Shown: positions 1-64,000 of the stretch, piece after piece
How positions within the stretch are numbered: position 1 is the first letter of the stretch
Layout: every line of letters starts with the position of its first letter
Origin: Rhizobium sp. CF080
Lineage (GTDB): Bacteria > Pseudomonadota > Alphaproteobacteria > Rhizobiales > Rhizobiaceae
Direction of reading: 5' to 3'
Assembly (NCBI RefSeq): GCF_000282095.2
Contig: NZ_AKKC02000004.1
Span: forward strand, 1,736,001-1,800,000
Length of the DNA: 64,000 nucleotides
Program-made: the position numbers and the translations under genes
The notes under the pieces: generated by a model
Seen by the model: only the letters and a program-made list of their open reading frames with translations
Told to the model about the DNA's origin: nothing
Database searches by the model: none

Positions 1-265
1 CGCATATCGCGACCAACCCGGACATCACGAGCGTCCGCAAGAGACCGGCTATCATCAGGTTGTCGGTAAAGAACTTTTCGTAGCTGACGAGGCTCCAAGC
101 AGCCGTCTTGGGATCCTGAAAGCTGATGCCGATCATCATGCCGATCGGTATGGCGAAAAAGATCAGAAGGACAGTAAGAGGCGGGACAAGCGGAACATAT
201 CCGCCCAGTGACGACCTGCGGCCTTTTGGCGCCGCCGCAGGCATTTCCGTTACAACGGCCGACAT
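1..265 (-). CDS. ABC transporter permease, N-terminal part (runs off left edge)
   Basis: Reading leftward from an ATG at 263-265, an open frame of 88 codons runs off the window. A short charged cytoplasmic leader (MSAVVTEMPAAAPKGRR) is followed by a hydrophobic segment at about residues 24-48 (VPLVPPLTVLLIFFAIPIG) and a periplasmic stretch containing SFQDPKTAAW, which is how PotB/PotH-type permeases of spermidine/putrescine-class importers begin. It starts 11 bp after the solute-binding-protein gene on the same strand, so the two form one operon. The family assignment is good; the substrate cannot be read from the fragment. Confidence 0.8.
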   Translation of the reverse strand, partial: MSAVVTEMPAAAPKGRRSSLGGYVPLVPPLTVLLIFFAIPIGMMIGISFQDPKTAAWSLVSYEKFFTDNLMIAGLLRTLVMSGLVAIC

Positions 266-276
266 CGTGCGCGCTC

Positions 277-1320
277 TCAATTGGCTGCGTGAACGACATC
301 CCGCTCCCAGCGGTCGCCCCACTCGGGCAGTTTAGTCGCGGTGATGGACAGGTCGGGCAACAGCAGCTTCTTCAGATCCTCTTCGGTAGTGATCTGCCTG
401 GCGCGAACGCTGTCTGGAACCTCGATGTCCGGGCGGGCGCTGCCGACCTTGTATCCGGTAACCCAGGCTTCTTGGCTGGACTTCTCCAGGAAGAAATCGA
501 CGAACTTCATGGCCGCCGCCTTGTTTTCTGCACCGGTCGGTACGTTCAAGGTGGCGATCAGCGGTATGGTTCCTTCCTTGGGACGGGTGTAGTCAACGGG
601 AAGTCCGCTATCCATCAGGAGCTGAGCGCGGCCGTTCCAAAAGGGCATCGCCCATACCTGGCCGTCTTTTATGTAGGTTTCCATCACCGCCGACGATTGC
701 TCGAAGCCGACCGTCTGCTTGGCCAGTTTCCCCATTGCCGTGAAGCCCGGAGCGACATTTTCGAGGAGATCGCCGCCGTTCATGACGGACAGGGCCTGAA
801 CGAGATTGGCGGCCATGATGTTCTGGAACGTCGGCAGGATGACCTTGCCTTTGAGCTCCGGCTGGAACAGCAGCGACCACGAGGTCGGCGCGGATTTGAT
901 CTTGTCCGTGCGCCACATCAGGGACATGTACTGAAGTTCGTGAACCGCGCCGCACTCACCGGCGATCCTATTGATCGCGGGGTTGAGCTTCACGAGGTTG
1001 GGCACCGTTTTCGCAGAGAATTTTTCCAGCAGACCTTCGCGGCAGCCGTCGAGCGACTGGGAGGCCGTCATGACCACGACGTCGAAACCGGGCCGGCCTC
1101 TGGTGGCCTTGATCTTCGCATAATCCTGCGAAGCCGAGCCGACTGAGTCATAAACGACGGAAATACCTGTCATTTTCTGAAACGGCTCGATAATGCGCTC
1201 CATGATGATCTGCTCGTATGGGCCGCCATAGCTGTTGACGACCAGCTGCTCGGCATGCGCGACGGATGCCGCTCCGGCGGTGAAAACAACGGATGCAAAA
1301 AGACGTTTTGTGATCGGCAT
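277..1320 (-). CDS. PotD-type ABC transporter solute-binding protein
   Basis: A 347-residue periplasmic protein. A Sec signal peptide covers about residues 1-23 (basic MPITKR, hydrophobic core, cleavage after AHA). The mature part opens with EQLVVNSYGGPYEQII, typical of extracellular solute-binding proteins of the spermidine/putrescine class, and the length fits the family. The start is supported by a GGGAG ribosome site just upstream. A permease gene follows after 11 bp. It is divergent from the hydantoinase pair beginning at 1876, so the importer probably supplies that pathway's substrate; this is inferred from context. A polyamine, an amino-acid derivative or a cyclic amide would all be compatible. 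Confidence 0.85.
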   Translation of the reverse strand: MPITKRLFASVVFTAGAASVAHAEQLVVNSYGGPYEQIIMERIIEPFQKMTGISVVYDSVGSASQDYAKIKATRGRPGFDVVVMTASQSLDGCREGLLEKFSAKTVPNLVKLNPAINRIAGECGAVHELQYMSLMWRTDKIKSAPTSWSLLFQPELKGKVILPTFQNIMAANLVQALSVMNGGDLLENVAPGFTAMGKLAKQTVGFEQSSAVMETYIKDGQVWAMPFWNGRAQLLMDSGLPVDYTRPKEGTIPLIATLNVPTGAENKAAAMKFVDFFLEKSSQEAWVTGYKVGSARPDIEVPDSVRARQITTEEDLKKLLLPDLSITATKLPEWGDRWERDVVHAAN

Positions 1321-1875
1321 GATGTGCTCCCTTGATGTTTGTTCCCAATTTGAATGCTTGCTCGTTCACATGCCGTGCGTCCAATAGGAATTGAGTTCTA
1401 TTTATTATGGATGCAAATCAATTCGGCCGCATTCAAGTGCACCTTATGGTACTCTCTGCACCATATTGCCAAAATGACGGACCTTAGCAGCGGGCAAGCG
1501 GCGCGGTCCTCAATTACTGCCAGTGGCAGCTCTGTTCAGAGAATCTTTTCAGCTCATCCGTAGCCCGTGAGCGTTTCGCTGCGGCAGCGGAGTGGTGGCG
1601 TGCAGCCCCGACTTTGGCCAAAGCAGGTCGACGTCGCTCACGCTTCCCGAGCTCTCCCATTGATCCATTGTTGATCGGCTCTCCGCGACAGATTGATTGG
1701 AAACTGAAATCAATGCTCGCGAATCCTTACTTCTCTGCGTGAAGGCTCTCGCTGTACCGTCGCGTCGATGCGACTGCCGGACCTTGGACCAGGTTCGAAA
1801 CATCGCAACCAAGACGATGAACTCACATGCCTTGGGCATGTCCCCTAGTTTTCTAAACTGAAGAGAACGCGAAAT
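1321..1875. promoter_or_regulatory. Divergent intergenic region, transporter / hydantoinase operons
   Basis: No convincing gene lies in these 555 bases. It must hold the promoters for the leftward transporter and rightward hyuAB operons and probably the operator for the LysR regulator at 6171. A pair of similar blocks (TGCACCTTATGG and TGCACCATAT, near 1437-1470) is the only repeat I see that could be a regulator site. Confidence 0.4.
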
Positions 1876-3912
1876 ATGCTTCGGATCGGCGTCGATATTG
1901 GCGGCACATTCACTGATTTTTGCGGCTGGCGCGAAGGCGAGCACGACGTCATCAGCCTCAAGGTGCCATCCACACCCCCCGCATTTGAGAACGGCTTCCG
2001 CCAGGGGTTCGAAAACCTGCTTGAACTCCTGTCACCAAAGATTGGAGAAGCAGCTCTCGTCATGCATGGGACGACCGTCAGCACCAATGCCGTGATCGAG
2101 CGCAAGGGACCGAAGATCGCCTTTTTCGTCACGAAGGGTTATCGGGATCTGCTTGAACTGCAGCGGATGGGCGTCCGCAACCCTCTCAATATTTTCGAGA
2201 ATCGCACACGGCCGCTGATCGCACGCTCGATGGTCTTCGAAGTCGAGGAAAGGCTCGTGCGGGGCGGTGTCGTCGAAACCCCTATTGATGAAGCCGCGGC
2301 CGAGGCTTCGGTTCGCCGGGCCATCGCAGCCGGCGCGGCCGGATATGCTGTCGCCCTCCTGCACAGCTACGCCGATCCGCGACATGAGCAAGCGGTGGCG
2401 CGGGTCATCAGGAGGGTGGTCGGCGACGATGCGGAAGTCAGTCTTTCGAGCGAAATCTGGCCCCGGATCGGCGAGTACGAACGAGCGACCCTCAGCGTGC
2501 TCAACGCATTCGTCCGGCAGCGCATGAACCAGTATATCGGGGCGGTCGAGAGCTACGTGGCCGAACGGCTGCCAGGATCCCAACTTTTCGTAACCCGGTC
2601 GAACGGTGGGGCGATGGCCGCCGCGGAGGCCAGAACCTTTCCGGTCCACACGCTTCTTTCGGGTCCCGCTTCGGGTGTCACGGCGGTGCAATATCTCGGC
2701 CGGTCGCTCGGCGAGAGGAATATCCTCACAATGGATATGGGCGGCACCAGTACCGACATTTCCCTCGTGCGAGACGGCGAAGCCCTGACGTCGACCGCTG
2801 CGGAAGTGGGCGATTTCCCCGTCGTGATGCCGGTAACGGGGATCGAAGCGATCGGAGCCGGCGGCGGCTCGATTGCGACGATCGACGCAGGCGTGTTGCG
2901 TATCGGTCCTCAGAGTGCCGGTTCCTATCCTGGCCCTGCATGCTTCAGCCGAGGCGGTATGGCGCCGACCCTCACGGACGCCTATCTGCTGGCCGGCTAT
3001 TTGCCCGAAGCGCTGCTGGGCGGCGAGATGAAACTCGACAGAACCGCCGCAGAACGCGCCATGGCGCCGATCGCCGAAGCACTGGGCACCGACACATTGA
3101 GCGCGGCGGAAATGTGCATCACCGTCGCGAGTTCGAACATGGTCGCGGGCGTGCTTCCCTATCTGGCCCGCCAAGGCGTCGATCCTGAAGAACTCACTCT
3201 GCTCGTCTACGGTGGTGCGGGTGCCCTTCAGGGACCACTGCTCGCAGCCGAGATCGGCGTCAACCGAGTTTTGGTGCCGAGCACCCCCTCGGTCTTCTGC
3301 GCGCTTGGAGGACTTGTTTCGGAACTGAGCAACGACACGCTTGAAACGGTGCACGGCGTCTATGTCGACGGTCCGACCATCGCAAGCAAGTTCTCGGTTC
3401 TCAAGGAGAGGGCAGCCGAGTGGCTTTCGCGTCAGGCACCCTCGGATCGCCTTGTGGTGGAGAAGTTCGAATACTGGGCCGAGATGCGTTATGTCGGTCA
3501 ATCATTCCAGATCGATGTGCGCCTGCCCGACAGTGCCGTCGACAGCGGCAATATCGCAGCCATGCATGAGGCTTTTCACAAGGAGTACGAACGGATCTAC
3601 AGCCATGCTGATTCGTGCGCGGCCGCGGAGTTCGTCGATCTGAGAATGCGGGTCCGCGGCGCCCTGTCTATCCCCGAACCATCATCTCCCCGGACATCGA
3701 CCGGAGGCAAGGCGCTGAAGACCATGCGGCCGATGCGCTTCCAGGGCGAGGTTTTCCCCGAGGTTTGCGTCTATGACCGGGGTCGCCTCGGCTTGAACGA
3801 GGAAGTACGGGGCCCCGCCGTGATCGAGCAGCCAGAAGCCACAATCATCGTACCGCCAGGTTTTGCCGCCCGCGTCGGCGCCTATGGCGCAATTTTCATG
3901 AGTCGGAGCTGA
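1876..3912 (+). CDS. hyuA: Hydantoinase A / oxoprolinase family protein (copy 1)
   Basis: A 678-residue protein with the HyuA architecture: an N-terminal VDIGGTFTDF motif (residues 5-14), the ASKHA-type ATP-binding fold with LLSGPASG near residue 262 and MDMGGTSTD near 286, and a C-terminal domain ending in the usual AVIEQPEATIIVPPG segment. HyuA partners with HyuB for ATP-dependent opening of hydantoins, 5-oxoproline or related cyclic amides, or acetone-type carboxylation in some subfamilies. The hyuB gene follows after 3 bp, so the two subunits are co-translated. The start ATG has a GAAGAGA site upstream. Substrate unknown; an imported cyclic amide is the simplest guess from the divergent transporter. 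Confidence 0.9.
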   Translation: MLRIGVDIGGTFTDFCGWREGEHDVISLKVPSTPPAFENGFRQGFENLLELLSPKIGEAALVMHGTTVSTNAVIERKGPKIAFFVTKGYRDLLELQRMGVRNPLNIFENRTRPLIARSMVFEVEERLVRGGVVETPIDEAAAEASVRRAIAAGAAGYAVALLHSYADPRHEQAVARVIRRVVGDDAEVSLSSEIWPRIGEYERATLSVLNAFVRQRMNQYIGAVESYVAERLPGSQLFVTRSNGGAMAAAEARTFPVHTLLSGPASGVTAVQYLGRSLGERNILTMDMGGTSTDISLVRDGEALTSTAAEVGDFPVVMPVTGIEAIGAGGGSIATIDAGVLRIGPQSAGSYPGPACFSRGGMAPTLTDAYLLAGYLPEALLGGEMKLDRTAAERAMAPIAEALGTDTLSAAEMCITVASSNMVAGVLPYLARQGVDPEELTLLVYGGAGALQGPLLAAEIGVNRVLVPSTPSVFCALGGLVSELSNDTLETVHGVYVDGPTIASKFSVLKERAAEWLSRQAPSDRLVVEKFEYWAEMRYVGQSFQIDVRLPDSAVDSGNIAAMHEAFHKEYERIYSHADSCAAAEFVDLRMRVRGALSIPEPSSPRTSTGGKALKTMRPMRFQGEVFPEVCVYDRGRLGLNEEVRGPAVIEQPEATIIVPPGFAARVGAYGAIFMSRS

Positions 3913-3915
3913 TCG

Positions 3916-5895
3916 ATGGACGCCGTAAGAACCGCTATTATGAGCAACCGTTTCAATGCTATCGTCGAGGAGGCTTCGGCCGCCGTCTATCGCACTGCCC
4001 ATACGACCTTCGTGAAACTGGTTCAGGATTATCAATGCGCACTGGCGACCGCTGACGGCGATATGTTCGCCTACCCGATGATGTCGGGCGTCAACGTCTT
4101 CATCGGTTCACCCATGCGTCCGACGCTCGACGCCATCGGGCGCGAGAACCTGAACCCCGGCGACATCGTCATCACCAACGATCCCTTCGCCACGGATGGT
4201 CTCGTGACGCATCTGATGGATATCACGCTGCTCTACCCGATTTTCCGCGACGGCAAACTGATCGCCGTGGCCTGGGCTTTCGTGCATGCATCCGATATCG
4301 GAGGCGCGGTGCCTGGAAGCATTTCACCGGCCTTCACGGAAGTGTTTCAGGAAGGACTGCGCCTCAGGCCGGTCAAGCTGTACGAAAACGGCGTCCTCAA
4401 CGTCGCAATAAAGTCCATCCTGGAAGACAATAGCCGGATCCCCGGAGAGCTTTGGGGGGACATGCAGGCCATGATTTCCGGCCTGAAGAGCATGGATCGA
4501 CGCATCAACGAACTGTGTGACCGCTATGGCCGCGCTGCCGTCGAGGAAGGTATGCATGACGTGATCGGTTACGCCGAATCGAAAGCCCGCGCCGTGATCG
4601 AGACCATCCCCGACGGCGTCTACAGTTTCTCGGATTATCTGGAAGGCATCAACAAGGGCCAGCTTGCCTATTTCAGCGTGACAATCACGGTCAACGGCGG
4701 TGAGATCGAGGTGGATTTCTCGGGCACTGACCCGCAGCTTTCCGCCGCCTACAATCTGGTCACCGGCGCCACGACCCATCCTTACGTGGTCATGTGCCTC
4801 ATCACCTTCATCCTCACCATGGACCCGCTGACCCCGCGCAATTCCGGAATTCTGCGGGCGATCCATGCGCATGCGCCACGCGGAACAGTCCTGAACGCGG
4901 TATTTCCTGCCTCCGGCGGATCGCGTGCGGCCTCCGCCACTCGCGCCTATGACATCATCATGGGTTGCCTCGCCCAGGCGCTGCCCGAGGGCCTCGGTGC
5001 GGCCGGCGCGGGCATGGCGGGCGTCATCGTCGTCTCCGCTCCCGATCCGAGGACGGGCCGAGACCGCGTCAACGTCATAAACACCATTCACGGCGGCGGC
5101 GGCGGTCGCCGCGGCAGCGATGGCGTGGATGGCACCGAAGTGCGATACGCGCAACGCATGGTCCCGGTGGAAGTGATCGAGGTCGAAACGCCCATCATCA
5201 TGAGGACGATACGCAGCGTTCCCGACAGCCGCCGGGCGGGCAAGTTCTCAAGCGGTGCGGCTCTGGAGATGGAGATCGAGAACACCGCGAACCGCGCGGT
5301 CATGACCGTCAGAAACATGAATCGCTTCGTCTTTGCTCCCTGGGGTTTCCGTGGCGGCGAAAAAGGGTTGCTTGGCCAGACGCTCGTTAACCCCGGTCGC
5401 CCGGATGAGCGCTCGATCGGCAAGATCTCGGTCCTGGAAATGGGACAAGGCGACGTCGTGCGCATCACCAGCCCCACCGGCGGCGGTTTTGGCGATCCGC
5501 TCGAGCGCGACATCAAGGCAATCGCCACCGATATCGAAAACGGAATGCTCTCGCGTGAGCGCGCAGCGGAAGCCTATGCCGTCATATTTGATGCCGACGG
5601 CGGCATCAACGAGCCGGCGACATCCGCAGAGAGAGAAAGGAAGCGCGAGCATGAGCTTGCTGACTTCAATTTCTGCGACGAACGCAAACGGCATGATCGC
5701 GTCTGGCCTCTACCCATGCGCCGACAACTGGCATGCCTTGCGCTCACATTCGAGCAGCGAATTCGCAGCCAGCTTGTCGCCAATGTCCATAGCCAGCTTT
5801 TGAACGAGGGCAGCCAGGTCAAGCCTGGAAAGCTCAAAGAAGTTGTTGATAACGAGGTGATGCGACTGTCGGGAAAGCTGGGGCGAGCGTCCTGA
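3916..5895 (+). CDS. hyuB: Hydantoinase B / oxoprolinase family protein (copy 1), atypical tail
   Basis: A 659-residue partner of the preceding HyuA. The core (about residues 1-575) has the HyuB signatures NDPFATDG near residue 90, HASDIGGAVPGS near 121, the glycine-rich HGGGGGRRGSDG near 394 and SPTGGGFGDPLERD near 519. The family normally ends soon after this last block (about 570-600 residues). Here roughly 75 further residues, rich in charged residues and beginning near DFNFCDERKRHD, do not look like HyuB. Within the tail another frame has its own ATG (MSLLTSISATNANG, about 5651), which would fit a third gene whose start was once coupled to hyuB and was later disrupted. Confidence 0.85.
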   Translation: MDAVRTAIMSNRFNAIVEEASAAVYRTAHTTFVKLVQDYQCALATADGDMFAYPMMSGVNVFIGSPMRPTLDAIGRENLNPGDIVITNDPFATDGLVTHLMDITLLYPIFRDGKLIAVAWAFVHASDIGGAVPGSISPAFTEVFQEGLRLRPVKLYENGVLNVAIKSILEDNSRIPGELWGDMQAMISGLKSMDRRINELCDRYGRAAVEEGMHDVIGYAESKARAVIETIPDGVYSFSDYLEGINKGQLAYFSVTITVNGGEIEVDFSGTDPQLSAAYNLVTGATTHPYVVMCLITFILTMDPLTPRNSGILRAIHAHAPRGTVLNAVFPASGGSRAASATRAYDIIMGCLAQALPEGLGAAGAGMAGVIVVSAPDPRTGRDRVNVINTIHGGGGGRRGSDGVDGTEVRYAQRMVPVEVIEVETPIIMRTIRSVPDSRRAGKFSSGAALEMEIENTANRAVMTVRNMNRFVFAPWGFRGGEKGLLGQTLVNPGRPDERSIGKISVLEMGQGDVVRITSPTGGGFGDPLERDIKAIATDIENGMLSRERAAEAYAVIFDADGGINEPATSAERERKREHELADFNFCDERKRHDRVWPLPMRRQLACLALTFEQRIRSQLVANVHSQLLNEGSQVKPGKLKEVVDNEVMRLSGKLGRAS

Positions 5896-6170
5896 TCGAA
5901 CGCGCTGCATCCCTTCGCATCCACTTGAGGCGCATCGGTTGCGCTCTTTTTTACTGCATAACTCCTGGTTTTGTCCGTTCCCGATAGAAGCTGGCTATCT
6001 GCGGTTTCCTCGATAACGCCAGACTTGCGAGGCAGGATTTTGCTTTCAATCCGGATCGTGATACGCCTGCTTCCAAACGTGATGATCAACACTCTTCAAC
6101 AAACGAGGTCCTCCCACACGATCTACCTTTGGTGTGGATTAAATCTTGAGGAGGATAGCGTACTCGTCCG

Positions 6171-7076
6171 ATGACCACGCCAATGGAACTGTCGAGCATC
6201 CGCTGCTTTATCGCCCTGGCCGAGGAACTGCATTTTGGAAGGGCGGCCAAGCGCCTGAACATGACGCAGCCGACGCTCAGTCAGCAGATACGCAAAATCG
6301 AATCCAGTTTCGGCGTGGCGCTGTTCAATCGATCCACGCGCAGCGTGGAAATGACAGCGTCGGGCGAGGCTTTCCTGCCCCTTGCGCGTGAGGCTCTTGC
6401 GAAACTTGAAGAAGCTGTCCTCGTTTCAAAACTGGCTGCCGGGGGGATGACGCCCGGCGGCGAGCAGCTCAGGATCGGCGCCATCGATCCTGCAGTGCAT
6501 CGGATTCTGCCCCGCATCCTGCGGCGCTTTCGAAATCGGTTTCCTGACACGCGGCTCGACGTGCGAACGTTCGATTCCTCCGAGATATTGCGGGCGCTGG
6601 AGAGGGGCGAATACGACGTCGGCATCATGCGTCCTCCGGTCAATGTCAACCTCATCCGCTTTCGGCCTCTGGTCGCGGATCGTTTTGTGGCGGTCATCCC
6701 GAGACAGTCTCCGCTGGCGGCTCGTAGCACCCTGCATATGAAGGATTTCATCGGCCATCATGTGTTCACGCTCGATCGGTTCGAGCTGTCGAGCTTCAAA
6801 GCCGTGCGCGATCAGGTGATTGAAAGCGGGATATCCGCCGATCAAGGCATCAAGGTTTCCAACACCACGGCCGCGCTTGCCCTCGCATCTGCCGGCCTGG
6901 GCATCACTTTCCTGCCGGAGTGGATCTCCAGCATTGTCGGGAAGGACGTCGTGCTTCGGCGAGTGGAAGATCTGACGGAAGAGATCTCCATCGGCATCGC
7001 TTGGCGCGGGGACAACCCCATTCCGGGCATCCTGCCATTCGTCGAATACGCGGAACTGGTTTCTCGGCACACGTAA
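6171..7076 (+). CDS. LysR-family transcriptional regulator
   Basis: A 301-residue LysR protein. The N-terminal winged helix-turn-helix (about residues 8-65) carries the family pattern AAKRLNMTQPTLSQQIRKIE, and the remainder is a two-lobed effector-binding domain. In-frame TAG at 6156-6158 rules out a longer product; ATG at 6171 is the first start, and ATG 6183 (MELSSIRCF) is an alternative that would place the domain at the more usual position. A GAGGAGG lies at about 6150 but is rather far from either start. It follows the hyuAB pair on the same strand and probably controls that pathway and the divergent transporter. Confidence 0.9.
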   Translation: MTTPMELSSIRCFIALAEELHFGRAAKRLNMTQPTLSQQIRKIESSFGVALFNRSTRSVEMTASGEAFLPLAREALAKLEEAVLVSKLAAGGMTPGGEQLRIGAIDPAVHRILPRILRRFRNRFPDTRLDVRTFDSSEILRALERGEYDVGIMRPPVNVNLIRFRPLVADRFVAVIPRQSPLAARSTLHMKDFIGHHVFTLDRFELSSFKAVRDQVIESGISADQGIKVSNTTAALALASAGLGITFLPEWISSIVGKDVVLRRVEDLTEEISIGIAWRGDNPIPGILPFVEYAELVSRHT

Positions 7077-7318
7077 GACGGTTTGATCTACAAGTGCGTC
7101 GAGCCGTCCCCATCCTGCGATCGCCTCTCTTTGGCTGAAGCGAAAGTTCGCCATAACAATGAGATTGGCGTGGCCTCCACGCCTTGAAGAGATCCGAACC
7201 GAAGGCACCTTCACCGAATATCGCATCCCTCACCTGGCCGGGCGGCAGCATTGCCCTGTTACTGTCATGCGCCTCATGGTGCGGGCCACGCGCAAAGTTC
7301 CTGCCCGCTCGTCGCCAC

Positions 7319-7537
7319 TTATGCCTCATCGGGCGGGTCGGCGGCTTCGAGAAGAGAGACCAGATCGGCAACTCTGCCCGAGGGTAACGAACGCCCGTCG
7401 TTGACAAGTGCTTCGTCAGCATTGAGCCAAGCCCACGCTTCGGCGAGTTCTCCCGCTGATGCACCGGTCTGGTTGATCTCGGCAATCAGGGCCTCATCGA
7501 CGGGACCAAGGATGGTGGTGATCTCTTCCAGTTTCAT
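7319..7537 (-). CDS. Small conserved acidic protein beside the Hsp20 cluster
   Basis: A 72-residue acidic protein (MKLEEITTILGPVDEAL...) with no signal or membrane segment. The start is chosen because AGGAGGAAG sits exactly upstream of ATG 7535-7537; a longer in-frame extension has no such site. It is divergent from the Hsp20 gene at 7761, and I recall similar small proteins beside rhizobial Hsp20 genes, but I cannot name a function. The composition (many Asp, Glu, Ala; predicted helices) suggests a small soluble adaptor-like protein, which is speculation. Confidence 0.7.
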   Translation of the reverse strand: MKLEEITTILGPVDEALIAEINQTGASAGELAEAWAWLNADEALVNDGRSLPSGRVADLVSLLEAADPPDEA

Positions 7538-7627
7538 GTCGCTTCCTCCTGTTTTTAGGGAGATTGCGCTGTTTGAGATAGGAGCTTGCTGTTCAGAAAA
7601 AAGTGTCGCGGTGCCGGTCGGCAACCT

Positions 7628-7656
7628 CTTGAACAGGCAAATTGCCAAAACTAAAT
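7628..7656 (+). promoter_or_regulatory. Candidate heat-shock promoter of the Hsp20 operon
   Basis: CTTGAA at 7628-7633 and CTAAAT at 7651-7656 are separated by 17 bp, compatible with a sigma-32-type (CTTGAA-like -35) or housekeeping promoter. Transcription would begin near 7663, just at the first hairpin of the ROSE leader. Confidence 0.5.
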
Positions 7657-7663
7657 CGTAGTC

Positions 7664-7760
7664 GCCGGACGCCCTATCGGGTCCGGGACGTCGGCGATGG
7701 ATGCCATCGGCGACGAAAATCGAAACTTGTACCCATGTTGCTTCAATGGAGGATGTGGCT
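7664..7760 (+). promoter_or_regulatory. ROSE-type RNA thermometer in the Hsp20 leader
   Basis: Three successive hairpins fill the leader. Hairpin 1: CCGGAC 7665-7670 with GTCCGG 7681-7686. Hairpin 2: 7690-7714, an 11-bp arm pair with one G-G mismatch and an ATG loop. Hairpin 3: 7733-7744 pairs with 7748-7758 around an AAU loop; it buries the ribosome site GGAGGA (7748-7753) against UUGCUUC (7738-7744), leaving G7740 bulged. A UYGCU anti-Shine-Dalgarno opposite the ribosome site with this G is the hallmark of ROSE elements, which repress small heat-shock genes at normal temperature in rhizobia. Pairings are read directly from the sequence; thermosensing is inferred. Confidence 0.85.
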
Positions 7761-8240
7761 ATGAGAACCACCACTTTCGACTTCTCTCCCCTGTTCCGGT
7801 CGAGCATCGGCTTCGACCGGATGTTGAACGCCCTCAACGCCGCAAGCCGCGTCGAGACGATCGACAACTGGCCTCCTTATGACATCGCCAAGACCAGCGA
7901 GGACGACTACCGCATCAGCATGGCGGTGGCCGCCTTCTCGCAGGACGAACTCGACATCACCCAAGAGCAGAACATGCTCGTGGTGTCGGGGCAGAAGGCG
8001 AGCGAGGATGACAGCCGATATCTGCATCGCGGCATTGCCGGGCGCACCTTCAGGCGCCGCTTCGAGCTCGCCGATCACGTCAAGGTCGTGGGCGCCAGCC
8101 TGATGAACGGTCTGCTGACCATCGATCTCAAGCGCGAAATCCCTGAAGCGATGAAGCCGCGTCGGATCGAGATCGCCACCGGAATGGCACTCCCCAAGGC
8201 CGAGGCGAAGCAGATCGAGGCCGAAAAGCAGGCCGCCTAA
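7761..8240 (+). CDS. Small heat-shock protein Hsp20 (first copy)
   Basis: A 159-residue alpha-crystallin-type chaperone that holds unfolding proteins in the cytoplasm. The ATG at 7761 is preferred over one at 7701 because GGAGGA (7748-7753) lies 7 bases before it and because 7701 falls inside a leader hairpin. The crystallin domain spans about residues 38-125, with YRISMAVAAFSQDELDI, the conserved RTFRRRFELADHVKV strand and a GLLTIDL motif before the tail. It belongs to the IbpA-like class common in rhizobia. It is followed after 96 bp by a second Hsp20 gene, and its translation is probably controlled by the ROSE leader. Confidence 0.95.
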   Translation: MRTTTFDFSPLFRSSIGFDRMLNALNAASRVETIDNWPPYDIAKTSEDDYRISMAVAAFSQDELDITQEQNMLVVSGQKASEDDSRYLHRGIAGRTFRRRFELADHVKVVGASLMNGLLTIDLKREIPEAMKPRRIEIATGMALPKAEAKQIEAEKQAA

Positions 8241-8270
8241 TCAAGACCATCCGCAGTATGGACGCGCACG

Positions 8271-8291
8271 GCGCCGGGCGATGCCCGGCGC
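8271..8291 (+). other. Intercistronic hairpin between the two Hsp20 genes
   Basis: GCGCCGGGC (8271-8279), loop GAT, then GCCCGGCGC (8283-8291): a perfect 9-bp stem with no following U-run. It is likely an RNA stability or processing element rather than a full terminator. Confidence 0.5.
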
Positions 8292-8336
8292 TGGCGGGAA
8301 ACCATTGTCCGTCGATAGAACAGAAAGGAGAAAACC

Positions 8337-8846
8337 ATGAGTGTCCGTGATCTTATCCCCTGGGGCCACAACAACGGCAATCAAGCCCCGACCATCTACC
8401 GCGACGAGGAGCGCAATCCATTCCTGTCGCCGCACCGTGAGATGAACCGGCTCTTCGACGACGTCTTCCGCTCTTTTGACCGGGACCTGCCGGCTTTGGG
8501 CTCCCTGCCCTCCTTCGGCGCCGGCTGGCCGAGCGTCGAGATCTCGGAGAGCGACAAGCAGGTCAAGGTGACCGCCGAAGTGCCGGGCCTTGACGGAAAG
8601 GACATCAAGGTGCTGCTCAATGACGGCGTCCTGACCGTCAAGGGCGAGAAACGCTCCGAGACCGAGGACAAGGAGAAACAGTTCTCCGAACGCTACTACG
8701 GCCGCTTTGAGCGCCGCATTCCGCTTGGCTTCGAAGTCGAGCAAGACAAGGTCGAAGCCAGCTTCAGGAACGGCGTGCTGACCGTGACCCTGCCGATGAC
8801 CGAGAAGGCGCAGACGCAGGTCAAGCGGATCGCCATCAAGAGCTAA
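8337..8846 (+). CDS. Small heat-shock protein Hsp20 (second copy)
   Basis: A 169-residue alpha-crystallin chaperone of a different class from its neighbour. It has a longer N-terminal arm (MSVRDLIPWGHNNG) followed by the crystallin domain at about residues 63-155 (WPSVEISESDKQVKVTAEV, RYYGRFERRIPLG, NGVLTVTLPM). A GGAG site precedes ATG 8337. The two classes typically form mixed oligomers or protect different clients. It probably shares the transcript of the first Hsp20 gene and ends before the GC-rich hairpin at 8861. Confidence 0.95.
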   Translation: MSVRDLIPWGHNNGNQAPTIYRDEERNPFLSPHREMNRLFDDVFRSFDRDLPALGSLPSFGAGWPSVEISESDKQVKVTAEVPGLDGKDIKVLLNDGVLTVKGEKRSETEDKEKQFSERYYGRFERRIPLGFEVEQDKVEASFRNGVLTVTLPMTEKAQTQVKRIAIKS

Positions 8847-8860
8847 CCGAACCAATCCGT

Positions 8861-8889
8861 CCGGCGGCCGGCCTTATTGGGGCCGCCGG
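8861..8889 (+). terminator. GC-rich hairpin after the second Hsp20 gene
   Basis: CCGGCGGCC (8861-8869) pairs with GGCCGCCGG (8881-8889) over an 11-base loop, 15 bases after the stop codon. There is no U-run, so it is either a weak terminator or an mRNA 3'-end stabiliser. Confidence 0.5.
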
Positions 8890-8917
8890 CATCCTTCGCC
8901 AACCGGGAGGGATAGAA

Positions 8918-9679
8918 ATGATGGAGATTAGTAGAGAGAGAGATATAAGGACCAAAGCGCGAGGCCGGTTTCGGATATCCGGCCTTCGAACGATAGCCGG
9001 CAGAATCGTCTGTCTTTCGGCCGCTCTGTATTTCCCGATGATGCCGTCGCCCGCATCTTCAGGCCGCCGCGCTCGGCGATGACATCAGGCAACGCGCGGA
9101 CGAGAGACTGGCGGCTTGTCTTCGAGCGCCGCAGCCAGCAGTTCATCGAGCCTTTGATGGGCTATACCGGCGGTACCGATACGCTGACGCAGGTGGAGCT
9201 GGAATTTCCAACGCTGCGATCCGCCATCCGCTATGCCGAGCGGCAGGGTCTGGCCTAGGTCGTGCAGCATCCGGCAATTAAAGCTGCTGCCCTGGCAAAG
9301 CAGGGAATTCGCCGCCGGGCGAACCTGCCATCTCACGCCTTCTCCGATGCGACATTGGAGCGGCTCGGCCTCGCCGCGCTTCAGGAGAGCTACGGTCAGG
9401 CAATGGACGAGGCAGCGGAACGGAACGATGCTACCGGTCCCGCGACATGGTCATCGCCCATGGATGTCATCCGTGATCCGGCGTTGCCTCTGGAAGCAAA
9501 GCGTTCGATCCTGATGAACTGGGCCTGGACTGAATACCTGATCGACCAGGCGACCAACGAAGGGATGCCGGAGAACAAGCGTCCGTCGCACTTTCACGAG
9601 GTCGAGCAGGCCCTGCTTGCACTCGAGCGAGATGTCGAGAACCAAGCAGGATCACACGGACGATCGGAAAGCTGCATGA
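8918..9679 (+). pseudogene. NDUFS4-like protein gene, broken by repeat slippage and an in-frame stop
   Basis: The conserved part reads ARIFRPPRSAMTSGNARTRDW, then a FIEPLMGYTGG block and a FPTLRSAIRYAERQGLA block, the pattern of NDUFS4/ETC complex I accessory-subunit proteins. That frame has no start codon. An ATG with a GGGAGG site exists at 8918 in another frame, and removing one AG from the 8933-8943 AG tract joins the two. After AERQGLA a TAG at 9256-9258 interrupts the frame, which continues immediately with VVQHPAIKAA and a WSSPMDVIRDP helical domain, so the original gene probably read through this codon. The 3' end is approximate. I recall such genes in rhizobial Hsp20 clusters; that recollection is not verified here. 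Confidence 0.6.
8933..8943 (+). repeat. AG dinucleotide tract (5.5 units) at a reading-frame break
   Basis: A simple AG repeat lies 15 bases after the ATG of the NDUFS4-like gene. Loss of one unit would put that ATG in frame with the conserved coding sequence downstream. Such tracts slip readily, so this could be decay, a reversible switch, or a sequencing error. Confidence 0.7.
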
Positions 9680-9688
9680 GGTGCGCCC

Positions 9689-10008
9689 ATGGACCCGCAT
9701 GTCGTCTTCGACTGCCGGATTTACCCAACGAGTTCGCGCTGACGATTGCCGCAGCCGCCCGGAGCCGTGCGCTCCAACGCGGTGCGGCGCCGAGGCTTGA
9801 TCTGCCGCATGCCGGCGTAAGCGACCTTGCGCTGCATGAGATCGCCCGTGGCGCGTTCAGTCGGGACGAACTCGCGCCGTTCCTGCCCGGATCGGCAGCG
9901 ACAACGCTTCTTCCGGTTCCTGATCCAACAACAGCCGAGCTTCGAGGCGTCGGCGCGGCAAGCACTGCCGCCGCACCCGCCTCCTGTCCGCAGGAGACGG
10001 TTCATTGA
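9689..10008 (+). pseudogene. RNA-polymerase-omega-like small protein gene, frameshifted
   Basis: ATG 9689 opens MDPHVVFDCRI, and 17 codons later the frame stops at 9740-9742. One base out of frame, the sequence continues smoothly as LPNEFALTIAAAARSRALQR and on to a proline/alanine-rich end at 10008. Adding one T to the TTT run at 9720-9722 would fuse them into one protein of about 106 residues. The FALTIAAAARSRAL helix resembles the conserved helix of RNA polymerase omega (RpoZ), and such omega-like proteins, as I recall, accompany Hsp20 genes in rhizobia. Because of the shift, the downstream frame is now physically joined to the frame of the preceding NDUFS4-like gene. Confidence 0.5.
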
Positions 10009-10040
10009 TGATGCAACCAACCGATGAGGAGAAATGAACG

Positions 10041-10466
10041 ATGCTGAAGTCCCTGTCTTCGAACAACCAGACCGTTTTCGATATCGTCAATATCGTTGCC
10101 GGTCTTGGTCTGCTGGTCTCACCGTGGCTGCTTGGCTTCACCGCTGAGACCTATGCCATCTGGAACGCCGTGATCGCCGCCGCTGCCCTCTATGCCTTCT
10201 ACGAGGCGGAGGAATGGGTCAACCTGGTGCTCGGCATTTGGGCCGTAGCTGCCCCATGGGTTCTCGGCTTCGCGGGCGTGACGGCTGCAACGTGGGTCCA
10301 TGTCGTGGCCGGTATTGTCGTCGCGGTGCTTGCCGCCGGCAACATCTGGTTCGGCCACAATGGTGGCGGGTTTGCCGACTTTGGCGATGCGGACGATATT
10401 TTCGCGAGCTTTTTCTCGCGCCGCGCCGGCTGGCGGCGGATCCCCGTTCCGCGCTCCGGGACGTGA
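10041..10466 (+). CDS. SPW-repeat membrane protein fused to a DnaJ remnant
   Basis: A 141-residue frame. Residues 1-107 form an SPW-repeat protein: two copies of a two-helix membrane unit carrying SPWLLGF (27-33) and APWVLGF (71-77), giving four membrane segments. The role of the family is unknown. From residue 108 on, the sequence (GGGFADFGDADDIFASFF) is the Gly/Phe-rich linker of a CbpA/DnaJ co-chaperone, not SPW. A deletion has therefore joined the SPW gene to the inside of a dnaJ gene, removing the SPW tail and the J domain. ATG 10041 has a GAGGAGA site. A fused product could still be made. Confidence 0.75.
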   Translation: MLKSLSSNNQTVFDIVNIVAGLGLLVSPWLLGFTAETYAIWNAVIAAAALYAFYEAEEWVNLVLGIWAVAAPWVLGFAGVTAATWVHVVAGIVVAVLAAGNIWFGHNGGGFADFGDADDIFASFFSRRAGWRRIPVPRSGT

Positions 10467-10987
10467 CCGCCATTTCTCGATGGAGATCGATTTTCTCGAC
10501 GCGGTGAAGGGCGCCAAAACCCAGGTCCAGCTACCCGAGGTCCCGCACTCGAAGTGCAGATTCCACCCGGTACCCGTGATGGCCAAACGCTGCGGCTACG
10601 GGGCAAGGGCGAACTCGAATTCGGCGGCGGCCCCGCCGGCGACGCGCTGATTGATATCAGCGTGCGACCGCACCGCTTCTTCACGCGCGACGGTGACGAC
10701 ATCCGCCTGGAACTGCCAATCACGCTCAGCGAGGCCGTGCTTGGCGGCAAGGTGCGCGTGCCAACGCCCTCCGGTGCGGTCGACCTGGTGCTGCCCCAAA
10801 TTCCAGCAGCGGCAAGGTCTTGCGCATCAACGGCAAGGGTGTGCCGCGCGGAAATGCTGGCGCCGGCGACATCTATGTGACTTTGAAGGTCGTGCTGCCC
10901 GACCGTCCGGACGAAGAGCTGGCCGGCTTCATCAAACGTTGGGCTTCTGGAACGACACAAAATCCGAGAAAAGGCATGGAGGGCTGA
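10362..10987 (+). pseudogene. DnaJ/CbpA co-chaperone remnant without J domain
   Basis: Successive frames spell the C-terminal two-thirds of a DnaJ-type co-chaperone: the Gly/Phe linker GGGFADFGDADD from 10362, then FSMEIDFLDAVKGAK, then IPPGTRDGQTLRLRGKGE and a FFTRDGDDIRLELPITLSEA strand block, then GKVLRINGKGVPRG and VTLKVVLPDRPDEELAGF before the TGA at 10985-10987. The frame changes near 10430, near 10545 and near 10800. The J domain, which would stimulate DnaK, is missing entirely. The stop lies 2 bp before the CbpM gene, the usual cbpA-cbpM arrangement. Confidence 0.8.
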
Positions 10988-10989
10988 CC

Positions 10990-11322
10990 ATGGACGATCA
11001 TGAATTCCGCCATCGCCTCAAAATCGAAGTAACCGAACTCGAACTGTGGATCCGGGAGGGTTGGCTTGCGCCCCAAATTGCCGAGCACCAACGCCGCTTC
11101 CGGGATACAGATCTTGCCCGCGCCCGGCTCATCCTGGACTTGACGCACCGCATGGGGGTCAACGAGGCAGGTGTTGATATTGTCATGGATCTTGTCGACC
11201 AGCTTCACGGCATGCCCGGCGCGATGCGCGACATCATAACGGCCGTCAGCGGAGAGGATGTTGCAGTTCAACAACGTTTGGTCGCAGCCCTGGACAGGCT
11301 CCACATCGTTCGCCGAATGTGA
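10990..11322 (+). CDS. cbpM: Chaperone modulator CbpM-like protein
   Basis: A 110-residue MerR-like adaptor (MDDHEFRHRLKIEVTELELW...). In the family CbpM binds the J domain of CbpA/DnaJ and inhibits it; the ELELWIREGWLAP segment is the recognisable core. The start follows the dnaJ-remnant stop by 2 bp, consistent with translational coupling. Oddly, the coding frame is intact although its presumed partner here has lost the J domain, so it may act on a chromosomal DnaJ/CbpA or may be at an earlier stage of decay. Confidence 0.8.
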   Translation: MDDHEFRHRLKIEVTELELWIREGWLAPQIAEHQRRFRDTDLARARLILDLTHRMGVNEAGVDIVMDLVDQLHGMPGAMRDIITAVSGEDVAVQQRLVAALDRLHIVRRM

Positions 11323-11661
11323 GCGGATTCGCGGCAGGTAAGAAAGCAGTCCCAACCCGTCGCGGATGTTTCATAAGCCATTCACACCGCAGCATTCCCG
11401 AACGCGCCGCCACTGTAGACAGCAATCGCTTATGTCACCTCGTCACCTCTCGACCGGCGGGTTAGAAACGGTTTATTGCTTCGAGAGTTCTTGTTAGTGC
11501 AGCCTGAGACGGGTCGTCGATGGTATGGCGGAAGGTCAGTGCTGTCACAACGCCTATGCCCGGCACAGTTATCAACCGCCTTGTCGTCTCTTCTGATCAC
11601 TCAAGACGCAAGAAATTCGCCTCCGCGATACAACTATAGCACTGAGATGATGATGTCCGTA
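11323..11661. other. Intergenic, no gene recognised
   Basis: I see no ribosome-site-supported frame, repeat or strong hairpin in these 339 bases downstream of cbpM. Confidence 0.4.
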
Positions 11662-11937
11662 TCAAGCGGACGCAGGTCCCCTAAAAAACTGTTTGATGAA
11701 TGCGACCGCCATCTGCCTGAACGTTGGGTCCAGCACTCCTTGGAGAGCGAGCTCTCCTCGGACGCTTAGTCGAAAAAGGTTGAAGGGGTCGTCAGCAGCA
11801 CTTTCGTCTGTGGTGTATCCGAGATCAACCGCCCGACGGAACCCTGGCAGAATTGCTTCGCCTTCCTCGTCGCTTATCACACGAAGGCCGCCTGCCTGCA
11901 AAGTATTGAGAACGTGGTTCATTTGCGGGTCAAGCAT
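11662..11937 (-). CDS. Hypothetical protein, 91 residues
   Basis: A frame of 91 residues (MLDPQMNHVLNTLQAGGLRV...) with a balanced soluble composition and a helical pattern; no signal peptide and no motif I recognise. There is no clear ribosome site before the ATG. A copy of a roughly 75-bp conserved promoter-like block lies about 220 bases upstream (12156-12229). The alternative frame on the plus strand is Arg/Ser-rich and looks like a shadow. Moderate to low confidence that it is a real gene. Confidence 0.4.
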   Translation of the reverse strand: MLDPQMNHVLNTLQAGGLRVISDEEGEAILPGFRRAVDLGYTTDESAADDPFNLFRLSVRGELALQGVLDPTFRQMAVAFIKQFFRGPASA

Positions 11938-12155
11938 ATGGCACCGTTGGCCGCGTATGAGTGTCCGATTTGTTGGTCAGCAGGAATTCGAAGCTATGGC
12001 TTCCGATAAACTTGCGATGGCGAGCAGGATAGCGATCGATCCCGCGTCGCATAGGATCAGATAGCCCGTCATTGCGTCTCTCGATTCGAGCTGCCCACAT
12101 CATCCGATATTCCTTTCAAGCCATTGAATAGATCATGAAAGTAGGGGTTTAGCGT
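11938..12155. other. Intergenic, no gene recognised
   Basis: No supported reading frame; the segment leads up to a conserved promoter-like block at 12156. Confidence 0.4.
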
Positions 12156-12229
12156 ATCTCCAATTGGGCTGATCATGTCCGAGAGTTGCCTGAAACTGCT
12201 TTTTTGTAACTGACTTTTGCTGGCCGGCA
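12156..12229 (+). promoter_or_regulatory. Conserved promoter-like block, copy 1
   Basis: ATCT (12156), AATTG (12162), TGTCC (12176-12180) and TTTTGTAACTGA-N3-TTGCTG (12202-12222) recur with identical spacing at 13642-13713 (copy 2). Copy 2 separates a Spy-like gene from an OmpR-type regulator, so the shared block is a candidate regulator site. Confidence 0.4.
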
Positions 12230-12244
12230 GATGAAACATTTGCG

Positions 12245-12674
12245 TTAAAACATGCCGAACTGCCTGCGACCCCCTATATTTCCATCACGTAAAGGCATTG
12301 AATTGAAGGGCGGCCGACTCTCACGCTGATCATTGGTATTGCCCGCGTCCAACGGAGGCTGAGGAGAAGCAAGGGCGGATGGGCCGCCATCATTCGGCAC
12401 GACGCCGGTATTTCGCCACGCCCCGCCGACGTGCGACGCCATGATACCCATCCTCATGGCAACCAGCACAAAATCGTCGGAGTCACGTACCCTCGCGATG
12501 GCCGTTAGGCTAAGCTTAGCCGCTATACCCCCGCCCGTCTTCCTGACGTATTGATTCTTGATCAGCTGTTTCGGCGACTGGTGGACCTGTAGTCCGCCAG
12601 GTGAGCTGCCTTGGGCCTGCGCGGAGCCCCGATGACGTTAAGCTAATCATCGCCGCGAGTAAGCGCTTCTTCAT
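12245..12674 (-). pseudogene. Secreted small-protein gene with a frameshift
   Basis: Leftward from ATG 12672-12674 (GAGGAA site 6 bases upstream) the frame opens with a signal-like MKKRLLAAMISLTSSGLRA and stops at 12516. One base out of frame, beginning AQGSSPGGLQVHQSPKQLIK, the sequence stays open to 12245 and would give a mature protein of about 120 residues (…GGGIAAKLSLTAIARVR…). A single base change near 12615-12620 would fuse signal and body (cleavage after AQA). I do not recognise the family. The region lies next to another secreted-protein gene on the same strand. Confidence 0.45.
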
Positions 12675-12840
12675 GCGGAATTCCTCGTCTGAGAAAGGCT
12701 TGGTTTGGCCGGGGGCGCGAAGTGGGCCACGCGCCCCCGGCCCGCAGCCATTCGCGGCTGCGTCCGCCGCTCACCCGGGGGTATAACTGGGGGCATAGTG
12801 AGCGGGGAACGGTCAATCTCGTTCCGGCAGGTGAAGACCT

Positions 12841-13590
12841 TCATCGGCTGGACAGTGGTGATCCGTCCTCCTGCCTAGTCGGTCCGGGCAAAGGATGCCA
12901 TGGACCAAGCGGCGGCTCGGCTTTTGCCAGCCTGGCGAGTTGCTCGGCGCTGAGCGTCGGCCGCAATACGTCTATGGCCTGCTTCAAAGTTTTCGCCTTC
13001 TCAGCTCGCGCGATGGCACCGTCAGCGAGACGTTCGGCAAAGAATGGAGCGGCCCCCTGTGGTGGCTTCGCTGTGTCTACGGGGCCAGGAGGCGCCGACG
13101 GCGTCTCGCTATCCGGAGGCCATGGCGGCTCAGGAGGCTCCAGGAAAGCGATCAGCGCGGATGTATATGCACGCCATGCATCAAGCTGCGCACTGATAAT
13201 CCCGACATAGGTCTCCAAAGCCGAAAACAGCCCTGCCAGACCAAGCTTCGAATCGGGACGATCATACAGTTCGCCATCCAACCCACCGCGCGGCGGCCAG
13301 TAGGCCTCATCACGATCCTGGTGGTGCGGAACAAATTGCCTGCCACCGAGATTCCAACGCGGGACCATGGCGCGGTTTCTAGTATCACGTTCCGCGTGGG
13401 CGCTGCGCGACAGGCCGCCGTCACCGGCATCGCTGTTCTCCGTCCCACATGCAAATTCCGCGGTGGTCCAAGTGCCCAGCTGTGCCTCTTGCGAGAGACT
13501 GACGTTCAGATCTTCCGTATAGGAGAGGGTAGCCGTTAATGCCAGCATGGATGCCGACAACATTCCCATGACCATGAGGGAACGCCTCAT
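12841..13590 (-). CDS. Spy/CpxP-like periplasmic protein (LTxxQ-type)
   Basis: A 249-residue exported protein. A signal peptide occupies about residues 1-25 (MRRSLMVMGMLSASMLALTA, cleavage near SYT). The middle is poorly conserved; the C-terminal half has a helical LDAWRAYTSALIAFL segment, a Pro-rich linker (EPPEPPWPPD) and a helix ending PTLSAEQLARL, which resembles the LTxxQ helices of Spy/CpxP chaperones. GAGAGGAAG precedes the ATG. It is divergent from an OmpR-type regulator at 13801, a typical arrangement for a periplasmic stress protein and its regulator. Overlapping plus-strand frames are shadows. Family assignment is tentative. Confidence 0.6.
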   Translation of the reverse strand: MRRSLMVMGMLSASMLALTATLSYTEDLNVSLSQEAQLGTWTTAEFACGTENSDAGDGGLSRSAHAERDTRNRAMVPRWNLGGRQFVPHHQDRDEAYWPPRGGLDGELYDRPDSKLGLAGLFSALETYVGIISAQLDAWRAYTSALIAFLEPPEPPWPPDSETPSAPPGPVDTAKPPQGAAPFFAERLADGAIARAEKAKTLKQAIDVLRPTLSAEQLARLAKAEPPLGPWHPLPGPTRQEDGSPLSSR

Positions 13591-13641
13591 CTTATCTTCC
13601 TCTCATCCGTTGTCACAATAACGAAGATAGGAATCCCAGGT

Positions 13642-13713
13642 ATCTTGAATTGATCCGAACGTGTCCAAAAGACATTTAAAAAAGGACTTTTGTAGCTGAA
13701 TATTGCTGATGGA
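13642..13713. promoter_or_regulatory. Conserved promoter-like block, copy 2
   Basis: ATCT (13642), AATTG (13648), TGTCC (13662-13666) and TTTTGTAGCTGA-N3-TTGCTG (from 13688), with the same 16-bp and 21-bp spacings as copy 1 at 12156. It sits between the Spy-like gene (leftward) and the OmpR-type regulator (rightward) and may bind that regulator. Confidence 0.45.
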
Positions 13714-13800
13714 GGTGCAGCAAAACTTTATCACAAATTTTCCGGATCTAATTCTTCGTGATGGCTATAATTCCGCCGTGCAACAAGGCATTCCTTTGAC

Positions 13801-14526
13801 ATGAACAGTGCAGCTCACATTCTGATTGTTGACGATGATCCCGAAATACGTTCACTGCTCGCTCGCTATCTGGGCGGACAAGGCTTCCGTGTCTCGGTTG
13901 CGCCCGACAAGCGTGAATGCGAACGCCAAATTGACACTGGGGATCCAAATCTCGTCGTTCTGGATGTCATGTTGCCAGATGGCTCCGGCCTCGACATCTG
14001 CCGCGGGCTACGGGATCGTCGATCCCGCTTACCCATCATTGTACTGACGGCAATGAAGGAGGACGTGGATCGTATCATCGGGTTAGAGATCGGCGCGGAC
14101 GACTATCTTGGCAAACCCTTCAACCCAAGGGAATTGGTCGCTCGTATCAGAGCCGTGTTGCGCAGAACGGGTCACGACAACACGCAAGAATCCGACTCAA
14201 GGATCTATAGCTTCTCCGCATTGGAAGCCGATCCCGACCAGCGCTGCGTGTCACGGCAGAACGGGGAGGCTATCGATCTGACCGGCGCCGAATTCGATCT
14301 TCTCAAGGTGTTTCTCGAACGACCGGGCCGATTGCTGTCACGCGACCAACTTCTGGAACTTACGCAGGGACGCGACCGCGATCCAATGGATCGCTCGATC
14401 GACGTGCTGATGAGCAGGCTGCGGCGCAAGCTCGGCGCAAACGAAACCTGCCCCCTCTTCAAGACGATCCGCAACGGTGGCTACCAACTGACCGTGCCGG
14501 TCAAAGTGTCAACGATATCCCGATGA
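13801..14526 (+). CDS. OmpR-family response regulator (paralogue 1)
   Basis: A 241-residue two-component regulator. The receiver domain (residues 6-120) has the acidic pocket DDD near 11-13, the phospho-acceptor Asp in VVLDVMLPDGSG and the conserved Lys in GKPFNPRE. A winged-helix DNA-binding domain occupies about 140-235 and ends in the IRNGGYQLTVPV signature shared with the regulators at 41635 and 46882. Its stop overlaps (ATGA) the ATG of a sensor kinase that survives only as a fragment, so the regulator is now without its own kinase. Confidence 0.92.
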   Translation: MNSAAHILIVDDDPEIRSLLARYLGGQGFRVSVAPDKRECERQIDTGDPNLVVLDVMLPDGSGLDICRGLRDRRSRLPIIVLTAMKEDVDRIIGLEIGADDYLGKPFNPRELVARIRAVLRRTGHDNTQESDSRIYSFSALEADPDQRCVSRQNGEAIDLTGAEFDLLKVFLERPGRLLSRDQLLELTQGRDRDPMDRSIDVLMSRLRRKLGANETCPLFKTIRNGGYQLTVPVKVSTISR

Positions 14527-14779
14527 ATTCCCTGCGTAACCGTATGCCGCGCTGCCGATCCTGGTGATCGCGCCGGTGGTCGGCTTGGCGGCATTTGCGG
14601 CAAGTCGCGCTTTGCAGACTCTGCTACCGGAAGGGACGATGGAACCGATCGCGCGGCAAATACAGATCCTCATTTCAATGACTGAACGCAACCGCGCGGA
14701 CGCGATTGCTTCGGGCCGGCGCCTGCATTCGTTGCCCAGACCTTCAGCCAGGACCATTTCTTCACCCGGCTCAACATAA
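14523..14779 (+). pseudogene. Sensor histidine kinase remnant (N-terminal part)
   Basis: An ATG overlapping the regulator stop opens MNSLRNRM, then a one- or two-base shift leads to ALPILVIAPVVGLAAFAASR and a periplasmic stretch ending at 14779. The order matches the beginning of the intact kinase at 45635 (MNSLRMRIAALLILAIVTVV), including the start of its periplasmic region. Everything from the HAMP and kinase domains on is missing, replaced by IS debris. Confidence 0.75.
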
Positions 14780-14903
14780 CCTGCGCGGCTTCGTAAAGAA
14801 GGGCACGCATCATGCCATCACCACATAAGGAGACGCGTCCGACACGATGGCTTTCTCCGGGCTGATTGAGCGCCGGGTGAATAGCCCCTAGACTTGTAGA
14901 AGA

Positions 14904-15040
14904 AGTTCGCCGCGGCGGAGGCCTTTGGCAGCGAAGAGGCTGAGCAGCTCCGGCGGCTTAAACGAGAACTGGCCAGGGTCACCGAGGAGCCCGACATTCT
15001 AAAAAGCGCGGCCGCGTATTTCACCAGGGATGCCAAATCT
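14904..15040 (+). mobile_element. IS3-family OrfA remnant
   Basis: One frame spells FAAAEAFGSEEAEQLRRLKR followed by ELARVTEEPDILKSAAAYFT, the leucine-zipper end of IS3-family OrfA transposase (normally …ELARVTEERDILKKAAAYFA…). No start, no OrfB and no inverted repeats remain. It probably marks the event that cut off the kinase gene upstream. Confidence 0.75.
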
Positions 15041-15766
15041 CGCTTGGCAAGGCGTTTTCGGCGCCGCGCCATGCATCCGATCTCGGCTATGTCGGCGAGG
15101 CGACACCGACTTTTCCGATGACGGATGTCTCGCGGCGCGAATGGAGTGCTGCAGAAATCCGCGCTGGCACCGATTGGTACTGGCCGGCCGCTTCGCCCGC
15201 ATTGCTACCGTCGAAGAGGCGCTCGCCGAACTGCGGACGCGAGTGGCAGCAAGAGAGAGGAGCGCGGCGGCTGATCGTGCTGCACTCTTCGCGCCATCCG
15301 AGCCTGGCATCAGTTCATTGCCTATTCGAGGGATGCCGTTTTCCCCAGGGCGCCGTGCAGCCGCCTGATGTCTCCCTCAACGGCCGCGAGTAGAAAATAC
15401 GGCAGCCGGACCAATCCGATTGTCCCAAGGTCTATACAAGGTTGCTATTACTCCAAAACGGTGTTGACAGTTCGAATCCTGTCAAGTCCAAGATATCTGA
15501 ACTCGCGATACATCGACGCAAAATGGGTCCCGGTCGCCCGGTTTCGACCCCCATCGGAGCCTGGACACACGGCCCCTTCCGAAAACCTGTCGTCCGGCGC
15601 TCGGATGTTCAGGGGGAGAAGTCCGTCCATCCGCTCGCTTTTTTGCCCGATCGCAACCCTAGGCGAAGCCTATGTTTTTTTCCCGAAATTTTCGCCAGCC
15701 TGCTTGCGTTTCGCATCCGCATCGCCGTAGTCATCGTGCGTCTTTGCAAACGACGAGGAGGTTCGC
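15041..15766. other. Decayed stretch before the siderophore locus
   Basis: Short open pieces in two frames (TPTFPMTDVSRREWSAAEI, then FARIATVEEALAELRTRVAA) look like fragments of one former gene between 15085 and 15300, but I cannot name it. At 15466-15483 there is a T-arm-like GACAG-TTCGAATC-CTGTC with no acceptor partner. No intact gene is visible. The last part must carry the promoter of the esterase gene. Confidence 0.4.
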
Positions 15767-16636
15767 GTGATTGTCGGTACCAACGCGTATTACATGCCCG
15801 GGGCGTGTTTTTTCGATCTTGCGCCAGCTGCAGGCGGCGAACCCTACCGGATATTTCTTTCTATTCCGGCTGAGGCGCCACCGGCAGACGGATGGCCACT
15901 TCTCATTCTCACGGATGGCAATGCCACTTTTCCCTTTGCGGCTGCCAGCCTCGTGACGCAGGCGCCTTACCCGACGGGCACGAATGTCGGTTGGGGTGTC
16001 ATTGTCGCAATCGGCTACCCCACGGATACACCATATGATGCGCTTCGCCGTTCCTGGGATCTCGGTCCCCCGCCCATGAAGTCTTATCCGCCATTCGTCG
16101 AGGGCGGCCCGCCTGTTGTCATTGGAGGAACGGGCCAACTGCTAGACTTCATCGAGCACGCGCTCCTGCCGAAGATCGAAGAAATGACGGTTCTGGATGC
16201 ATCGCGCAGAACGCTTTTCGGGCACTCCTTCGGAGGTCTGTTTGCCCTCTATGCGTTGTTCGAGCGCCCGGGCCTGTTTGCGAATTGGGTCGCGGCCAGT
16301 CCTGCGATCTATTGGGAGGGTTGCGAAATCCTCAACAACGAGGCCAGCCGTCAGACAGTGACCGCCGATGCGCCTTTCCTGCATTTGTCGGCTGGCGAAT
16401 ACGAGGGTGATGAACTGGCGCCCTTCCAACATCGGAACAACGACTCTGCCGCGCGCCTGGAGAAAAAGAAGCTGGAGAAGACCGTCTTGCTGGCCAGGGA
16501 AATGGCCCAACGGTTGGACGGCACTGCCGACGGACTGCGGACCGAATTCGAGCTTTTCCCAGGTGAAACTCATATGTCTGTTCTTGCCGCGGCAGTGAAC
16601 CGCGCGGTTGGCATCGCCTTTGCGGTGCGGCGCTAA
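15767..16636 (+). CDS. Alpha/beta-hydrolase, siderophore-esterase type
   Basis: A 289-residue esterase with the nucleophile motif GHSFGG (about residues 150-155), an aspartate/acid region and a C-terminal GETHMS holding the likely catalytic His. This is the IroE/Fes/BesA class that releases iron by hydrolysing ester siderophores. The start is a GTG with a GAGGAGG site 6 bases upstream. No signal peptide, so it would act in the cytoplasm on imported ferri-siderophore. It precedes the TonB receptor and ABC importer on the same strand, which supports that job. Confidence 0.8.
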   Translation: MIVGTNAYYMPGACFFDLAPAAGGEPYRIFLSIPAEAPPADGWPLLILTDGNATFPFAAASLVTQAPYPTGTNVGWGVIVAIGYPTDTPYDALRRSWDLGPPPMKSYPPFVEGGPPVVIGGTGQLLDFIEHALLPKIEEMTVLDASRRTLFGHSFGGLFALYALFERPGLFANWVAASPAIYWEGCEILNNEASRQTVTADAPFLHLSAGEYEGDELAPFQHRNNDSAARLEKKKLEKTVLLAREMAQRLDGTADGLRTEFELFPGETHMSVLAAAVNRAVGIAFAVRR

Positions 16637-16822
16637 TCATAAGCTGGACAGGATCTTACCAAAGGTCGTCTATGATCAGGTTTTCCGCGCGCTAACGGCA
16701 AATGCTTCAAATCGGAAGCCATGTTCGTGGTTGGCTGATGCTCAGTCACCCAAGCATTCAATCTGTGGCATCTCTACTCAGTAACCGATCAGGGACATAT
16801 CACAAATTTTTGATTATTAAGT

Positions 16823-16837
16823 TGACTTATTTAATCA
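16823..16837 (+). promoter_or_regulatory. RirA-type iron-responsive (IRO) box
   Basis: TGA-N9-TCA with an AT-only centre apart from one C (16823-16837), lying 80 bases before the TonB receptor start and embedded in a larger imperfect dyad (TGATTA ... TAATCA). This matches the IRO box bound by the rhizobial iron regulator RirA. Box seen in sequence; binding inferred. Confidence 0.65.
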
Positions 16838-16917
16838 TGTTTTGGTAGTTAGCCGACCCAACGGTGCCGTCGTAGGCGCCGTGATCTGCACGAAAGTCAT
16901 TTCAGAAAGGGTTGGGT

Positions 16918-19059
16918 ATGACGGTCAGTCGACAAGCGGGATCAAGCACGTTGGGAAGACGGCTCATTGGGAGCACCGCTCTGATGACGGTCTTCCTCTC
17001 GATGGCCGGCAGCGGCCGGGCTCAGGACGGTTCCGGCGACAGTACCACTCAGTTGGAAACGATCGTCATCCAGGGAAAGTCCGATCGTGTTTTAGGCCCT
17101 GACGCGACGATCGTGGCGAAGGATACGGCGACCGGTACAAAGACTGATACGCCTGTCATCGATGTTCCCGCATCGGTTTCGGTCATTACCCAGAAGGAGC
17201 TGGAAACCCGCCACGTCGAGAGCCTGCAGCAGGCGGTTTCCTATACGTCCAGCGTGTTCGCCGACGAGTTCGGCAATGATGACCGATACGACTATATCCG
17301 CATCCGCGGTTTCGACCAGACGACGCTCGGTGTCTATCGCGATGGTTTGACGGCTCGCATTCCTGCATTTTTCACGGCTAGCCGCCTCGAGCCATATGGA
17401 CTTCAGCGGGTCGAGGTCCTGAAGGGATCGACATCGACCCTCTTCGGCCTGAACGGCCCTGGCGGTCTGGTCAATTCGATCACCAAACGGCCGCAGGACG
17501 AGAAGCACGGCGAGGTCTACACGTCGTTTGGCGATGGGACCAAAGAGGTCGGAACCGACTTTGGCGGTCCGATCGATGACGAGGGCGTGTGGACCTACAG
17601 GATCACGGCACTTGGCAAGGATGGCGATTTGGGTTGGGACTATTCCAACGACGATCGGCTCTACATTGCCCCTGCATTGACGATCAAGCCGGACGAAGGC
17701 ACGTCATTCACCATCCTGACGGACTATTACAAGCGAGACGGGACGGGCGCCCGCGGCTTCCCGAGCGGTGTTGATATCGATATCAACACCTTCCTCGGCG
17801 AGCCGGATTTCAACCGCTTCAATACAAAGCAGGCCGACCTCGGTTACCAGTTCGAACATGAAATCAACGACAATCTGACCTTCCGTTCGAACTTCCGTTA
17901 TACGCATATGGACCTCGACTATGCCGAGGTTTACGGGGCGTCGATCAACCCGGCAGCAAACCGGACGGCATTTTCGGTGGATGGCCTGTCAAATCGCTAT
18001 GCCTTTGATAACCAGCTTCAATACGATACGGTTTGGAATGGCATTGAAAGCAAGACGCTCGTCGGTGTCGATTATGCCAACGACAACACGCGCGAGGTGA
18101 TCCTGTATGGTACTGCAGGACCTCTTGATATTTATAATCCAAGTTATTGCGGCCTCTCCTGCATCAATCTCGACCCCTACGTAAACTGGCGCGTCAAGCA
18201 ACAAGCGCTGGGTGTGTATGCGCAGGAGCAGTTGACCTTGGACGATCGTTGGATTGTCACGCTCGGCGGTCGTTGGGATCGCGTTCATACGACTGCGGAC
18301 TATTTCGATACTGGGAAGCGGGACGATGACACCGCATCTGCTTTTACCAAGCGGATCGGCTTGACCTACAAGTTTACCCCGAACTTTGCAGCCTATGCGA
18401 ACTATTCGGAAAGCTTCCAGCCACTGGTGACGCCAACCGCCAACGGTTATCCGGGTTCTCTAAAACCCCAGAGGGGAGAGCAGTATGAGGTCGGCTTAAA
18501 ATACCGCCCTGATGGGTTTGATGGCCTTTTCACCCTTGCGTTCTTCGATCTCACCCAAACCAATGTCCTGAGCTACGTTAGCCCGGCCGTCCAGCAGCAG
18601 ATTGGAAAGGTCGGCGTCCGCGGCATTGAGCTGGAAGGAAAGGCAGCAATCAACGACAATCTCAACCTGACCCTTGCGTATTCCTATTGGGATGCTGAAA
18701 TTGAAGAAGCCGGAGCCACAAGCGGTAACGTTGGCAACCGCCCGTCGCGCGTACCTCGTCATCTGGCGTCCGCTTGGCTCGACTACACGATCCCGGGAGA
18801 AGGGCAACGTGGGGACCTGACCCTCGGCGGAGGTGTGCGTTACGTCGGGCAGACTTATGGCGACGATGCCAATACCGTTTCGCTCGGAGGCTACGCGACG
18901 GTAGACGCGGCTTTGAGCTACAAGGTAACGAAGGATGTGACGCTTTCTCTCAACGCCACAAACCTGTTTGACCGCAAATACGTCGCCACCTCCTATTACG
19001 GAACGGATTATTACGGCGACCGGCGTAAAGTGGTTGGCACGCTTAAGTATTCCTGGTGA
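16918..19059 (+). CDS. fhuA: TonB-dependent hydroxamate-siderophore receptor (FhuA class)
   Basis: A 713-residue outer-membrane receptor. Signal peptide about residues 1-36 (cleavage after GRA), a TonB box-like ETIVIQG near 47, the plug domain (VPASVSVITQKELE, YIRIRGFD, VEVLKGSTSTLFG) and a 22-strand barrel ending in an aromatic residue (LKYSW). The plug sequence places it in the ferrichrome/ferrioxamine (FhuA/FoxA) group. ATG 16918 fits an AAAGGG site; an in-frame TTG two codons earlier is less likely. It is preceded by an IRO box and followed by ATPase, binding-protein and permease genes in the fhuA-C-D-B order. Confidence 0.92.
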   Translation: MTVSRQAGSSTLGRRLIGSTALMTVFLSMAGSGRAQDGSGDSTTQLETIVIQGKSDRVLGPDATIVAKDTATGTKTDTPVIDVPASVSVITQKELETRHVESLQQAVSYTSSVFADEFGNDDRYDYIRIRGFDQTTLGVYRDGLTARIPAFFTASRLEPYGLQRVEVLKGSTSTLFGLNGPGGLVNSITKRPQDEKHGEVYTSFGDGTKEVGTDFGGPIDDEGVWTYRITALGKDGDLGWDYSNDDRLYIAPALTIKPDEGTSFTILTDYYKRDGTGARGFPSGVDIDINTFLGEPDFNRFNTKQADLGYQFEHEINDNLTFRSNFRYTHMDLDYAEVYGASINPAANRTAFSVDGLSNRYAFDNQLQYDTVWNGIESKTLVGVDYANDNTREVILYGTAGPLDIYNPSYCGLSCINLDPYVNWRVKQQALGVYAQEQLTLDDRWIVTLGGRWDRVHTTADYFDTGKRDDDTASAFTKRIGLTYKFTPNFAAYANYSESFQPLVTPTANGYPGSLKPQRGEQYEVGLKYRPDGFDGLFTLAFFDLTQTNVLSYVSPAVQQQIGKVGVRGIELEGKAAINDNLNLTLAYSYWDAEIEEAGATSGNVGNRPSRVPRHLASAWLDYTIPGEGQRGDLTLGGGVRYVGQTYGDDANTVSLGGYATVDAALSYKVTKDVTLSLNATNLFDRKYVATSYYGTDYYGDRRKVVGTLKYSW

Positions 19060-19222
19060 TCCTGTCTGGCGCTTGCGCCGTCACAAAGACCATACGCATT
19101 CGAAATTGCGTGTGGTCCTCAACGTTTTGGTTGCCGTGGGTCGAGCGATAAGGTCGCGGATAACAGCGGGCAAAACGCGATGAAACTTCGACCGGGTCTC
19201 GCCCTCAGTGTAAGGAATAAAC

Positions 19223-20035
19223 ATGGTGACACTGGAACCGGTGCGCGATGCGCCGAACACAACGGAAACTTTTGTCATTGAGAAAGTCGGCCTGTCGATT
19301 GACGGAAACGATATTCTCTCCGATGTGAGCCTCGAGTTCCCGGCGGGAGAAGTCGTCGCGCTGGTCGGCCACAATGGTTCAGGGAAATCCAGCCTTCTCA
19401 AGATGCTGGCGCGCCAGCTCCCGGCTACGGCTGGATCGATTTCCTATGGGAGTCAGGATATAGGACGCTATCACGACCGAGCCTTTGCCCGTTTGGTGGC
19501 TTACCTGCCCCAGGACGTGAGCACTGGATCGGAGATGACGATCCGCGAGCTTGTCGCCTGTGGCCGCTATCCTTGGCATGGCGCGCTCGGCCGCTTTTCC
19601 GAGGCGGACAGAGAAAAGGTCGAGGAAGCTCTTCGCGCAACGCATATCGAGAACTTTGCCGACCGTTTCGTTGGAACACTTTCGGGCGGCGAAAGGCAGA
19701 GGGCATGGATCGCGATGTTAATCGCTCAGGATGCTCGCTGCCTTCTCCTGGACGAACCGACCGCCGCGCTCGATGTCGCCCACCAGATAGAGGTGCTTTC
19801 ACTGGTCCGGCGCCTGGCGCATGAAGGTGGCAGGAGTGTCGTCATCGTTCTTCACGATATCAACATGGCGGCGCGCTTCTGTGATCGGATCCATGCGCTG
19901 AAACGTGGTCGTGTTGTTGCCAGCGGCACGCCGGCCACGATCCTCGCGCCCGACACCCTGCACGATATCTATGGGATCGACATGGCCGTCATCTCCACGC
20001 CCAATCTGGCTTATCCTCTTGCCTATGTCTGCTGA
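19223..20035 (+). CDS. fhuC: Iron-siderophore ABC transporter ATPase
   Basis: A 270-residue FepC/FhuC-type ATPase that powers import. Walker A GHNGSGKSS (near residue 52), Q-loop in YLPQDVSTG, signature LSGGERQRAW (near 152), Walker B CLLLDEPTAALD and the switch His in VLHDINMAARFCD are all present. An AAGGAA site precedes the ATG. The binding-protein gene begins 13 bp after the stop. Confidence 0.93.
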   Translation: MVTLEPVRDAPNTTETFVIEKVGLSIDGNDILSDVSLEFPAGEVVALVGHNGSGKSSLLKMLARQLPATAGSISYGSQDIGRYHDRAFARLVAYLPQDVSTGSEMTIRELVACGRYPWHGALGRFSEADREKVEEALRATHIENFADRFVGTLSGGERQRAWIAMLIAQDARCLLLDEPTAALDVAHQIEVLSLVRRLAHEGGRSVVIVLHDINMAARFCDRIHALKRGRVVASGTPATILAPDTLHDIYGIDMAVISTPNLAYPLAYVC

Positions 20036-20048
20036 GGGCGAACGTTCA

Positions 20049-20930
20049 ATGCTTGTCTCCCGGCGAGCCTTTTTGCAGTATGCCGCAGCGACCGCGGTTG
20101 TTCCAACGCCGCTGTTCGCCGGGGCGGCCGGTCAAAGGATCGTCAGCCTGGACTATGGCCTTGCGTCCACTCTTCTGTCGCTTGGCCTACCGCCTGTCGG
20201 GATTTCCGATCTCGCCGATTGGGGCAAATGGGTGGTCGAGCCGGCGATGCCGGACTCGGTCGTCGACATAGGCAGTTCGTTCGAGGTGAACTTCGAGATC
20301 CTTGTCCAGTTGAAACCCGACATCATTTTGACGACACCCTACCTGGACGAACTGTCACCCAAGCTGCAGTCTTATGCGAAAGTTGTCCGTCTGGAGATAT
20401 TCACTCCAGACGGCGGACCTATTCTTCCGGCGGCGATCGCGGCGACCCGCAAGTTGGCTGTGGAAGTAGGGCGGCAGAAAGAGGCAGAGGAATTCCTCCT
20501 GCGATCCGACGTTTTCCTTGAGAAATGCCGCGAACGCCTAGCGGGAAAAAACGTGCCGGCGGTTGCGCTGGTGAACTTCATGGATGCTCGCCACGCCCGC
20601 ATTTATTCGAGCCCCGGCCTGTTTCACAACGTGCTTGAGCGGATCGGTGTCCGGAACGCATGGACGAGGGAATCGAATTACTGGGGCTTCGAAACCATCG
20701 GTATCGAGGATCTGTCCAAGATCACAGCTCCGGACGCTCATCTGGTCGCCTTTGATCCCGTTCCCCCGGACGTTCTTCCGAAACTCGCGGACAGCCCGCT
20801 TTGGAACAGGCTTTCGTTTGCGCGTCCCGGTCACCTTTCGGTCCTTCCGCCCGCCCTGATGTTCGGCATGGTAAACGAGGCCATCCGTTTCGCCGGCCTC
20901 CTGACCGATCTTCTGGAGCGGAAGGCATGA
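20049..20930 (+). CDS. fhuD: Iron-siderophore periplasmic binding protein
   Basis: A 293-residue FecB/FhuD-type protein. The N-terminus has a twin-arginine-like SRRAFLQYA followed by a hydrophobic stretch, so export by Tat is likely. RIVSLDYGLASTLLSLG begins the first lobe, and the long helix linking the two lobes lies near residues 150-175. The start at 20049 has GAGGGCGA before it; an upstream ATG at 20025 overlapping the ATPase gene is possible. Its stop overlaps the permease start (ATGA). Confidence 0.9.
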   Translation: MLVSRRAFLQYAAATAVVPTPLFAGAAGQRIVSLDYGLASTLLSLGLPPVGISDLADWGKWVVEPAMPDSVVDIGSSFEVNFEILVQLKPDIILTTPYLDELSPKLQSYAKVVRLEIFTPDGGPILPAAIAATRKLAVEVGRQKEAEEFLLRSDVFLEKCRERLAGKNVPAVALVNFMDARHARIYSSPGLFHNVLERIGVRNAWTRESNYWGFETIGIEDLSKITAPDAHLVAFDPVPPDVLPKLADSPLWNRLSFARPGHLSVLPPALMFGMVNEAIRFAGLLTDLLERKA

Positions 20931-22894
20931 CCATATTTCGCCGCGATATCATGGGGCCGGCTCTCGTGGTTCTCTTCCTGCTGCTCGCCGGAAGTGCCGC
21001 ATCCTGGCTGCTTGTCGCCCCTTCGTTGTCGGGTTCGGTTCAGCCGAACTACGATGTCACGCGATTGGTGCTTTATTATTCAACGCTTCCCCGCCTTGCG
21101 ACGGCGCTCCTTGCCGGAGCAGCGCTTGCGTTGGCTGGCGCCCTGTTCCAACAAGTATTGCGCAACCCACTTGCGGATCCGACAACCCTCGGCGTGTCGG
21201 CCGGAGCAAACCTTGCACTGGTCGTAGCGTCACTGTTTCTTCCGGGGCTGCTCGGGGCCAGCCGCGATCTCGTCGCGTTGGTCGGAAGTGCGATCGCCGC
21301 GGGAATTGTCGTCAGCCTAGGTGCGCGCCGTGGGTTTTCGCCCTATTCGCTGGTGCTGTCAGGGCTGGTGCTCAGTTTATGGTGCGGCGGTCTTGCGGCG
21401 ATCCTGACCTATCTCAACCAGCGCTATCTGACGAGCCTGTTCATCTGGGGGGCTGGTTCGCTGGCTCAGCAGAGCTGGGTCATTCCCTTATCGCTACTTT
21501 GGAAGATGGCTGCCGTCGCTGTCGTCTGTGCCCTGATGATCAGACCACTCTCACTGCTCGATCTGGGCGACAGCAGTTCTGCAGCGCTTGGTGTCAGGCT
21601 GGCTCGTCTGCGCTTCATCGTAATCGCCTGTGCCGTTGCGCTTGCCGCATTCGTCACAAGCGCTGTCGGGGTCATCAGCTTCATTGGATTGGTTGCGCCA
21701 ACAGTCGCGCGACTGTCAGGAGTTCGGCGTCCCGGACAACTGGTCCTCTGGTCTCCCTTGATTGGCGCCAGTCTGCTGTTCTTTGCCGATTCCGTGCTCC
21801 AGCTGGTTGCAGGTGGGCTCGGCGACTTCTTGCCGACAGGTGCCGTAACGGCGATCTTCGGTTCACCGCTTCTACTGGCACTGCTGCCTCGGCTTAAGAT
21901 CCGCCACAGGATACAAGAATCACCTGTGTGGAACAGATCACGTCAGTGGAGCGGAACGAGGTCGATTGTCCTCGCGGCCGCGGGGCTTCTCGCGCTCTTG
22001 GGCATTGGCATTTTCGTCGGACGTGGCATCGATGGAAACCTGGCGCTCGTTTCCGGCGATTTCTCGTCCGATATCTTTGCCATTCGCGCTCCGAAGATTT
22101 TCGCCGCTCTGGCCTCCGGTGCGATGCTTGCCGTCGCAGGTTCGATCCTTCAGCGGTTGACCGGAAACGAGATGGCGAGCCCCGAGGTTCTCGGGATCAG
22201 CGCGGGATCAACATTTGGCGTCGCGATCGGCCTCTTTGCCGTTGCTCCGGGTTTCATGGGACAATTTGCATTCGCTGTAGCCGGTGCGACCAGTGTCCTT
22301 GCCGTCATCTTCCTGAGCTCCCGACGATCCGGGTTTGCCCCCGAGCGCATATTGCTCGCCGGCATCGCCTTAAGCGCGATGGTTGATGCCGTTGTCGGCG
22401 TGTTGAGTTCGACGGGAGATCCGAGGGCGGTTCTATTGATGCGCTGGATGAGCGGGTCCACCTATCTCGTCGACGGCCCGACAGCCGCGACCGAGGTAGG
22501 AGTGGGTGCTGTACTCATGGTTGTCGCTTTCGCCGCTCGCCGCTGGCTCGACATACTCCCCCTTGGGCCGTCGCCTTCAGCGGCTGTCGGCATACCGCTG
22601 GCAAAATCAAGATTTGCTCTCTTTGGACTCGCGGGATTGATGACCGCTGCCGCGACGCTCACGATTGGTCCCTTGTCATTTGTGGGCCTCATGGGACCCC
22701 ATCTGGCGCGGGAGGCAGGTCTGACGCGCGCATTGCCGCAAATGGTCGGCGCAGCTCTCATCGGCGGGAGCCTCATGGTGGCTGCCGACTTCCTCGGGCG
22801 CACGATTGTATCGCCATACCAGATTCCGGCCGGTTTGGTTTCGGCACTGATCGGGGCACCGTTCCTGATGTTTCTGATGCGGAAGAAGGCTTAA
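20927..22894 (+). CDS. fhuB: Fused double iron-siderophore ABC permease
   Basis: A 655-residue FhuB-type permease made of two homologous FecCD halves in one chain, each with about ten membrane segments. The first half carries NPLADPTTLGVSAGANLAL and GFIGLVAPTVARL-like VISFIGLVAPTVARLSG; the second carries EMASPEVLGISAGSTFGVA and LSFVGLMGPHLAREAG, the EAA-like loops that contact the ATPase. The start overlaps the binding-protein stop by 4 bases. Fused permeases are typical of hydroxamate (ferrichrome-class) uptake, supporting the receptor assignment. Confidence 0.93.
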   Translation: MTIFRRDIMGPALVVLFLLLAGSAASWLLVAPSLSGSVQPNYDVTRLVLYYSTLPRLATALLAGAALALAGALFQQVLRNPLADPTTLGVSAGANLALVVASLFLPGLLGASRDLVALVGSAIAAGIVVSLGARRGFSPYSLVLSGLVLSLWCGGLAAILTYLNQRYLTSLFIWGAGSLAQQSWVIPLSLLWKMAAVAVVCALMIRPLSLLDLGDSSSAALGVRLARLRFIVIACAVALAAFVTSAVGVISFIGLVAPTVARLSGVRRPGQLVLWSPLIGASLLFFADSVLQLVAGGLGDFLPTGAVTAIFGSPLLLALLPRLKIRHRIQESPVWNRSRQWSGTRSIVLAAAGLLALLGIGIFVGRGIDGNLALVSGDFSSDIFAIRAPKIFAALASGAMLAVAGSILQRLTGNEMASPEVLGISAGSTFGVAIGLFAVAPGFMGQFAFAVAGATSVLAVIFLSSRRSGFAPERILLAGIALSAMVDAVVGVLSSTGDPRAVLLMRWMSGSTYLVDGPTAATEVGVGAVLMVVAFAARRWLDILPLGPSPSAAVGIPLAKSRFALFGLAGLMTAAATLTIGPLSFVGLMGPHLAREAGLTRALPQMVGAALIGGSLMVAADFLGRTIVSPYQIPAGLVSALIGAPFLMFLMRKKA

Positions 22895-23141
22895 GAGATT
22901 TGAGGAACGCTTCACCGTTTGAGCCGAGTTGCAAAGCATCGCGCGCTTCTGATCGCCTATGTGTTTTGGCCACTCTGGCTCGCGTCGCCTCGACGCTCGC
23001 CTGTTGCAGAGGCGCAGCGACGCAAAAATGGTGGGCGGGATAAGGAAAGCTCCCGATTTACCCGCTCCCGCAGCCCTCGTTTATCAGGCTGATGAATTGG
23101 CTGGCCGAAGGCATACGCAGCGAGAGAGCAGGAAAGAGGTT

Positions 23142-23414
23142 TCAGACAATTGCAAGGAGGCAGATAACCGCTGAATTCAGCATGAAGGCACCGAAAGGTA
23201 CGCCGAGCTCGTTCCAGGCTTCGACATAATTCCGCAAGGTGAAGTGGTTGAAGTCGAGGCCCGCATCGCTGAAGATGACGCTTTCCGGCTTGAACGAGCT
23301 CGATATCAACCAGAGCAGCGGATAGCTCATCAGCAGGGCTGCGGCAACAAGCAGGATGACACGCGTGATGCGGCGGACCGCGGCGGCGATGTTGATATCG
23401 GTGGTCGTGCTCAT
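23142..23414 (-). pseudogene. MalG/UgpE-type sugar ABC permease, 5' fragment
   Basis: MSTTTDINIAAAVRRITRVI followed by a first membrane segment and SSFKPESVIF, then a second segment ending NSAVICLLAIV, is the first third of a carbohydrate ABC permease. The frame then meets a stop where about 190 more residues are expected. It lies 5 bp after the end of a MalF-type fragment, so a sugar-transporter operon has been cut at both ends. Confidence 0.8.
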
Positions 23415-23419
23415 CTCTG

Positions 23420-23532
23420 TCAGCTCTCGTAATGGACCCAGAAACGCGAAGCGTAGAAGGAGATCGCCGTGAAGACGGCGATGATCACGAGCAGCACCCA
23501 GGCTATCGCCATGCGGGAGTTATCATGCCAGT
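23420..23532 (-). pseudogene. MalF/UgpA-type sugar ABC permease, 3' fragment
   Basis: The frame SRMAIAWVLLVIIAVFTAIS, continuing to a FWVHYES end, is the last membrane helix and tail of a MalF-type permease. Its upstream part is replaced at about 23530 by IS630 sequence. The stop at 23420-23422 precedes the MalG-type start by 5 bp. Confidence 0.7.
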
Positions 23533-23700
23533 CCGCTCTTGGCGTTGCAGCAGTTTGATCGCATTGCTGTCGCTGATAGCGAAATGACGGGCAGCGGCTC
23601 GCCGTGATTGGCCGCCAGCGACCATGGAAACAACACGCTGACGAAGATCAACAGAATGAGATTTACCCATGTGATTCACCTCCAACGGTAGTGAATCACA
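23530..23700 (-). mobile_element. IS630-family transposase, N-terminal fragment
   Basis: From ATG 23668-23670 leftward: MGKSHSVDLRQRVVSMVAGG, then a helix-turn-helix with AAARHFAISDSNAIKLLQRQ. This is the DNA-binding start of IS630-type transposases. It breaks off after about 48 residues into sugar-permease sequence. Upstream of the start is a 9-bp inverted repeat, GTGATTCAC (23671-23679) and GTGAATCAC (23691-23699), probably part of the element's end. Confidence 0.8.
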
Positions 23701-23914
23701 CCAATACCCGCAAGAAAACCCCGTTCGATTCTCAATTCAAGTGCGATGCTCTAGTTTTCTGCACCGCGCCGCACAGAATTCTACAGCTAGTTCAGAAACA
23801 ATTCGTCACAAACTGAAACCTTCGGAGCGCGATGGCGCCACGATCAGGTGAGTTACTGGCAGGAGATCCTCGAAAGATTCGAGGCCTGCCGATCACAAGG
23901 AAGGGCACATTCAA

Positions 23915-24139
23915 GTGGCTGAAATCAATACACCGTCTTCTTCGTTGCAAAGGGATAGATCCTACCAAATCGAATGCAAGTTTGCGCTCGAGCCCTCGAT
24001 AGTGAGACTTTTCGGGAAGGCACGGTCCGCCGGTTGGGACGCGCAGCATATTGCCCTTGCCATTGCCGCGCTTGGTTGTGAGCTGTTGCTCAATGAGCGC
24101 GAAAGCTTGCAAAGTGAAGGATGTGGCATTGGACATTAA
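23915..24139 (+). CDS. Small hypothetical protein, 74 residues
   Basis: A GTG start with AAGGAAGG upstream opens a 74-residue soluble protein (MAEINTPSSSLQRDRSYQIE...). Its core, SIVRLFGKARSAGWDAQHIA followed by LAIAALGCELL, is helical and resembles small rhizobial hypothetical proteins I recall but cannot name. It sits directly before the secretin gene and slightly overlaps its possible upstream starts. Confidence 0.55.
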   Translation: MAEINTPSSSLQRDRSYQIECKFALEPSIVRLFGKARSAGWDAQHIALAIAALGCELLLNERESLQSEGCGIGH

Positions 24140-24197
24140 GGCTCATCTGACCCGCAAGACTGCTCTGCAGGAGTTCCCGGGCCATGCCAAACGGACG

Positions 24198-25637
24198 ATG
24201 CGTCTTCATGGATTCCTCCTGCTTACGTTCTTTGTTTCGTTGGCCACCTGTTGCCGCGCCGAGAGTGTCATAAGCATAGAAAAGACCGGTGCCAATGTTA
24301 CCCGGCATGTAAGTATCGGTCTCAATAAGACCCTTATAGTCGAACTACCTCAGGATGCTCATGACATCGTCGTTTCAGACCCAAGCGTCTCTGATGCGAT
24401 TGTAAGAGCAACGCGCACGATCTTTCTCTTCGGAAAAAAGGTTGGGCAAACTAACATCTTCATCCTCGATGCCAGCAAACGGCCGATCATCAATATCGAT
24501 ATCGCAGTCGAAAGAGACATTACCGGTCTGGAAGACAATTTGCGTCGGCTTATTCCGGATGCCGAGATTGAGGTCGAAATTATTTCCGACAACATCATTC
24601 TGAGCGGCACGGTTAAATCGGCGCAGGACTCCGCACAGGCCGCCGATCTAGCGTCCGCTTTTGTCAAAGGCGGGGAGGCGACTACAAGCACCCAAAGCGC
24701 GACTAGCGGGGGCAGCCAAGGATCCGTCGCACTGGTTGCTGAAGATCGGCAGACCTCTCGGATTATCAATCTTCTTCGCATCGCAGCCGATGATCAAGTC
24801 ACGCTTAAGTTGACGATCGCGGAGGTAAAGCGAGAGATTCTGAAACAACTGGGTTTTGATAATGAACTGAAAAGCGCCGGTGGTTCAACAATCGCGCAGC
24901 TGGGAACGGCATCCACAGATGCCACCACGGCCACGTCCGGGGGCGGCCTGTCAGCCCTATTTAGCGGATCCTTCGGCAAGTACAGCCTCTCGACGACACT
25001 CAATGCGCTCGAACAAGCCAAAGTCGTTCGCACGTTGGCCGAGCCGACCTTGACAGCCGTCTCGGGGCAATCGGCATCGTTTCAGGCGGGTGGGGAGGTT
25101 CTGTATTCAAACACCGACAGTGACGGCAATACGACCCAGACCCCGTACACCTACGGCATCAGTCTCTCATTTAAGCCTGTCGTCCTCACCTCTGGCCGGA
25201 TCAGTTTGCAAATCTCGACCGAAGTTTCAGAACCCGTCACCTCAGTCTCCGGTTCTTCGCCGACTTATGGGAAGCGTTCCACAAGCACGACGGTCGAACT
25301 GCCATCCGGCGGCTCGATAGCCCTGGCGGGCCTCATTCGAGACAACTTCAACAGGAGTTCCAACGGCACGCCGGTCTTAAACAAGATCCCGGGTATTGGG
25401 GCTTTGTTTCGTCAGACGAGCTTCGAGAGAAGCGAAACTGAGTTAGTGATCATCGCCACACCGTATTTGGTTCGCTCTGTCGCGGCAAAAGAATTGAATC
25501 GTCCCGATGACAATCTCAGCCCAACTGATGATGCGTCTCAGGGATTTCTCAACCGGATTAACAAGCTCTACGGCAATGGCAGGACCTCCGAGCCGACCTC
25601 GCAGTACCACGGAACGGTCGGCTTCATATACAAATGA
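24198..25637 (+). CDS. CpaC/RcpA-family secretin (type II/IV pilus assembly)
   Basis: A 479-residue outer-membrane secretin. Signal peptide at about 1-24 (MRLHGFLLLTFFVSLATCCR), N-terminal domain with VELPQDAHDIVVSDPSVSDA, a BON/KH-like repeat, then the secretin core at about 230-420 with LAEPTLTAVSGQSASF and VPVLNKIPGIGALF-like GTPVLNKIPGIGALFR. Such proteins form the pore for Flp/Tad pili. ATG 24198 gives the signal peptide, but the ribosome site is weak; TTG 24128 (after GAAGGAT) is an alternative. No other tad/cpa gene is nearby, so it is an orphan, perhaps serving a pilus system elsewhere. Confidence 0.88.
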   Translation: MRLHGFLLLTFFVSLATCCRAESVISIEKTGANVTRHVSIGLNKTLIVELPQDAHDIVVSDPSVSDAIVRATRTIFLFGKKVGQTNIFILDASKRPIINIDIAVERDITGLEDNLRRLIPDAEIEVEIISDNIILSGTVKSAQDSAQAADLASAFVKGGEATTSTQSATSGGSQGSVALVAEDRQTSRIINLLRIAADDQVTLKLTIAEVKREILKQLGFDNELKSAGGSTIAQLGTASTDATTATSGGGLSALFSGSFGKYSLSTTLNALEQAKVVRTLAEPTLTAVSGQSASFQAGGEVLYSNTDSDGNTTQTPYTYGISLSFKPVVLTSGRISLQISTEVSEPVTSVSGSSPTYGKRSTSTTVELPSGGSIALAGLIRDNFNRSSNGTPVLNKIPGIGALFRQTSFERSETELVIIATPYLVRSVAAKELNRPDDNLSPTDDASQGFLNRINKLYGNGRTSEPTSQYHGTVGFIYK

Positions 25638-26188
25638 CCGCGGATAAATCCCCTGACGTTTCCAAGTTGCCCGCCCGTTTCAGTCCGTCCGCGTACCTGA
25701 GGGATTGTTTGCGCGGGGACACATTCCTACGCGAAGGTTATGACATATTCCTTGCTCAAGGTAGCTTGTTCCGAGGAGAGCGTTAGGACATGCTCCGGCA
25801 AAAGGGTTTCTACGGCGCCTGGCACCATGGTGACTCCCAGTAGTTTCGACCAACTTCATGTGTTTCAGCAGGTGATTATGCCGCATGTTCCGGCCGCGTT
25901 CGTTGTGGAAGGTGGGCGCCTCCGGAGGGCCGACAAGTTTTGTCGGCCGGTCATAAATACAGCTGCTCGTTAACGTGTACCGGGATCTCCAAAATCGTGG
26001 AGATAAAAGCGCCCCGACAGGGAAGTTCCGCTTGTGGGGATCTCAACAACCAAACCATCCTGGACCCGGTCCATCATCACCTTCTAATTTCCTGCGCTGC
26101 GGCTTATATGCAGCTTCAAGGCAGGATTGAATTTGATTGATGTTAACGTACACATCAATTGCTGCTGGTGCTTCGTACGCGGTTAACC
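25638..26188. other. Intergenic, one strong hairpin
   Basis: No convincing gene. A perfect 9-bp stem with a 3-base loop lies at 25928-25948 (GGCCGACAA / TTGTCGGCC). It has no U-run on either side. Short frames on both strands lack ribosome sites. Confidence 0.4.
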
Positions 26189-26548
26189 TCACGTCGATCT
26201 AATCCAATGCGCCCATGCGCTTGCCTCCACCACTTGCCGCCTGTGGCAATTGCAGGACACAGTGAGACACGAACATTCCGCGTCCAACGGCAGTGCTTTG
26301 CACGTGATTGGAGTACGGCTGTTCGGGCGATATGGGAGGCTGCCGGCCCGAATCGGGTCTCCCTTGCGTAACAACCACAACATTGCCAGCTGGATGGCTA
26401 AGAAGTTGGCGCCCGCCAGCACCCCCAGAAATCGCAAAATAGTCAAGTCTCGGACCACGAGAGGGAGTAAGGCAACCGTCATTGTAGCCATTGTCAATGT
26501 CGCTACGGCGACTTTCGCGCACCTGACGCGCGGTTTAGAAAGTGCCAT
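26189..26548 (-). CDS. Hypothetical small membrane protein
   Basis: From ATG 26546-26548 (AGGTGGA site upstream) a 119-residue frame begins MALSKPRVRCAKVAVATL and contains two hydrophobic segments (about 10-32 and 38-58, FLGVLAGANFLAIQLAMLWL). The C-terminal half is Cys/Arg-rich and poorly ordered. A promoter element of the Cpx-like quartet type lies upstream at 27047-27082 pointing this way. I cannot assign a function; the frame may be partly decayed. Confidence 0.4.
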   Translation of the reverse strand: MALSKPRVRCAKVAVATLTMATMTVALLPLVVRDLTILRFLGVLAGANFLAIQLAMLWLLRKGDPIRAGSLPYRPNSRTPITCKALPLDAECSCLTVSCNCHRRQVVEASAWAHWIRST

Positions 26549-26595
26549 GTTCCACCTGTCTCTTGCTGGATGCAGATATATCTGGGTGTGGGACC

Positions 26596-26880
26596 TCAAG
26601 TGGATGAGCGCTTGACGCCGGTATCACTGCCCTCGGACAGAGCTGCGATTTCGTTCGACCTTTGCGTGGACAACACATCCATCCCCCATGCTGGCATACA
26701 GATCCGTTGATCTCCCTGGGAGTATTGCTGTCTCCGGAACTCGCCCCGGGAAACCCTACCCTTTGTAAGTCGCATCTGTGTGTCGCAGTTCCCGCCGGAA
26801 GTCAGACTGGCAGAGCTACTGATACTTGGCAGTCCGCCCGACCCGCCTATAGATGGGCCGCTAAAATTCAGATCACCCAT
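26596..26880 (-). CDS. Putative Gly/Ser-rich small protein
   Basis: A 94-residue frame beginning MGDLNFSGPSIGGSGGLPSI, rich in Gly and Ser for its first 35 residues and basic afterwards. A GAGAG lies just before the ATG, and in the same frame a 12-residue piece (MSMSTRQYGNVR) ends at a TGA 3 bases earlier. It is the first frame downstream of the leftward quartet promoter at 27047-27082. Whether it is translated is uncertain. Confidence 0.3.
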   Translation of the reverse strand: MGDLNFSGPSIGGSGGLPSISSSASLTSGGNCDTQMRLTKGRVSRGEFRRQQYSQGDQRICMPAWGMDVLSTQRSNEIAALSEGSDTGVKRSST

Positions 26881-27046
26881 CTCTCATCTGACATTACCAT
26901 ACTGGCGCGTAGACATACTCATCGTGCAGGGTCCTACGGGCAGCCAACCAGGGCGCCTAAACGCCTAGCCAGGAGCGGTTTTGCATCCAATCACGCTATA
27001 CCCACTTCAGGTGCAGCTTGGTTAACGCGAGATTAACGGATCCAAC

Positions 27047-27082
27047 GTTAAGTGCCGTCAAGAGAGTGTAAAGATAGGTAAA
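27047..27082 (-). promoter_or_regulatory. CpxR-like quartet element E (leftward)
   Basis: On the plus strand GTTAA 27047, GTCAA 27057, GTAAA 27068, GTAAA 27078; read leftward this is TTTAC-N5-TTTAC-N6-TTGAC-N5-TTAAC, the same quartet and spacing (10, 11, 10) as four rightward copies at 29741, 38463, 38921 and 42527. A GTTAAT near 27032-27037 could be the -10. Confidence 0.7.
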
Positions 27083-27326
27083 CCTGCGTGACGAATTCGG
27101 CGGGTGCATACTTCAGTGCTGCGCTTCGCCCCGCGGCTAGACTCAGTTTCACCGTTGAGCTTCTGCTTTTGGTGACCGGTCTGTCCACCCGGGCGGAAGG
27201 CCGAGCTTGCCCGCAATGGCCCCCGGTATACCCGGCGGGCGACCAAAGCCTTCGCATGCAGAATAGCGGCTTTGCCCACCCAGGCCAGACCAGAGCTTTT
27301 GCCGCGTCGGTAAAGAACCAATGCCT
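27083..27326. other. Intergenic, no gene recognised
   Basis: No supported gene between the quartet element E and the DUF3313 fragment. Confidence 0.35.
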
Positions 27327-27599
27327 TCAAAAGGGCTCGCACCTTTGACCAGCATTCTTAAAATCGCTACCGAACGATTCCGCTAAGGAATAGGCATCGC
27401 CTAAGGGAGAGATACGGGCCTTCGTGGTAAACGAATCCGCCCCACGAGCCCAGACCATCGCGGCCTTCTGCGTGCCGTCTGAGCCTATCGCCTCTGCTTC
27501 GACGCTCAGCCCCCGAGACCAATCGGCAGCCGCGGCAGTCCGACTGGCAGCACGGCCGACGTGCCGAGAGACGTTGCGGTCGAGATCCCAGCCGCAGTC
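27327..27599 (-). pseudogene. DUF3313-like lipoprotein, C-terminal fragment with frameshift
   Basis: Two frames join to read ...SLGTSAVLPVGLPRLPIGLG and then LSVEAEAIGSDGTQKAAMVW followed by ARGADSFTTKARISPLGDAY, which resembles the C-terminal part of DUF3313-type lipoproteins. The break is one base at about 27505. There is no start; the upstream end stops at a TAG near 27600. The fragment abuts the cpxA-like gene on the same strand. The family call is tentative. Confidence 0.4.
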
Positions 27600-27722
27600 T
27601 ACTTATCAAGCCGGCACGGCTTCAACTCGAGCGGAATCGAGATCCGATGCGACAATTTCAGCGATTGGTTCGGCATCTACCGGGCAAAAACCGTCTTGCG
27701 GAATGAGGGACCTCTCAAGCCG

Positions 27723-28988
27723 TCAGATCGGTCGAAACACAAGCGTTATATCCAGGCCACCGTGGGCATTGATGGCCGCTCTGACGCTGCCGCCATGGAG
27801 CTCGATTGCCCTTTTGGTGATGGCTAGACCTAGGCCGTGTCCTGGTACAGACGTTTGTTCGGCTAAGCGTAAGAATGGTTCGAAGATTAAATTCAGCTCA
27901 GTTTGCGAAACACCTGGACCACGGTCCGAGACACATAGGTGCAACGCGGAGTTGATAGTCATCGCCTTTAAGGTTACCGTGGAACCGTCAATGGTGTATT
28001 TAATCGCGTTGCGGACGACGTTCTCAATAGCTCGATAGATGAGTTCTCCATCGACCCGCGCGATGAAGGTTTCCACGCCTTCCAGCCTGACCGCAACTCC
28101 CCGCGCTTGCGCCTCAAAGGAAGCGTCATCGACAATGTCGTTTGCCAGGTCGAGGATATCGATTGTCTGTCGTTCGAGCGGCCGGTCAGACGTGCTCAGC
28201 CTTGCCAAAGTGAGGATCTCCTCAACGAGAAGATCCAAGCGTTCTATCTCCGTGTCCATTCTCGAGAGCATCGCATCTAGGCGGGCTGGATTCTTCCTGA
28301 GGACGCCGGTAGCTGCCTGCAAGCGTGACAGCGGTGAACGCAACTCATGGGAAACATCGTGAAACAACCGTTTTTGGCTATCTTGCAGCTCTTGCAGGCG
28401 GTTCGCCGTGACGTTAAAGTCATCTGCCAGCGCGCTGATCTCATCCTCCCGGCGGATGGAGCGACGATCAATCCGGTATGAAAATACACCGCTCGCCAAT
28501 GAGCTCAGTCCGTGCCGAAGCTCTTCAACCGGGCGCAGCAATTGCCGCACCAGCCAGTAGGCAGAGCCTAAACTGCTGACGACCGCCGCAAACCACGGCA
28601 AACCCTGCACAAAATAGTCGCTGAGTACGCTTCCCTGGAATGGGGAAGCCGAGACGCGATAGCAGGCTCCGCGGTACGCCGCGGTGCGCATATAGCGCTC
28701 CGCAGCTTCTCTAACGCAGATATCCGATTCTGGGAGTCGAGTGATCGTGAGAGCTACCGGATTTTCCCCCTTTCTAATCGCCTCAGTGTACTGTGTCGCG
28801 AGATCGATCCCCATGGTTGACAGGGTTTGAGCAGCCAAATCCAAGCTCGACTGGGCAACAACCTCATAACGATCCTTCTTCGGTGGAAGGAAGTCAAACA
28901 ACACGTTAAGGCTCATGACTGCCACCAACGTGGAGGTCAAGGCCAACCATACAACCAAGAAAAACTTCCAGAAGAGACGGCGCATCAA
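27723..28988 (-). CDS. cpxA: CpxA-like sensor histidine kinase
   Basis: A 421-residue membrane kinase: a first membrane segment at 7-30, a periplasmic domain of about 100 residues, a second segment near 128-147, HAMP (RRSIRREDEISALADDFN), the H-box FHDVSHELRSPLSRL with the phospho-acceptor His near residue 210, N-box VVRNAIKY, G1 DRGPGV and G2 GHGLGLAI. This is the EnvZ/CpxA group that senses envelope stress. Its ATG overlaps the regulator stop (ATGA). Together with the quartet boxes at its own divergent promoter this supports a Cpx-type role. Confidence 0.9.
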   Translation of the reverse strand: MMRRLFWKFFLVVWLALTSTLVAVMSLNVLFDFLPPKKDRYEVVAQSSLDLAAQTLSTMGIDLATQYTEAIRKGENPVALTITRLPESDICVREAAERYMRTAAYRGACYRVSASPFQGSVLSDYFVQGLPWFAAVVSSLGSAYWLVRQLLRPVEELRHGLSSLASGVFSYRIDRRSIRREDEISALADDFNVTANRLQELQDSQKRLFHDVSHELRSPLSRLQAATGVLRKNPARLDAMLSRMDTEIERLDLLVEEILTLARLSTSDRPLERQTIDILDLANDIVDDASFEAQARGVAVRLEGVETFIARVDGELIYRAIENVVRNAIKYTIDGSTVTLKAMTINSALHLCVSDRGPGVSQTELNLIFEPFLRLAEQTSVPGHGLGLAITKRAIELHGGSVRAAINAHGGLDITLVFRPI

Positions 28989-29677
28989 GGGTCCTGCACC
29001 AGTTGGTATCCCTGTCCGCGAACCGATTGGATCCAGGATTGTCCATCTTCACGCAAACCCAGTTTCTGCCTGACACTGCTGATATGCACGTCGATCCGGC
29101 GGTCAAATGGCGTCAAGGGACGTCCGAAGGCTTTTTTGGAAATTTCCTGTTTCGACACGAGTTGACCGGCGTTGCGGGCAAGAACTTCAAGCAGATTAAA
29201 CTCTGTCCCTGTCAGCTCAAGCGGACGAGCATGCCATTCAGCGCTTCTCAGTGAGGGCTTCAAGACGAGATCGCCAACTTTCAGTAGGTCGTCGCCCGCC
29301 TCGTTCCCCTCCAAGCGGTTCGTGCGACGAAGAATCGCCCTGATCCGCGCCGCCAGCTCACCGGGCGAACAGGGCTTTGCAACGTAATCGTCGGCCCCCA
29401 GGTTGAGACCCGAAATCCTATCCACATCATCGCCGCGCGCCGTGACCATCAAAATCGGCACGCTACTCACGCGCCTTATCCGCTGCAAGACTTCGATTCC
29501 GTTCATCCTAGGCATCATGATATCCAGCAGGATGATGTCTACGGTGCCATCGGACGCCTCGGAGATAGCGCGTCTGCCATCATCCGTGGTCAGGACCTCG
29601 AAACCTTCGTCCGAAAAATATTCCTTTAGCAGTGCCGTTAATTCAAGGTCGTCGTCAATGATCAGCACCTTTGTCAT
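28985..29677 (-). CDS. cpxR: CpxR-like response regulator
   Basis: A 230-residue OmpR-class regulator, close to CpxR in length and sequence (opening MTKVLIIDDDLELTALLKEY). Phospho-acceptor Asp in IILLDIMMPRMNG near residue 51, conserved Lys in AKPCSPGE, winged-helix domain about 130-228 ending VRGQGYQLV. ATG 29675-29677 is chosen because GGAGGAT lies upstream; a longer in-frame extension has no site. In gammaproteobacteria CpxR binds GTAAA-N5-GTAAA, and exactly this spacing is seen upstream at 29741 and at four other sites in the window. Confidence 0.9.
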   Translation of the reverse strand: MTKVLIIDDDLELTALLKEYFSDEGFEVLTTDDGRRAISEASDGTVDIILLDIMMPRMNGIEVLQRIRRVSSVPILMVTARGDDVDRISGLNLGADDYVAKPCSPGELAARIRAILRRTNRLEGNEAGDDLLKVGDLVLKPSLRSAEWHARPLELTGTEFNLLEVLARNAGQLVSKQEISKKAFGRPLTPFDRRIDVHISSVRQKLGLREDGQSWIQSVRGQGYQLVQDP

Positions 29678-29740
29678 CGCCTGATCCTCCATTCGCGCTT
29701 GAAGCAGGCATACACTTCTCACGCGCACCGGAAACCTACA

Positions 29741-29776
29741 TTTACCTAACTTTACACTCTCTTGACCGCACTTAAC
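29741..29776 (+). promoter_or_regulatory. CpxR-like quartet element A (cpxRA / efflux divergent promoter)
   Basis: TTTAC 29741, TTTAC 29751, TTGAC 29762, TTAAC 29772 (spacing 10, 11, 10). The third repeat, TTGACC, doubles as a -35, with TGTTAG (29785-29790) 17 bp on as -10, giving a start about 25 bases before the efflux gene ATG (29823). The complement of the first two repeats is a CpxR consensus box. Confidence 0.8.
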
Positions 29777-29822
29777 ACAGGCACTGTTAGTTGAAAGGGC
29801 CAACTGTCATCAGAGAGCATGC

Positions 29823-31277
29823 ATGGGTCAATATCCTATTCGGCGGCCAATAAAGCTTGCCATTATCGTCGCCATCGCCCCGCTTACCGGTTGCGTGAGC
29901 CTCGCCTTCCAACAGAATGCTCCCGTTCCGATCGCCCAGTACTGGCACGCGACGCTTCCTCATGATGGCAAAACCAGCGATCTTGTTGCGTGGTGGGGGA
30001 CATTTCATGATCCTGCACTGACAACGTTGCAGCTGGCAGCTGAAACTAGCAGCCCTGATCTGGCGACAGCCTGGGCCAATATACAAAAGGCACGGGCTAC
30101 GCTTGCGAGCGCCAGAGCAGGTTTTTTTCCTTCGTTGACGGGGACGGCTTCCGCGACGCGCTCTGGTACTGAAGGCGACAAAACCAACGAGATTGCCGCC
30201 TCGACCACCGGCAGCGGAGGTATGGACGCGTCTTGGGAGATCGATCTTTTTGGAAAGTTACGTCGACAGGCCGACGCCGCCGCTCATCGGGTCGCGGAGG
30301 AAGCCGCGAATTGGCATGATGCCCGGGTCTCGTTGGCGGCTGAAGTCGCGGATTACTATGTGCAGTATCGTGCCTGCAGGCAGATCGAAAGAAGTTACAG
30401 CGAAGAACTAGCTTCTCAACGCCAGACGATAAGAGCGACACAGACGGCAGCGGCGTCAGGCCTTACCTCATCAGCGGATCTCGCTTTGGCTCAGGCAAGT
30501 GCGGCGAGTTCGTCTTCGACGCTGACGTCTCAGACGTCTGAATGCGAGGTTCTGATTAAAACACTGGCCGAACTTACCGGCGGCGACGAACCACAGCTCC
30601 GGATCGTCCTGAAGCAAGGGAACTCGAGTATCCCTTCTCCGTCCACGTTTGCTGTCAGGACGCTTCCTGCCGACATGGTGCGGCAACGGCCAGATGTCGT
30701 TTCGCTTGAGCGAGAGCTGGCTGCTACTGCCGCGGAGGTAGGTGTCGCCCAGGCAGATTTTTATCCGAGCCTTTCACTGGGTGGTTCAATCACCATCAAT
30801 CAGTCCAGCCTTACCGGAACGTCAATACCTTGGTCATTTGGACCGTCTCTCTCCATTCCCGTCTTCGACCAAGGCCAGCGCCGCGCCGCCTTCGACACTG
30901 CCGTCGCCGGCTACCAGATCGCATTCCAGTCTTATCGGAGCGGCATCCTTGGCGCGGTAAGCGAAGTCGAGACTGCGCTCATTCGGATCGATGCGACGCG
31001 CCGCAGGATCGGTGACACATCAGTCGCCGCAAAGAATTACCGAGCGTACTTCGCGGCAATTGACGAGAACTGGCGGGCCGGCGGAGCCAGTCTCCTCGAC
31101 AGGGAAGAGGCGCGCCGTTCGGCACAATCCGCCGAGATCAGCCTGATCGAGGTCCGGCGCGATGCCGTGCGTTACTGGATCGCACTTTACAAGGCTTTAG
31201 GCGGTGGATGGGGGAACGCGGCTGCGAAGACAATCACGCAGAAGGTGGCTGCCACCACAAAGGGAAATGTTCCGTGA
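29823..31277 (+). CDS. NodT-family outer-membrane efflux lipoprotein (copy 1)
   Basis: A 484-residue TolC-like outer-membrane factor. Lipoprotein signal ending LTGC (Cys near residue 24), then the paired coiled-coil/beta OEP repeats, with SWEIDLFGKLRRQADAA near 135 and RQRPDVVSLERELAATAAEV near 285, which are NodT-family signatures. It provides the exit duct for the MFP and RND subunits encoded next; its stop overlaps the MFP GTG start by 4 bases. Transcription is probably driven by quartet element A under CpxR-like control. Confidence 0.92.
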   Translation: MGQYPIRRPIKLAIIVAIAPLTGCVSLAFQQNAPVPIAQYWHATLPHDGKTSDLVAWWGTFHDPALTTLQLAAETSSPDLATAWANIQKARATLASARAGFFPSLTGTASATRSGTEGDKTNEIAASTTGSGGMDASWEIDLFGKLRRQADAAAHRVAEEAANWHDARVSLAAEVADYYVQYRACRQIERSYSEELASQRQTIRATQTAAASGLTSSADLALAQASAASSSSTLTSQTSECEVLIKTLAELTGGDEPQLRIVLKQGNSSIPSPSTFAVRTLPADMVRQRPDVVSLERELAATAAEVGVAQADFYPSLSLGGSITINQSSLTGTSIPWSFGPSLSIPVFDQGQRRAAFDTAVAGYQIAFQSYRSGILGAVSEVETALIRIDATRRRIGDTSVAAKNYRAYFAAIDENWRAGGASLLDREEARRSAQSAEISLIEVRRDAVRYWIALYKALGGGWGNAAAKTITQKVAATTKGNVP

Positions 31278-32365
31278 AGTTAAATTACTTGAGATTTGCA
31301 CTGGGCTTTGCCTTGTCCGTCTGGCCACTGGGCGTGACTACTGTCGCCTTTGCCCAGGATGCGTCGACAATGCCTGAGGCCGCTGTCCTTACAGTCACAG
31401 TCGTCAAACCGCAAAAACGGGACTGGGCTCAAACGATTCCGGCAAGCGGCTGGCTTGCAGCCTGGCATGAGGCCATCATCGCGGCCGAAACCGGCGGGCT
31501 TCGCATCACCGACGTGCTCGTCGACGTTGGCTCAGTGGTGAAGAAAGATCAGGAGCTAGTGCGGCTATCGAACCAAAGCGTACTTGCAGACCTCAGGAAG
31601 CAGGAAGCAGCGGTTGCAACCGCAAAAGCCAATCTGGCGCAGGCAAAGGCGAATGCCGATCGGGCTCGCCAAGTAAAGGGGTCAGGCGCGCTGTCTGACC
31701 AACAGGTGAACGAGTATCTCATTACGGAGGAGACCACCGAGGCCTCGGTGGCCTCTGAGGAAGCCGGTCTCCAAAGCCAAAAAATCAAGCTGGAGCAGAC
31801 CACAATCAGGGCCGTTGATGACGGCATCATTTCCTCTCGTTCGGCAACCCTTGGTACCGTCGTCTCTTCCGGATCTGAATTGTTCCGGTTGATCAGGCAG
31901 CAGCGGATCGAATGGCAAGCGGAAGTTTCGGCCCAGTATTTGCCGGAACTCGAAACGGGGATGTCCGCAGTCATCAATGGACCCAGGGGCCAGATCATCA
32001 AGGGTACCGTGCGTCTCATCGGACCGACGATCAGCACGGATTCCAGCCGGGCCATCGTCTACGTCGAGCTTCCGAATATCGCCGGGCCGCGGGTCGGTCT
32101 CTATGCCACTGGTTCAATCGAGCTGGGACGGAGCGCCGCTCTAACGGTGCCTGAGACTGCACTCGTGTTCAGGGACGGGATGAATTACGTCTTTACGCTC
32201 AATGCAGACAATCGGGTGGCGCGCATCCGCGTCGACGTCGGACGCCGGCTGGATGGCGAGGTCGAGGTGCTTTCAGGTGTCGAGGCGGACCTCGACGTCG
32301 TTGAGGCCGGTGGAGCCTTTCTTTCTGATGGTGCGCTGGTGAAGGTTGAAAAGGCAAATCAATGA
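31274..32365 (+). CDS. RND efflux periplasmic adaptor (membrane fusion protein)
   Basis: A 363-residue HlyD/AcrA-type adaptor starting at GTG 31274, which overlaps the preceding stop. Signal peptide to about residue 29 (VAFA), lipoyl halves flanking a coiled-coil hairpin at about 95-160 (alternating Lys/Glu/Ala with KANLAQAKANADRARQ), and a beta-barrel then membrane-proximal domain. It bridges the inner-membrane RND pump and the outer-membrane factor. Four-base overlap with the pump gene. Confidence 0.92.
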   Translation: MKLNYLRFALGFALSVWPLGVTTVAFAQDASTMPEAAVLTVTVVKPQKRDWAQTIPASGWLAAWHEAIIAAETGGLRITDVLVDVGSVVKKDQELVRLSNQSVLADLRKQEAAVATAKANLAQAKANADRARQVKGSGALSDQQVNEYLITEETTEASVASEEAGLQSQKIKLEQTTIRAVDDGIISSRSATLGTVVSSGSELFRLIRQQRIEWQAEVSAQYLPELETGMSAVINGPRGQIIKGTVRLIGPTISTDSSRAIVYVELPNIAGPRVGLYATGSIELGRSAALTVPETALVFRDGMNYVFTLNADNRVARIRVDVGRRLDGEVEVLSGVEADLDVVEAGGAFLSDGALVKVEKANQ

Positions 32366-35300
32366 ACATTTCCGCCTGGTCCATTCGCAATCCCGTTCCA
32401 TCAATCCTGCTTTTCGTCCTTTTGACAGTTTGCGGTCTACTCGCCTTTGAAAGGCTTGCCGTCCAAAACTTTCCTGACATGGACTTACCGACGATCAAGA
32501 TCTCGGCCACATTGGAAGGAGCAGCGCCATCGCAGCTGGAAACCGAAGTCGCGCGAAAGATTGAAGATGAGCTGGCCACACTCAGTCGGCTCGATCACAT
32601 CACCACCACCATTACCGATGGATCGGTACAAATCAACGTCTCGTTTGAGCTCGAGAAAGACTCGGAACAAGCGCTTAACGAGGTTCGCAATGCTGTCGAC
32701 AGTGTCACCGGCGATCTGCCGCCGGAAATGAACTCACCGACCGTTTCAAAGGTAAGTGTTCAATCCTCTCCGCTCCTCACCTACGCTGTCCGCTCTACAA
32801 AGCTCAATGAAACCGAGCTGTCCTGGTTCGTCGACAACGACATGAAAAAGGCACTTCTGAAGGTTGCGGGTGTCGGTGACGTCAGCCGACTAGGCGGCAT
32901 CGACCGCGAAGTCCATGTAGATCTCAATCCCGTGATCATGACATCTCTTGGCCTGACTGCATCCACTGTCTCCACCCAGCTCAAGGCTGTCCAGGTAAAT
33001 ACGTCGGGGGGGCGAGGCGAGATCGGCGGAACGCGACAGACGATCAGGACGATAGGCGCGGTATCTTCGATCGAAGCGCTGTCGGCGCTTCCTATACCGC
33101 TGTCAAACGGCAAACGAATCCGACTGGATGAGATAGCAACCGTAACAGACAGTTTCTCGGATCGGTCGTCGCTCGCTTATTTGGACGGGCAGCCAGTGAT
33201 TGCCGTTGAGGTAAAACGCTCAAACGGGTTTTCAGACACGGCCGTAGCGGAAGGCATCCAAGAGGCGATGAAAGCGTTCGCGGCAAACCACCCTGAAGTC
33301 GATGTAGTGCAAGCGTATACAACGGTGACGCCCGTCGTGAATAATTACGAAGCGTCGATGGACATGCTGTACGAGGGCGCGTTTCTTGCAGTCGTCGTCG
33401 TTTGGCTCTTCTTGCGGGACTGGCGGGCGACAATTCTCTCGGCTGTTGCACTTCCGCTTTCGGTAATCCCCACTTTTCTTGCAATGTATTTTGCGGAGTT
33501 CAGCCTCAATACGGTCTCCCTCCTCGCGTTGTCCTTGGTGGTTGGTATTTTGGTCGACGACGCGATCGTCGAAGTAGAAAATATTGCCCGCCACCTGCGA
33601 ATGGGCAAATCCGCCATGGATGCGGCGCTTGAGGCGGCCGACGAGATCGGATTGGCCGTTATCGCAACCACGTTCACCCTAGTCGCCGTATTTCTGCCCA
33701 CAGCTTTTATGAGCGGCATCCCCGGCCTGGTGTTTCGCCAATTCGGTGTCACAGCGGCTGTTGCTGTTCTGGCATCGCTCCTGGTGGCCCGCTTCCTCAC
33801 GCCGATGATGGCTGCCTACATTATGAAACCTCACGGCGAAGAGAAGCCCGACGGGTGGCTCATGCGTACCTATTTGAAAGCTGTTCGTGGATGCCTTCGG
33901 TTCCGAAAGCTAACCGTCGTCGGCATCGTCATATTCATGGCCATTTCACTATCTGTGATTCCGTTTCTGGAAACAGGGTTCTTCCCAGCATCAGATGACT
34001 CGCAAACCAAAGTCACCTTGACCCTACAGCCCGGCAGCCAAATCCAAACAACTGATGTTTTGGCGCGTCGCGCTGCGGAGATCGTCAAGACTGTCCCGGA
34101 CGTGGTGGCAGTTTTCGTCGCCGTCGGGACTGCTTCCAGCGGTGGTGGCCTTGACGCGTCCACCTCTTCGGACACCGCTTCAGCGACCCTTGTGGTCAAC
34201 CTTACGCCTTTAGATGATCGCGATCGCGCTCAGAGTGCGATTGAAGGCGATATCCGACGCGCCCTTGCTGTCTTGCCGGGCGCAAGGGTCGAAGTCGGAT
34301 CTGGAGGAAGGGGCACGACGCTGGAAATTACCCTTGCGAGCGACGATGCAGACGCGCTCGATCAAGCGGCAACATCGGTTGAGAAAGACTTACGCATCCT
34401 AAGCGGCATCGGAGCCATCACCTCCAGCGCCTCATTGCAGGCACCAGAAATACAAATCGTTCCAGATTTTGCACGGGCGGCTGCACTTGGAATCACGTCG
34501 GAAGCTATTGCTGACGTTGTTCGTGTGGCGACGAATGGGGACTACTCCTCGTCATTGTCGAAGCTAAATCTGCCACAACGGCAAATCGCTATCCGGGTGA
34601 GGTTGAAGCCCGAGATGAGAACCGCCATTGAATCGATCTCGCAGCTGCGTGTAAGTGGTACAAATGGCAGCGTTGCACTCGGATCGATAGCGGACATACG
34701 CATAGGTGGAAGCTCATCTGAAATCGACCGCCTCGATCGCGAACGCAACGTCACCCTATCGATCGAGCTGAACGGACGTGCTTTGGGCGATGTCAATCAG
34801 GAAGCGCGAGCGCTACCTGCGATGAAAAGCCTGCCGAGCGGTGTCCATGTCGTTGAACAAGGAGAGCTCCAGCGCATGTCGGAGATGTTCGAAAGCTTCG
34901 GTATCGCCATGGCAATCGGGGTGTTTTGCATATACGCCGTGTTGGTCCTCCTGTTCCATGACTTTCTCCAGCCCGTCACCATTCTCATGGCTCTCCCGCT
35001 AGCTCTTGGAGGAGCGCTGGTACCACTGCTGTTGACCGATACCACCTTCTCGATGCCAGCTGTCATTGGTTTGTTGATGCTGATGGGGATCGTGACAAAA
35101 AACTCCATCCTACTTGTTGAGTATGCCATCATGGCCCGTCGGCAGGGGATGGAGCGTTTCGAAGCGCTCATTGATGCGTGCCACAAACGGGCTCGGCCCA
35201 TTATCATGACGACCATAGCCATGGGCGCAGGCATGATGCCGGTTGCTCTGAGCCTGAGCGGGGGCGACTCAAGTTTCCGTCAGCCGATGGCGATCGTGGT

Positions 35301-35451
35301 TCTCGGGGGACTGATTACCTCAACCTTTCTCAGCCTTGTGGTGATACCAGTCGTGTTCACGTTCATCGACGATCTGTTGCAGATCCTGATGAAGCCGTTC
35401 CGTCGGAATGTGGCTGTGCAGCCGTCGTCAGACGCCCAGGTTTCCCATTGA
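32362..35451 (+). CDS. RND multidrug-type efflux pump (HAE1 class)
   Basis: A 1029-residue proton-driven inner-membrane pump, normal length for the AcrB/MexB class, with twelve membrane segments in two clusters and two large periplasmic loops. Membrane-embedded acids lie in VVGILVDDAIVEVENIARHL (near residue 395), and LMGIVTKNSILLVEYA near 915 is also diagnostic. The short opening MNISAWSIRNPVPSILL resembles heavier-solute pumps such as those for organic compounds; no metal-binding Met ladder is seen, so drugs, bile-like or plant phenolics are likelier than metals. Confidence 0.93.
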   Translation: MNISAWSIRNPVPSILLFVLLTVCGLLAFERLAVQNFPDMDLPTIKISATLEGAAPSQLETEVARKIEDELATLSRLDHITTTITDGSVQINVSFELEKDSEQALNEVRNAVDSVTGDLPPEMNSPTVSKVSVQSSPLLTYAVRSTKLNETELSWFVDNDMKKALLKVAGVGDVSRLGGIDREVHVDLNPVIMTSLGLTASTVSTQLKAVQVNTSGGRGEIGGTRQTIRTIGAVSSIEALSALPIPLSNGKRIRLDEIATVTDSFSDRSSLAYLDGQPVIAVEVKRSNGFSDTAVAEGIQEAMKAFAANHPEVDVVQAYTTVTPVVNNYEASMDMLYEGAFLAVVVVWLFLRDWRATILSAVALPLSVIPTFLAMYFAEFSLNTVSLLALSLVVGILVDDAIVEVENIARHLRMGKSAMDAALEAADEIGLAVIATTFTLVAVFLPTAFMSGIPGLVFRQFGVTAAVAVLASLLVARFLTPMMAAYIMKPHGEEKPDGWLMRTYLKAVRGCLRFRKLTVVGIVIFMAISLSVIPFLETGFFPASDDSQTKVTLTLQPGSQIQTTDVLARRAAEIVKTVPDVVAVFVAVGTASSGGGLDASTSSDTASATLVVNLTPLDDRDRAQSAIEGDIRRALAVLPGARVEVGSGGRGTTLEITLASDDADALDQAATSVEKDLRILSGIGAITSSASLQAPEIQIVPDFARAAALGITSEAIADVVRVATNGDYSSSLSKLNLPQRQIAIRVRLKPEMRTAIESISQLRVSGTNGSVALGSIADIRIGGSSSEIDRLDRERNVTLSIELNGRALGDVNQEARALPAMKSLPSGVHVVEQGELQRMSEMFESFGIAMAIGVFCIYAVLVLLFHDFLQPVTILMALPLALGGALVPLLLTDTTFSMPAVIGLLMLMGIVTKNSILLVEYAIMARRQGMERFEALIDACHKRARPIIMTTIAMGAGMMPVALSLSGGDSSFRQPMAIVVLGGLITSTFLSLVVIPVVFTFIDDLLQILMKPFRRNVAVQPSSDAQVSH

Positions 35452-35481
35452 TCGGCAGGTTAGGTCCACGCGGAGAAGACA

Positions 35482-36735
35482 ATGCGGACAGTGGCTATGT
35501 CTTTAGGTAAACTCGGTCACCTCAGGGAAAAGAACCGACCACACTTAAGCTTCGTCGGGCTGGTGTGCCTGATGTTGATTGGGTGCACCACGGCCCGGGA
35601 ACCGTATTCGGAGGCAGACGCGAATAAGGCGCAAATCGCGGGATTTGAAAACGTCCGCGCTCCCTTGGACGGCGAACTCAGCGTCTTTGTTAAGAAGAAG
35701 TTCCAAAGGACGCGGCCTGACGTACCCCTGAAATATCTTGCGATCTCTGGCGGTGGAGCGGGAGGTGCGTTTTCAGTCGGCGTTCTCAAGGCTTGGTCAG
35801 AGCGCGGCGATCGACCGACCTTTGATCTCGTCAGCGGCGTCAGCACTGGAGCCTTGATTGCGCCTTTTGCGTTCTTAGGGCCGAAATATGACTCAGTCTT
35901 GGAGCATCTCTACACGAGCGGCGTGGCGGCAGAGCTGATCGACCGAAAATTTATCGTAAGGGGCCTGTTGGGTGAAAGCCTCTATTATCAAAAGCCGTTG
36001 AGGCAGATGGTGGAGATGTATGTAGACCAACCTCTCCTTGATGAAATTTCCGCGGAGTACCGGAAGGGACGCAATTTGTTTGTCCTGACGACGAACCTCG
36101 ATACTCAGCGTGCTGTCCTTTGGAACATGGGCGCCATTGCGAACAGCTCTCAACCGGACGCGCTCAGCCTATTCCGGAATGTCCTGATCGCGTCAGCAAG
36201 TATCCCGGGGGCCTTTCCCGCGGTGCGGATCAAAGCAGTGGTTGACGGGCGGCCCATCGTCGAGATGCATTCCGACGGAGGCCCGTCCGCTCAGATTATG
36301 ACCGTGCCGGAAGCTATCTTGTCAGACGTCAGCCTACCAGTTCCTGCGGGAGTTCGCGGATCCGACATGTATCTATTGATCAACAATACTTTGACTCCTG
36401 AGTTTTCTGTCACCGCGAACTCGACCCTTTCGGTCAGCACGCGCGCATACTCGATCCTCGTGAAGTCCCAGACCCGCCAGTCACTGTATGCCGTCTACGA
36501 ATATTGCCGCCGAGTTGGGATCGGATTCCATATGGCCGCTATCGACGTTGCAGTGCCCTATACTATGAGCGACCCTTTCAACAACGACTACATGAGGGCT
36601 GTTTTCAAGATTGGCTATGACAGGATGTCGAACGGGCGGTTGTGGCGAGATCGACCTGTCTTTCCCTCCATGGCTAGTAGCGGGAGCCCCTTATTCGAAC
36701 CGAAGATGGTTCAGCAACCTGCCGGCGTGCGCTGA
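35482..36735 (+). CDS. Patatin-like phospholipase lipoprotein
   Basis: A 417-residue patatin. Lipoprotein signal ends LIGC (Cys near residue 35). The catalytic set is complete: the oxyanion loop SGGGAGGAFSVG near 92, nucleophile Ser in GVSTG near 120 and the dyad Asp in SDGGPSA near 265. It would hydrolyse acyl lipids at the cell envelope. GGAGA precedes ATG 35482, only 30 bp after the pump gene, so it most likely belongs to the same Cpx-controlled operon. A phospholipase lipoprotein at the end of an RND operon is unusual. Confidence 0.88.
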   Translation: MRTVAMSLGKLGHLREKNRPHLSFVGLVCLMLIGCTTAREPYSEADANKAQIAGFENVRAPLDGELSVFVKKKFQRTRPDVPLKYLAISGGGAGGAFSVGVLKAWSERGDRPTFDLVSGVSTGALIAPFAFLGPKYDSVLEHLYTSGVAAELIDRKFIVRGLLGESLYYQKPLRQMVEMYVDQPLLDEISAEYRKGRNLFVLTTNLDTQRAVLWNMGAIANSSQPDALSLFRNVLIASASIPGAFPAVRIKAVVDGRPIVEMHSDGGPSAQIMTVPEAILSDVSLPVPAGVRGSDMYLLINNTLTPEFSVTANSTLSVSTRAYSILVKSQTRQSLYAVYEYCRRVGIGFHMAAIDVAVPYTMSDPFNNDYMRAVFKIGYDRMSNGRLWRDRPVFPSMASSGSPLFEPKMVQQPAGVR

Positions 36736-37036
36736 GACCGAAGCTTGTACCGTCGGGAGTTTTCCGGCACAGCGGGCGCTTGCCGATCACGGGCAGATCA
36801 TGTTGTCGGCATCCGGCAAGGCATCGGATGTCATCGAAAGTTTTCGTGTCGGTAAAAGCGGGGTGGTACGCGTCGGTGGCACGCCGTTTTTCATGGATGC
36901 ACTGATCGCAGGCATAATCGCCGAGTTCCAGAACTTGAACCCAGATGCGCGGGTCGACCGGAGTTGCGGCTACTTCCCTGATCTGCGTGCGGCGCTTCAT
37001 GCCGATCAGATCGACCTAGGCTCAGGACTCGTTAAA

Positions 37037-37426
37037 TCACATCCAGAAGATGACGGCTGCAGCGATGCATATGCTTGAGAAATAGGTGTGTGCGCAGCGG
37101 TCGTATCTGGGGTGAATCCGCCTCCAGTCCTTGAGCCTGCCGAACATGTTTTCGATCTTGTGGCGCTTTTTGTAGAGCGTCGGATCATGTGGGATGACGC
37201 TCTTGCGGTTTGCCCGAGATGGAATGCAGGCCGTGATCTTGCGTGCGGCCAAGGCGTCTCGAAACCAGTCGGCGTCATAGCCCTTGTCGGCCAATAGGGT
37301 CTTGGCCTTGGGAAAGGCGGCGAGCATTTTCGCTGCCCCTTTGTAGTCGCTCATCTGCCCTTCGCTCAGAAGCAGGATGAGCGGTCGACCATGACCATCG
37401 CAGACGGCATGCAGCTTGGAGTTCAA
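37037..37426 (-). CDS. IS5/IS427 transposase, second frame (OrfB)
   Basis: A 129-residue frame with the catalytic C-terminal parts of an IS5 DDE transposase: LLADKGYDADWFRDALAAR and YKKRHKIENMFGRLKDWRRI (the conserved Y-(2)-R-(3)-E-(6)-K signature). It is expressed as a fusion by a -1 slip from the upstream frame. Confidence 0.88.
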   Translation of the reverse strand: MNSKLHAVCDGHGRPLILLLSEGQMSDYKGAAKMLAAFPKAKTLLADKGYDADWFRDALAARKITACIPSRANRKSVIPHDPTLYKKRHKIENMFGRLKDWRRIHPRYDRCAHTYFSSICIAAAVIFWM

Positions 37427-37791
37427 TCCACCTTTGGTGCGTCCGATACGTCGGGGAACATCCCCTTTTTTAGCAGACTGGCTGCGGTGCGGTGGGCTTT
37501 CAAGTGGGTCGCGTCGATCATCAACTGCTCGGGCCTGCCGCGTCTAGCGGTCAGTTCGGCCAAAATCCGGTTGAACACGCCGAGCCTGCTCCAGCGGATG
37601 AAGCGGTTGTAGATCGTCTTGTGCGGGCCATATTCCTTGGGCGCGTCGCGCCACCGTAGCCCGTTGGGTAAAACGAAAATAATGCCGCTCAAAATCAGTC
37701 GATCGTCAACGCGCGGAATACCGTGGGACAGCGGGAAGTACGGCTCGATCCGACGCATCTGCGCCTCCGACAACAACAGCAAATCACTCAT
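37423..37791 (-). CDS. IS5/IS427 transposase, first frame (OrfA)
   Basis: A 122-residue frame (MSDLLLLSEAQMRRIEPYFP..., GLRWRDAPKEYGPHKTIYNR, first catalytic Asp in LMIDATHLKAHRT). Near its end the run of six A then four G (sense strand) is a slippery site: a -1 shift converts KKGMFPD into KKGDVPRRIGRTKGGLNSKL and enters OrfB. Programmed frameshifting is known for this group. Confidence 0.88.
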   Translation of the reverse strand: MSDLLLLSEAQMRRIEPYFPLSHGIPRVDDRLILSGIIFVLPNGLRWRDAPKEYGPHKTIYNRFIRWSRLGVFNRILAELTARRGRPEQLMIDATHLKAHRTAASLLKKGMFPDVSDAPKVD

Positions 37792-38462
37792 CGCAGGGCT
37801 CCTTTCGATCCGAATGAATCAAAGCCACCGCGACGCTGCAAGCTATTTAATGGCTCCTGAGCCTAGCCATTTGCCCGATCAATATACTCGACGAGGGTTC
37901 AGGACTCAAGTTCAAGCAAATCCTCCCGGGACGCAATGTCGTCCCTGCCGGGTCACTCATCCGCTGTTGTTAAAGCGGCGACCGCAGCCCCCTCACCTCC
38001 TCGATTTTCCCTGGATCGCGCCACCCCCCGGCAGTCCGCTGCTTGCCGACCTGCGCAGGATGCAGCTCTCTTTCGCCTCGAAAATCAAGATCCGCTATTC
38101 GGGAGGCTCGTTGATGAGTGTCATCAACTATATGAAGCGGCAGACGCGTTGCCGATCATGCCCCACAGCGTGGTCTTTGCGCTCCGCAATGATAAGTCAG
38201 TCACGGCACTGCCGATCACGATTCCCCACCCTGAGCGGGCGCTTGGGCTTTTGAAACGTTCTGACGCGTCGCGTGTGCCTTCCGTTGAGCGGTTTGCCGG
38301 CCATATCCAGTCATCCTTTGAAGACTTAAGGCACCTGATCAAACGCCACGAACAAGCCGTCGTCTGGGGAGCTTGAATGGTAGCTGACAGACAGGAGGCG
38401 CCCCTTTCCAACCCGATGGAACTGCACGACCTTCGTTCGATGAAGAACATCAAGATCCAAAT

Positions 38463-38498
38463 TTTACCCAACTTTACCCGACCTTTGCAGCACTTAAC
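38463..38498 (+). promoter_or_regulatory. CpxR-like quartet element B
   Basis: TTTAC 38463, TTTAC 38473, TTTGC 38484, TTAAC 38494, spacing 10, 11, 10. A -10-like GCCTAT begins at 38507, 17 bp after the third repeat. The gene downstream starts at 38584. Confidence 0.78.
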
Positions 38499-38583
38499 AT
38501 TCGTTCGCCTATTCTTTTGATCGAATCGCTAGTTGCTACCCCTCCCCTGAGCTGACGTCAGGGCGGACCAAAGAGTGTCAACG

Positions 38584-38826
38584 ATGAGAATGAAATGGGC
38601 TTCAATCCCTCTGATGATCGCAGCGCTTGCCTTCGTCCTTTATGTCGGCGGCATCGACCGGCGGGAACGCATCGCTCGCTACCCATGCAGTCTCGATTCG
38701 GAGGGTCGGTGCAACGGGCCATTGTCGATGATGCCAACCGGCAAGCTGCCTCAGCCAGGTGATAACTGGTATAGCTGGACAAGCGGAACTCTGAGCGTCC
38801 TTCCCAGGCAACTCCTTCCAAACTGA
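38584..38826 (+). CDS. Small membrane-anchored protein behind quartet element B
   Basis: An 80-residue protein with an N-terminal membrane anchor or signal (MRMKWASIPLMIAALAFVLY) and a short periplasmic domain with two Cys (YPCSLDSEGRC) and a WYSWTSGTLSV motif. The latter faintly resembles YWIQCSCSSGTLAV in the protein at 39004. A GTG at 38575 in the same frame is a possible earlier start. The quartet element 85 bases upstream suggests Cpx-type control. Function unknown. Confidence 0.6.
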   Translation: MRMKWASIPLMIAALAFVLYVGGIDRRERIARYPCSLDSEGRCNGPLSMMPTGKLPQPGDNWYSWTSGTLSVLPRQLLPN

Positions 38827-38920
38827 TTTTTCCCCTCTTGCTGCTGTGTGAGGCCACATCCGCGGCGGCGGTATCGGCTCGCGCATGGCCGGTGGGCACC
38901 CTTTCGAAAGCCTCGGCTCT

Positions 38921-38956
38921 TTTACCCAATTTTACCTAGCCTTTACGCTGCTTAAC
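38921..38956 (+). promoter_or_regulatory. CpxR-like quartet element C
   Basis: TTTAC 38921, TTTAC 38931, TTTAC 38942, TTAAC 38952, spacing 10, 11, 10; GCTACT at 38966-38971 could be the -10. ATG of the next gene is at 39004. Confidence 0.8.
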
Positions 38957-39003
38957 ATTGGACCCGCTACTTAAATTAGCGACCCAACTATGGAGCCAGT
39001 CGA

Positions 39004-39360
39004 ATGCATAGCGGACTGCACACATCCAATTCGCTAAGAGGCCTTCCTCCGCGCCGAGGCGTAAAGCATCTGTTCAGGAGCCGGCTGATTCTCCTGATCA
39101 CAGGGATGCTCGCTCCTGTCCTGCCGACGGCAACATTCGCTGACGGCGGCGCAACCGAGACCACTCCGCTGTTCCAGGTCGGCTCTAGAGCCTCTGACGC
39201 AGGCACGGGGTATTCTCTATTTAGAGGACCGCTGCACGGCTCTAAAGACTATTGGATTCAGTGCTCCTGTTCGAGCGGGACATTGGCCGTCAAATCCTGT
39301 CCTTCGTTGAGCTACAAGTGTTTTTGCGCTGACCAGCCCGCGATATCTTGCAACCAATGA
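39004..39360 (+). CDS. Small Cys-rich secreted protein
   Basis: A 118-residue protein with a long basic leader and a hydrophobic core at about 28-43 (LILLITGMLAPVLPTATFA), so the mature part is about 70 residues. The C-terminus is Cys-rich (DYWIQCSCSSGTLAVKSC, then YKCFCADQPAISC), seven Cys in the last 36 residues, suggesting disulfides. Its stop overlaps the ATG of a polysaccharide-export gene (ATGA), so the two are translationally coupled. It lies 47 bases behind quartet element C. I know no family for it. Confidence 0.65.
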   Translation: MHSGLHTSNSLRGLPPRRGVKHLFRSRLILLITGMLAPVLPTATFADGGATETTPLFQVGSRASDAGTGYSLFRGPLHGSKDYWIQCSCSSGTLAVKSCPSLSYKCFCADQPAISCNQ

Positions 39361-40664
39361 TTTGCCTGCCGCGTAACCTCGCTATTCTTGATTCCCCCCG
39401 CTCCAGGAGCTGCGGCTCAACAAGGCTACCGTCGGCAAATGGCGGTGCACCAGCGTCTTGCAATCGCAAGCGCTTCGCACCTTTCTTCACGGCGGCGATT
39501 TTTTCTTGCCGACAGCTAATGCTGTCGGTTCCCTTGGGGCTTTGTGGCTGCGAGGTATTTTCCTCCTCAGCTCTCAAGGAAGCCGCCCTCGTGAAGGATG
39601 CCGGCCGGCGGGCATCCGAGCTGAAACGACCATCCCCTACGATCTTCGAAGCCGTTGAAGTGGACCTGCGGATTACCGAGATTGTCGAAAGGCACAATCA
39701 AACTGTCCACTGGGCCGGAATCCGCGACGCAGCGCTGCTCGTGCCGCGTTTAGGTACTGGAGACGAGTTAAGCGTTGAAATCTTCGAAGCGTCTTCCCAC
39801 GGACTGTTTTCCAGCGGTAGGAAGAAATCGATCTCTTTTGACGTCGAGGTATCCGACAAAGGCACCATCGACGTCCCTTATGCCGGGGCGGTTGTGGTCG
39901 CAAACTCCACTCCGGAAGAGGCACGTCAAGCGGTGCGTCGTGCTCTGGTCAACAAAGCGGTCGACCCGGACGTCGTTCTGGGAATCAGGCAAGTCCGATC
40001 ACGCCCTATTACCGTCGCAGGCGACGTCGCGCATTCTGGCGTACTGCAGCTGCCAATGATCCCGGAACGCCTTACCCAGACGCTTGCAAGAGCCGGGGGA
40101 AGCCAACATGCGCCGTTTCAATCGACGATAACGTTGGTGAGGGGAAAAACGGTCGTGGCCATGAGCCTTCAATCCATCATCGAGACGCCTTCGCAGAACT
40201 TGCACCTGATCCCTAATGACAAAATCTTCGTGTCGTTCCGGCAGGGGAGCTTTATTGCCATGGGCGCCGCACGAGCTGACCGCTACCAGCTGCCAGCAAG
40301 AGACGTCAGTCTTTTGGAGGCAATTGCTCTTGCAAGTGGCAGCAGCGACAAGCTTTCGACCGCCAAAGCTTTCTTCCTCTTCCGACTTGAAGACGAAACC
40401 ACGGTAGAGGCGATCATAGGAAAGCCAAAATTCAGTTCACTCCGCTCTATCGGTTATTCCCCGAATTCGGAAGGCCGATACCCGTTCGTATATATCTTTC
40501 ATGCCGGTTCTGCCGGCAATCTGTTTGTCGGCCAGAGGTTCAAGGTCGTAAACGGCGACGTACTCTATTTTTCAGGTCATCCCGATCAAGACAACGGCGG
40601 ACTTGGAGTGATCTTTGCGCAAAGCCTAACGCTCGCCTCGAAAGCCGCGTCAGTGAGCGACTAA
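39357..40664 (+). CDS. Polysaccharide export protein (Wza/ExoF type)
   Basis: A protein of up to 435 residues. The poly-export domain (LLVPRLGTGDELSVEIFEAS near residue 125) is followed by SLBB-type repeats (RPITVAGDVAHSGVLQLP near 220 and GSFIAMGAARADRYQLPA near 300). It would form the outer-membrane exit of a capsule or exopolysaccharide. The start is uncertain: ATG 39357 couples to the previous stop but gives a long odd N-terminus before a lipobox-like LGLCGC near residue 70; ATG 39519 lies directly before that lipobox but yields a very short signal. Confidence 0.78.
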   Translation: MICLPRNLAILDSPRSRSCGSTRLPSANGGAPASCNRKRFAPFFTAAIFSCRQLMLSVPLGLCGCEVFSSSALKEAALVKDAGRRASELKRPSPTIFEAVEVDLRITEIVERHNQTVHWAGIRDAALLVPRLGTGDELSVEIFEASSHGLFSSGRKKSISFDVEVSDKGTIDVPYAGAVVVANSTPEEARQAVRRALVNKAVDPDVVLGIRQVRSRPITVAGDVAHSGVLQLPMIPERLTQTLARAGGSQHAPFQSTITLVRGKTVVAMSLQSIIETPSQNLHLIPNDKIFVSFRQGSFIAMGAARADRYQLPARDVSLLEAIALASGSSDKLSTAKAFFLFRLEDETTVEAIIGKPKFSSLRSIGYSPNSEGRYPFVYIFHAGSAGNLFVGQRFKVVNGDVLYFSGHPDQDNGGLGVIFAQSLTLASKAASVSD

Positions 40665-40783
40665 CATGGCATGCCGTCAACGAAACCGGATGTTTCCATT
40701 GGGATTACGATCCCTCATTGGGGGAGGTCAACTCCGCAAGAACCAGCCAATTAGTGGGAAGATAGCATGCTCTCGAATCTCGA

Positions 40784-41401
40784 TCAGCGCAGCTCCTCCA
40801 TTCGTTCGATAGAACGAGAAAATCCTCTGAAGGAGACCCGGAAGACCAGGTCTTCATTTGAGGCAAAGGAGGTGGCGCTGATCATAAGACCTTGTGCAGC
40901 TTTCATGATGTTCAAGTTGATGTTGGACATTCTGAGAAGAACAAGGCAGCCGTCAGGTAGACAGGTCGCAACACCTGCATGTTGTTCGGCGGGTTGCGTG
41001 TCGAGTTTTAAGCGCACGCCCTCAGATAAGTTTAGGCCGAGCGGCATCCTGATCAGTACTCTCGTGCCCCCCTCTTCAGAAGGGTAGACCTGAATTGCAA
41101 ACACAACCATGCCCGTCTTCGGATCTTCATGAAATTGACTCGCGGCGCATCGCTTGCCGGCATCGACGACTATGCACTCAACCCCCCAGTCGTCGTATTT
41201 TTCTTTTACCCCACTCTCGCCGTTCAGGAGCTGTTCGGTCGAGGCCTCCGTTCTGGCGCGGCGATCAGTCTCACCGGAGGCTTTATGTCCTCTTTCCAAT
41301 CGCCATGAAGGCCCATCCATGGTTCTTCGTTCGGCCGCTCCTTCTGCAGCCAAACTAGGGAACAAGAATAGTGCGAATACACTCATCAGCCTTAGTAGCA
41401 A
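40784..41401 (-). CDS. IalB-family (invasion-associated locus B) protein, copy 1
   Basis: A 205-residue exported protein. TTG 41399-41401 is taken as start because GGGAGGA lies 6 bases upstream and gives a basic residue before the signal core (MLLRLMSVFALFLFPSLAAE). The IalB core runs from about residue 65: KYDDWGVECIVVDAGKRCAA, MVVFAIQVYPSEEGG, IRMPLGLNLSEGVRLKLD and CLPDGCLVLLRMS. The paired Cys are characteristic. IalB proteins are periplasmic or outer-membrane and linked to host-cell or envelope fitness. Divergent from the regulator at 41635; a paralogue is at 48206. Confidence 0.88.
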   Translation of the reverse strand: MLLRLMSVFALFLFPSLAAEGAAERRTMDGPSWRLERGHKASGETDRRARTEASTEQLLNGESGVKEKYDDWGVECIVVDAGKRCAASQFHEDPKTGMVVFAIQVYPSEEGGTRVLIRMPLGLNLSEGVRLKLDTQPAEQHAGVATCLPDGCLVLLRMSNINLNIMKAAQGLMISATSFASNEDLVFRVSFRGFSRSIERMEELR

Positions 41402-41634
41402 ACAGGATCCTCCCGAAGGTACTCACTCGAGGGTCTATAGTCACCCTATTCGTAGTTCCGGCGTCGCTCTTGGGTCTTCGACCTTCGTCCTCGACTACCA
41501 GGCGCCATACTCAGGTTACGGATTTTATCAGCACAGGTTTTCTCAGCGATGTCAGAACATTTCTGGAGGTTTCCCATTGGAAAAACTCAGCCTGAAGCTC
41601 GCCGTGAGTTCGGAAATTATCAAAGGTGAACAGT

Positions 41635-42396
41635 ATGGACCATATCCTAATCGTCGATGACGACCCCGAGATCCGAAGGCTGTTAGCGCGATATCTTTCA
41701 GATCAAGGGTTTCGTGTTACTGCGGCGGCAAGCCGCCGGGAATGCGACAGGTGGATCGACACCAGCAGACCCGACCTTATCGTACTTGACGTATTGCTTC
41801 CGGACGGTTCCGGCCTAGATATCTGCAAGAACTTGCGCGCGAGCCGGTCCCACATTCCCGTTATCCTGCTGACCGCATTGAAGGAGGAGGTTGATCGCAT
41901 CATTGGCCTGGAATTCGGAGCAGACGACTATCTTAGTAAGCCATTCAATCCGCGAGAACTAACTGCAAGGATCAGGGCAGTCTTGCGTCGAGCGGCTCAC
42001 GCCAAGAGCGCCGAGAGCGAAGCCAGAGTCTTTAGCTTCGCAGAATTCATCGCCGACACGGGCACGCGGCGGGTTCACAAGTTCTTCGGCGCCGAAATCG
42101 AGTTGACCGGAGCCGAGTTCGACCTTTTAGTGGTCTTCCTGGAGAAGCCGGGCCGCCTGCTGTCACGAGATCGCTTGCTTGACCTGACTCAAGGGCGCAA
42201 GAGCGAACCTATGGAACGGTCGATCGATGTGCTGGTAAGCAGGCTGCGGCGCAAGCTCGGCCAAACCGAAGCCGGCCCCTTGTTCCGGACGATCCGAAAC
42301 GGCGGTTACCAACTCACCGTTCCGGTTAAGGCAGGCATTCCGGACGGCGGTGCCAGCGTTACCGCTCTTGCAAGCGGAAAAGCTCACTCCAGATAA
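41635..42396 (+). CDS. OmpR-family response regulator (paralogue 2)
   Basis: A 253-residue regulator starting at ATG 41635 (AAAGGTGA site). Receiver: DDD at 9-11 region, Asp in IVLDVLLPDGSG, Lys in SKPFNPRE; winged-helix with FRTIRNGGYQLTVPV. It is nearly collinear with the regulators at 13801 and 46882. There is no kinase gene next to it, so it may be driven by the kinase at 45635. It is divergent from an IalB-family gene. Confidence 0.92.
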   Translation: MDHILIVDDDPEIRRLLARYLSDQGFRVTAAASRRECDRWIDTSRPDLIVLDVLLPDGSGLDICKNLRASRSHIPVILLTALKEEVDRIIGLEFGADDYLSKPFNPRELTARIRAVLRRAAHAKSAESEARVFSFAEFIADTGTRRVHKFFGAEIELTGAEFDLLVVFLEKPGRLLSRDRLLDLTQGRKSEPMERSIDVLVSRLRRKLGQTEAGPLFRTIRNGGYQLTVPVKAGIPDGGASVTALASGKAHSR

Positions 42397-42526
42397 GCCC
42401 GCAGTCGAAAGGGGCTTGTAGGCTACCATTTCCGGCGCCTGCGGCTGCATCTATCATCAGCCGAAGTCGCACGGTCAACTAATGGCCGTCACGCCGTCAG
42501 CACGCCACTGAACAGATCGAATCGAA

Positions 42527-42562
42527 TTTACCTAACTTTACATGCACTTTACCGCGCTTAAC
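42527..42562 (+). promoter_or_regulatory. CpxR-like quartet element D
   Basis: TTTAC 42527, TTTAC 42537, TTTAC 42548, TTAAC 42558, spacing 10, 11, 10; GCTATC at 42572-42577 could be the -10. The nearest gene is the NodT-type protein at 42711. Confidence 0.8.
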
Positions 42563-42610
42563 GTTGGCTTCGCTATCCAGAACTCACCGTCCCTTGTTCT
42601 GGAGTCGACC

Positions 42611-42718
42611 GTGCTGATCACCGATCGGAAATTTCCCTCAAGGCCTCGCTGCCCGCTTGTGGCCATCATTCCCGTCTCCTGGTTGACTACGCTCAGTTCA
42701 GGTGACCGACATGCATGA
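42611..42718 (+). other. Possible leader peptide ORF in the 5' region of the NodT-type gene
   Basis: GTG 42611 after a GGAG opens a 35-codon frame (MLITDRKFPSRPRCPLVAII...) whose TGA at 42716-42718 overlaps the start region of the downstream gene. A 7-bp hairpin (CCAGAAC / GTTCTGG) lies just before it. Evidence for translation is weak. Confidence 0.25.
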
Positions 42719-44204
42719 GCGCCTCTGCGTGCAGAATAAAACGATCCGTGGATGCGTCACGAGCCGGACTGCACTATTGCTCTTCACGCTGGTGTTAAGT
42801 AGCTGTGTGGTCGGACCCGACTACGAAAGCCCCAAGCCGCTTTTGCCGGCAAGCTGGAACTCCAGAAAAGACAAGGCGTCATCCAGGCCACCCGAACTGC
42901 ACCAGTGGTGGAAACGTCTGCAAGACCCGGTTTTGAACGATCTTGTCGCCCGGGCGGTTCAGGGAAACCTGGATGTTGCTACTGCAAAAGCGAAAATTCG
43001 AGAAGCTCGCGCTACAACGCAAGAACAGGTCGGGGGTCTGTTTCCCACCCTGTCTTCCTCAGGTTCAACGTCCCGCAGTCGAAGCACCGGATCTTCGGTC
43101 AATAACCAATATCAGGCGGGTTTCGATTCCAGTTGGGAGATTGATCTTTTCGGGGCCAACAGGCGTGCGATCGAGGCCGCAAAATATGGCGAGGAAGCGT
43201 CCGAAGCGGAACTTCGCGATACGCTCGTCACATTGGTCGGTGACGTAGCTGCCTACTACGTACAGGTTCGCGAGTATCAGGAATTGATCGAGTTGGCCGA
43301 GAGGTCCGCTAAATCCCAGCGACAGACCGCAAGCCTTACAAGAGAGCTGCAAAAGGCCGGAGAGGTCACCGAAGGCGACGTCGCGAAGGCAGAGGCACAA
43401 GCAGCTTATACCGAAGCCGATATTCCCTCCTACCAGACTTCTTACGCACAGTCCGTCCATCGCCTCAGCCTGCTCCTGGGCCAATCTCCGTCAGCTCTCG
43501 ATGAGGTGCTCACGATGAGGAAAAAGATACCGTTGCCGCCCAAACCAACTTCATTGGGAATCCCTGCTGACCTTCTTGTCAACCGGCCTGATGTCCGCGT
43601 TGCAGAACGTCAGCTGGCTCAATCCACGGCTCGCATTGGTCAGGCTCAGGCCGACCGATATCCGTCTATTGGCCTGACTGGTTCAATCGATTCTTCAGCA
43701 GGCAGTCTAAGCGACTTAGGAAGGAACTCGACGGTCGGCTGGTCGCTTGGGCCAAACATAACCATACCGCTTTTCCAGGGCGGCCGACTAAAGGCTGCAG
43801 TCGATGTCGCCAAGGCCCAGCGTGACCAATATCTGATTGCGTATCAATCAACCATATTGTCCGCGATGGAAGACGTTCAGAACGCGATCATTGCAACCAA
43901 TCAGTCTCGATTAAAGCAGTCGAAACTCGCGCTATCGGCGATGCGATTTCGAAGAGCCTTACAGGTCTCAAGAGAGCTTCACCAAGCTGGTGTCACTGAT
44001 TTCTTCACCATCCTCGACACCGAGCGCTCTCTGTATTCCGTCGAAGAGGATCTGATCGAGACCCGCTCAGACGTCGCGACGTATTACATCGCTCTTCACA
44101 AGGCTCTCGGTGGGGGATGGGATGGAGAGATCGATGCGTCGAAACCGGCAACAATCGACGTCGGCGAAGAGCCGCATCTCATACGGGCAAAAAGGGGCGG
44201 GTAG
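42711..44204 (+). CDS. NodT-family outer-membrane efflux lipoprotein (copy 2)
   Basis: A 497-residue outer-membrane factor. Lipoprotein signal with Cys in LSSCVVGPDYESP (near residue 32), OEP repeats with SSWEIDLFGANRRAIEAAKY and NRPDVRVAERQLAQSTARIG. ATG 42711 has CAGGTGA upstream; GTG 42702 is an alternative. It is related to but clearly different from the copy at 29823. No adaptor or pump follows, so it would serve a pump encoded elsewhere or replace the copy at 29823. Quartet element D lies 150 bases upstream, placing it in the Cpx-like regulon. Confidence 0.9.
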   Translation: MHERLCVQNKTIRGCVTSRTALLLFTLVLSSCVVGPDYESPKPLLPASWNSRKDKASSRPPELHQWWKRLQDPVLNDLVARAVQGNLDVATAKAKIREARATTQEQVGGLFPTLSSSGSTSRSRSTGSSVNNQYQAGFDSSWEIDLFGANRRAIEAAKYGEEASEAELRDTLVTLVGDVAAYYVQVREYQELIELAERSAKSQRQTASLTRELQKAGEVTEGDVAKAEAQAAYTEADIPSYQTSYAQSVHRLSLLLGQSPSALDEVLTMRKKIPLPPKPTSLGIPADLLVNRPDVRVAERQLAQSTARIGQAQADRYPSIGLTGSIDSSAGSLSDLGRNSTVGWSLGPNITIPLFQGGRLKAAVDVAKAQRDQYLIAYQSTILSAMEDVQNAIIATNQSRLKQSKLALSAMRFRRALQVSRELHQAGVTDFFTILDTERSLYSVEEDLIETRSDVATYYIALHKALGGGWDGEIDASKPATIDVGEEPHLIRAKRGG

Positions 44205-44359
44205 CAAGCTCTCTTCAACGTCCTGTTCCGTCTTGCCTCCCGCCCTCCGCATTGCTCAACCGTCGGAGTCTCCGGGAACCAGTAAGGTGATCTTTCCAGA
44301 AGGTTCACCTTCTCATAACCAGTGATAGCCTGGCCAAGAATATCGTAATCGGCCGATAG

Positions 44360-44694
44360 TTACCGCAGAGATTTCGTCTTGACGCGCGCGATTGCATCTG
44401 GGTCTGACAGGAAGTCAAAGTCGTCGAGGATGTCGTTCCAAGCTTCGGGCGAGCGCCGAGCAGCGGAAAGCATCTGCGTCAGCTCGTCGATGTCGCCGTC
44501 AGTCAGGCCGGTGATTGATTCATCACCTCCTTGTATGACGCTGATGACACTTCCATAGGTCGGAATTGTTGACTTGCCTCTAGGAATTTCAAGTTTTCGC
44601 CGAGCGTTTCTGCGACATGGTTGAGGGTAAAGACGTAGGTGGTGGTGGCTGCCAAGGCGTCGCCAGTTCTCCCGGCGGCTTGCCTCTCGTCCAC
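44360..44694 (-). pseudogene. Small conserved-type protein gene, frameshifted
   Basis: Leftward, MDERQAAGRTGDALAATTTY followed by VFTLNHVAETLGENLKFLEA is in one frame, and SITGLTDGDIDELTQMLSAA with RRSPEAWNDILDDF up to 44360 is in another; the break is near 44560. The two halves look like one small acidic protein of about 105 residues. I cannot name it. No ribosome site checks were decisive. Confidence 0.4.
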
Positions 44695-44810
44695 CGCCGC
44701 CAGTGCAAGAGATCCGCACCTGTATTCGTAGGCTGCGCGTCAAAGTATTGATTGCTGCACTACGCCGCTGAAGGCAGCTTTGCCCCAATTCGCCCAAGAT
44801 GTCATTATGA

Positions 44811-45290
44811 ATCCGGAAACATCCATGCAAATCCGCATATTGGCCTTTCACACCCTGTTAACCCTTTCTTCGGCCATCCTTTCGCCCGAGGCCCATTCGG
44901 AGGGTTCGTTCGCGCCGATCATCGGCAGACCGTTGACGGCAACGGCAAGCCGCTCATCCTGCGGGGCATGGGATTGGGCGGATGGATAATTTAGGAAGGC
45001 TATATGCTGGATGTACCGAATCTGGGGGTCCAACACGTCATCCACAGCCGCATTTCAGAGATCGTCGGCGCGCGAAAGACCGACATATTCTATCGGTTGT
45101 GGCGCGACAACGCCATCACGAAGTCCGATATTGACGCCTCTGGCCGATTGGGGCTTCAACAGTGTGCGCCTGCCGATGCACTGGAACCTGTTCATCAACG
45201 ATGTAACGGATTTGAGTGGATCCGATGAAACCGTCTGGAATGAGGAAGGCTTCCAGCGCGTCGACGCGCTGATCGCGTGGAGGCCGCATT
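44811..45290 (+). pseudogene. GH5-type glycoside hydrolase remnant
   Basis: A signal-like start is followed by GNGKPLILRGMGLGGWII, a TAG where Gln is expected, EGYMLDVPNLGVQHVIHSRI, VGARKTDIFYRLWRDNAIT, a frame change near 45140, then WGFNSVRLPMHWNLFINDVT and WNEEGFQRVDALIAW. This is the first third of a family-5 glycosidase. It ends about 45290, before the catalytic Glu region. Nonsense codon, frameshifts and truncation together show decay. Confidence 0.78.
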
Positions 45291-45634
45291 CGCATTCCGA
45301 CTATAGGGCACTAGTAAGCGCGCCGAGCGCAAGCGCAATGTGCCGCCTGTCCCAGCCGGCAGATTCTGCCTTCCCCCAAGTCTCGTTACCGAAGGCTCAA
45401 GCGCAACTGGCACTCCATCTGATAAATGCTCTCATTTTGCGACGGGGAACACGGTGGATTGATGTCCGCCACTTTAAGATTCCTTTTGTCCGATTCAGTT
45501 GGCCTCGAATCTCTTCGAGTGACCTTACGCAAATAGCCCACTTGATCATGGCGTCATCGCGCCGCGAGCCTGTCATAGTGTGACGAGTTATTTCTGAACC
45601 GATCGCCATAGCATCGGTTCCGTGTCGCCAAAAA
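45291..45634. other. Intergenic, no gene recognised
   Basis: Sequence past the breakpoint of the glycosidase remnant; no supported frame or clear terminator for the kinase gene that ends at 45635. Confidence 0.4.
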
Positions 45635-46885
45635 CTAGCTGCTAGAGTGCAATGGCAGTTTGACCGTTTGTTTTAGCCCGGTTGGCATAATGTTTTGGAC
45701 TTCAACTACACCCCCGAGCCTTTCGATGATCTCCTTGGCAATAGCCATCCCCAATCCGGCACCGGGGAATGTCTTCTTGCGCGCGGCATCGACCCGGAAA
45801 AAAGGCTCGAACACGTGGGAGAGCAACGGTTCGGGAATGCCAGGACCGCTGTCTTCTATCCAAATAACAGCGTGACAGCCTGCCCGCACGATGGAAACCC
45901 TGGCGCCGCCTCCATGAGTGGCGGCGTTCATGATGAGATTAGTGAGCGAGCGCCGCAGACTGATTGTGCCTCCCCTAACCAAAACATTCTCCTTTCGCAG
46001 TAACTGCACTGGCAGCGAAGTTTCCGACAAGCCTTCGACAATATCCTCAAGCATAATCCCAAGGTCCACGAGTTCAGTCACACCGTCGATCTCTTCGCGA
46101 ACTAAGCTGATCGCGCTGTCTGCGATGTGATCAAGTTCTTCCAAATCGGCCAACCATTTTTCGCGGTCAGTGTCGTCAGGCAAAAACTCCGCTCGCAACC
46201 TCATGCGGGTCATAGGCGTTCGCAGGTCGTGACCTGCGGCAGCCACCAAGCGCATTCGGCTTTCCATCGCAAGCTTGAGGCTCTTGGAAAGGCGGTTTAA
46301 CGCTTCAGCAGTGGTGCGAACCTCCACCGGGCCAGTCTCTGGAATTGCACGCATTTCTCCCTTAGCATCAATGGATGAGACCGCACCTTCAATGACAGCA
46401 AGAGGCTTTGTAATTTTGGCGGCGGCATAGAGAGAGATCGCTGTGCTGCCGAGAACGATAAGGCTGACCCAAGCGAGCAGGCCAGATAGGGCGCCTGGCG
46501 GCGGCGCAAGGCTCGGAAATGTCACAACAAGCCATCGTCCTTCTGCAAGCTTAACAGAGACGAGAGCGGTTTCACTAGACTGTCTTGTTACGATCGTCTC
46601 GCGGCTGATGTCCAGGTTCACCAACGCCGCCGACAAAAGCCTTGTCATCTCGCGTTCCGGGATCCCACTGCCGGCATTGTTTTGGATCGGCAAGATGATC
46701 GTGTTTGGCAGCCTATCAAGCTCACCTATGTCGATCATAAGTTTGATCTGTTGCGCGGCGAGATTGATGGCTGCCTCAGGCCCCGGCCGTCGCAAGATGA
46801 CGCTTGCCGTTAGGGTGGCGAGAGCAACGACCGTGACGATCGCTAAGATCAGCAACGCCGCGATCCGCATGCGAAGAGAGTTCAT
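45635..46885 (-). CDS. EnvZ-like sensor histidine kinase
   Basis: A 416-residue kinase: membrane segment 7-30, periplasmic region of about 100 residues, second segment near 138-158, HAMP, H-box AAAGHDLRTPMTRMRLRAEF with the phospho-acceptor His, N-box LTNLIMNAATHGGG, G1 EDSGPGIP and G2 GAGLGMAIAKEI. The HDLRTPMTRMR pattern marks the EnvZ/HPK2b group. The start overlaps the regulator stop (ATGA). It is the only intact kinase for three near-identical regulators in this window. Confidence 0.92.
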   Translation of the reverse strand: MNSLRMRIAALLILAIVTVVALATLTASVILRRPGPEAAINLAAQQIKLMIDIGELDRLPNTIILPIQNNAGSGIPEREMTRLLSAALVNLDISRETIVTRQSSETALVSVKLAEGRWLVVTFPSLAPPPGALSGLLAWVSLIVLGSTAISLYAAAKITKPLAVIEGAVSSIDAKGEMRAIPETGPVEVRTTAEALNRLSKSLKLAMESRMRLVAAAGHDLRTPMTRMRLRAEFLPDDTDREKWLADLEELDHIADSAISLVREEIDGVTELVDLGIMLEDIVEGLSETSLPVQLLRKENVLVRGGTISLRRSLTNLIMNAATHGGGARVSIVRAGCHAVIWIEDSGPGIPEPLLSHVFEPFFRVDAARKKTFPGAGLGMAIAKEIIERLGGVVEVQNIMPTGLKQTVKLPLHSSS

Positions 46886-47598
46886 TGATTGTACACGATC
46901 TCGACAGGAACGGTCAGCTGGTATCCCCCGTTACGAATGGCACGAAATAGGAGCTCAGGCGTCGCCTGCAACATCTTTCGCCTGAGACGACTTACGAGGA
47001 CATCAACTGAGCGATTGGACGGCACGTAGGTTCTCCCTTGCATCCTCTTGACCAGATCATCTCTCGCAAGCAGCCGGCCCGGGTTGGAGAGGAAGATAGA
47101 CAGGAGGTCGAACTCCGCCCCCGTTAGCTCAATCGGGCCACTGTCAAGGTGAAAGAGGCAGCGGCGTTTGGGCTCCACAACAAATTGCGCGAAGCGATAT
47201 TCCTGGACCGACGGTAAGCCTGAGTTCCTAGCATTCGACCGCCGTAACACCGCCCGAATTCTTGCGCTGAGTTCGCGCGGCACGAACGGCTTAACCAGAT
47301 AGTCGTCGGCTCCGATTTCAAGGCCGATGATCCGATCAATATCTTCCTTTAATGCGGTCAGCAGTATCAACGGCACGACGCAATCCGACAGCCTGAGCCG
47401 CTGACAGATGTCAAGGCCTGACCCATCAGGTAACATAACGTCGAGGATGATGAGATCAGGATTGATGCTTTCGAATTGATCCTCGAACGCTTGGCGGCAG
47501 CCAGCAACTGCTGTCTCGAAGCCCTGGCTGGCAAGATATCGACTTAGGAGGCTCCTTATTTCCGGATCATCGTCAACGACAAGTATGCGTTCGTTCAT
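46882..47598 (-). CDS. OmpR-family response regulator (paralogue 3)
   Basis: A 238-residue regulator from ATG 47596-47598 (GAGGGCG site). Receiver with DDD, phospho-acceptor Asp in IILDVMLPDGSG and Lys in VKPFVPRE; DNA-binding domain ending FRAIRNGGYQLTVPVEI. Cognate kinase gene follows with an ATGA overlap. The recognition region differs somewhat from the two paralogues (SNRSVDVLVSRLRRKM against MERSIDVLVSRLRRKL), so the sites bound may overlap. Confidence 0.92.
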   Translation of the reverse strand: MNERILVVDDDPEIRSLLSRYLASQGFETAVAGCRQAFEDQFESINPDLIILDVMLPDGSGLDICQRLRLSDCVVPLILLTALKEDIDRIIGLEIGADDYLVKPFVPRELSARIRAVLRRSNARNSGLPSVQEYRFAQFVVEPKRRCLFHLDSGPIELTGAEFDLLSIFLSNPGRLLARDDLVKRMQGRTYVPSNRSVDVLVSRLRRKMLQATPELLFRAIRNGGYQLTVPVEIVYNQ

Positions 47599-48205
47599 CG
47601 ATCGCCCTCTTTTCCGTATTATAGCCATGCTAGGCGCAAAACTAAGCGAAGTTTTGTTTCTAATTGTTTCCCAAGCTGCATTCGCTCCCGCGTCAAGGCC
47701 TCGGTCACGTCTCCTAACCGGCTGAGGCAGAACAGCAATATAGCTGGAAACCCGCGCCTGCTCTGGGGCGACTGACCTGTCCTCACTTTACGCGTCTCAG
47801 GCGTTGGAGAGGAACCTTCGGGCAAGAGCTCCGCATAACTTCGGGGTCCACCGCGGAAATTGCTCGCAATTGGAAGGCAGCAGACTACGAGACAGCAACT
47901 CTCGATAACAAAAGTTACTGATGTTCTGATGTCCGGGCATGGCATCTCTAATCGTGGCGCACAGCAAGACATAAGCTCGGAAATGGATCCGGCTCCCAAA
48001 CCTTGTCCTCGACAACACTGAAATCGGTTTGCTGCTCGCGAGTAGCCTGGGAGGGTAAAGGGTCTCGGGTCTGAACCGCTTCCTAAAGACGCCCATGCGA
48101 CCCCACTTGGGTTATGGGAAGCACGTCGTGGTCCGGGCGTTCCGTGCCGGACAGTCTCGGCCTGGTGAGAGCTTGTCTGTGGCGCGAGCGAAAGCCATTT
48201 CCAGC
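47599..48205. other. Intergenic, no gene recognised
   Basis: About 600 bases between the regulator and the IalB-type gene. Frames on the minus strand are Cys/Arg-rich without ribosome sites and look accidental. It should hold the promoter of the regulator-kinase operon. Confidence 0.35.
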
Positions 48206-48844
48206 TTATCTGCGCTGCTGCAGATCCTGCAATCGTGCATAGGCTGCAGAAAAGCCCCGGAGTGATACGCTGAAGGGAGCAGGTGATCCCGATCCATATA
48301 TCTTGGGGATAATCTGAAATTTGTTTGCTTGTCTTACCGCTTCAAGATTGGCTGTCGTTAGCTTCAACAGCACGAGGCACCCTGTCGGGATGCAGGTGGC
48401 AAATTTCGCGTTCTGTACAGCAAGGTTATCGTCGAGCTTCAGGCGAATACCATCCGTGACCTGCAGCCCGAAGGGAAGCATGATGACGACTTTCGCTCCA
48501 CCGATGTCGGGCGGAGATATTTCCATGGCGAAAACCATCCGGCCTGTTTTCGTGTCTTCCTGATATTGGCCCATTCGGCACTGCATGATCGAGCCAGGCT
48601 TCCTGCACTGAACAGCCCAGTCGCCGAAACTTTCCTTCATGTCTGCGCCGTCGGCGGGATGGTTTGCCTGCTGACGTTGCGACCAAGTTCTCTGCTCTTC
48701 AAGGTCACCTCCCTGCCCGCCTTGCGGTTGTTCCCCCGCGTAGTGCAATCCGCCCTCGCCAATCCAGTCCGCTGGCGTTGACGCCACGACCGTCCCGCAA
48801 TTCGCTAGAAGTCCCACAGCCAGTAGCGCAGATGTTTTTTTCAT
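48206..48844 (-). CDS. IalB-family protein, copy 2
   Basis: A 212-residue exported protein with signal MKKTSALLAVGLLANCGTVV (cleavage near VAS) and an IalB domain from about residue 70: SFGDWAVQCRKPGSIMQCRM, GRMVFAMEISPPDIGG, IMLPFGLQVTDGIRLKLD, CIPTGCLVLLKL. All conserved Cys are present. A Gln/Gly-rich linker (EQPQGGQGGDLEEQ) separates signal and domain. AGGAACC precedes the ATG. Co-oriented with the regulator-kinase pair and the BamA-type gene. Confidence 0.88.
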   Translation of the reverse strand: MKKTSALLAVGLLANCGTVVASTPADWIGEGGLHYAGEQPQGGQGGDLEEQRTWSQRQQANHPADGADMKESFGDWAVQCRKPGSIMQCRMGQYQEDTKTGRMVFAMEISPPDIGGAKVVIMLPFGLQVTDGIRLKLDDNLAVQNAKFATCIPTGCLVLLKLTTANLEAVRQANKFQIIPKIYGSGSPAPFSVSLRGFSAAYARLQDLQQRR

Positions 48845-49034
48845 GTAAAGGTTCCTATATTCTTTCCAGCCCTACCAGATAGGCAAACGATCGTTCGGCC
48901 TTTCATTACCCATGCCTAGCCAGCGATGCAGAGGTTGCAGGGCCTGAAGGGTCGATGGATCCTGAGGAGGATGTTCTTGCAAGAAGCCCTTCCCATTAGC
49001 GGCGGGGGAACGTGACTTGAGTCACGTGCCATGA

Positions 49035-51395
49035 TCAAAATGGGTTCGACATGCTGAATCGGAACTGCTCTACCTTGTCGAAACTTTCCTTGACGACGGG
49101 CTCAGCGTAATCGATGCGGATGTTACCAAAGGGGGAATCCCAAACAATTCCGGCACCGACGGACGCGCGCCAGGACAAACCTGTTCCCTCGATGACCTCA
49201 CCACGACCATCGACGCTGTTGCCGAAAAGAGTGCCAGCGTCGGTGAAAATTGCAACACGCAGACCGAAGTCTTCTGGAAGCCCTGGCATCGGTACCGATA
49301 CTTCGGCAGAGGCTGTGAAGTAAGTGGTTCCGCCAAGCGCATCGCCGTCATCGACAGTCCGCGCACCAATACCATCGCTCTTGAAGCCACGAATCTGGCG
49401 ACCGATGCTAAACTGGTCAAAGACGTTAAGATCTTCCCCATTGGTACTGAAGACATGGCCTCCCGCAACCGCCAGCGAGCCGACCAGGTCCGCGTCGGTC
49501 GACAACGTATGATAATAGCGGGCGCGCGCGGAGAGTTTATAGAAATTCGAATCGCCGCCCAAGCCGGCGAACTCGTGCGTTGCGGTCGCGTAGACTCCCT
49601 CCCGCGGCTTTGTCTGGCTGTCGAGAGTATTGTACGTCAGCGTCTGCGAGACAGATGACTGGGCATAAGCTCCATGCTCGATCAGCGCGATGAATGGCGC
49701 CGACATCTCATCGTCAGACGTATACGCGATGCCATCATCGCCGTACGCGCCATCCTCTCCATAACTGATTTGCTTGTAGGTATAACGGAACGTTGTCGCC
49801 AGGTCTTCGGAAATTGGCGCAGTAATACGGAACGTCACGCCTTGTTCATTGTAGGTGTAGTAGTCGTTTGAAGAGGTCTGGGTCTTGAAGAGATCAAAGC
49901 CAGCGGCAAGGCGATACCCGAGGAAATATGGCTCGGTGAACGATATGTTGTACGTCTGGGCATCGTCGCTTCCGACACCGGCAGCGAGACGAATATACTG
50001 GCCGCGACCAAGGAAATTCTTTTCCTCCACAGACGCTTCAAGAAGGACGCCATCGTCGCCCGAGTAGCCGGCGCCGATGCCAAACGATCCTGTCGATTGG
50101 TCTTCAACATCCACGATGATCACAACCCGGTCCGACGCACTTCCCTGCGCCGTAGAAATACTAACCGATGTAAAAAAGCCGAGAGCCTCAAGACGGCTCT
50201 TAGCGCGTGCTATCATTGATTGATTGAAAGCATCACCTTCGTTGAAGTCGAATTCGCGGCGGATAACGTAGTCCCGCGTGCGCGTATTGCCGCGGATCTC
50301 GATGCGTTCGACATAAGCACGCTCGCCCGGATCGACCGTATAGGATATACCGATCGTGTGGCCCGCGATATCGCGATTGCCGCGCGGTGTGACACGTGCG
50401 AACGGATAACCGGCGGACGAGACGCGCTTCGAGATTGCATCCATCGTCTCTTGAACGCGGCGCGCGTCGTAAACATCGCCCTTCTTTGTTTCGACCTCAC
50501 CCTTGAGCTCGTCCCCAGTGATATTCGGAACCGTAGAGTCGACGCTAATCTCGCCATATTGGTAGTGCTGGCCTTCATCGATGGTAAAAGTGATCTCGTA
50601 CTTGCTGTGTGATTCGTCGAGCACGGCATTCGAGGATATGATGCGGAAGTCCGCGTAGCCATGATTATAGTAGAATTTCTGCAATGCCTCTTCGTCTGTC
50701 CGCAATTTTTCTTCCGTATAGACATCTTTCCGAGTCAGAAACGAAAGCGGGCCGGATTCCTTGGTCAAGATCACCGCTTTCAGACGTTGTTCGCCATAGG
50801 CGTTATTGCCAACAAACTTGATATCCGCAATCTTGGTCCGTTCACCCTCATTGACGATGAAAGCAACGTTCAAGCGGCCTTGGGCGACCGGTATACTCTG
50901 GGTCGAGATCTCGACGTCGCTGCGGCCGATGGCGCGATAAGCTCCCTTGATGCGCTCAATGTCAGCTGTGATCATTGTCGGGTCAAACGGGCCGAGTGGC
51001 TGGCTCCTGACGACCCCTTGCAATTTGTCATCCGTGATTTTGCGATTACCGTTGAAGACAATCTGATTGATCAGCTGATTTTCTTTGACCGTGACGAGAA
51101 GCGCACCACCGGAAACGCTAATGCGAACATCGGAGAAGTAGCCCGTATCATATAGCTTCTTCACTGACTCATCGATGTCCTTGTCTGAAAACACGATGCC
51201 GGGGCGGATCGTAAGATTAGAACGAACGGCTTCATCACCAGCCCTTTGAGCGCCGAAAATCTGTATCCTGCTTATGGCGGCCGCTTCCACCTGAGTTGAA
51301 GTAGCGACTACCGTGAAACCGGCGCCTGCCGTGACATACGCTGCAGACAATACAAGTGTCGACAGTACGTTGAAAAACTTAGAACCTGCGATCAT
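49035..51395 (-). CDS. bamA: BamA-type outer membrane protein assembly factor (accessory copy)
   Basis: A 786-residue Omp85 protein with signal peptide (cleavage near VEAAA), five POTRA domains at about 40-430 and a 16-strand barrel at 440-786. Barrel landmarks are present: IRGFKSDGIG (the loop-6 RGF motif), GIVWDSPFGNIRIDYAEP near the end, and a terminal Phe. The length matches full BamA. The usual rhizobial copy sits beside lpxD-type lipid A genes; here it stands alone among two-component and IalB genes, so it is probably a second copy for special envelope conditions. Confidence 0.9.
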   Translation of the reverse strand: MIAGSKFFNVLSTLVLSAAYVTAGAGFTVVATSTQVEAAAISRIQIFGAQRAGDEAVRSNLTIRPGIVFSDKDIDESVKKLYDTGYFSDVRISVSGGALLVTVKENQLINQIVFNGNRKITDDKLQGVVRSQPLGPFDPTMITADIERIKGAYRAIGRSDVEISTQSIPVAQGRLNVAFIVNEGERTKIADIKFVGNNAYGEQRLKAVILTKESGPLSFLTRKDVYTEEKLRTDEEALQKFYYNHGYADFRIISSNAVLDESHSKYEITFTIDEGQHYQYGEISVDSTVPNITGDELKGEVETKKGDVYDARRVQETMDAISKRVSSAGYPFARVTPRGNRDIAGHTIGISYTVDPGERAYVERIEIRGNTRTRDYVIRREFDFNEGDAFNQSMIARAKSRLEALGFFTSVSISTAQGSASDRVVIIVDVEDQSTGSFGIGAGYSGDDGVLLEASVEEKNFLGRGQYIRLAAGVGSDDAQTYNISFTEPYFLGYRLAAGFDLFKTQTSSNDYYTYNEQGVTFRITAPISEDLATTFRYTYKQISYGEDGAYGDDGIAYTSDDEMSAPFIALIEHGAYAQSSVSQTLTYNTLDSQTKPREGVYATATHEFAGLGGDSNFYKLSARARYYHTLSTDADLVGSLAVAGGHVFSTNGEDLNVFDQFSIGRQIRGFKSDGIGARTVDDGDALGGTTYFTASAEVSVPMPGLPEDFGLRVAIFTDAGTLFGNSVDGRGEVIEGTGLSWRASVGAGIVWDSPFGNIRIDYAEPVVKESFDKVEQFRFSMSNPF

Positions 51396-52438
51396 ATTCG
51401 GTTTTGCCTTGTCTTGGCGCTTGTCTGCTGAGGGACGGTCAGTACTGGCCGCGTTTACTTTGCTTTCGCGAAATGGATGCGGGCTTAGTCACGAACAACA
51501 GCGATCAACTGCCCGGCATCGTAAGCGAGCATTGATCATGATGAAGCGAAAAATGGAGATCGGTGACAAACATCGCGCGGCAGCCGTCGCGACCTGCCGA
51601 TCAACGTTGCCTTAAGGCCCGCGATCACCTGCGGAACGAGCCGGCTCCCATTTCCTGTCAGGGAGCATAGTGCTGCGTCCGATTTTTGCAGCTGCCCACG
51701 CCTTATGGCGCGGTCAAACTGTCTAACGTTTCGACCTGAACAAATGCGAAGCCAAACAACCGGTTGATGATCACTGTGCTACACCTCGATACCGCGCTCT
51801 TTGTGACGGGAAGGCTTAGGTAGCACGCGATCATTTCTGAGATTGATCTGAATGTTTCGAAGCGTCTCGCGGATGGGCTCATTTTGTGTTGAAGGCGAAA
51901 TGCTATGGCCCGTGGATAGCGCTGTCCACTACAGCGCAGACATGGCAGGATCGGAGAGACCTTCGTTGGTATCTCCAGAGTACGCTCTTTGACGCGCTCC
52001 TTCCTATACTGGTAGACTTACTTGGAGGCCCTAATTGCTTCCAGGGCCTTGGCGTTAAGCGGAGGCTTTTCGCCTCCGGACCGGTCAAGTTGGACGATGC
52101 GATTTCCGATGACCGCATCCTCGTCGGAAAGGTTAGTTATGGCGTGTTCCCGCGATACGCGCCGTACCGTTTTTCAGCGTTGTAGAAAGAAAAAGATCTT
52201 GAGCATCTGACGACGGCCAAATATCGCCTTCGAGCTCCAACATCTTTCGTATCAGGGAGCGCTCCCGCCGGAAAACAAGACGATCCGCATCACGCTATTC
52301 GTATAACCGCCAGAGAAGAGCCTTCCGGGTCGAGACGCGGGCTCGTTCGAGCGCTGGACGGTCCGTAGACCCGAGCAACGGGATTGACGCAAAGGCGCTT
52401 CCGCGCAAGCATATTCAGGGCAACATGCCTGAAGGTGC
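51396..52438. other. Decayed intergenic stretch
   Basis: About 1 kb without an intact gene. A leftward frame ending at TAA 52018-52020 (VSREHAITNLSDEDAVIGNR continuing to LNAKALEAIRASK) looks like the C-terminal 50 residues of a lost protein that I cannot identify. Within it a 7-bp hairpin lies at 52060-52078 (CGGAGGC / GCCTCCG). The right part (52180-52430) shows nothing recognisable. Confidence 0.4.
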
Positions 52439-53674
52439 TTAATGTTCGAACGGCGCTGCTCGATAGCGGTCGATCAGCAATCCTATCCGTTCCATAGCCG
52501 CCGTTGCGGCCGCATGATCCTGGGAGAAATTCAGCCTGATGCTGGAGGCGGTGTGGGGACTGAACTCGCTTCCCGGCGTCACAATCACCGTTGCCTGGTG
52601 GCGCAAGATCTTGACGAAGTCGATAGGCGATACCCGAAGCCGCGGCAGTTTGGCAAACATATAGCTTCCGGCTTGTGGTGTGCGTACTGCGACGTCTGCT
52701 CTCGCCCTGAAACGGGTAAGGAGATCATCGCGAATAGCCTGGTGAAGTTTGATACGCTCGCTCATCCAGCCATCAGGTTCAGAGAACCAAGTCTGGAGGA
52801 CCGCCTGGTTATATCCGGCAGCGCGAAGGGAGACGATCGCCTGGAGCCGCTCCATTCGTTCGATGACCGATGAGGGGCCGAAGGCGACGCCGAGACGGTA
52901 ACCACTCAACGACTCGGTTTTAGATGGCCCCATGATCGTGATGACGTTGTCGCGGCCGGTTCCGCCAACGGCGCGGAGGTGCTGGTATTCCGTGCCTTCG
53001 TACAAAAGGCGCGAGTAGAGTTGATCGACAATGACCATTGCGCCGTACCGGTCCGCAAGCGCCGCGATGGCATCGATTTCCTCCGTGGAATAGACCGCGC
53101 CGGTCGGATTGTTAGGATTGGAAAACACGAATACGCGGGCGCCATCGCGGAAGGCTGCCTCCAACTGGTTGAGATCGAGCCCCGCAGCCTTGTCAGTGCC
53201 AAGATAGTCGAGCTGAACCGGCAGCATTTCCGCTTCGAAAAATTCGACAAGCTTACGGTTTGCAAAATAGTCGGGCTGGACTATTGCAACCTTGTCGCCG
53301 GCGGCAACAGTCGCGGCGACAGACAGGAAAAGAGCGCCTTGCGTTCCGGGGGTAATGATCAGGTTGTCGGCAGCGTTGACCGGTGCGCCGGTAAAGCTCG
53401 TGAGCCTCACCGACAGAATTTCGCGGAGATCGGCAAGCCCACGATACACGGTGTAGGCTTGCTTGCCGCCGCTGTGCACACCGTCGCTGAACTCTTCGAA
53501 AGCACCAGGGGTCGGAAGGAATGCATCGACGTCGCCATGGGAGAAATCAACCGTTCGACCTTCGAGCTTTTCGCCAATCAACAACTCTTCGAAGGCGGGC
53601 GTCTTTTGCCGTACCTCCTGCCCGGGCGCATGCTCGGTCTTCAACTTTTCAAATTTTTCGAGTACCGTGGTCAT
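52439..53674 (-). CDS. PLP-dependent aminotransferase, class I/II
   Basis: A 411-residue fold-type I enzyme. Cofactor contacts: PGTQGALFL near 108, VFSNPNNPTGAVYS near 186, the Asp of MVIVDQLYSRLLYE, and the Schiff-base Lys in GPSKTESLSGYRLG near 255; a C-terminal Arg lies in SIRLNFSQ. It would move an amino group between an amino acid and a 2-oxo acid. GGAAGAGG precedes the ATG. It is the last gene of a seven-gene catabolic operon, 35 bp behind the ammonia-lyase. Specificity is not readable; aspartate/oxaloacetate fits the context. Confidence 0.9.
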   Translation of the reverse strand: MTTVLEKFEKLKTEHAPGQEVRQKTPAFEELLIGEKLEGRTVDFSHGDVDAFLPTPGAFEEFSDGVHSGGKQAYTVYRGLADLREILSVRLTSFTGAPVNAADNLIITPGTQGALFLSVAATVAAGDKVAIVQPDYFANRKLVEFFEAEMLPVQLDYLGTDKAAGLDLNQLEAAFRDGARVFVFSNPNNPTGAVYSTEEIDAIAALADRYGAMVIVDQLYSRLLYEGTEYQHLRAVGGTGRDNVITIMGPSKTESLSGYRLGVAFGPSSVIERMERLQAIVSLRAAGYNQAVLQTWFSEPDGWMSERIKLHQAIRDDLLTRFRARADVAVRTPQAGSYMFAKLPRLRVSPIDFVKILRHQATVIVTPGSEFSPHTASSIRLNFSQDHAAATAAMERIGLLIDRYRAAPFEH

Positions 53675-53709
53675 GCAAACCTCTTCCTGAAACTAGGATG
53701 AATAACGCA

Positions 53710-54678
53710 TTACATCGATAACATCGACGCAAAGACATGAGGATCAACGTTCCCGCCTGAAGCGATGACGGTAATCGTATCCGTGTCGATTCTGTTCTGG
53801 CGGGAAAGCGCTGCAGCGAGCGCGATCGCACCACCCGGTTCGACTACGATCTTCAGATGGTTGAAGGCTAGCCGTATGGCCCTGCGAACCTCGTCGTCGG
53901 AAACAACCAGACCGGGTCCGCACAATCTGTGCATAATTGGAAAGGTGACATTGCCGGGCTGCGGCGTCATGATCGCATCACAGATTGTGGGTGCATACCC
54001 AGGATTGGCAACGACCGACCCTTGCGCCAGCGAGCGGGTCGTGTCGTCGTAACATTCAGGCTCACAGGGGCGCGCGGTCCACCCAGTGCCTGAGGCTTCG
54101 AGCGCAAGCGCAGTTCCCGAGGTCAGCCCACCACCGCCGCACGGTACGAGAATTTGCGTGTCGGCGACACCGAGTGCCTTCAACTGCTCGACAAGTTCGA
54201 GCCCGATCGTGCCTTGCCCTGCGATCACGTTAGGCTCGTCGTAAGGGCGTATGAGTGTCAGGTCTCTGGCTCGGGCAATGTCCACGCCGATCGCGTCGCG
54301 ATCTTCCGTCCGCCGGTCATAGAGAACGACTTCGGCGCCATAGGCACGCGTGTTATCGACCTTCATCTTCGGGGCATCGGCTGGCATGACGATCACAGCA
54401 GGTATGGCGTGCATGCGGGCGGCGAGTGCTACGCCTTGTGCGTGATTGCCGGACGAATATGCAATAACCCCGCGGTCGCGAATATCATTGGGAAGAGCGG
54501 AGATTGCCGACCAGGCCCCGCGAAACTTGAAAGATCCAGTTTTCTGCAGGCATTCGGCTTTGACAAGGATGCGCCGCCCGGCAACGTCGTCCATCAGCGG
54601 GGAATTCAGAAGCGGCGTTCGGAGCGCATTTTCGTTTATGCGGCGCGCTGCGGCCTCGATATCGATCGTTGTGCTCAT
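53710..54678 (-). CDS. Threonine dehydratase-like / hydroxyaspartate ammonia-lyase
   Basis: A 322-residue fold-type II PLP enzyme. Schiff-base Lys in TGSFKFRGAWSA near residue 51, SSGNHAQGVALAAR near 74, phosphate loop PCGGGGLTSG near 172 and the Ser/Cys-type ending VIASGGNVDPHVF. It lacks the ACT regulatory domain, as do serine racemase/threo-hydroxyaspartate ammonia-lyases and catabolic dehydratases. It would release ammonia from a hydroxy amino acid. Between aspartate dehydrogenase and aminotransferase genes, a hydroxyaspartate or serine/threonine substrate is plausible. Confidence 0.88.
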   Translation of the reverse strand: MSTTIDIEAAARRINENALRTPLLNSPLMDDVAGRRILVKAECLQKTGSFKFRGAWSAISALPNDIRDRGVIAYSSGNHAQGVALAARMHAIPAVIVMPADAPKMKVDNTRAYGAEVVLYDRRTEDRDAIGVDIARARDLTLIRPYDEPNVIAGQGTIGLELVEQLKALGVADTQILVPCGGGGLTSGTALALEASGTGWTARPCEPECYDDTTRSLAQGSVVANPGYAPTICDAIMTPQPGNVTFPIMHRLCGPGLVVSDDEVRRAIRLAFNHLKIVVEPGGAIALAAALSRQNRIDTDTITVIASGGNVDPHVFASMLSM

Positions 54679-54716
54679 GCCTAAACTGCCCTTCGATTGC
54701 CGTTGCCTCGCATTGG

Positions 54717-55490
54717 TCAGGCAATGCTTAATCCGCCACCGGCCAGAATACGGCGAATGGACCCCACTGCGGACCGTGGCGTGTAGGCACCGGTGACCCC
54801 GCCGAGCGAACGGGAAGACACTTGGATATCCCAGGAAAAGCCCCTGCCCCCGACTACCAGACGGTGCAGCATGTCTTCCTGCCCGGGAGCGGCTACGACG
54901 CGGCTGACAGTATTGTCGAAACCGATCCCAGCTAGCGCGATGGCGGCATGGACATTCACGTTGCGGGGAAAGCGGGCACAAACATCGCGCGTTGGACCTT
55001 CGAAGATCACACCCTCTGCATCCTTGTCGATCCCAAGGCTTTTGCCACTTTTGGTCGTAGTCACCGTCACACGATCGATCACGTCACGACCATCTGCAAG
55101 TCCATCTAGCGCAAGGATCGCGCCGTGGGGAACGTGTTGTCTATGCCCCGACCTTTGGCAAGCAGCTTGGATCGCCGCCTCGGTCGTCGGGTCGGCAAGC
55201 GCGGTGCAACTGAAGCCGCAGACATCGCTGGAGCGGAGCGCAGCTGGCGCCACACGAGCCAGGATATCCGGCATTGCCGCCTCGATGACAAGGTCCACAG
55301 ATCGCTCCAGCGCTTCTTCCGTGTCGGTGAGAATGGCTGGGCCCAAATCGCGCAGGTCCACATGTCTGCTTGGATTGGAAATCAGTATATAGTCGATCTC
55401 CGCAAGGCGCGATGTCATCAGATCGTGGAGGATCGCCCTGCCGATCGTTCCCGCGCCAATAATTCCAACTTTGCGCGCTTTCGCCATCAT
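54717..55490 (-). CDS. Aspartate dehydrogenase (NadX/AspDH family)
   Basis: A 257-residue NAD(P)-dependent dehydrogenase. Rossmann motif VGIIGAGTIGRAI at 8-20, VIEAAMPDILARVAP, and the AspDH signature FPRNVNVHAAIALAGIG with the catalytic His. It would oxidise L-aspartate to oxaloacetate (via iminoaspartate) and ammonia; related enzymes feed NAD synthesis, but there are no nadA/nadC genes here. AGGAGGG sits before ATG 55488-55490, and a longer extension has no such site. In this operon it probably disposes of released aspartate. Confidence 0.85.
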   Translation of the reverse strand: MMAKARKVGIIGAGTIGRAILHDLMTSRLAEIDYILISNPSRHVDLRDLGPAILTDTEEALERSVDLVIEAAMPDILARVAPAALRSSDVCGFSCTALADPTTEAAIQAACQRSGHRQHVPHGAILALDGLADGRDVIDRVTVTTTKSGKSLGIDKDAEGVIFEGPTRDVCARFPRNVNVHAAIALAGIGFDNTVSRVVAAPGQEDMLHRLVVGGRGFSWDIQVSSRSLGGVTGAYTPRSAVGSIRRILAGGGLSIA

Positions 55491-55560
55491 GGTGCCCTCC
55501 TGCTGTTTCAAGCTGGCTGTCGCGAGACCTGCCTGCCGGGCCTTGCCTGTTTGTTTCCGT

Positions 55561-57261
55561 TTACTCGGCGCTCTTGATCTGTGCGGGGTAATGTTTTTCG
55601 AGATACGCACGGGAGAAAAGCCCATCGAGAAGATCGTCATGGACCGCGGCGGGCGTACGCTCGGCGGGATCGCCATATCCGCCGGCGCCAGCCGTTTGCA
55701 TGACGACGGTCTGGTCGGGTGCCACAGGCACTTTGGGGATCTTGTTCGGCAGGCGCGTCATGCTTCCATCGTCGCCCGAGATCGCGAAGCTGCCCATCTC
55801 CCCGGGCTGACCACCAAACAAACCCCATGGGCGGTTATTAAAGCGCTCGCCAGTCCCCCCGAATGTGCAGGATTGACCAAGCGGCCTGACGATGCGACGC
55901 AGCCCACAGCCGCCGCGCTGACGACCTGCGCCACCGGAATTCTCCACCACCGAATACTCCTCGACAAACAGCGGAAATTCTCTTTCGAGCGCTTCGACGG
56001 GCGTATTGGCGGTATTGGTAGTGTGAACTTGGACAGCGTCCTTTCCGTCCTTTTCCGGGCGAGCGCCGAAGCCGCCTCCCATCGTTTCGAAAAAGTAAAA
56101 CGGCTTGCCGGTGCGATGGTCGGTACCGTAAAAATAGATACCGGTATTGGCACCGTTTGAGGCGGCGACCACCCGGTCGGGCAGTGCCTGAGCCAGGGCT
56201 CCGATCATGATATCCACCACACGCTGTGCAGTCGTAGAGCGATTTGTCACGGAGGCCGGAAACTCCGCCCTGACGATTGACCCCTTTGGCGCTACGACGT
56301 CGACCGTTGCAAACAGGCCATGATTGCTGGGGATGTGCGGGTCCAGGACACACTTCAATACATAGATGACGGTTGCGACAGTATCCGCCCAGGGGGAGTT
56401 GATATTTCCTGCGGTCTGGGGGGCAGATCCCTCGAAATCGACGGTGAGGCGATCCGCGCTTTTGATGATCCGGACTGCAACGGGGATGTTCTCATTCCCC
56501 AGCCCGTCGTCATCGATAATGTCAGAAAAGGCATATTCGCCTTGCGGAATGCTCGCGATCGCCCTCTCCATCCGCTTTTTGGTCCGGGCGATGATCTCAT
56601 CGAAGGCAGCGGCAACGTAAGGCCCACCATAACGGCGGCACATCTCCTGCATGCGCTTGACGCCGAGTGCTACCGCCGCAAACTGAGCATTATAGTCGCC
56701 CTTGCGCTCTTCCGACCGCCGCACGTTCAACAGCAGGAGGTCGAACAGCTCCTGGTTCACCATCCCTTCCGAGAAAAGGCGGATCATTGGAATCCGCAAG
56801 CCCTCCTGAAAGATCTCGGTCAACCCGGCGGCCGACCCACCAACACTCGCGCCGCCGATATCGGCGTGATGTGCGGTCGAACTGCTGAAACCGATCAGTT
56901 GCCCGTCGAAAAAGATGGGCGCGGATATGCAGATGTCGGGCAAATGGGTGCCGGATGCGGCGTAGGGATCGTTTGCGACGAAAACATCGCCCTCGTGGAT
57001 GTCGGTGCCATATTTCTCGACGACCTTGGCCACCGTGCCGGACATCGCACCCACATGGAGCGGCAGGGATTTCTGGGCTTGCATGACGAGGCGGCCGCTA
57101 CTGTCGAACAAGGCGGTAGAATGGTCGTGGCGCTCTTTGATATTCGTGGAAAACGCACTCTTCTGCAGGGCGACAAAGGTCTCGTCCGCCACCGAGCGCA
57201 ACGCGTTCGAGAGGATTTCCAGCGTGATCGGGTCGTGAAGCACGGTCGCGGTCTCAGACAT
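55561..57261 (-). CDS. hyuB: Hydantoinase B / oxoprolinase family protein (copy 2)
   Basis: A 566-residue HyuB subunit of normal length. Signatures: FVANDPYAASGTHLPDICI near 92, TAHHADIGGASVGG near 125, FETMGGGFGARPEKDGKD near 400, and the C-terminal TAGAGGYGDPAERTP. The ATG at 57259-57261 overlaps the hyuA stop by 8 bases, so the two subunits are co-translated. Sequence identity to the copy at 3916 appears modest, so the two pairs are unlikely to be recent duplicates and may use different substrates. Confidence 0.9.
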   Translation of the reverse strand: MSETATVLHDPITLEILSNALRSVADETFVALQKSAFSTNIKERHDHSTALFDSSGRLVMQAQKSLPLHVGAMSGTVAKVVEKYGTDIHEGDVFVANDPYAASGTHLPDICISAPIFFDGQLIGFSSSTAHHADIGGASVGGSAAGLTEIFQEGLRIPMIRLFSEGMVNQELFDLLLLNVRRSEERKGDYNAQFAAVALGVKRMQEMCRRYGGPYVAAAFDEIIARTKKRMERAIASIPQGEYAFSDIIDDDGLGNENIPVAVRIIKSADRLTVDFEGSAPQTAGNINSPWADTVATVIYVLKCVLDPHIPSNHGLFATVDVVAPKGSIVRAEFPASVTNRSTTAQRVVDIMIGALAQALPDRVVAASNGANTGIYFYGTDHRTGKPFYFFETMGGGFGARPEKDGKDAVQVHTTNTANTPVEALEREFPLFVEEYSVVENSGGAGRQRGGCGLRRIVRPLGQSCTFGGTGERFNNRPWGLFGGQPGEMGSFAISGDDGSMTRLPNKIPKVPVAPDQTVVMQTAGAGGYGDPAERTPAAVHDDLLDGLFSRAYLEKHYPAQIKSAE

Positions 57262-59317
57262 ATTGGGAAACCTCGATGAGGATATTGCGGAAAGTGTCGA
57301 CATGGGCAATATCGCCCGGGAAAATAACCGTGGTGGCATCCATCTGGTCGATAACTGCTGGCCCTTCGATCAGGTCTCCGGGCTCAAGCTCATCGCGTCG
57401 GAAGGCAGGCGTCTTCACTGTTTTGGCGACACCGAAACATACCTCGCGGAACTGCTTTGCCTGAGGGCGGCGTTCGGAGGCAATTACCTGCATCGGCGAT
57501 CTTGCCACGCCCAGAGGGGCGTGTGCGGTGGCCCGGACGTTGACGATTTCGACGGAGCCTTGGCGATCTGCAAACCCATACGCTCGGTGATGTGCTGCGA
57601 AGAAACGCTCCCTGAGCTCATCCATGGAGACGATGTCGGGCGGCGCGCCAGTACGTGACTGACCGAGTATGACATTCAGTTCATAGTTCTGACCACGAAA
57701 GCGGGCGTCGACGCTGATATCAATGCTTCGATGCGATGCCTCGATCTGCTCGCGTTCAAACCAGTCGTCGCAGGCTTGGAGCAATCCCTGCACAGTGGCG
57801 GTGATTGTATCGCGGGCATCATCCTCGCAGACGATCAGGCTGCTCACGACAAAGCTCTCCTGAAGTTTGGCGTCGGTCAACCCTTGGGCGCAGACAATAC
57901 CTGGTGCTAGCGGAACGATAATTTCACCGATACCGAGCGCAACAGCCACATCGCGGGCGTGAAGTGCCCCGGCTCCGCCAAAGGGCATCAACGCGAAATC
58001 CCGCGGATCGTGGCCACGTTCAACCGACATCGTGCGGATGGCGCGGACCATGTTGCCAGTCATGATTTCGAGAATGCCCAGAGCGGTGGCCTCAATCGAC
58101 TTGCCCATGGGGTCGGCAACCGACTTCAGGGCCTTCTCGGCGAGTTCGCGGCTGAGCGTCATCTCACCATCGATCAGGGTCGACGGCAGGCGGCCAAGCA
58201 CTAGATTGGCATCTGATACCGTCGGCAGGGTCCCGCCACGTCGATAGCAGGCGGGACCGGGTACAGCGCCGGCGCTTTGCGGGCCGACCTTAAACAGGCC
58301 GTCGGTATCGAACCACGCGATCGAGCCGCCGCCCGCGCCGACCGTTGCAATATCGATCATCGGCAACCGGATCGGGAAACCATCGACGTCTCGCCCACTG
58401 GAGAGTTCAGCGACATTGTCGCGAATAAGCGCCACGTCAGCGCTTGTGCCGCCGATGTCGAGCGTAATCACCTCGGAGCGCCCGGCTTCCTTTGCGATCT
58501 CGATCGCACCGACGATGCCGGCTGCAGGCCCCGACAAAGCCATCCGCGCCGGAAACGCGCGCGCTGTTGCCAGCGACATCAATCCGCCGCTGGACTGGTT
58601 GATACCAACCTTGGCGTTGGGGACGGCTTTGCCCAGTGTTTCGATCAGGGTCGTGATGTAGACATCAAGGCGAGGCTGAAGATAGGCATTGACGACAGTC
58701 GTGGTGAACCGCTCGAATTCACGAAACTCCGGCTGAACCTCGCTCGACAGCGATATCGCAACATCCGGGAGCGCTGCACGGATTGCCTCTCCGACCTCTT
58801 TTTCATGTTCGGGTCTGATGTAGGAGAAGAGCAAACACACGGCGACGGCAGGAAGCTTTTCGGCGCGAATTGCGTCGATGACCGCGCTTAGATCGCTGGC
58901 ATCAACGGGTTTGCGCACGCTTCCGTCTGCCATGATGCGCTCGTTGATTTCGAAACGATGGCGCCGGGGAACGAGGGGCGCCGGCTGGTCGAGATGGAAG
59001 TCGAAAATGGCCGGCCTTGTCTGCCGCCCGATTTCCAGAACATCGCGGAAGCCCTTCGTCGTGACGAGCGCAACCGGGGCTCCTCGCCGTTGAATAAGTG
59101 CGTTTGTTGCAACGGTACTGCCATGGCAAAGTCGCGAGACGTCCTTAAGATCAATGCCGTGGGCCCGGCTCAGTTCGCCAAGTCCGTCGATGATCGCCTT
59201 TGCCGGATCATCGGGCGTGGAAGGGCGCTTCCAGTAGCGGTTCTCACCGCTCATAGCGTTGAAGGCAAAGAAATCCGTGAACGTGCCGCCGACATCGACA
59301 CCGATAATCCAGTTCAA
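57254..59317 (-). CDS. hyuA: Hydantoinase A / oxoprolinase family protein (copy 2)
   Basis: A 687-residue HyuA subunit with VDVGGTFTDFFAF at 6-18, ALSGPAAGIVGA near 257, ITLDIGGTSADVALI near 277 and the C-terminal GPAVIDQMDATTVIFPGDIA. The start is a TTG with AAGGGGATC upstream. With HyuB it would hydrolyse a cyclic amide using ATP. Placed between a sugar kinase and aspartate dehydrogenase, the likeliest job is opening a lactam or hydantoin-like form of the amino-acid part of the imported compound. This is inference from neighbours. Confidence 0.9.
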   Translation of the reverse strand: MNWIIGVDVGGTFTDFFAFNAMSGENRYWKRPSTPDDPAKAIIDGLGELSRAHGIDLKDVSRLCHGSTVATNALIQRRGAPVALVTTKGFRDVLEIGRQTRPAIFDFHLDQPAPLVPRRHRFEINERIMADGSVRKPVDASDLSAVIDAIRAEKLPAVAVCLLFSYIRPEHEKEVGEAIRAALPDVAISLSSEVQPEFREFERFTTTVVNAYLQPRLDVYITTLIETLGKAVPNAKVGINQSSGGLMSLATARAFPARMALSGPAAGIVGAIEIAKEAGRSEVITLDIGGTSADVALIRDNVAELSSGRDVDGFPIRLPMIDIATVGAGGGSIAWFDTDGLFKVGPQSAGAVPGPACYRRGGTLPTVSDANLVLGRLPSTLIDGEMTLSRELAEKALKSVADPMGKSIEATALGILEIMTGNMVRAIRTMSVERGHDPRDFALMPFGGAGALHARDVAVALGIGEIIVPLAPGIVCAQGLTDAKLQESFVVSSLIVCEDDARDTITATVQGLLQACDDWFEREQIEASHRSIDISVDARFRGQNYELNVILGQSRTGAPPDIVSMDELRERFFAAHHRAYGFADRQGSVEIVNVRATAHAPLGVARSPMQVIASERRPQAKQFREVCFGVAKTVKTPAFRRDELEPGDLIEGPAVIDQMDATTVIFPGDIAHVDTFRNILIEVSQYV

Positions 59318-59421
59318 GCAAGATCCCCTTTTATCGAGCCCGGGCCGCCTAGTTCAGCGTTACTCCGGGTGTGAGTATTGATATATACGCCGGCCGCGCC
59401 TTTTCAGAGACCGACGCCCTG

Positions 59422-60300
59422 TCAGGTGCGGGCGGCTGCACGCCTGGGCGGCAGGTCATCCGGGAGAACCGAGAAGGGTCGGCCATGGCCAAAACCGCCC
59501 ATGACCGCGCAAGCTGCAGCAGCATTGACGGCACCAGCCTCGAGCGCGCGTGTGAGGTCGGACGATTTGGACCATTCCACCAGGAAGCCGGCGACGAAAC
59601 CGTCACCTGCACCGAGCGTGTCCACGACCCTAGCGGGCTTCACGCCAAAGGAACAAAGCCGTCCCTCGTGAAGCGCAAGAGAACCTTCGCTCCCGCGCGT
59701 CCCGACCACGGTCCGGCATCCAGCTTGCGCCCAGCTTTTAAGCACTCCCTCGCACTCGTCGAGTGCAAGCTCGCTCAAGGACAGAAAAGCAATATCGATC
59801 TTGTCCGCCAGATGATCCCGATGAGTATCCGTCCAACGATTGGAAAAGTCGTAGGAAAGCATCGTGGCGTTCTCCGCGAGCGTCTCGATACGATCATCGA
59901 GACCGCTGAAGATGCTCGTGTGCACGATGTCGAAGGACCTCATGTAAAGGTAGTCGTCGTCCATCAGCGTAAAGTCTTCCCGCACGCCCGGACGGGAGCC
60001 TAGAAATCGGCGGTCTCCCTGGTCATGGCCGATAAGAGCGCAGGCATTGGCGCCCTCGGCTCTGCGGCAATGGGACAGGTCAACGCCTTCTTCTTTTAAG
60101 GCGTCATAGATCAGCGAGCCGTATTGATCGCGGGAAAGACATCCAACATAGCCTGCGGAAACACCGAGTTTGGCGGCCATCGCGGCGACGTTAACCGAGT
60201 TTCCGCCTGGAAACATCCAACCCTTGTCGACATAGACGTCGACGGTGTTGTCGCCTATTCCAAGAAGTGACGGCTCGCGATCCCACATGAAAGTACCCAT
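59422..60300 (-). CDS. PfkB-family sugar kinase (fructoselysine 6-kinase-like)
   Basis: A 292-residue ribokinase-type kinase. Substrate site GWMFPGGNSVNVAAMAAKLG near 30, ATP/anion-hole motif DTLGAGDGFVAGFL near 233 with the catalytic Asp. It resembles FrlD, which phosphorylates C6 of fructosyl-amino acids. ATG 60298-60300 is used; ATG 60288 is possible. It follows the SIS deglycase gene after a 158-bp gap containing two strong hairpins. Kinase plus SIS deglycase is the core of Amadori-compound catabolism. Confidence 0.85.
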   Translation of the reverse strand: MGTFMWDREPSLLGIGDNTVDVYVDKGWMFPGGNSVNVAAMAAKLGVSAGYVGCLSRDQYGSLIYDALKEEGVDLSHCRRAEGANACALIGHDQGDRRFLGSRPGVREDFTLMDDDYLYMRSFDIVHTSIFSGLDDRIETLAENATMLSYDFSNRWTDTHRDHLADKIDIAFLSLSELALDECEGVLKSWAQAGCRTVVGTRGSEGSLALHEGRLCSFGVKPARVVDTLGAGDGFVAGFLVEWSKSSDLTRALEAGAVNAAAACAVMGGFGHGRPFSVLPDDLPPRRAAART

Positions 60301-60327
60301 TTTCTACGGTCGCCTCGGTGGCTTTCG

Positions 60328-60389
60328 GACCAGCCCCAGAGATCGTGGGGCTGGTCAGTTTCGCATCGCTCACGAAGACCGAGCGATGC
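60328..60389 (-). promoter_or_regulatory. Twin intercistronic hairpins between deglycase and kinase genes
   Basis: Stem 1: GACCAGCCCCA (60328-60338) with TGGGGCTGGTC (60346-60356), 11 bp. Stem 2: GCATCGCTC (60363-60371) with GAGCGATGC (60381-60389), 9 bp. Neither has a U-run on the transcribed strand. They probably protect the upstream cistron's mRNA or lower downstream expression. Confidence 0.55.
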
Positions 60390-60458
60390 GTGCGGTCCGG
60401 GAAGACACTTTTTAGAGAAGCTGTGTCGATCAACGAGAGAACACAACCCTATGGTCAA

Positions 60459-61442
60459 TCAGTATTCCATCTTCCACATGTATCGGCGAACCGTAAGCGG
60501 GTGGCCGCGACGCTCCGCCAGCTCCACCGCATAGATGCGCATCAGCGGCTGGAACACCAACGGCGTGATGTATTCGGCAACCTCGGGCGCGACGCCGTGC
60601 ATGTCGATCTTGGCGGCATCCAGCACGAGCAGATTCTTGGAGTATTTCTCGGCAAACTTCTGTGCCCGTGTGTCCATCTCGCGGGTCGGACCAAGGCCGA
60701 CAAGAAGTAAGATTGGCGTATCGAAGTCGGTGATTTCGAAGGGACCGTGGAAGTATTCGCCGGAATGGATTGCCTGGGAGTTGATCCATTGCATCTCCTG
60801 GAGAATGCAGATGGAGAAGGAATAGGCGACACCCCAGTTCGAACCCGACGCCATCGTGTAGATCGTCGGTTCGCGCTTGTTGCGCTCACCCCATTCGCGG
60901 GCATCCTCCGCATGAACTTTCTGGGCGGAGGCTGCGATATCTCCGACCTTTTCCAGCGCCGACAGAAGTGCAGCCGCCTTTGGCGAATTTTCGCGAGCGT
61001 TCACGATACCGAATGCGATTCGCAGGATGATACCGGACGGTGCGTCCTGGTTGCCGATCAGCGGCGTCGAGACATAGGGAACCGTGGAATCGGAGACCTG
61101 CCCGAGCTCAGACTCGGGTTTCGTGGTCAGTCCGATGGTGAAGGCGCCCTTCTTCTTTGCGAAAGCAGCGGCTGCTACCGTTTCGGGGGTGTTGCCGGAG
61201 CTCGAGCAAAGGATGACGACGCTTCCTTCGCCGAGATGAACCGGATCGCGAGCAATGAACTCGGCCGAGTTGAAAGTCTCAGCAAAAATAGTCGAGGAAT
61301 TTCGATCAACCGCATATTTCGGCAGATGCATCTGGGCAAACGATCCGCCACAGGCGACGAAGTAGATGGTCGAAACCGATTTCCGCTGCGCAACCGCTGC
61401 AAGCGCGCTCTGGATGGAGGATTCAATTTGGGATGGCTGCAT
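60459..61442 (-). CDS. SIS-domain deglycase (FrlB-like)
   Basis: A 327-residue protein with two SIS domains, the length of FrlB. Sugar-phosphate sites: YFVACGGSFAQMHLPKY near 27 and VILCSSSGNTPETVAAAAFA near 77; the second half has HSGEYFHGPFEITDFDTPIL, whose EYFHGPFE is typical of fructoselysine-6-phosphate deglycases. It would split a 6-phosphofructosyl-amino acid into glucose 6-phosphate and the free amino acid. ATG 61440-61442 has AGTAGG upstream. First gene of the operon, divergent from the GntR regulator. Confidence 0.87.
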   Translation of the reverse strand: MQPSQIESSIQSALAAVAQRKSVSTIYFVACGGSFAQMHLPKYAVDRNSSTIFAETFNSAEFIARDPVHLGEGSVVILCSSSGNTPETVAAAAFAKKKGAFTIGLTTKPESELGQVSDSTVPYVSTPLIGNQDAPSGIILRIAFGIVNARENSPKAAALLSALEKVGDIAASAQKVHAEDAREWGERNKREPTIYTMASGSNWGVAYSFSICILQEMQWINSQAIHSGEYFHGPFEITDFDTPILLLVGLGPTREMDTRAQKFAEKYSKNLLVLDAAKIDMHGVAPEVAEYITPLVFQPLMRIYAVELAERRGHPLTVRRYMWKMEY

Positions 61443-61490
61443 GGTTTGACCTACTCTCTGATGTGTCTGGATCATATGCGGTGTCATTTT

Positions 61491-61514
61491 GCTATACCAG
61501 ATAGCGGACCAGAT
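61491..61514. promoter_or_regulatory. Candidate operator of the GntR regulator
   Basis: Between the divergent deglycase and regulator genes: an inverted repeat GCTAT-N5-ATAGC (61491-61505) overlapping two direct ACCAGAT copies (61496-61502 and 61508-61514) 12 bp apart. Such a site between divergent promoters fits GntR/HutC-type repression. Confidence 0.45.
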
Positions 61515-61622
61515 CAAGGCATACTAGACCACATTTTTTGAGGATGCTCAGTTTCGTTGACTTTTGGTACTCCTGGCGCCATTATAATTGGAACACTTCA
61601 GTCAGAACCGGTGGGATACAAA

Positions 61623-62438
61623 TTGAGCGTGACCGCAGCAAAACCGACGCAGACAGGGCGACGTCAGATTCTTTCGGAAACAGCAAGCGGAACGACGGCC
61701 AGCAGTGGGAAAGGCCCTCTATTCAGGCAGGTGGAGCAACACATCAAGGAACTGCTCACCTCTTCGGAATACGGCCCGGGCGACCGCATTCCTTCCGAAC
61801 GCGACTTCGCTGAAACCCTCGGTATCAACAGGGCGACCGTCAGGCGAGCTGTCACAAATCTGATCAAAGCGGGCCTGCTAGAAAGCAATGGAACCGGCGG
61901 AACGCGCGTCGCTGCAGCGAAAGTGGCGCGCAAACTTGATATCTACAGGTCTATCGGCGTAGGGCGCCACATCACCGAGGAAGGTGGCATTTCGAGCAAT
62001 AAACTATTGCATTTCCATGTGGAAAAGGCCAGCGCCAGAATGGCGGAGCGCCTTCGCATCGCGGAGGATGACGACGTCACCATTCTTCGGCGCCTATGGA
62101 GTATAAACCAGAAGCCCTTTTGCATTGAGACCAGCTATCTCGTCACCAAGCTTGTACCAGATTTGACGGCTGAGGATCTAATCACTGGGCAATCGCTCTA
62201 CGCGTTGCTCAAAAGCCGCTATGGATATGAAACAATCAATGCGGACCGAACCATCACCATTTCGTATCTGAACGACCTCGAAAGCCGTCTGCTCGAAATG
62301 ACCCCGGGCGCTGCAGTCCTGTCCCTGCGCCTCACCGTCGAAACCAGTGATGGCCAGGCCATCGAGTACATGAACTCGCTGAACAATCCTAAACTGGTCG
62401 TCTTTCGGACGAACGAAAAAGACCGGTCAGCACGTTAA
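61623..62438 (+). CDS. GntR-family regulator with UtrA effector domain
   Basis: About 271 residues from TTG 61623 (GGTGGGA upstream); a TTG at 61557 would add 22 residues. Winged helix at about 30-100 with YGPGDRIPSERDFAETLGIN followed by RATVRRAVTNLIKAG, then a UtrA/HutC-type effector domain containing VTILRRLWSINQKPFCIETS and EMTPGAAVLSLRLTVETSDG. UtrA domains bind sugar phosphates or small acids, matching FrlR/FraR-like control of Amadori operons. It lies between the divergent catabolic operon and the transporter gene. Confidence 0.88.
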   Translation: MSVTAAKPTQTGRRQILSETASGTTASSGKGPLFRQVEQHIKELLTSSEYGPGDRIPSERDFAETLGINRATVRRAVTNLIKAGLLESNGTGGTRVAAAKVARKLDIYRSIGVGRHITEEGGISSNKLLHFHVEKASARMAERLRIAEDDDVTILRRLWSINQKPFCIETSYLVTKLVPDLTAEDLITGQSLYALLKSRYGYETINADRTITISYLNDLESRLLEMTPGAAVLSLRLTVETSDGQAIEYMNSLNNPKLVVFRTNEKDRSAR

Positions 62439-62817
62439 CATACGACCCCAACGCTCTGGTTTGGTCCGCAACAGGCCCGGCCGGCCTTGCGCATTCGCGC
62501 ATCCCCTCACTGCTCAATGCTCGGCGATCTCTACCGATCTCACGCGATTGCCCTCCAGTGGGTGGGGTTTTAGACCAAATCGCGCGTGATTGCCTGCGCG
62601 ACCAAAAATTTTGACCGCCCGATAATACCAGCTTGCAATCCAATTTCAACTGGACTACATTTTGGGCTATAAATTCTTGCATAACTATCTGAACTTGACT
62701 CCGGGCCACCGTGTCAAGCGGGCGTGAAGGGGTTGCTCGACAAGGGCAGCTACTTCGGCGCTTGGCGCCGCGCGCCTTCTCGCAATAGGAAGTTAGCTAA
62801 AGAAGGGGAACTAAAGC
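62439..62817. other. Intergenic upstream of the transporter gene
   Basis: No gene recognised in 379 bases. It presumably carries the promoter of the solute-binding-protein gene; no clear operator copy like the one at 61491 is visible. Confidence 0.4.
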
Positions 62818-64000
62818 ATGAATATCTCTCGTCGTGGTTTCGTAGGCGGTTCGCTTACACTTCCATTTGTCGGAATGGCCGCCAAGACCGCGTTGGCGCA
62901 GACGCCCGGCAAGTATCTTCGTTATGGCCTCAACAATTTTCCGGCCAACCTGACGCCATGGGTGAATGCCGGCGCCGCCGCCGGCACGTTCATGAGCCTT
63001 GTCCACAGGGGCCTGTTCTCATTTGCCCCGGATGGAAGTCTGCAGGGAGAGCTTGCCGAGAGTTTTGAAAATGACGGCAACAAGGTCTTCACGTTCAAGC
63101 TGCGCAAGGCGACCTATCACGACGGTCAGCCGCTGTTGGCAGAAGACGTAAAGTGGACGTTGGAACAGGTCGCAGCCAAGGATTCGACTGCTTACTTCCG
63201 CGCTCAGTTTCAGGAAGTCGCCTCGATCGAGACTCCGGATGAGCGGACCGTCAAGGTCATCATGAAAAACCCGTCGGTGACGGTGACCCAACTCCTGGCG
63301 ACATACTATATGCCGATCCTGAAAAAGGGGACGACGAAGGAAAACAACGCCAACGGGACGGGTCCCTTCAAGCTCGTCAACATTGAGCGTGGCTCCTACA
63401 TCGACGTCGAAGCCTTCGACAAGTATTACAAGCCGGGCCTGCCGAAAGTTTCGAAGATCCGGCTGCAGGCATTTCCGGACGAAAACCTGCGTGTCGCGGC
63501 CCTCCAGACAGGTGACATTGACATGACGGAATACGCCCCATGGTGGGCGATCGACAACCTTGAGAAAGATCCCAATCTCAAGCTGGATACGACACCGGGC
63601 GCCTTCATGTACCTGATGTTCAACGGCACGCAGGGGCCGATGGCCAACCCACGCGTTCGCCAGGCTGTTGCCTTCGCGATGAAGCGTGAGGCCATGGTCC
63701 AGGCGGCATTCTATGGGCACGGTGAACCCCTGAGGGGCCTGCCTTTCTACAAGGGCACTCCCTATTTCGATGCCACGCGCTCGAACTTCTGGACCGAAGA
63801 CCTGGCGAGGGCCAAGGCACTCCTGTCGGAAGCCGGCTTTCCGAACGGATTTTCGTGCAATCTCCTTTCAGCATCCGATGTGGCGATCCAGAAGGCCACT
63901 GCCGAGGTTGTACAGCAGGGTCTGGCGACAATCGGCATCCAGGCGCAGCTCAACCTTCCAGACTTTGCGACACGTGTTTCGCTCGGCAACAAGGGTCAGT
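62818..64000 (+). CDS. Family-5 ABC solute-binding protein (partial, runs off right edge)
   Basis: An open frame of 394 codons from ATG 62818 (GAAGGGGA site) to the window end. Twin-arginine signal MNISRRGFVGGSLTLPFVG with cleavage near ALA. The mature part has the peptide/opine class pattern: FSFAPDGSLQGELAESFEND, FKLRKATYHDGQPLLAEDVK and ANPRVRQAVAFAMKREAMVQ. These proteins deliver di/oligopeptides, opines, nickel or glycosides to ABC importers. Divergent association with an Amadori-type operon suggests it binds a fructosyl-amino acid or opine; this is inferred. About 110 C-terminal residues are missing. Confidence 0.9.
   Translation, partial: MNISRRGFVGGSLTLPFVGMAAKTALAQTPGKYLRYGLNNFPANLTPWVNAGAAAGTFMSLVHRGLFSFAPDGSLQGELAESFENDGNKVFTFKLRKATYHDGQPLLAEDVKWTLEQVAAKDSTAYFRAQFQEVASIETPDERTVKVIMKNPSVTVTQLLATYYMPILKKGTTKENNANGTGPFKLVNIERGSYIDVEAFDKYYKPGLPKVSKIRLQAFPDENLRVAALQTGDIDMTEYAPWWAIDNLEKDPNLKLDTTPGAFMYLMFNGTQGPMANPRVRQAVAFAMKREAMVQAAFYGHGEPLRGLPFYKGTPYFDATRSNFWTEDLARAKALLSEAGFPNGFSCNLLSASDVAIQKATAEVVQQGLATIGIQAQLNLPDFATRVSLGNKGQ

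Follow-up and report, generated by a model that had tools for sequence, protein, structure and literature searches.

A four-repeat TTTAC element, a CpxR-like regulator and a small family of predicted exported six-cysteine proteins in Rhizobium sp. CF080

Gene content of the locus

The window, a stretch of 64,000 nucleotides, belongs to the 7.05-Mb genome of Rhizobium sp. CF080. Comparison of its positions 15000-36000 with a plasmid collection gave 69 matching records, 66 of which were from Rhizobium. A two-component system is encoded on the reverse strand, including the CpxA-like sensor kinase HK1 (27723-28988), whose two top NCBIfam matches are CpxA models scoring under cutoff, and the CpxR-like response regulator RR1 (28985-29677), which was assigned from NCBIfam and PDB matches and from its likeness to RetPC57 of R. 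etli. The RND efflux operon (29823-36735, forward strand) was delimited from ORFs and domain matches, and encodes an outer-membrane factor, an adaptor, a permease and a patatin-like phospholipase. A secretin gene lies at 24051-25637.

Further along the forward strand are two small genes, p1 (38584-38826) and p2 (39004-39360). The former is an ORF for a small membrane or exported protein of 80 aa; the latter, identified as an ORF with relatives, encodes a 118-aa protein that is predicted to be exported and to have a C-terminal six-cysteine domain. The next gene (39357-40664, forward strand) encodes an outer-membrane polysaccharide export protein of the Wza/ExoF type, with Poly_export (PF02563, 1.4e-12) and SLBB_2 (PF22461, 9.9e-7) domains above their cutoffs. 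It starts with the ATG at 39357, forming an ATGA overlap with the TGA of p2 (39358-39360); the TTG at 39348 is also possible. With either start codon the second small ORF runs into this gene, as the initial annotation had stated. A lipobox-like LCGC stretch was seen by eye in its product, which is probably a lipoprotein. The window gene differs from other Wza/ExoF exporters (PF02563), sharing only 36-38% identity with its best four relatives in 397 genomes of the order, one of which is in its own genome. Beyond it are the genes of an IalB-family protein (40784-41401, reverse strand; PF06776, 2.2e-17) and of RR2 (41626-42396, forward strand), an OmpR-type response regulator by domain and NCBIfam matches with no kinase adjoining. 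Both are conserved neighbours of p2.

The quartet element

The element in front of these genes, here called the quartet, has the pattern TTTAC-N5-TTTAC-N6-TTTRC-N5-TTAACA. Five copies were found in the window at up to three mismatches, and the mean was 0.00 in 100 shuffles. Two of them, both on the forward strand and without mismatches, are the candidate operator/promoter elements of p1 (38463-38499) and p2 (38921-38957); the claim that each small gene has an element of its own was thus correct. Three more copies show that the quartet is not confined to this pair. The copy at 29741-29777 (forward, one mismatch) is located between RR1 and the RND pump operon and is oriented to the pump, and that at 42527-42563 (forward, one mismatch) stands 5' of the second NodT-type outer-membrane factor (42702-44204). 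The copy at 27046-27082 (reverse, two mismatches) probably drives the small membrane-protein gene at 26189-26551 (reverse); this target is supported by L119, where a homologue (53% identity over 77 aa) is likewise preceded by a quartet. The same five copies were the only ones in the whole 7.05-Mb genome at up to three mismatches, all within 15.5 kb around RR1/HK1, and the reversed-pattern control gave none.

The quartet was rare in the other collections. Among 394 genomes of the family, 14 exact copies were found in eight genomes, with no control matches. Scanning 57 genomes of the same genus with TTKRC as the third repeat gave quartets in seven at up to two mismatches, with one reversed-control match, and in six at up to one mismatch. 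Moreover, nine plasmid records, picked for carrying p2 or p1, contained 16 quartets at up to three mismatches and no control matches; some of these were located at RR1/pump loci. The 28 hand-picked sites (near-identical copies and a two-mismatch match in G007 were left out) all have TA at positions 48-49, which the pattern does not cover. Since the sites were retrieved by searching with the pattern itself or a relaxed version, only features outside the pattern, such as this TA, are independent of the choice. The promoter spacing implied by the TA is non-standard. In the titles and opening lines of abstracts among the papers listed for rhizobial CpxR or RetPC57, no description of a four-repeat element was found; it may be in print elsewhere.

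The regulator and its co-occurrence with the quartet

The top NCBIfam model for RR1 was PRK10955 CpxR (1e-75, 254.7 bits); the score is below the equivalog cutoff of 341 bits, so RR1 is not a formal CpxR equivalog. In the PDB, its C-terminal part best matched the CpxR DNA-binding domain 4uht (2.1e-26), which we take to be that of E. coli CpxR; with whole RR1 as the query at E 1e-40, RegX3 alone was listed. RR1 combines a receiver with a winged-helix DNA-binding domain that is nearest to CpxR among curated families, and the CpxA-like HK1 is encoded next to it.

RR1 matches at E 1e-60 or better, with 50 candidates scored per genome, were present in six of the 57 same-genus genomes, and these are the same six that have quartets at up to one mismatch. 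Identity to RR1 was 70-72% in the other five. The chance of such a coincidence would be 1 in 36,288,252 (57 choose 6) were the genomes independent, which they are not, and the figure is therefore a guide only. The quartet is located in the divergent promoter between RR1 and the pump in the window genome, G010, G029, G033 and G040; in G046 it lies directly 3' of HK1 and 5' of a DUF3313 gene. Among the seven other family genomes with exact quartets, five have RR1 and/or HK1 homologues within 1.5 kb on each side.

Some observations count against a common regulon. Neither RR1 nor HK1 was found within 1.5 kb on each side of the quartet in G782 and G246, and G007 has a two-mismatch quartet 5' of a patatin-like gene and no RR1 match at the cutoff used. 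Only one of the 13 plasmid records with p2, NZ_CP030763.1, also contained RR1 among the matches listed (of 128). In records named as strains TA1 and WSM1325, p2 and RR1 are carried by different plasmids; adjacent accession numbers lead us to guess the same of some other p2 strains. For C104, no RR1 record was among the matches listed, which also speaks against the regulon.

p2 and its relatives

Relatives of p2 were found in 13 of 72,556 plasmid records, all from Rhizobium, with 56-67% identity, plus one weak Bradyrhizobium match, and in four genome contigs, three from Rhizobium and one from Kaistia soli. The homology search proposed at the outset was therefore productive for this protein. Nine sequences were aligned, and the six cysteines, a GxGYS motif and the last glutamine were invariant. 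The initial annotation had counted seven cysteines in the last 36 residues; there are six. In the other 393 of the 394 family genomes p2 was not found (11 candidates were scored in most of the entries shown), which counts against the regulon. In the 397 order genomes the window genome and G158 alone gave matches better than E 0.002, with those between E 0.002 and 0.1 treated as noise. In the genus of G158, p2 was found in one of 14 genomes. No p2 relatives were confirmed in viral contigs.

The dN/dS of p2 between the window and six relatives was 0.25-0.33, and 0.18-0.24 after residue 47. Among the Rhizobium genes alone, leaving out one identical pair, the ratio was 0.36-0.57 overall and 0.29-0.89 beyond residue 47, which is weaker evidence. 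The G+C contents at codon positions 1/2/3 are 0.52/0.57/0.62 in p2, 0.55/0.53/0.64 in p1 and 0.61/0.44/0.62 in the RND gene; those of p1 and p2 are not typical of coding sequence here, as the low second position of the RND and Wza genes is missing. Neither p1 nor p2 matched any Pfam or NCBIfam model, and a search of PHROGs gave one weak match, from one of the nine p2 members. The AlphaFold2 model of p2 has a mean pLDDT of 55.8, rising to 81-84 per block at residues 81-118, which are modelled with strands only. Foldseek gave 177 matches to the PDB library for this model, none of them at E 0.001 or better. In 11 of the 13 Rhizobium plasmid records, whose gene tables are incomplete, the p2 gene is not annotated. 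The Kaistia soli relative (L117:5607-8189) has curlin-repeat and CsgH genes at a distance of about 1 kb, and no quartet was found in the surrounding 16 kb at up to five mismatches.

Taken as a whole, p2 is a real gene. It founds a small, unstudied family of proteins that are predicted from their sequences to be exported and that have six conserved cysteines.

p1 and its relation to p2

The search for p1 covered 100 genomes, plasmids and phages. It gave a single relative, on a plasmid of R. anhuiense, with 50% identity in two pieces, and the search was fruitful to that extent; no relative was found in the 99 other genomes or in the phage records. In the R. anhuiense copy the reading frame is interrupted, by a 1-base gap and by a stop codon in frame; a quartet with one mismatch is upstream, and a fragment of RR2 adjoins the copy.

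It had been proposed that p1 and p2 share an export signal and a W..SGTL.V motif, and might form a new family. An N-terminal hydrophobic segment can be seen by eye in each. In p1 there is no obvious signal-peptidase site, and the positive charge is greater after than before the segment, which makes its export doubtful. The motif is no family signature, for seven of the eight other aligned p2 relatives have SNGAL and the Kaistia one has ADFSL. The two proteins as paralogues of one family were rejected from this lack of SGTL conservation and from an hhalign probability of 0.1% over eight columns; novelty at the family level accordingly applies to p2 and not to the pair. As a member of the regulon p1 is poorly supported, and a spurious or remnant ORF is possible.

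The Wza-type gene and the neighbourhood of p2

The p2 neighbourhood was compared at 16 Rhizobium loci, from the 13 plasmid records (TA1 twice) and three contigs, counting pieces with at least 40% identity. The coverage of p2 was 1.0 at 15 loci and 0.84 in L092. IalB coverage was at least 0.90 and RR2 coverage at least 0.97 at all 16. A quartet was located 77-81 bp 5' of the p2 start at every locus, 15 of them exact and one with one mismatch. The secretin was full length at four loci. The Wza-type gene was a remnant with coverage of 0.10-0.23 at 14 loci, and was undetected at two. Since p2 and its promoter are kept at these loci, p2 outlives the polysaccharide gene. The genomes and plasmids compared in this work are related (several p2 alleles are alike, and TA1 occurs twice), and the cases counted are therefore not independent events.

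The proposed link of the small proteins to exopolysaccharide secretion thus lacks support, and coupling of p2 to polysaccharide export as a general rule can be ruled out from the state of the Wza-type gene at all 16 loci. The suggested co-occurrence analysis also failed to connect the two genes: a relative of the Wza-type protein at E 1e-20 or better was present in 143 of the 397 order genomes, and G158, which has a p2 match, is outside the 143. When the genome contigs were scanned for the Wza-type protein, no relative could be confirmed.

Comparison with R. etli RetPC57 and E. coli Cpx

The closest counterpart is the RetPC57/RetPC58-RetPC55/56-nodTc locus of R. etli CFN42. RR1 is 75% identical to RetPC57, the permease 72% and the adaptor 65%; whereas the kinase is just 49% identical, and nodTc shares 33% and 29% with the two outer-membrane factors of the window. 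Counted against a pattern widened to allow A in the third repeat, p42c has quartets 5' of nodTc (no mismatches) and RetPC56 (one mismatch). Both genes are activated by RetPC57. According to the available part of the R. etli report (PMC7769827), RetPC57 induction raised the RetPC56 reporter from 29 to 190 and the nodTc reporter from 43 to 1099, and deletion of RetPC57 lowered the in-planta expression of both genes; fewer nodules were formed by R. etli without RetPC57. The same part of the report also describes activation by RetPC57 of its own promoter (PMC7769827). The sole quartet between RetPC57 and RetPC56 is oriented to RetPC56, with none in the direction of RetPC57, so that the quartet does not account for self-activation in the manner proposed for RetPC56; this counts against the regulon. 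The term 'binding site' is absent from the paper, and no DNA site for RetPC57 was met in that part of its text; nor were p1, p2 or the Wza-type gene (PMC7769827).

The E. coli Cpx system (CpxR, CpxA, CpxP) is similar to RR1 in the DNA-binding domain. The site of E. coli CpxR is given in the accessible text of PMC2912261 as GTAAA-N5-GTAAA, and the TTTAC-N5-TTTAC half-sites of the quartet are this sequence reversed. Unlike that site, the quartet has four repeats at fixed spacing and the TA that was invariant in the 28 chosen sites. The LTxxQ motif, described as characteristic of CpxP (PMC2912261, in the portion available), was absent from p1 and p2 by eye.

A candidate envelope regulon and alternative readings

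The quartet probably serves a regulator of the RetPC57/CpxR type as its promoter/operator, with p1 and p2 in the envelope regulon of that regulator. This assignment is drawn from the co-occurrence of quartet and RR1 in six genomes and from the quartets before RetPC57-activated genes. It agrees with the earlier idea that a common switch, probably of a stress type, controls the envelope proteins, as the quartet co-occurs with a CpxR-like regulator. HK1 would phosphorylate RR1, which would bind the TTTAC repeats, arranged in tandem at a spacing of about one helical turn, and bring RNA polymerase to the conserved promoter downstream. The regulon so switched on would include the RND pump operon, the second outer-membrane factor, the small membrane protein, p1, and p2 with the Wza-type gene that is coupled to it in translation. 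The p2 protein would then be exported, and its last 40 residues might fold into a disulfide-rich six-cysteine domain; it may serve as an accessory envelope protein upon sensing of envelope stress or plant contact, working without the Wza protein. We consider this reading as a whole, an RR1/HK1-driven quartet regulon including p1 and p2, with p2 an exported six-cysteine accessory envelope protein independent of Wza, to be quite probable. The sequence comparisons and the published R. etli data support the specificity of the quartet, its co-occurrence with RR1, the activation of quartet genes by RetPC57 and the conservation of p2; direct binding, the signal, export, the disulfides and the functions of p1 and p2 we infer. 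A further reading, which is less likely than not, would make p2 the founder of a family of exported proteins with six cysteines, carried on plasmids and induced by a nodulation regulator at plant contact; instead of taking part in polysaccharide export, these proteins would act at the bacterial surface or in the infection thread.

RR2 lies closer to p2 than RR1 does, is present beside it at all 16 loci and could co-regulate it, which weighs against the regulon. RR2 might even be the main regulator of p1 and p2, with the local quartet as its site, and the RR2 fragment next to the R. anhuiense p1 remnant fits this; but the best model is OmpR for RR2 and CpxR for RR1, all six same-genus genomes with quartets at up to one mismatch also have RR1 (co-occurrence was scored for RR1 alone), and the R. 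etli quartet genes answer to RetPC57. Control by RR2 is thus unlikely. The E. coli gfc and yjb operons encode small exported proteins ahead of export genes, and p2, whose stop codon in the window overlaps the ATG of an intact Wza-type gene (ATGA), might similarly be an accessory component of polysaccharide-export machinery. This role is very unlikely, given the 10-23% remnant or undetected Wza-type gene at all 16 Rhizobium loci where p2 and its promoter are kept, and given the order genomes, in which 143 of 397 have a Wza relative and p2 (better than E 0.002) is confined to the window genome and G158, the latter outside the 143.

It is more improbable still that p1 and p2 are both remnants or spurious ORFs with regulatory DNA in front of them by chance. 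Their rarity, the broken state of the sole p1 relative, the missing annotation of p2 in 11 of the 13 Rhizobium plasmid records (with incomplete gene tables) and the atypical codon-position G+C against the neighbouring genes would agree with it; the dN/dS of 0.25-0.33 against the window, the invariant cysteines and the Kaistia relative of p2 do not.

Under the RR1/HK1 regulon reading, the quartet is a specific and testable candidate operator for RetPC57, a regulator that affects R. etli nodulation, and it allows candidate regulon members to be listed across rhizobial genomes. Moreover, p2 adds a small, predicted envelope protein that is unannotated in most of the (incompletely tabulated) Rhizobium plasmid records.

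Degenerate genes and additional quartets

Several genes around these loci are in pieces. Two fragments within 36611-38376 of the window both correspond to a single LysR gene that is found on Rhizobium plasmids (L085, L088), and are separated by an ORF pair (37037-37791) that is transposase-like by eye. A DUF3313-type gene is broken into pieces in differing frames at 27149-27458 (reverse strand); a related gene is whole in L022, with a quartet in front, and similar-looking ORFs are found 3' of quartets in L121-L124. Two Rhizobium plasmids have an extra quartet 3' of the RND permease (L111:15541 and L113:9521), followed by a small ORF whose ends are similar and whose middle is variable. On plasmid pR132503 of WSM1325 (L112:10452-10928), RR1 is in pieces beside the pump and the quartet is kept with one mismatch; a full-length RR1 match of WSM1325 is located on a different plasmid.
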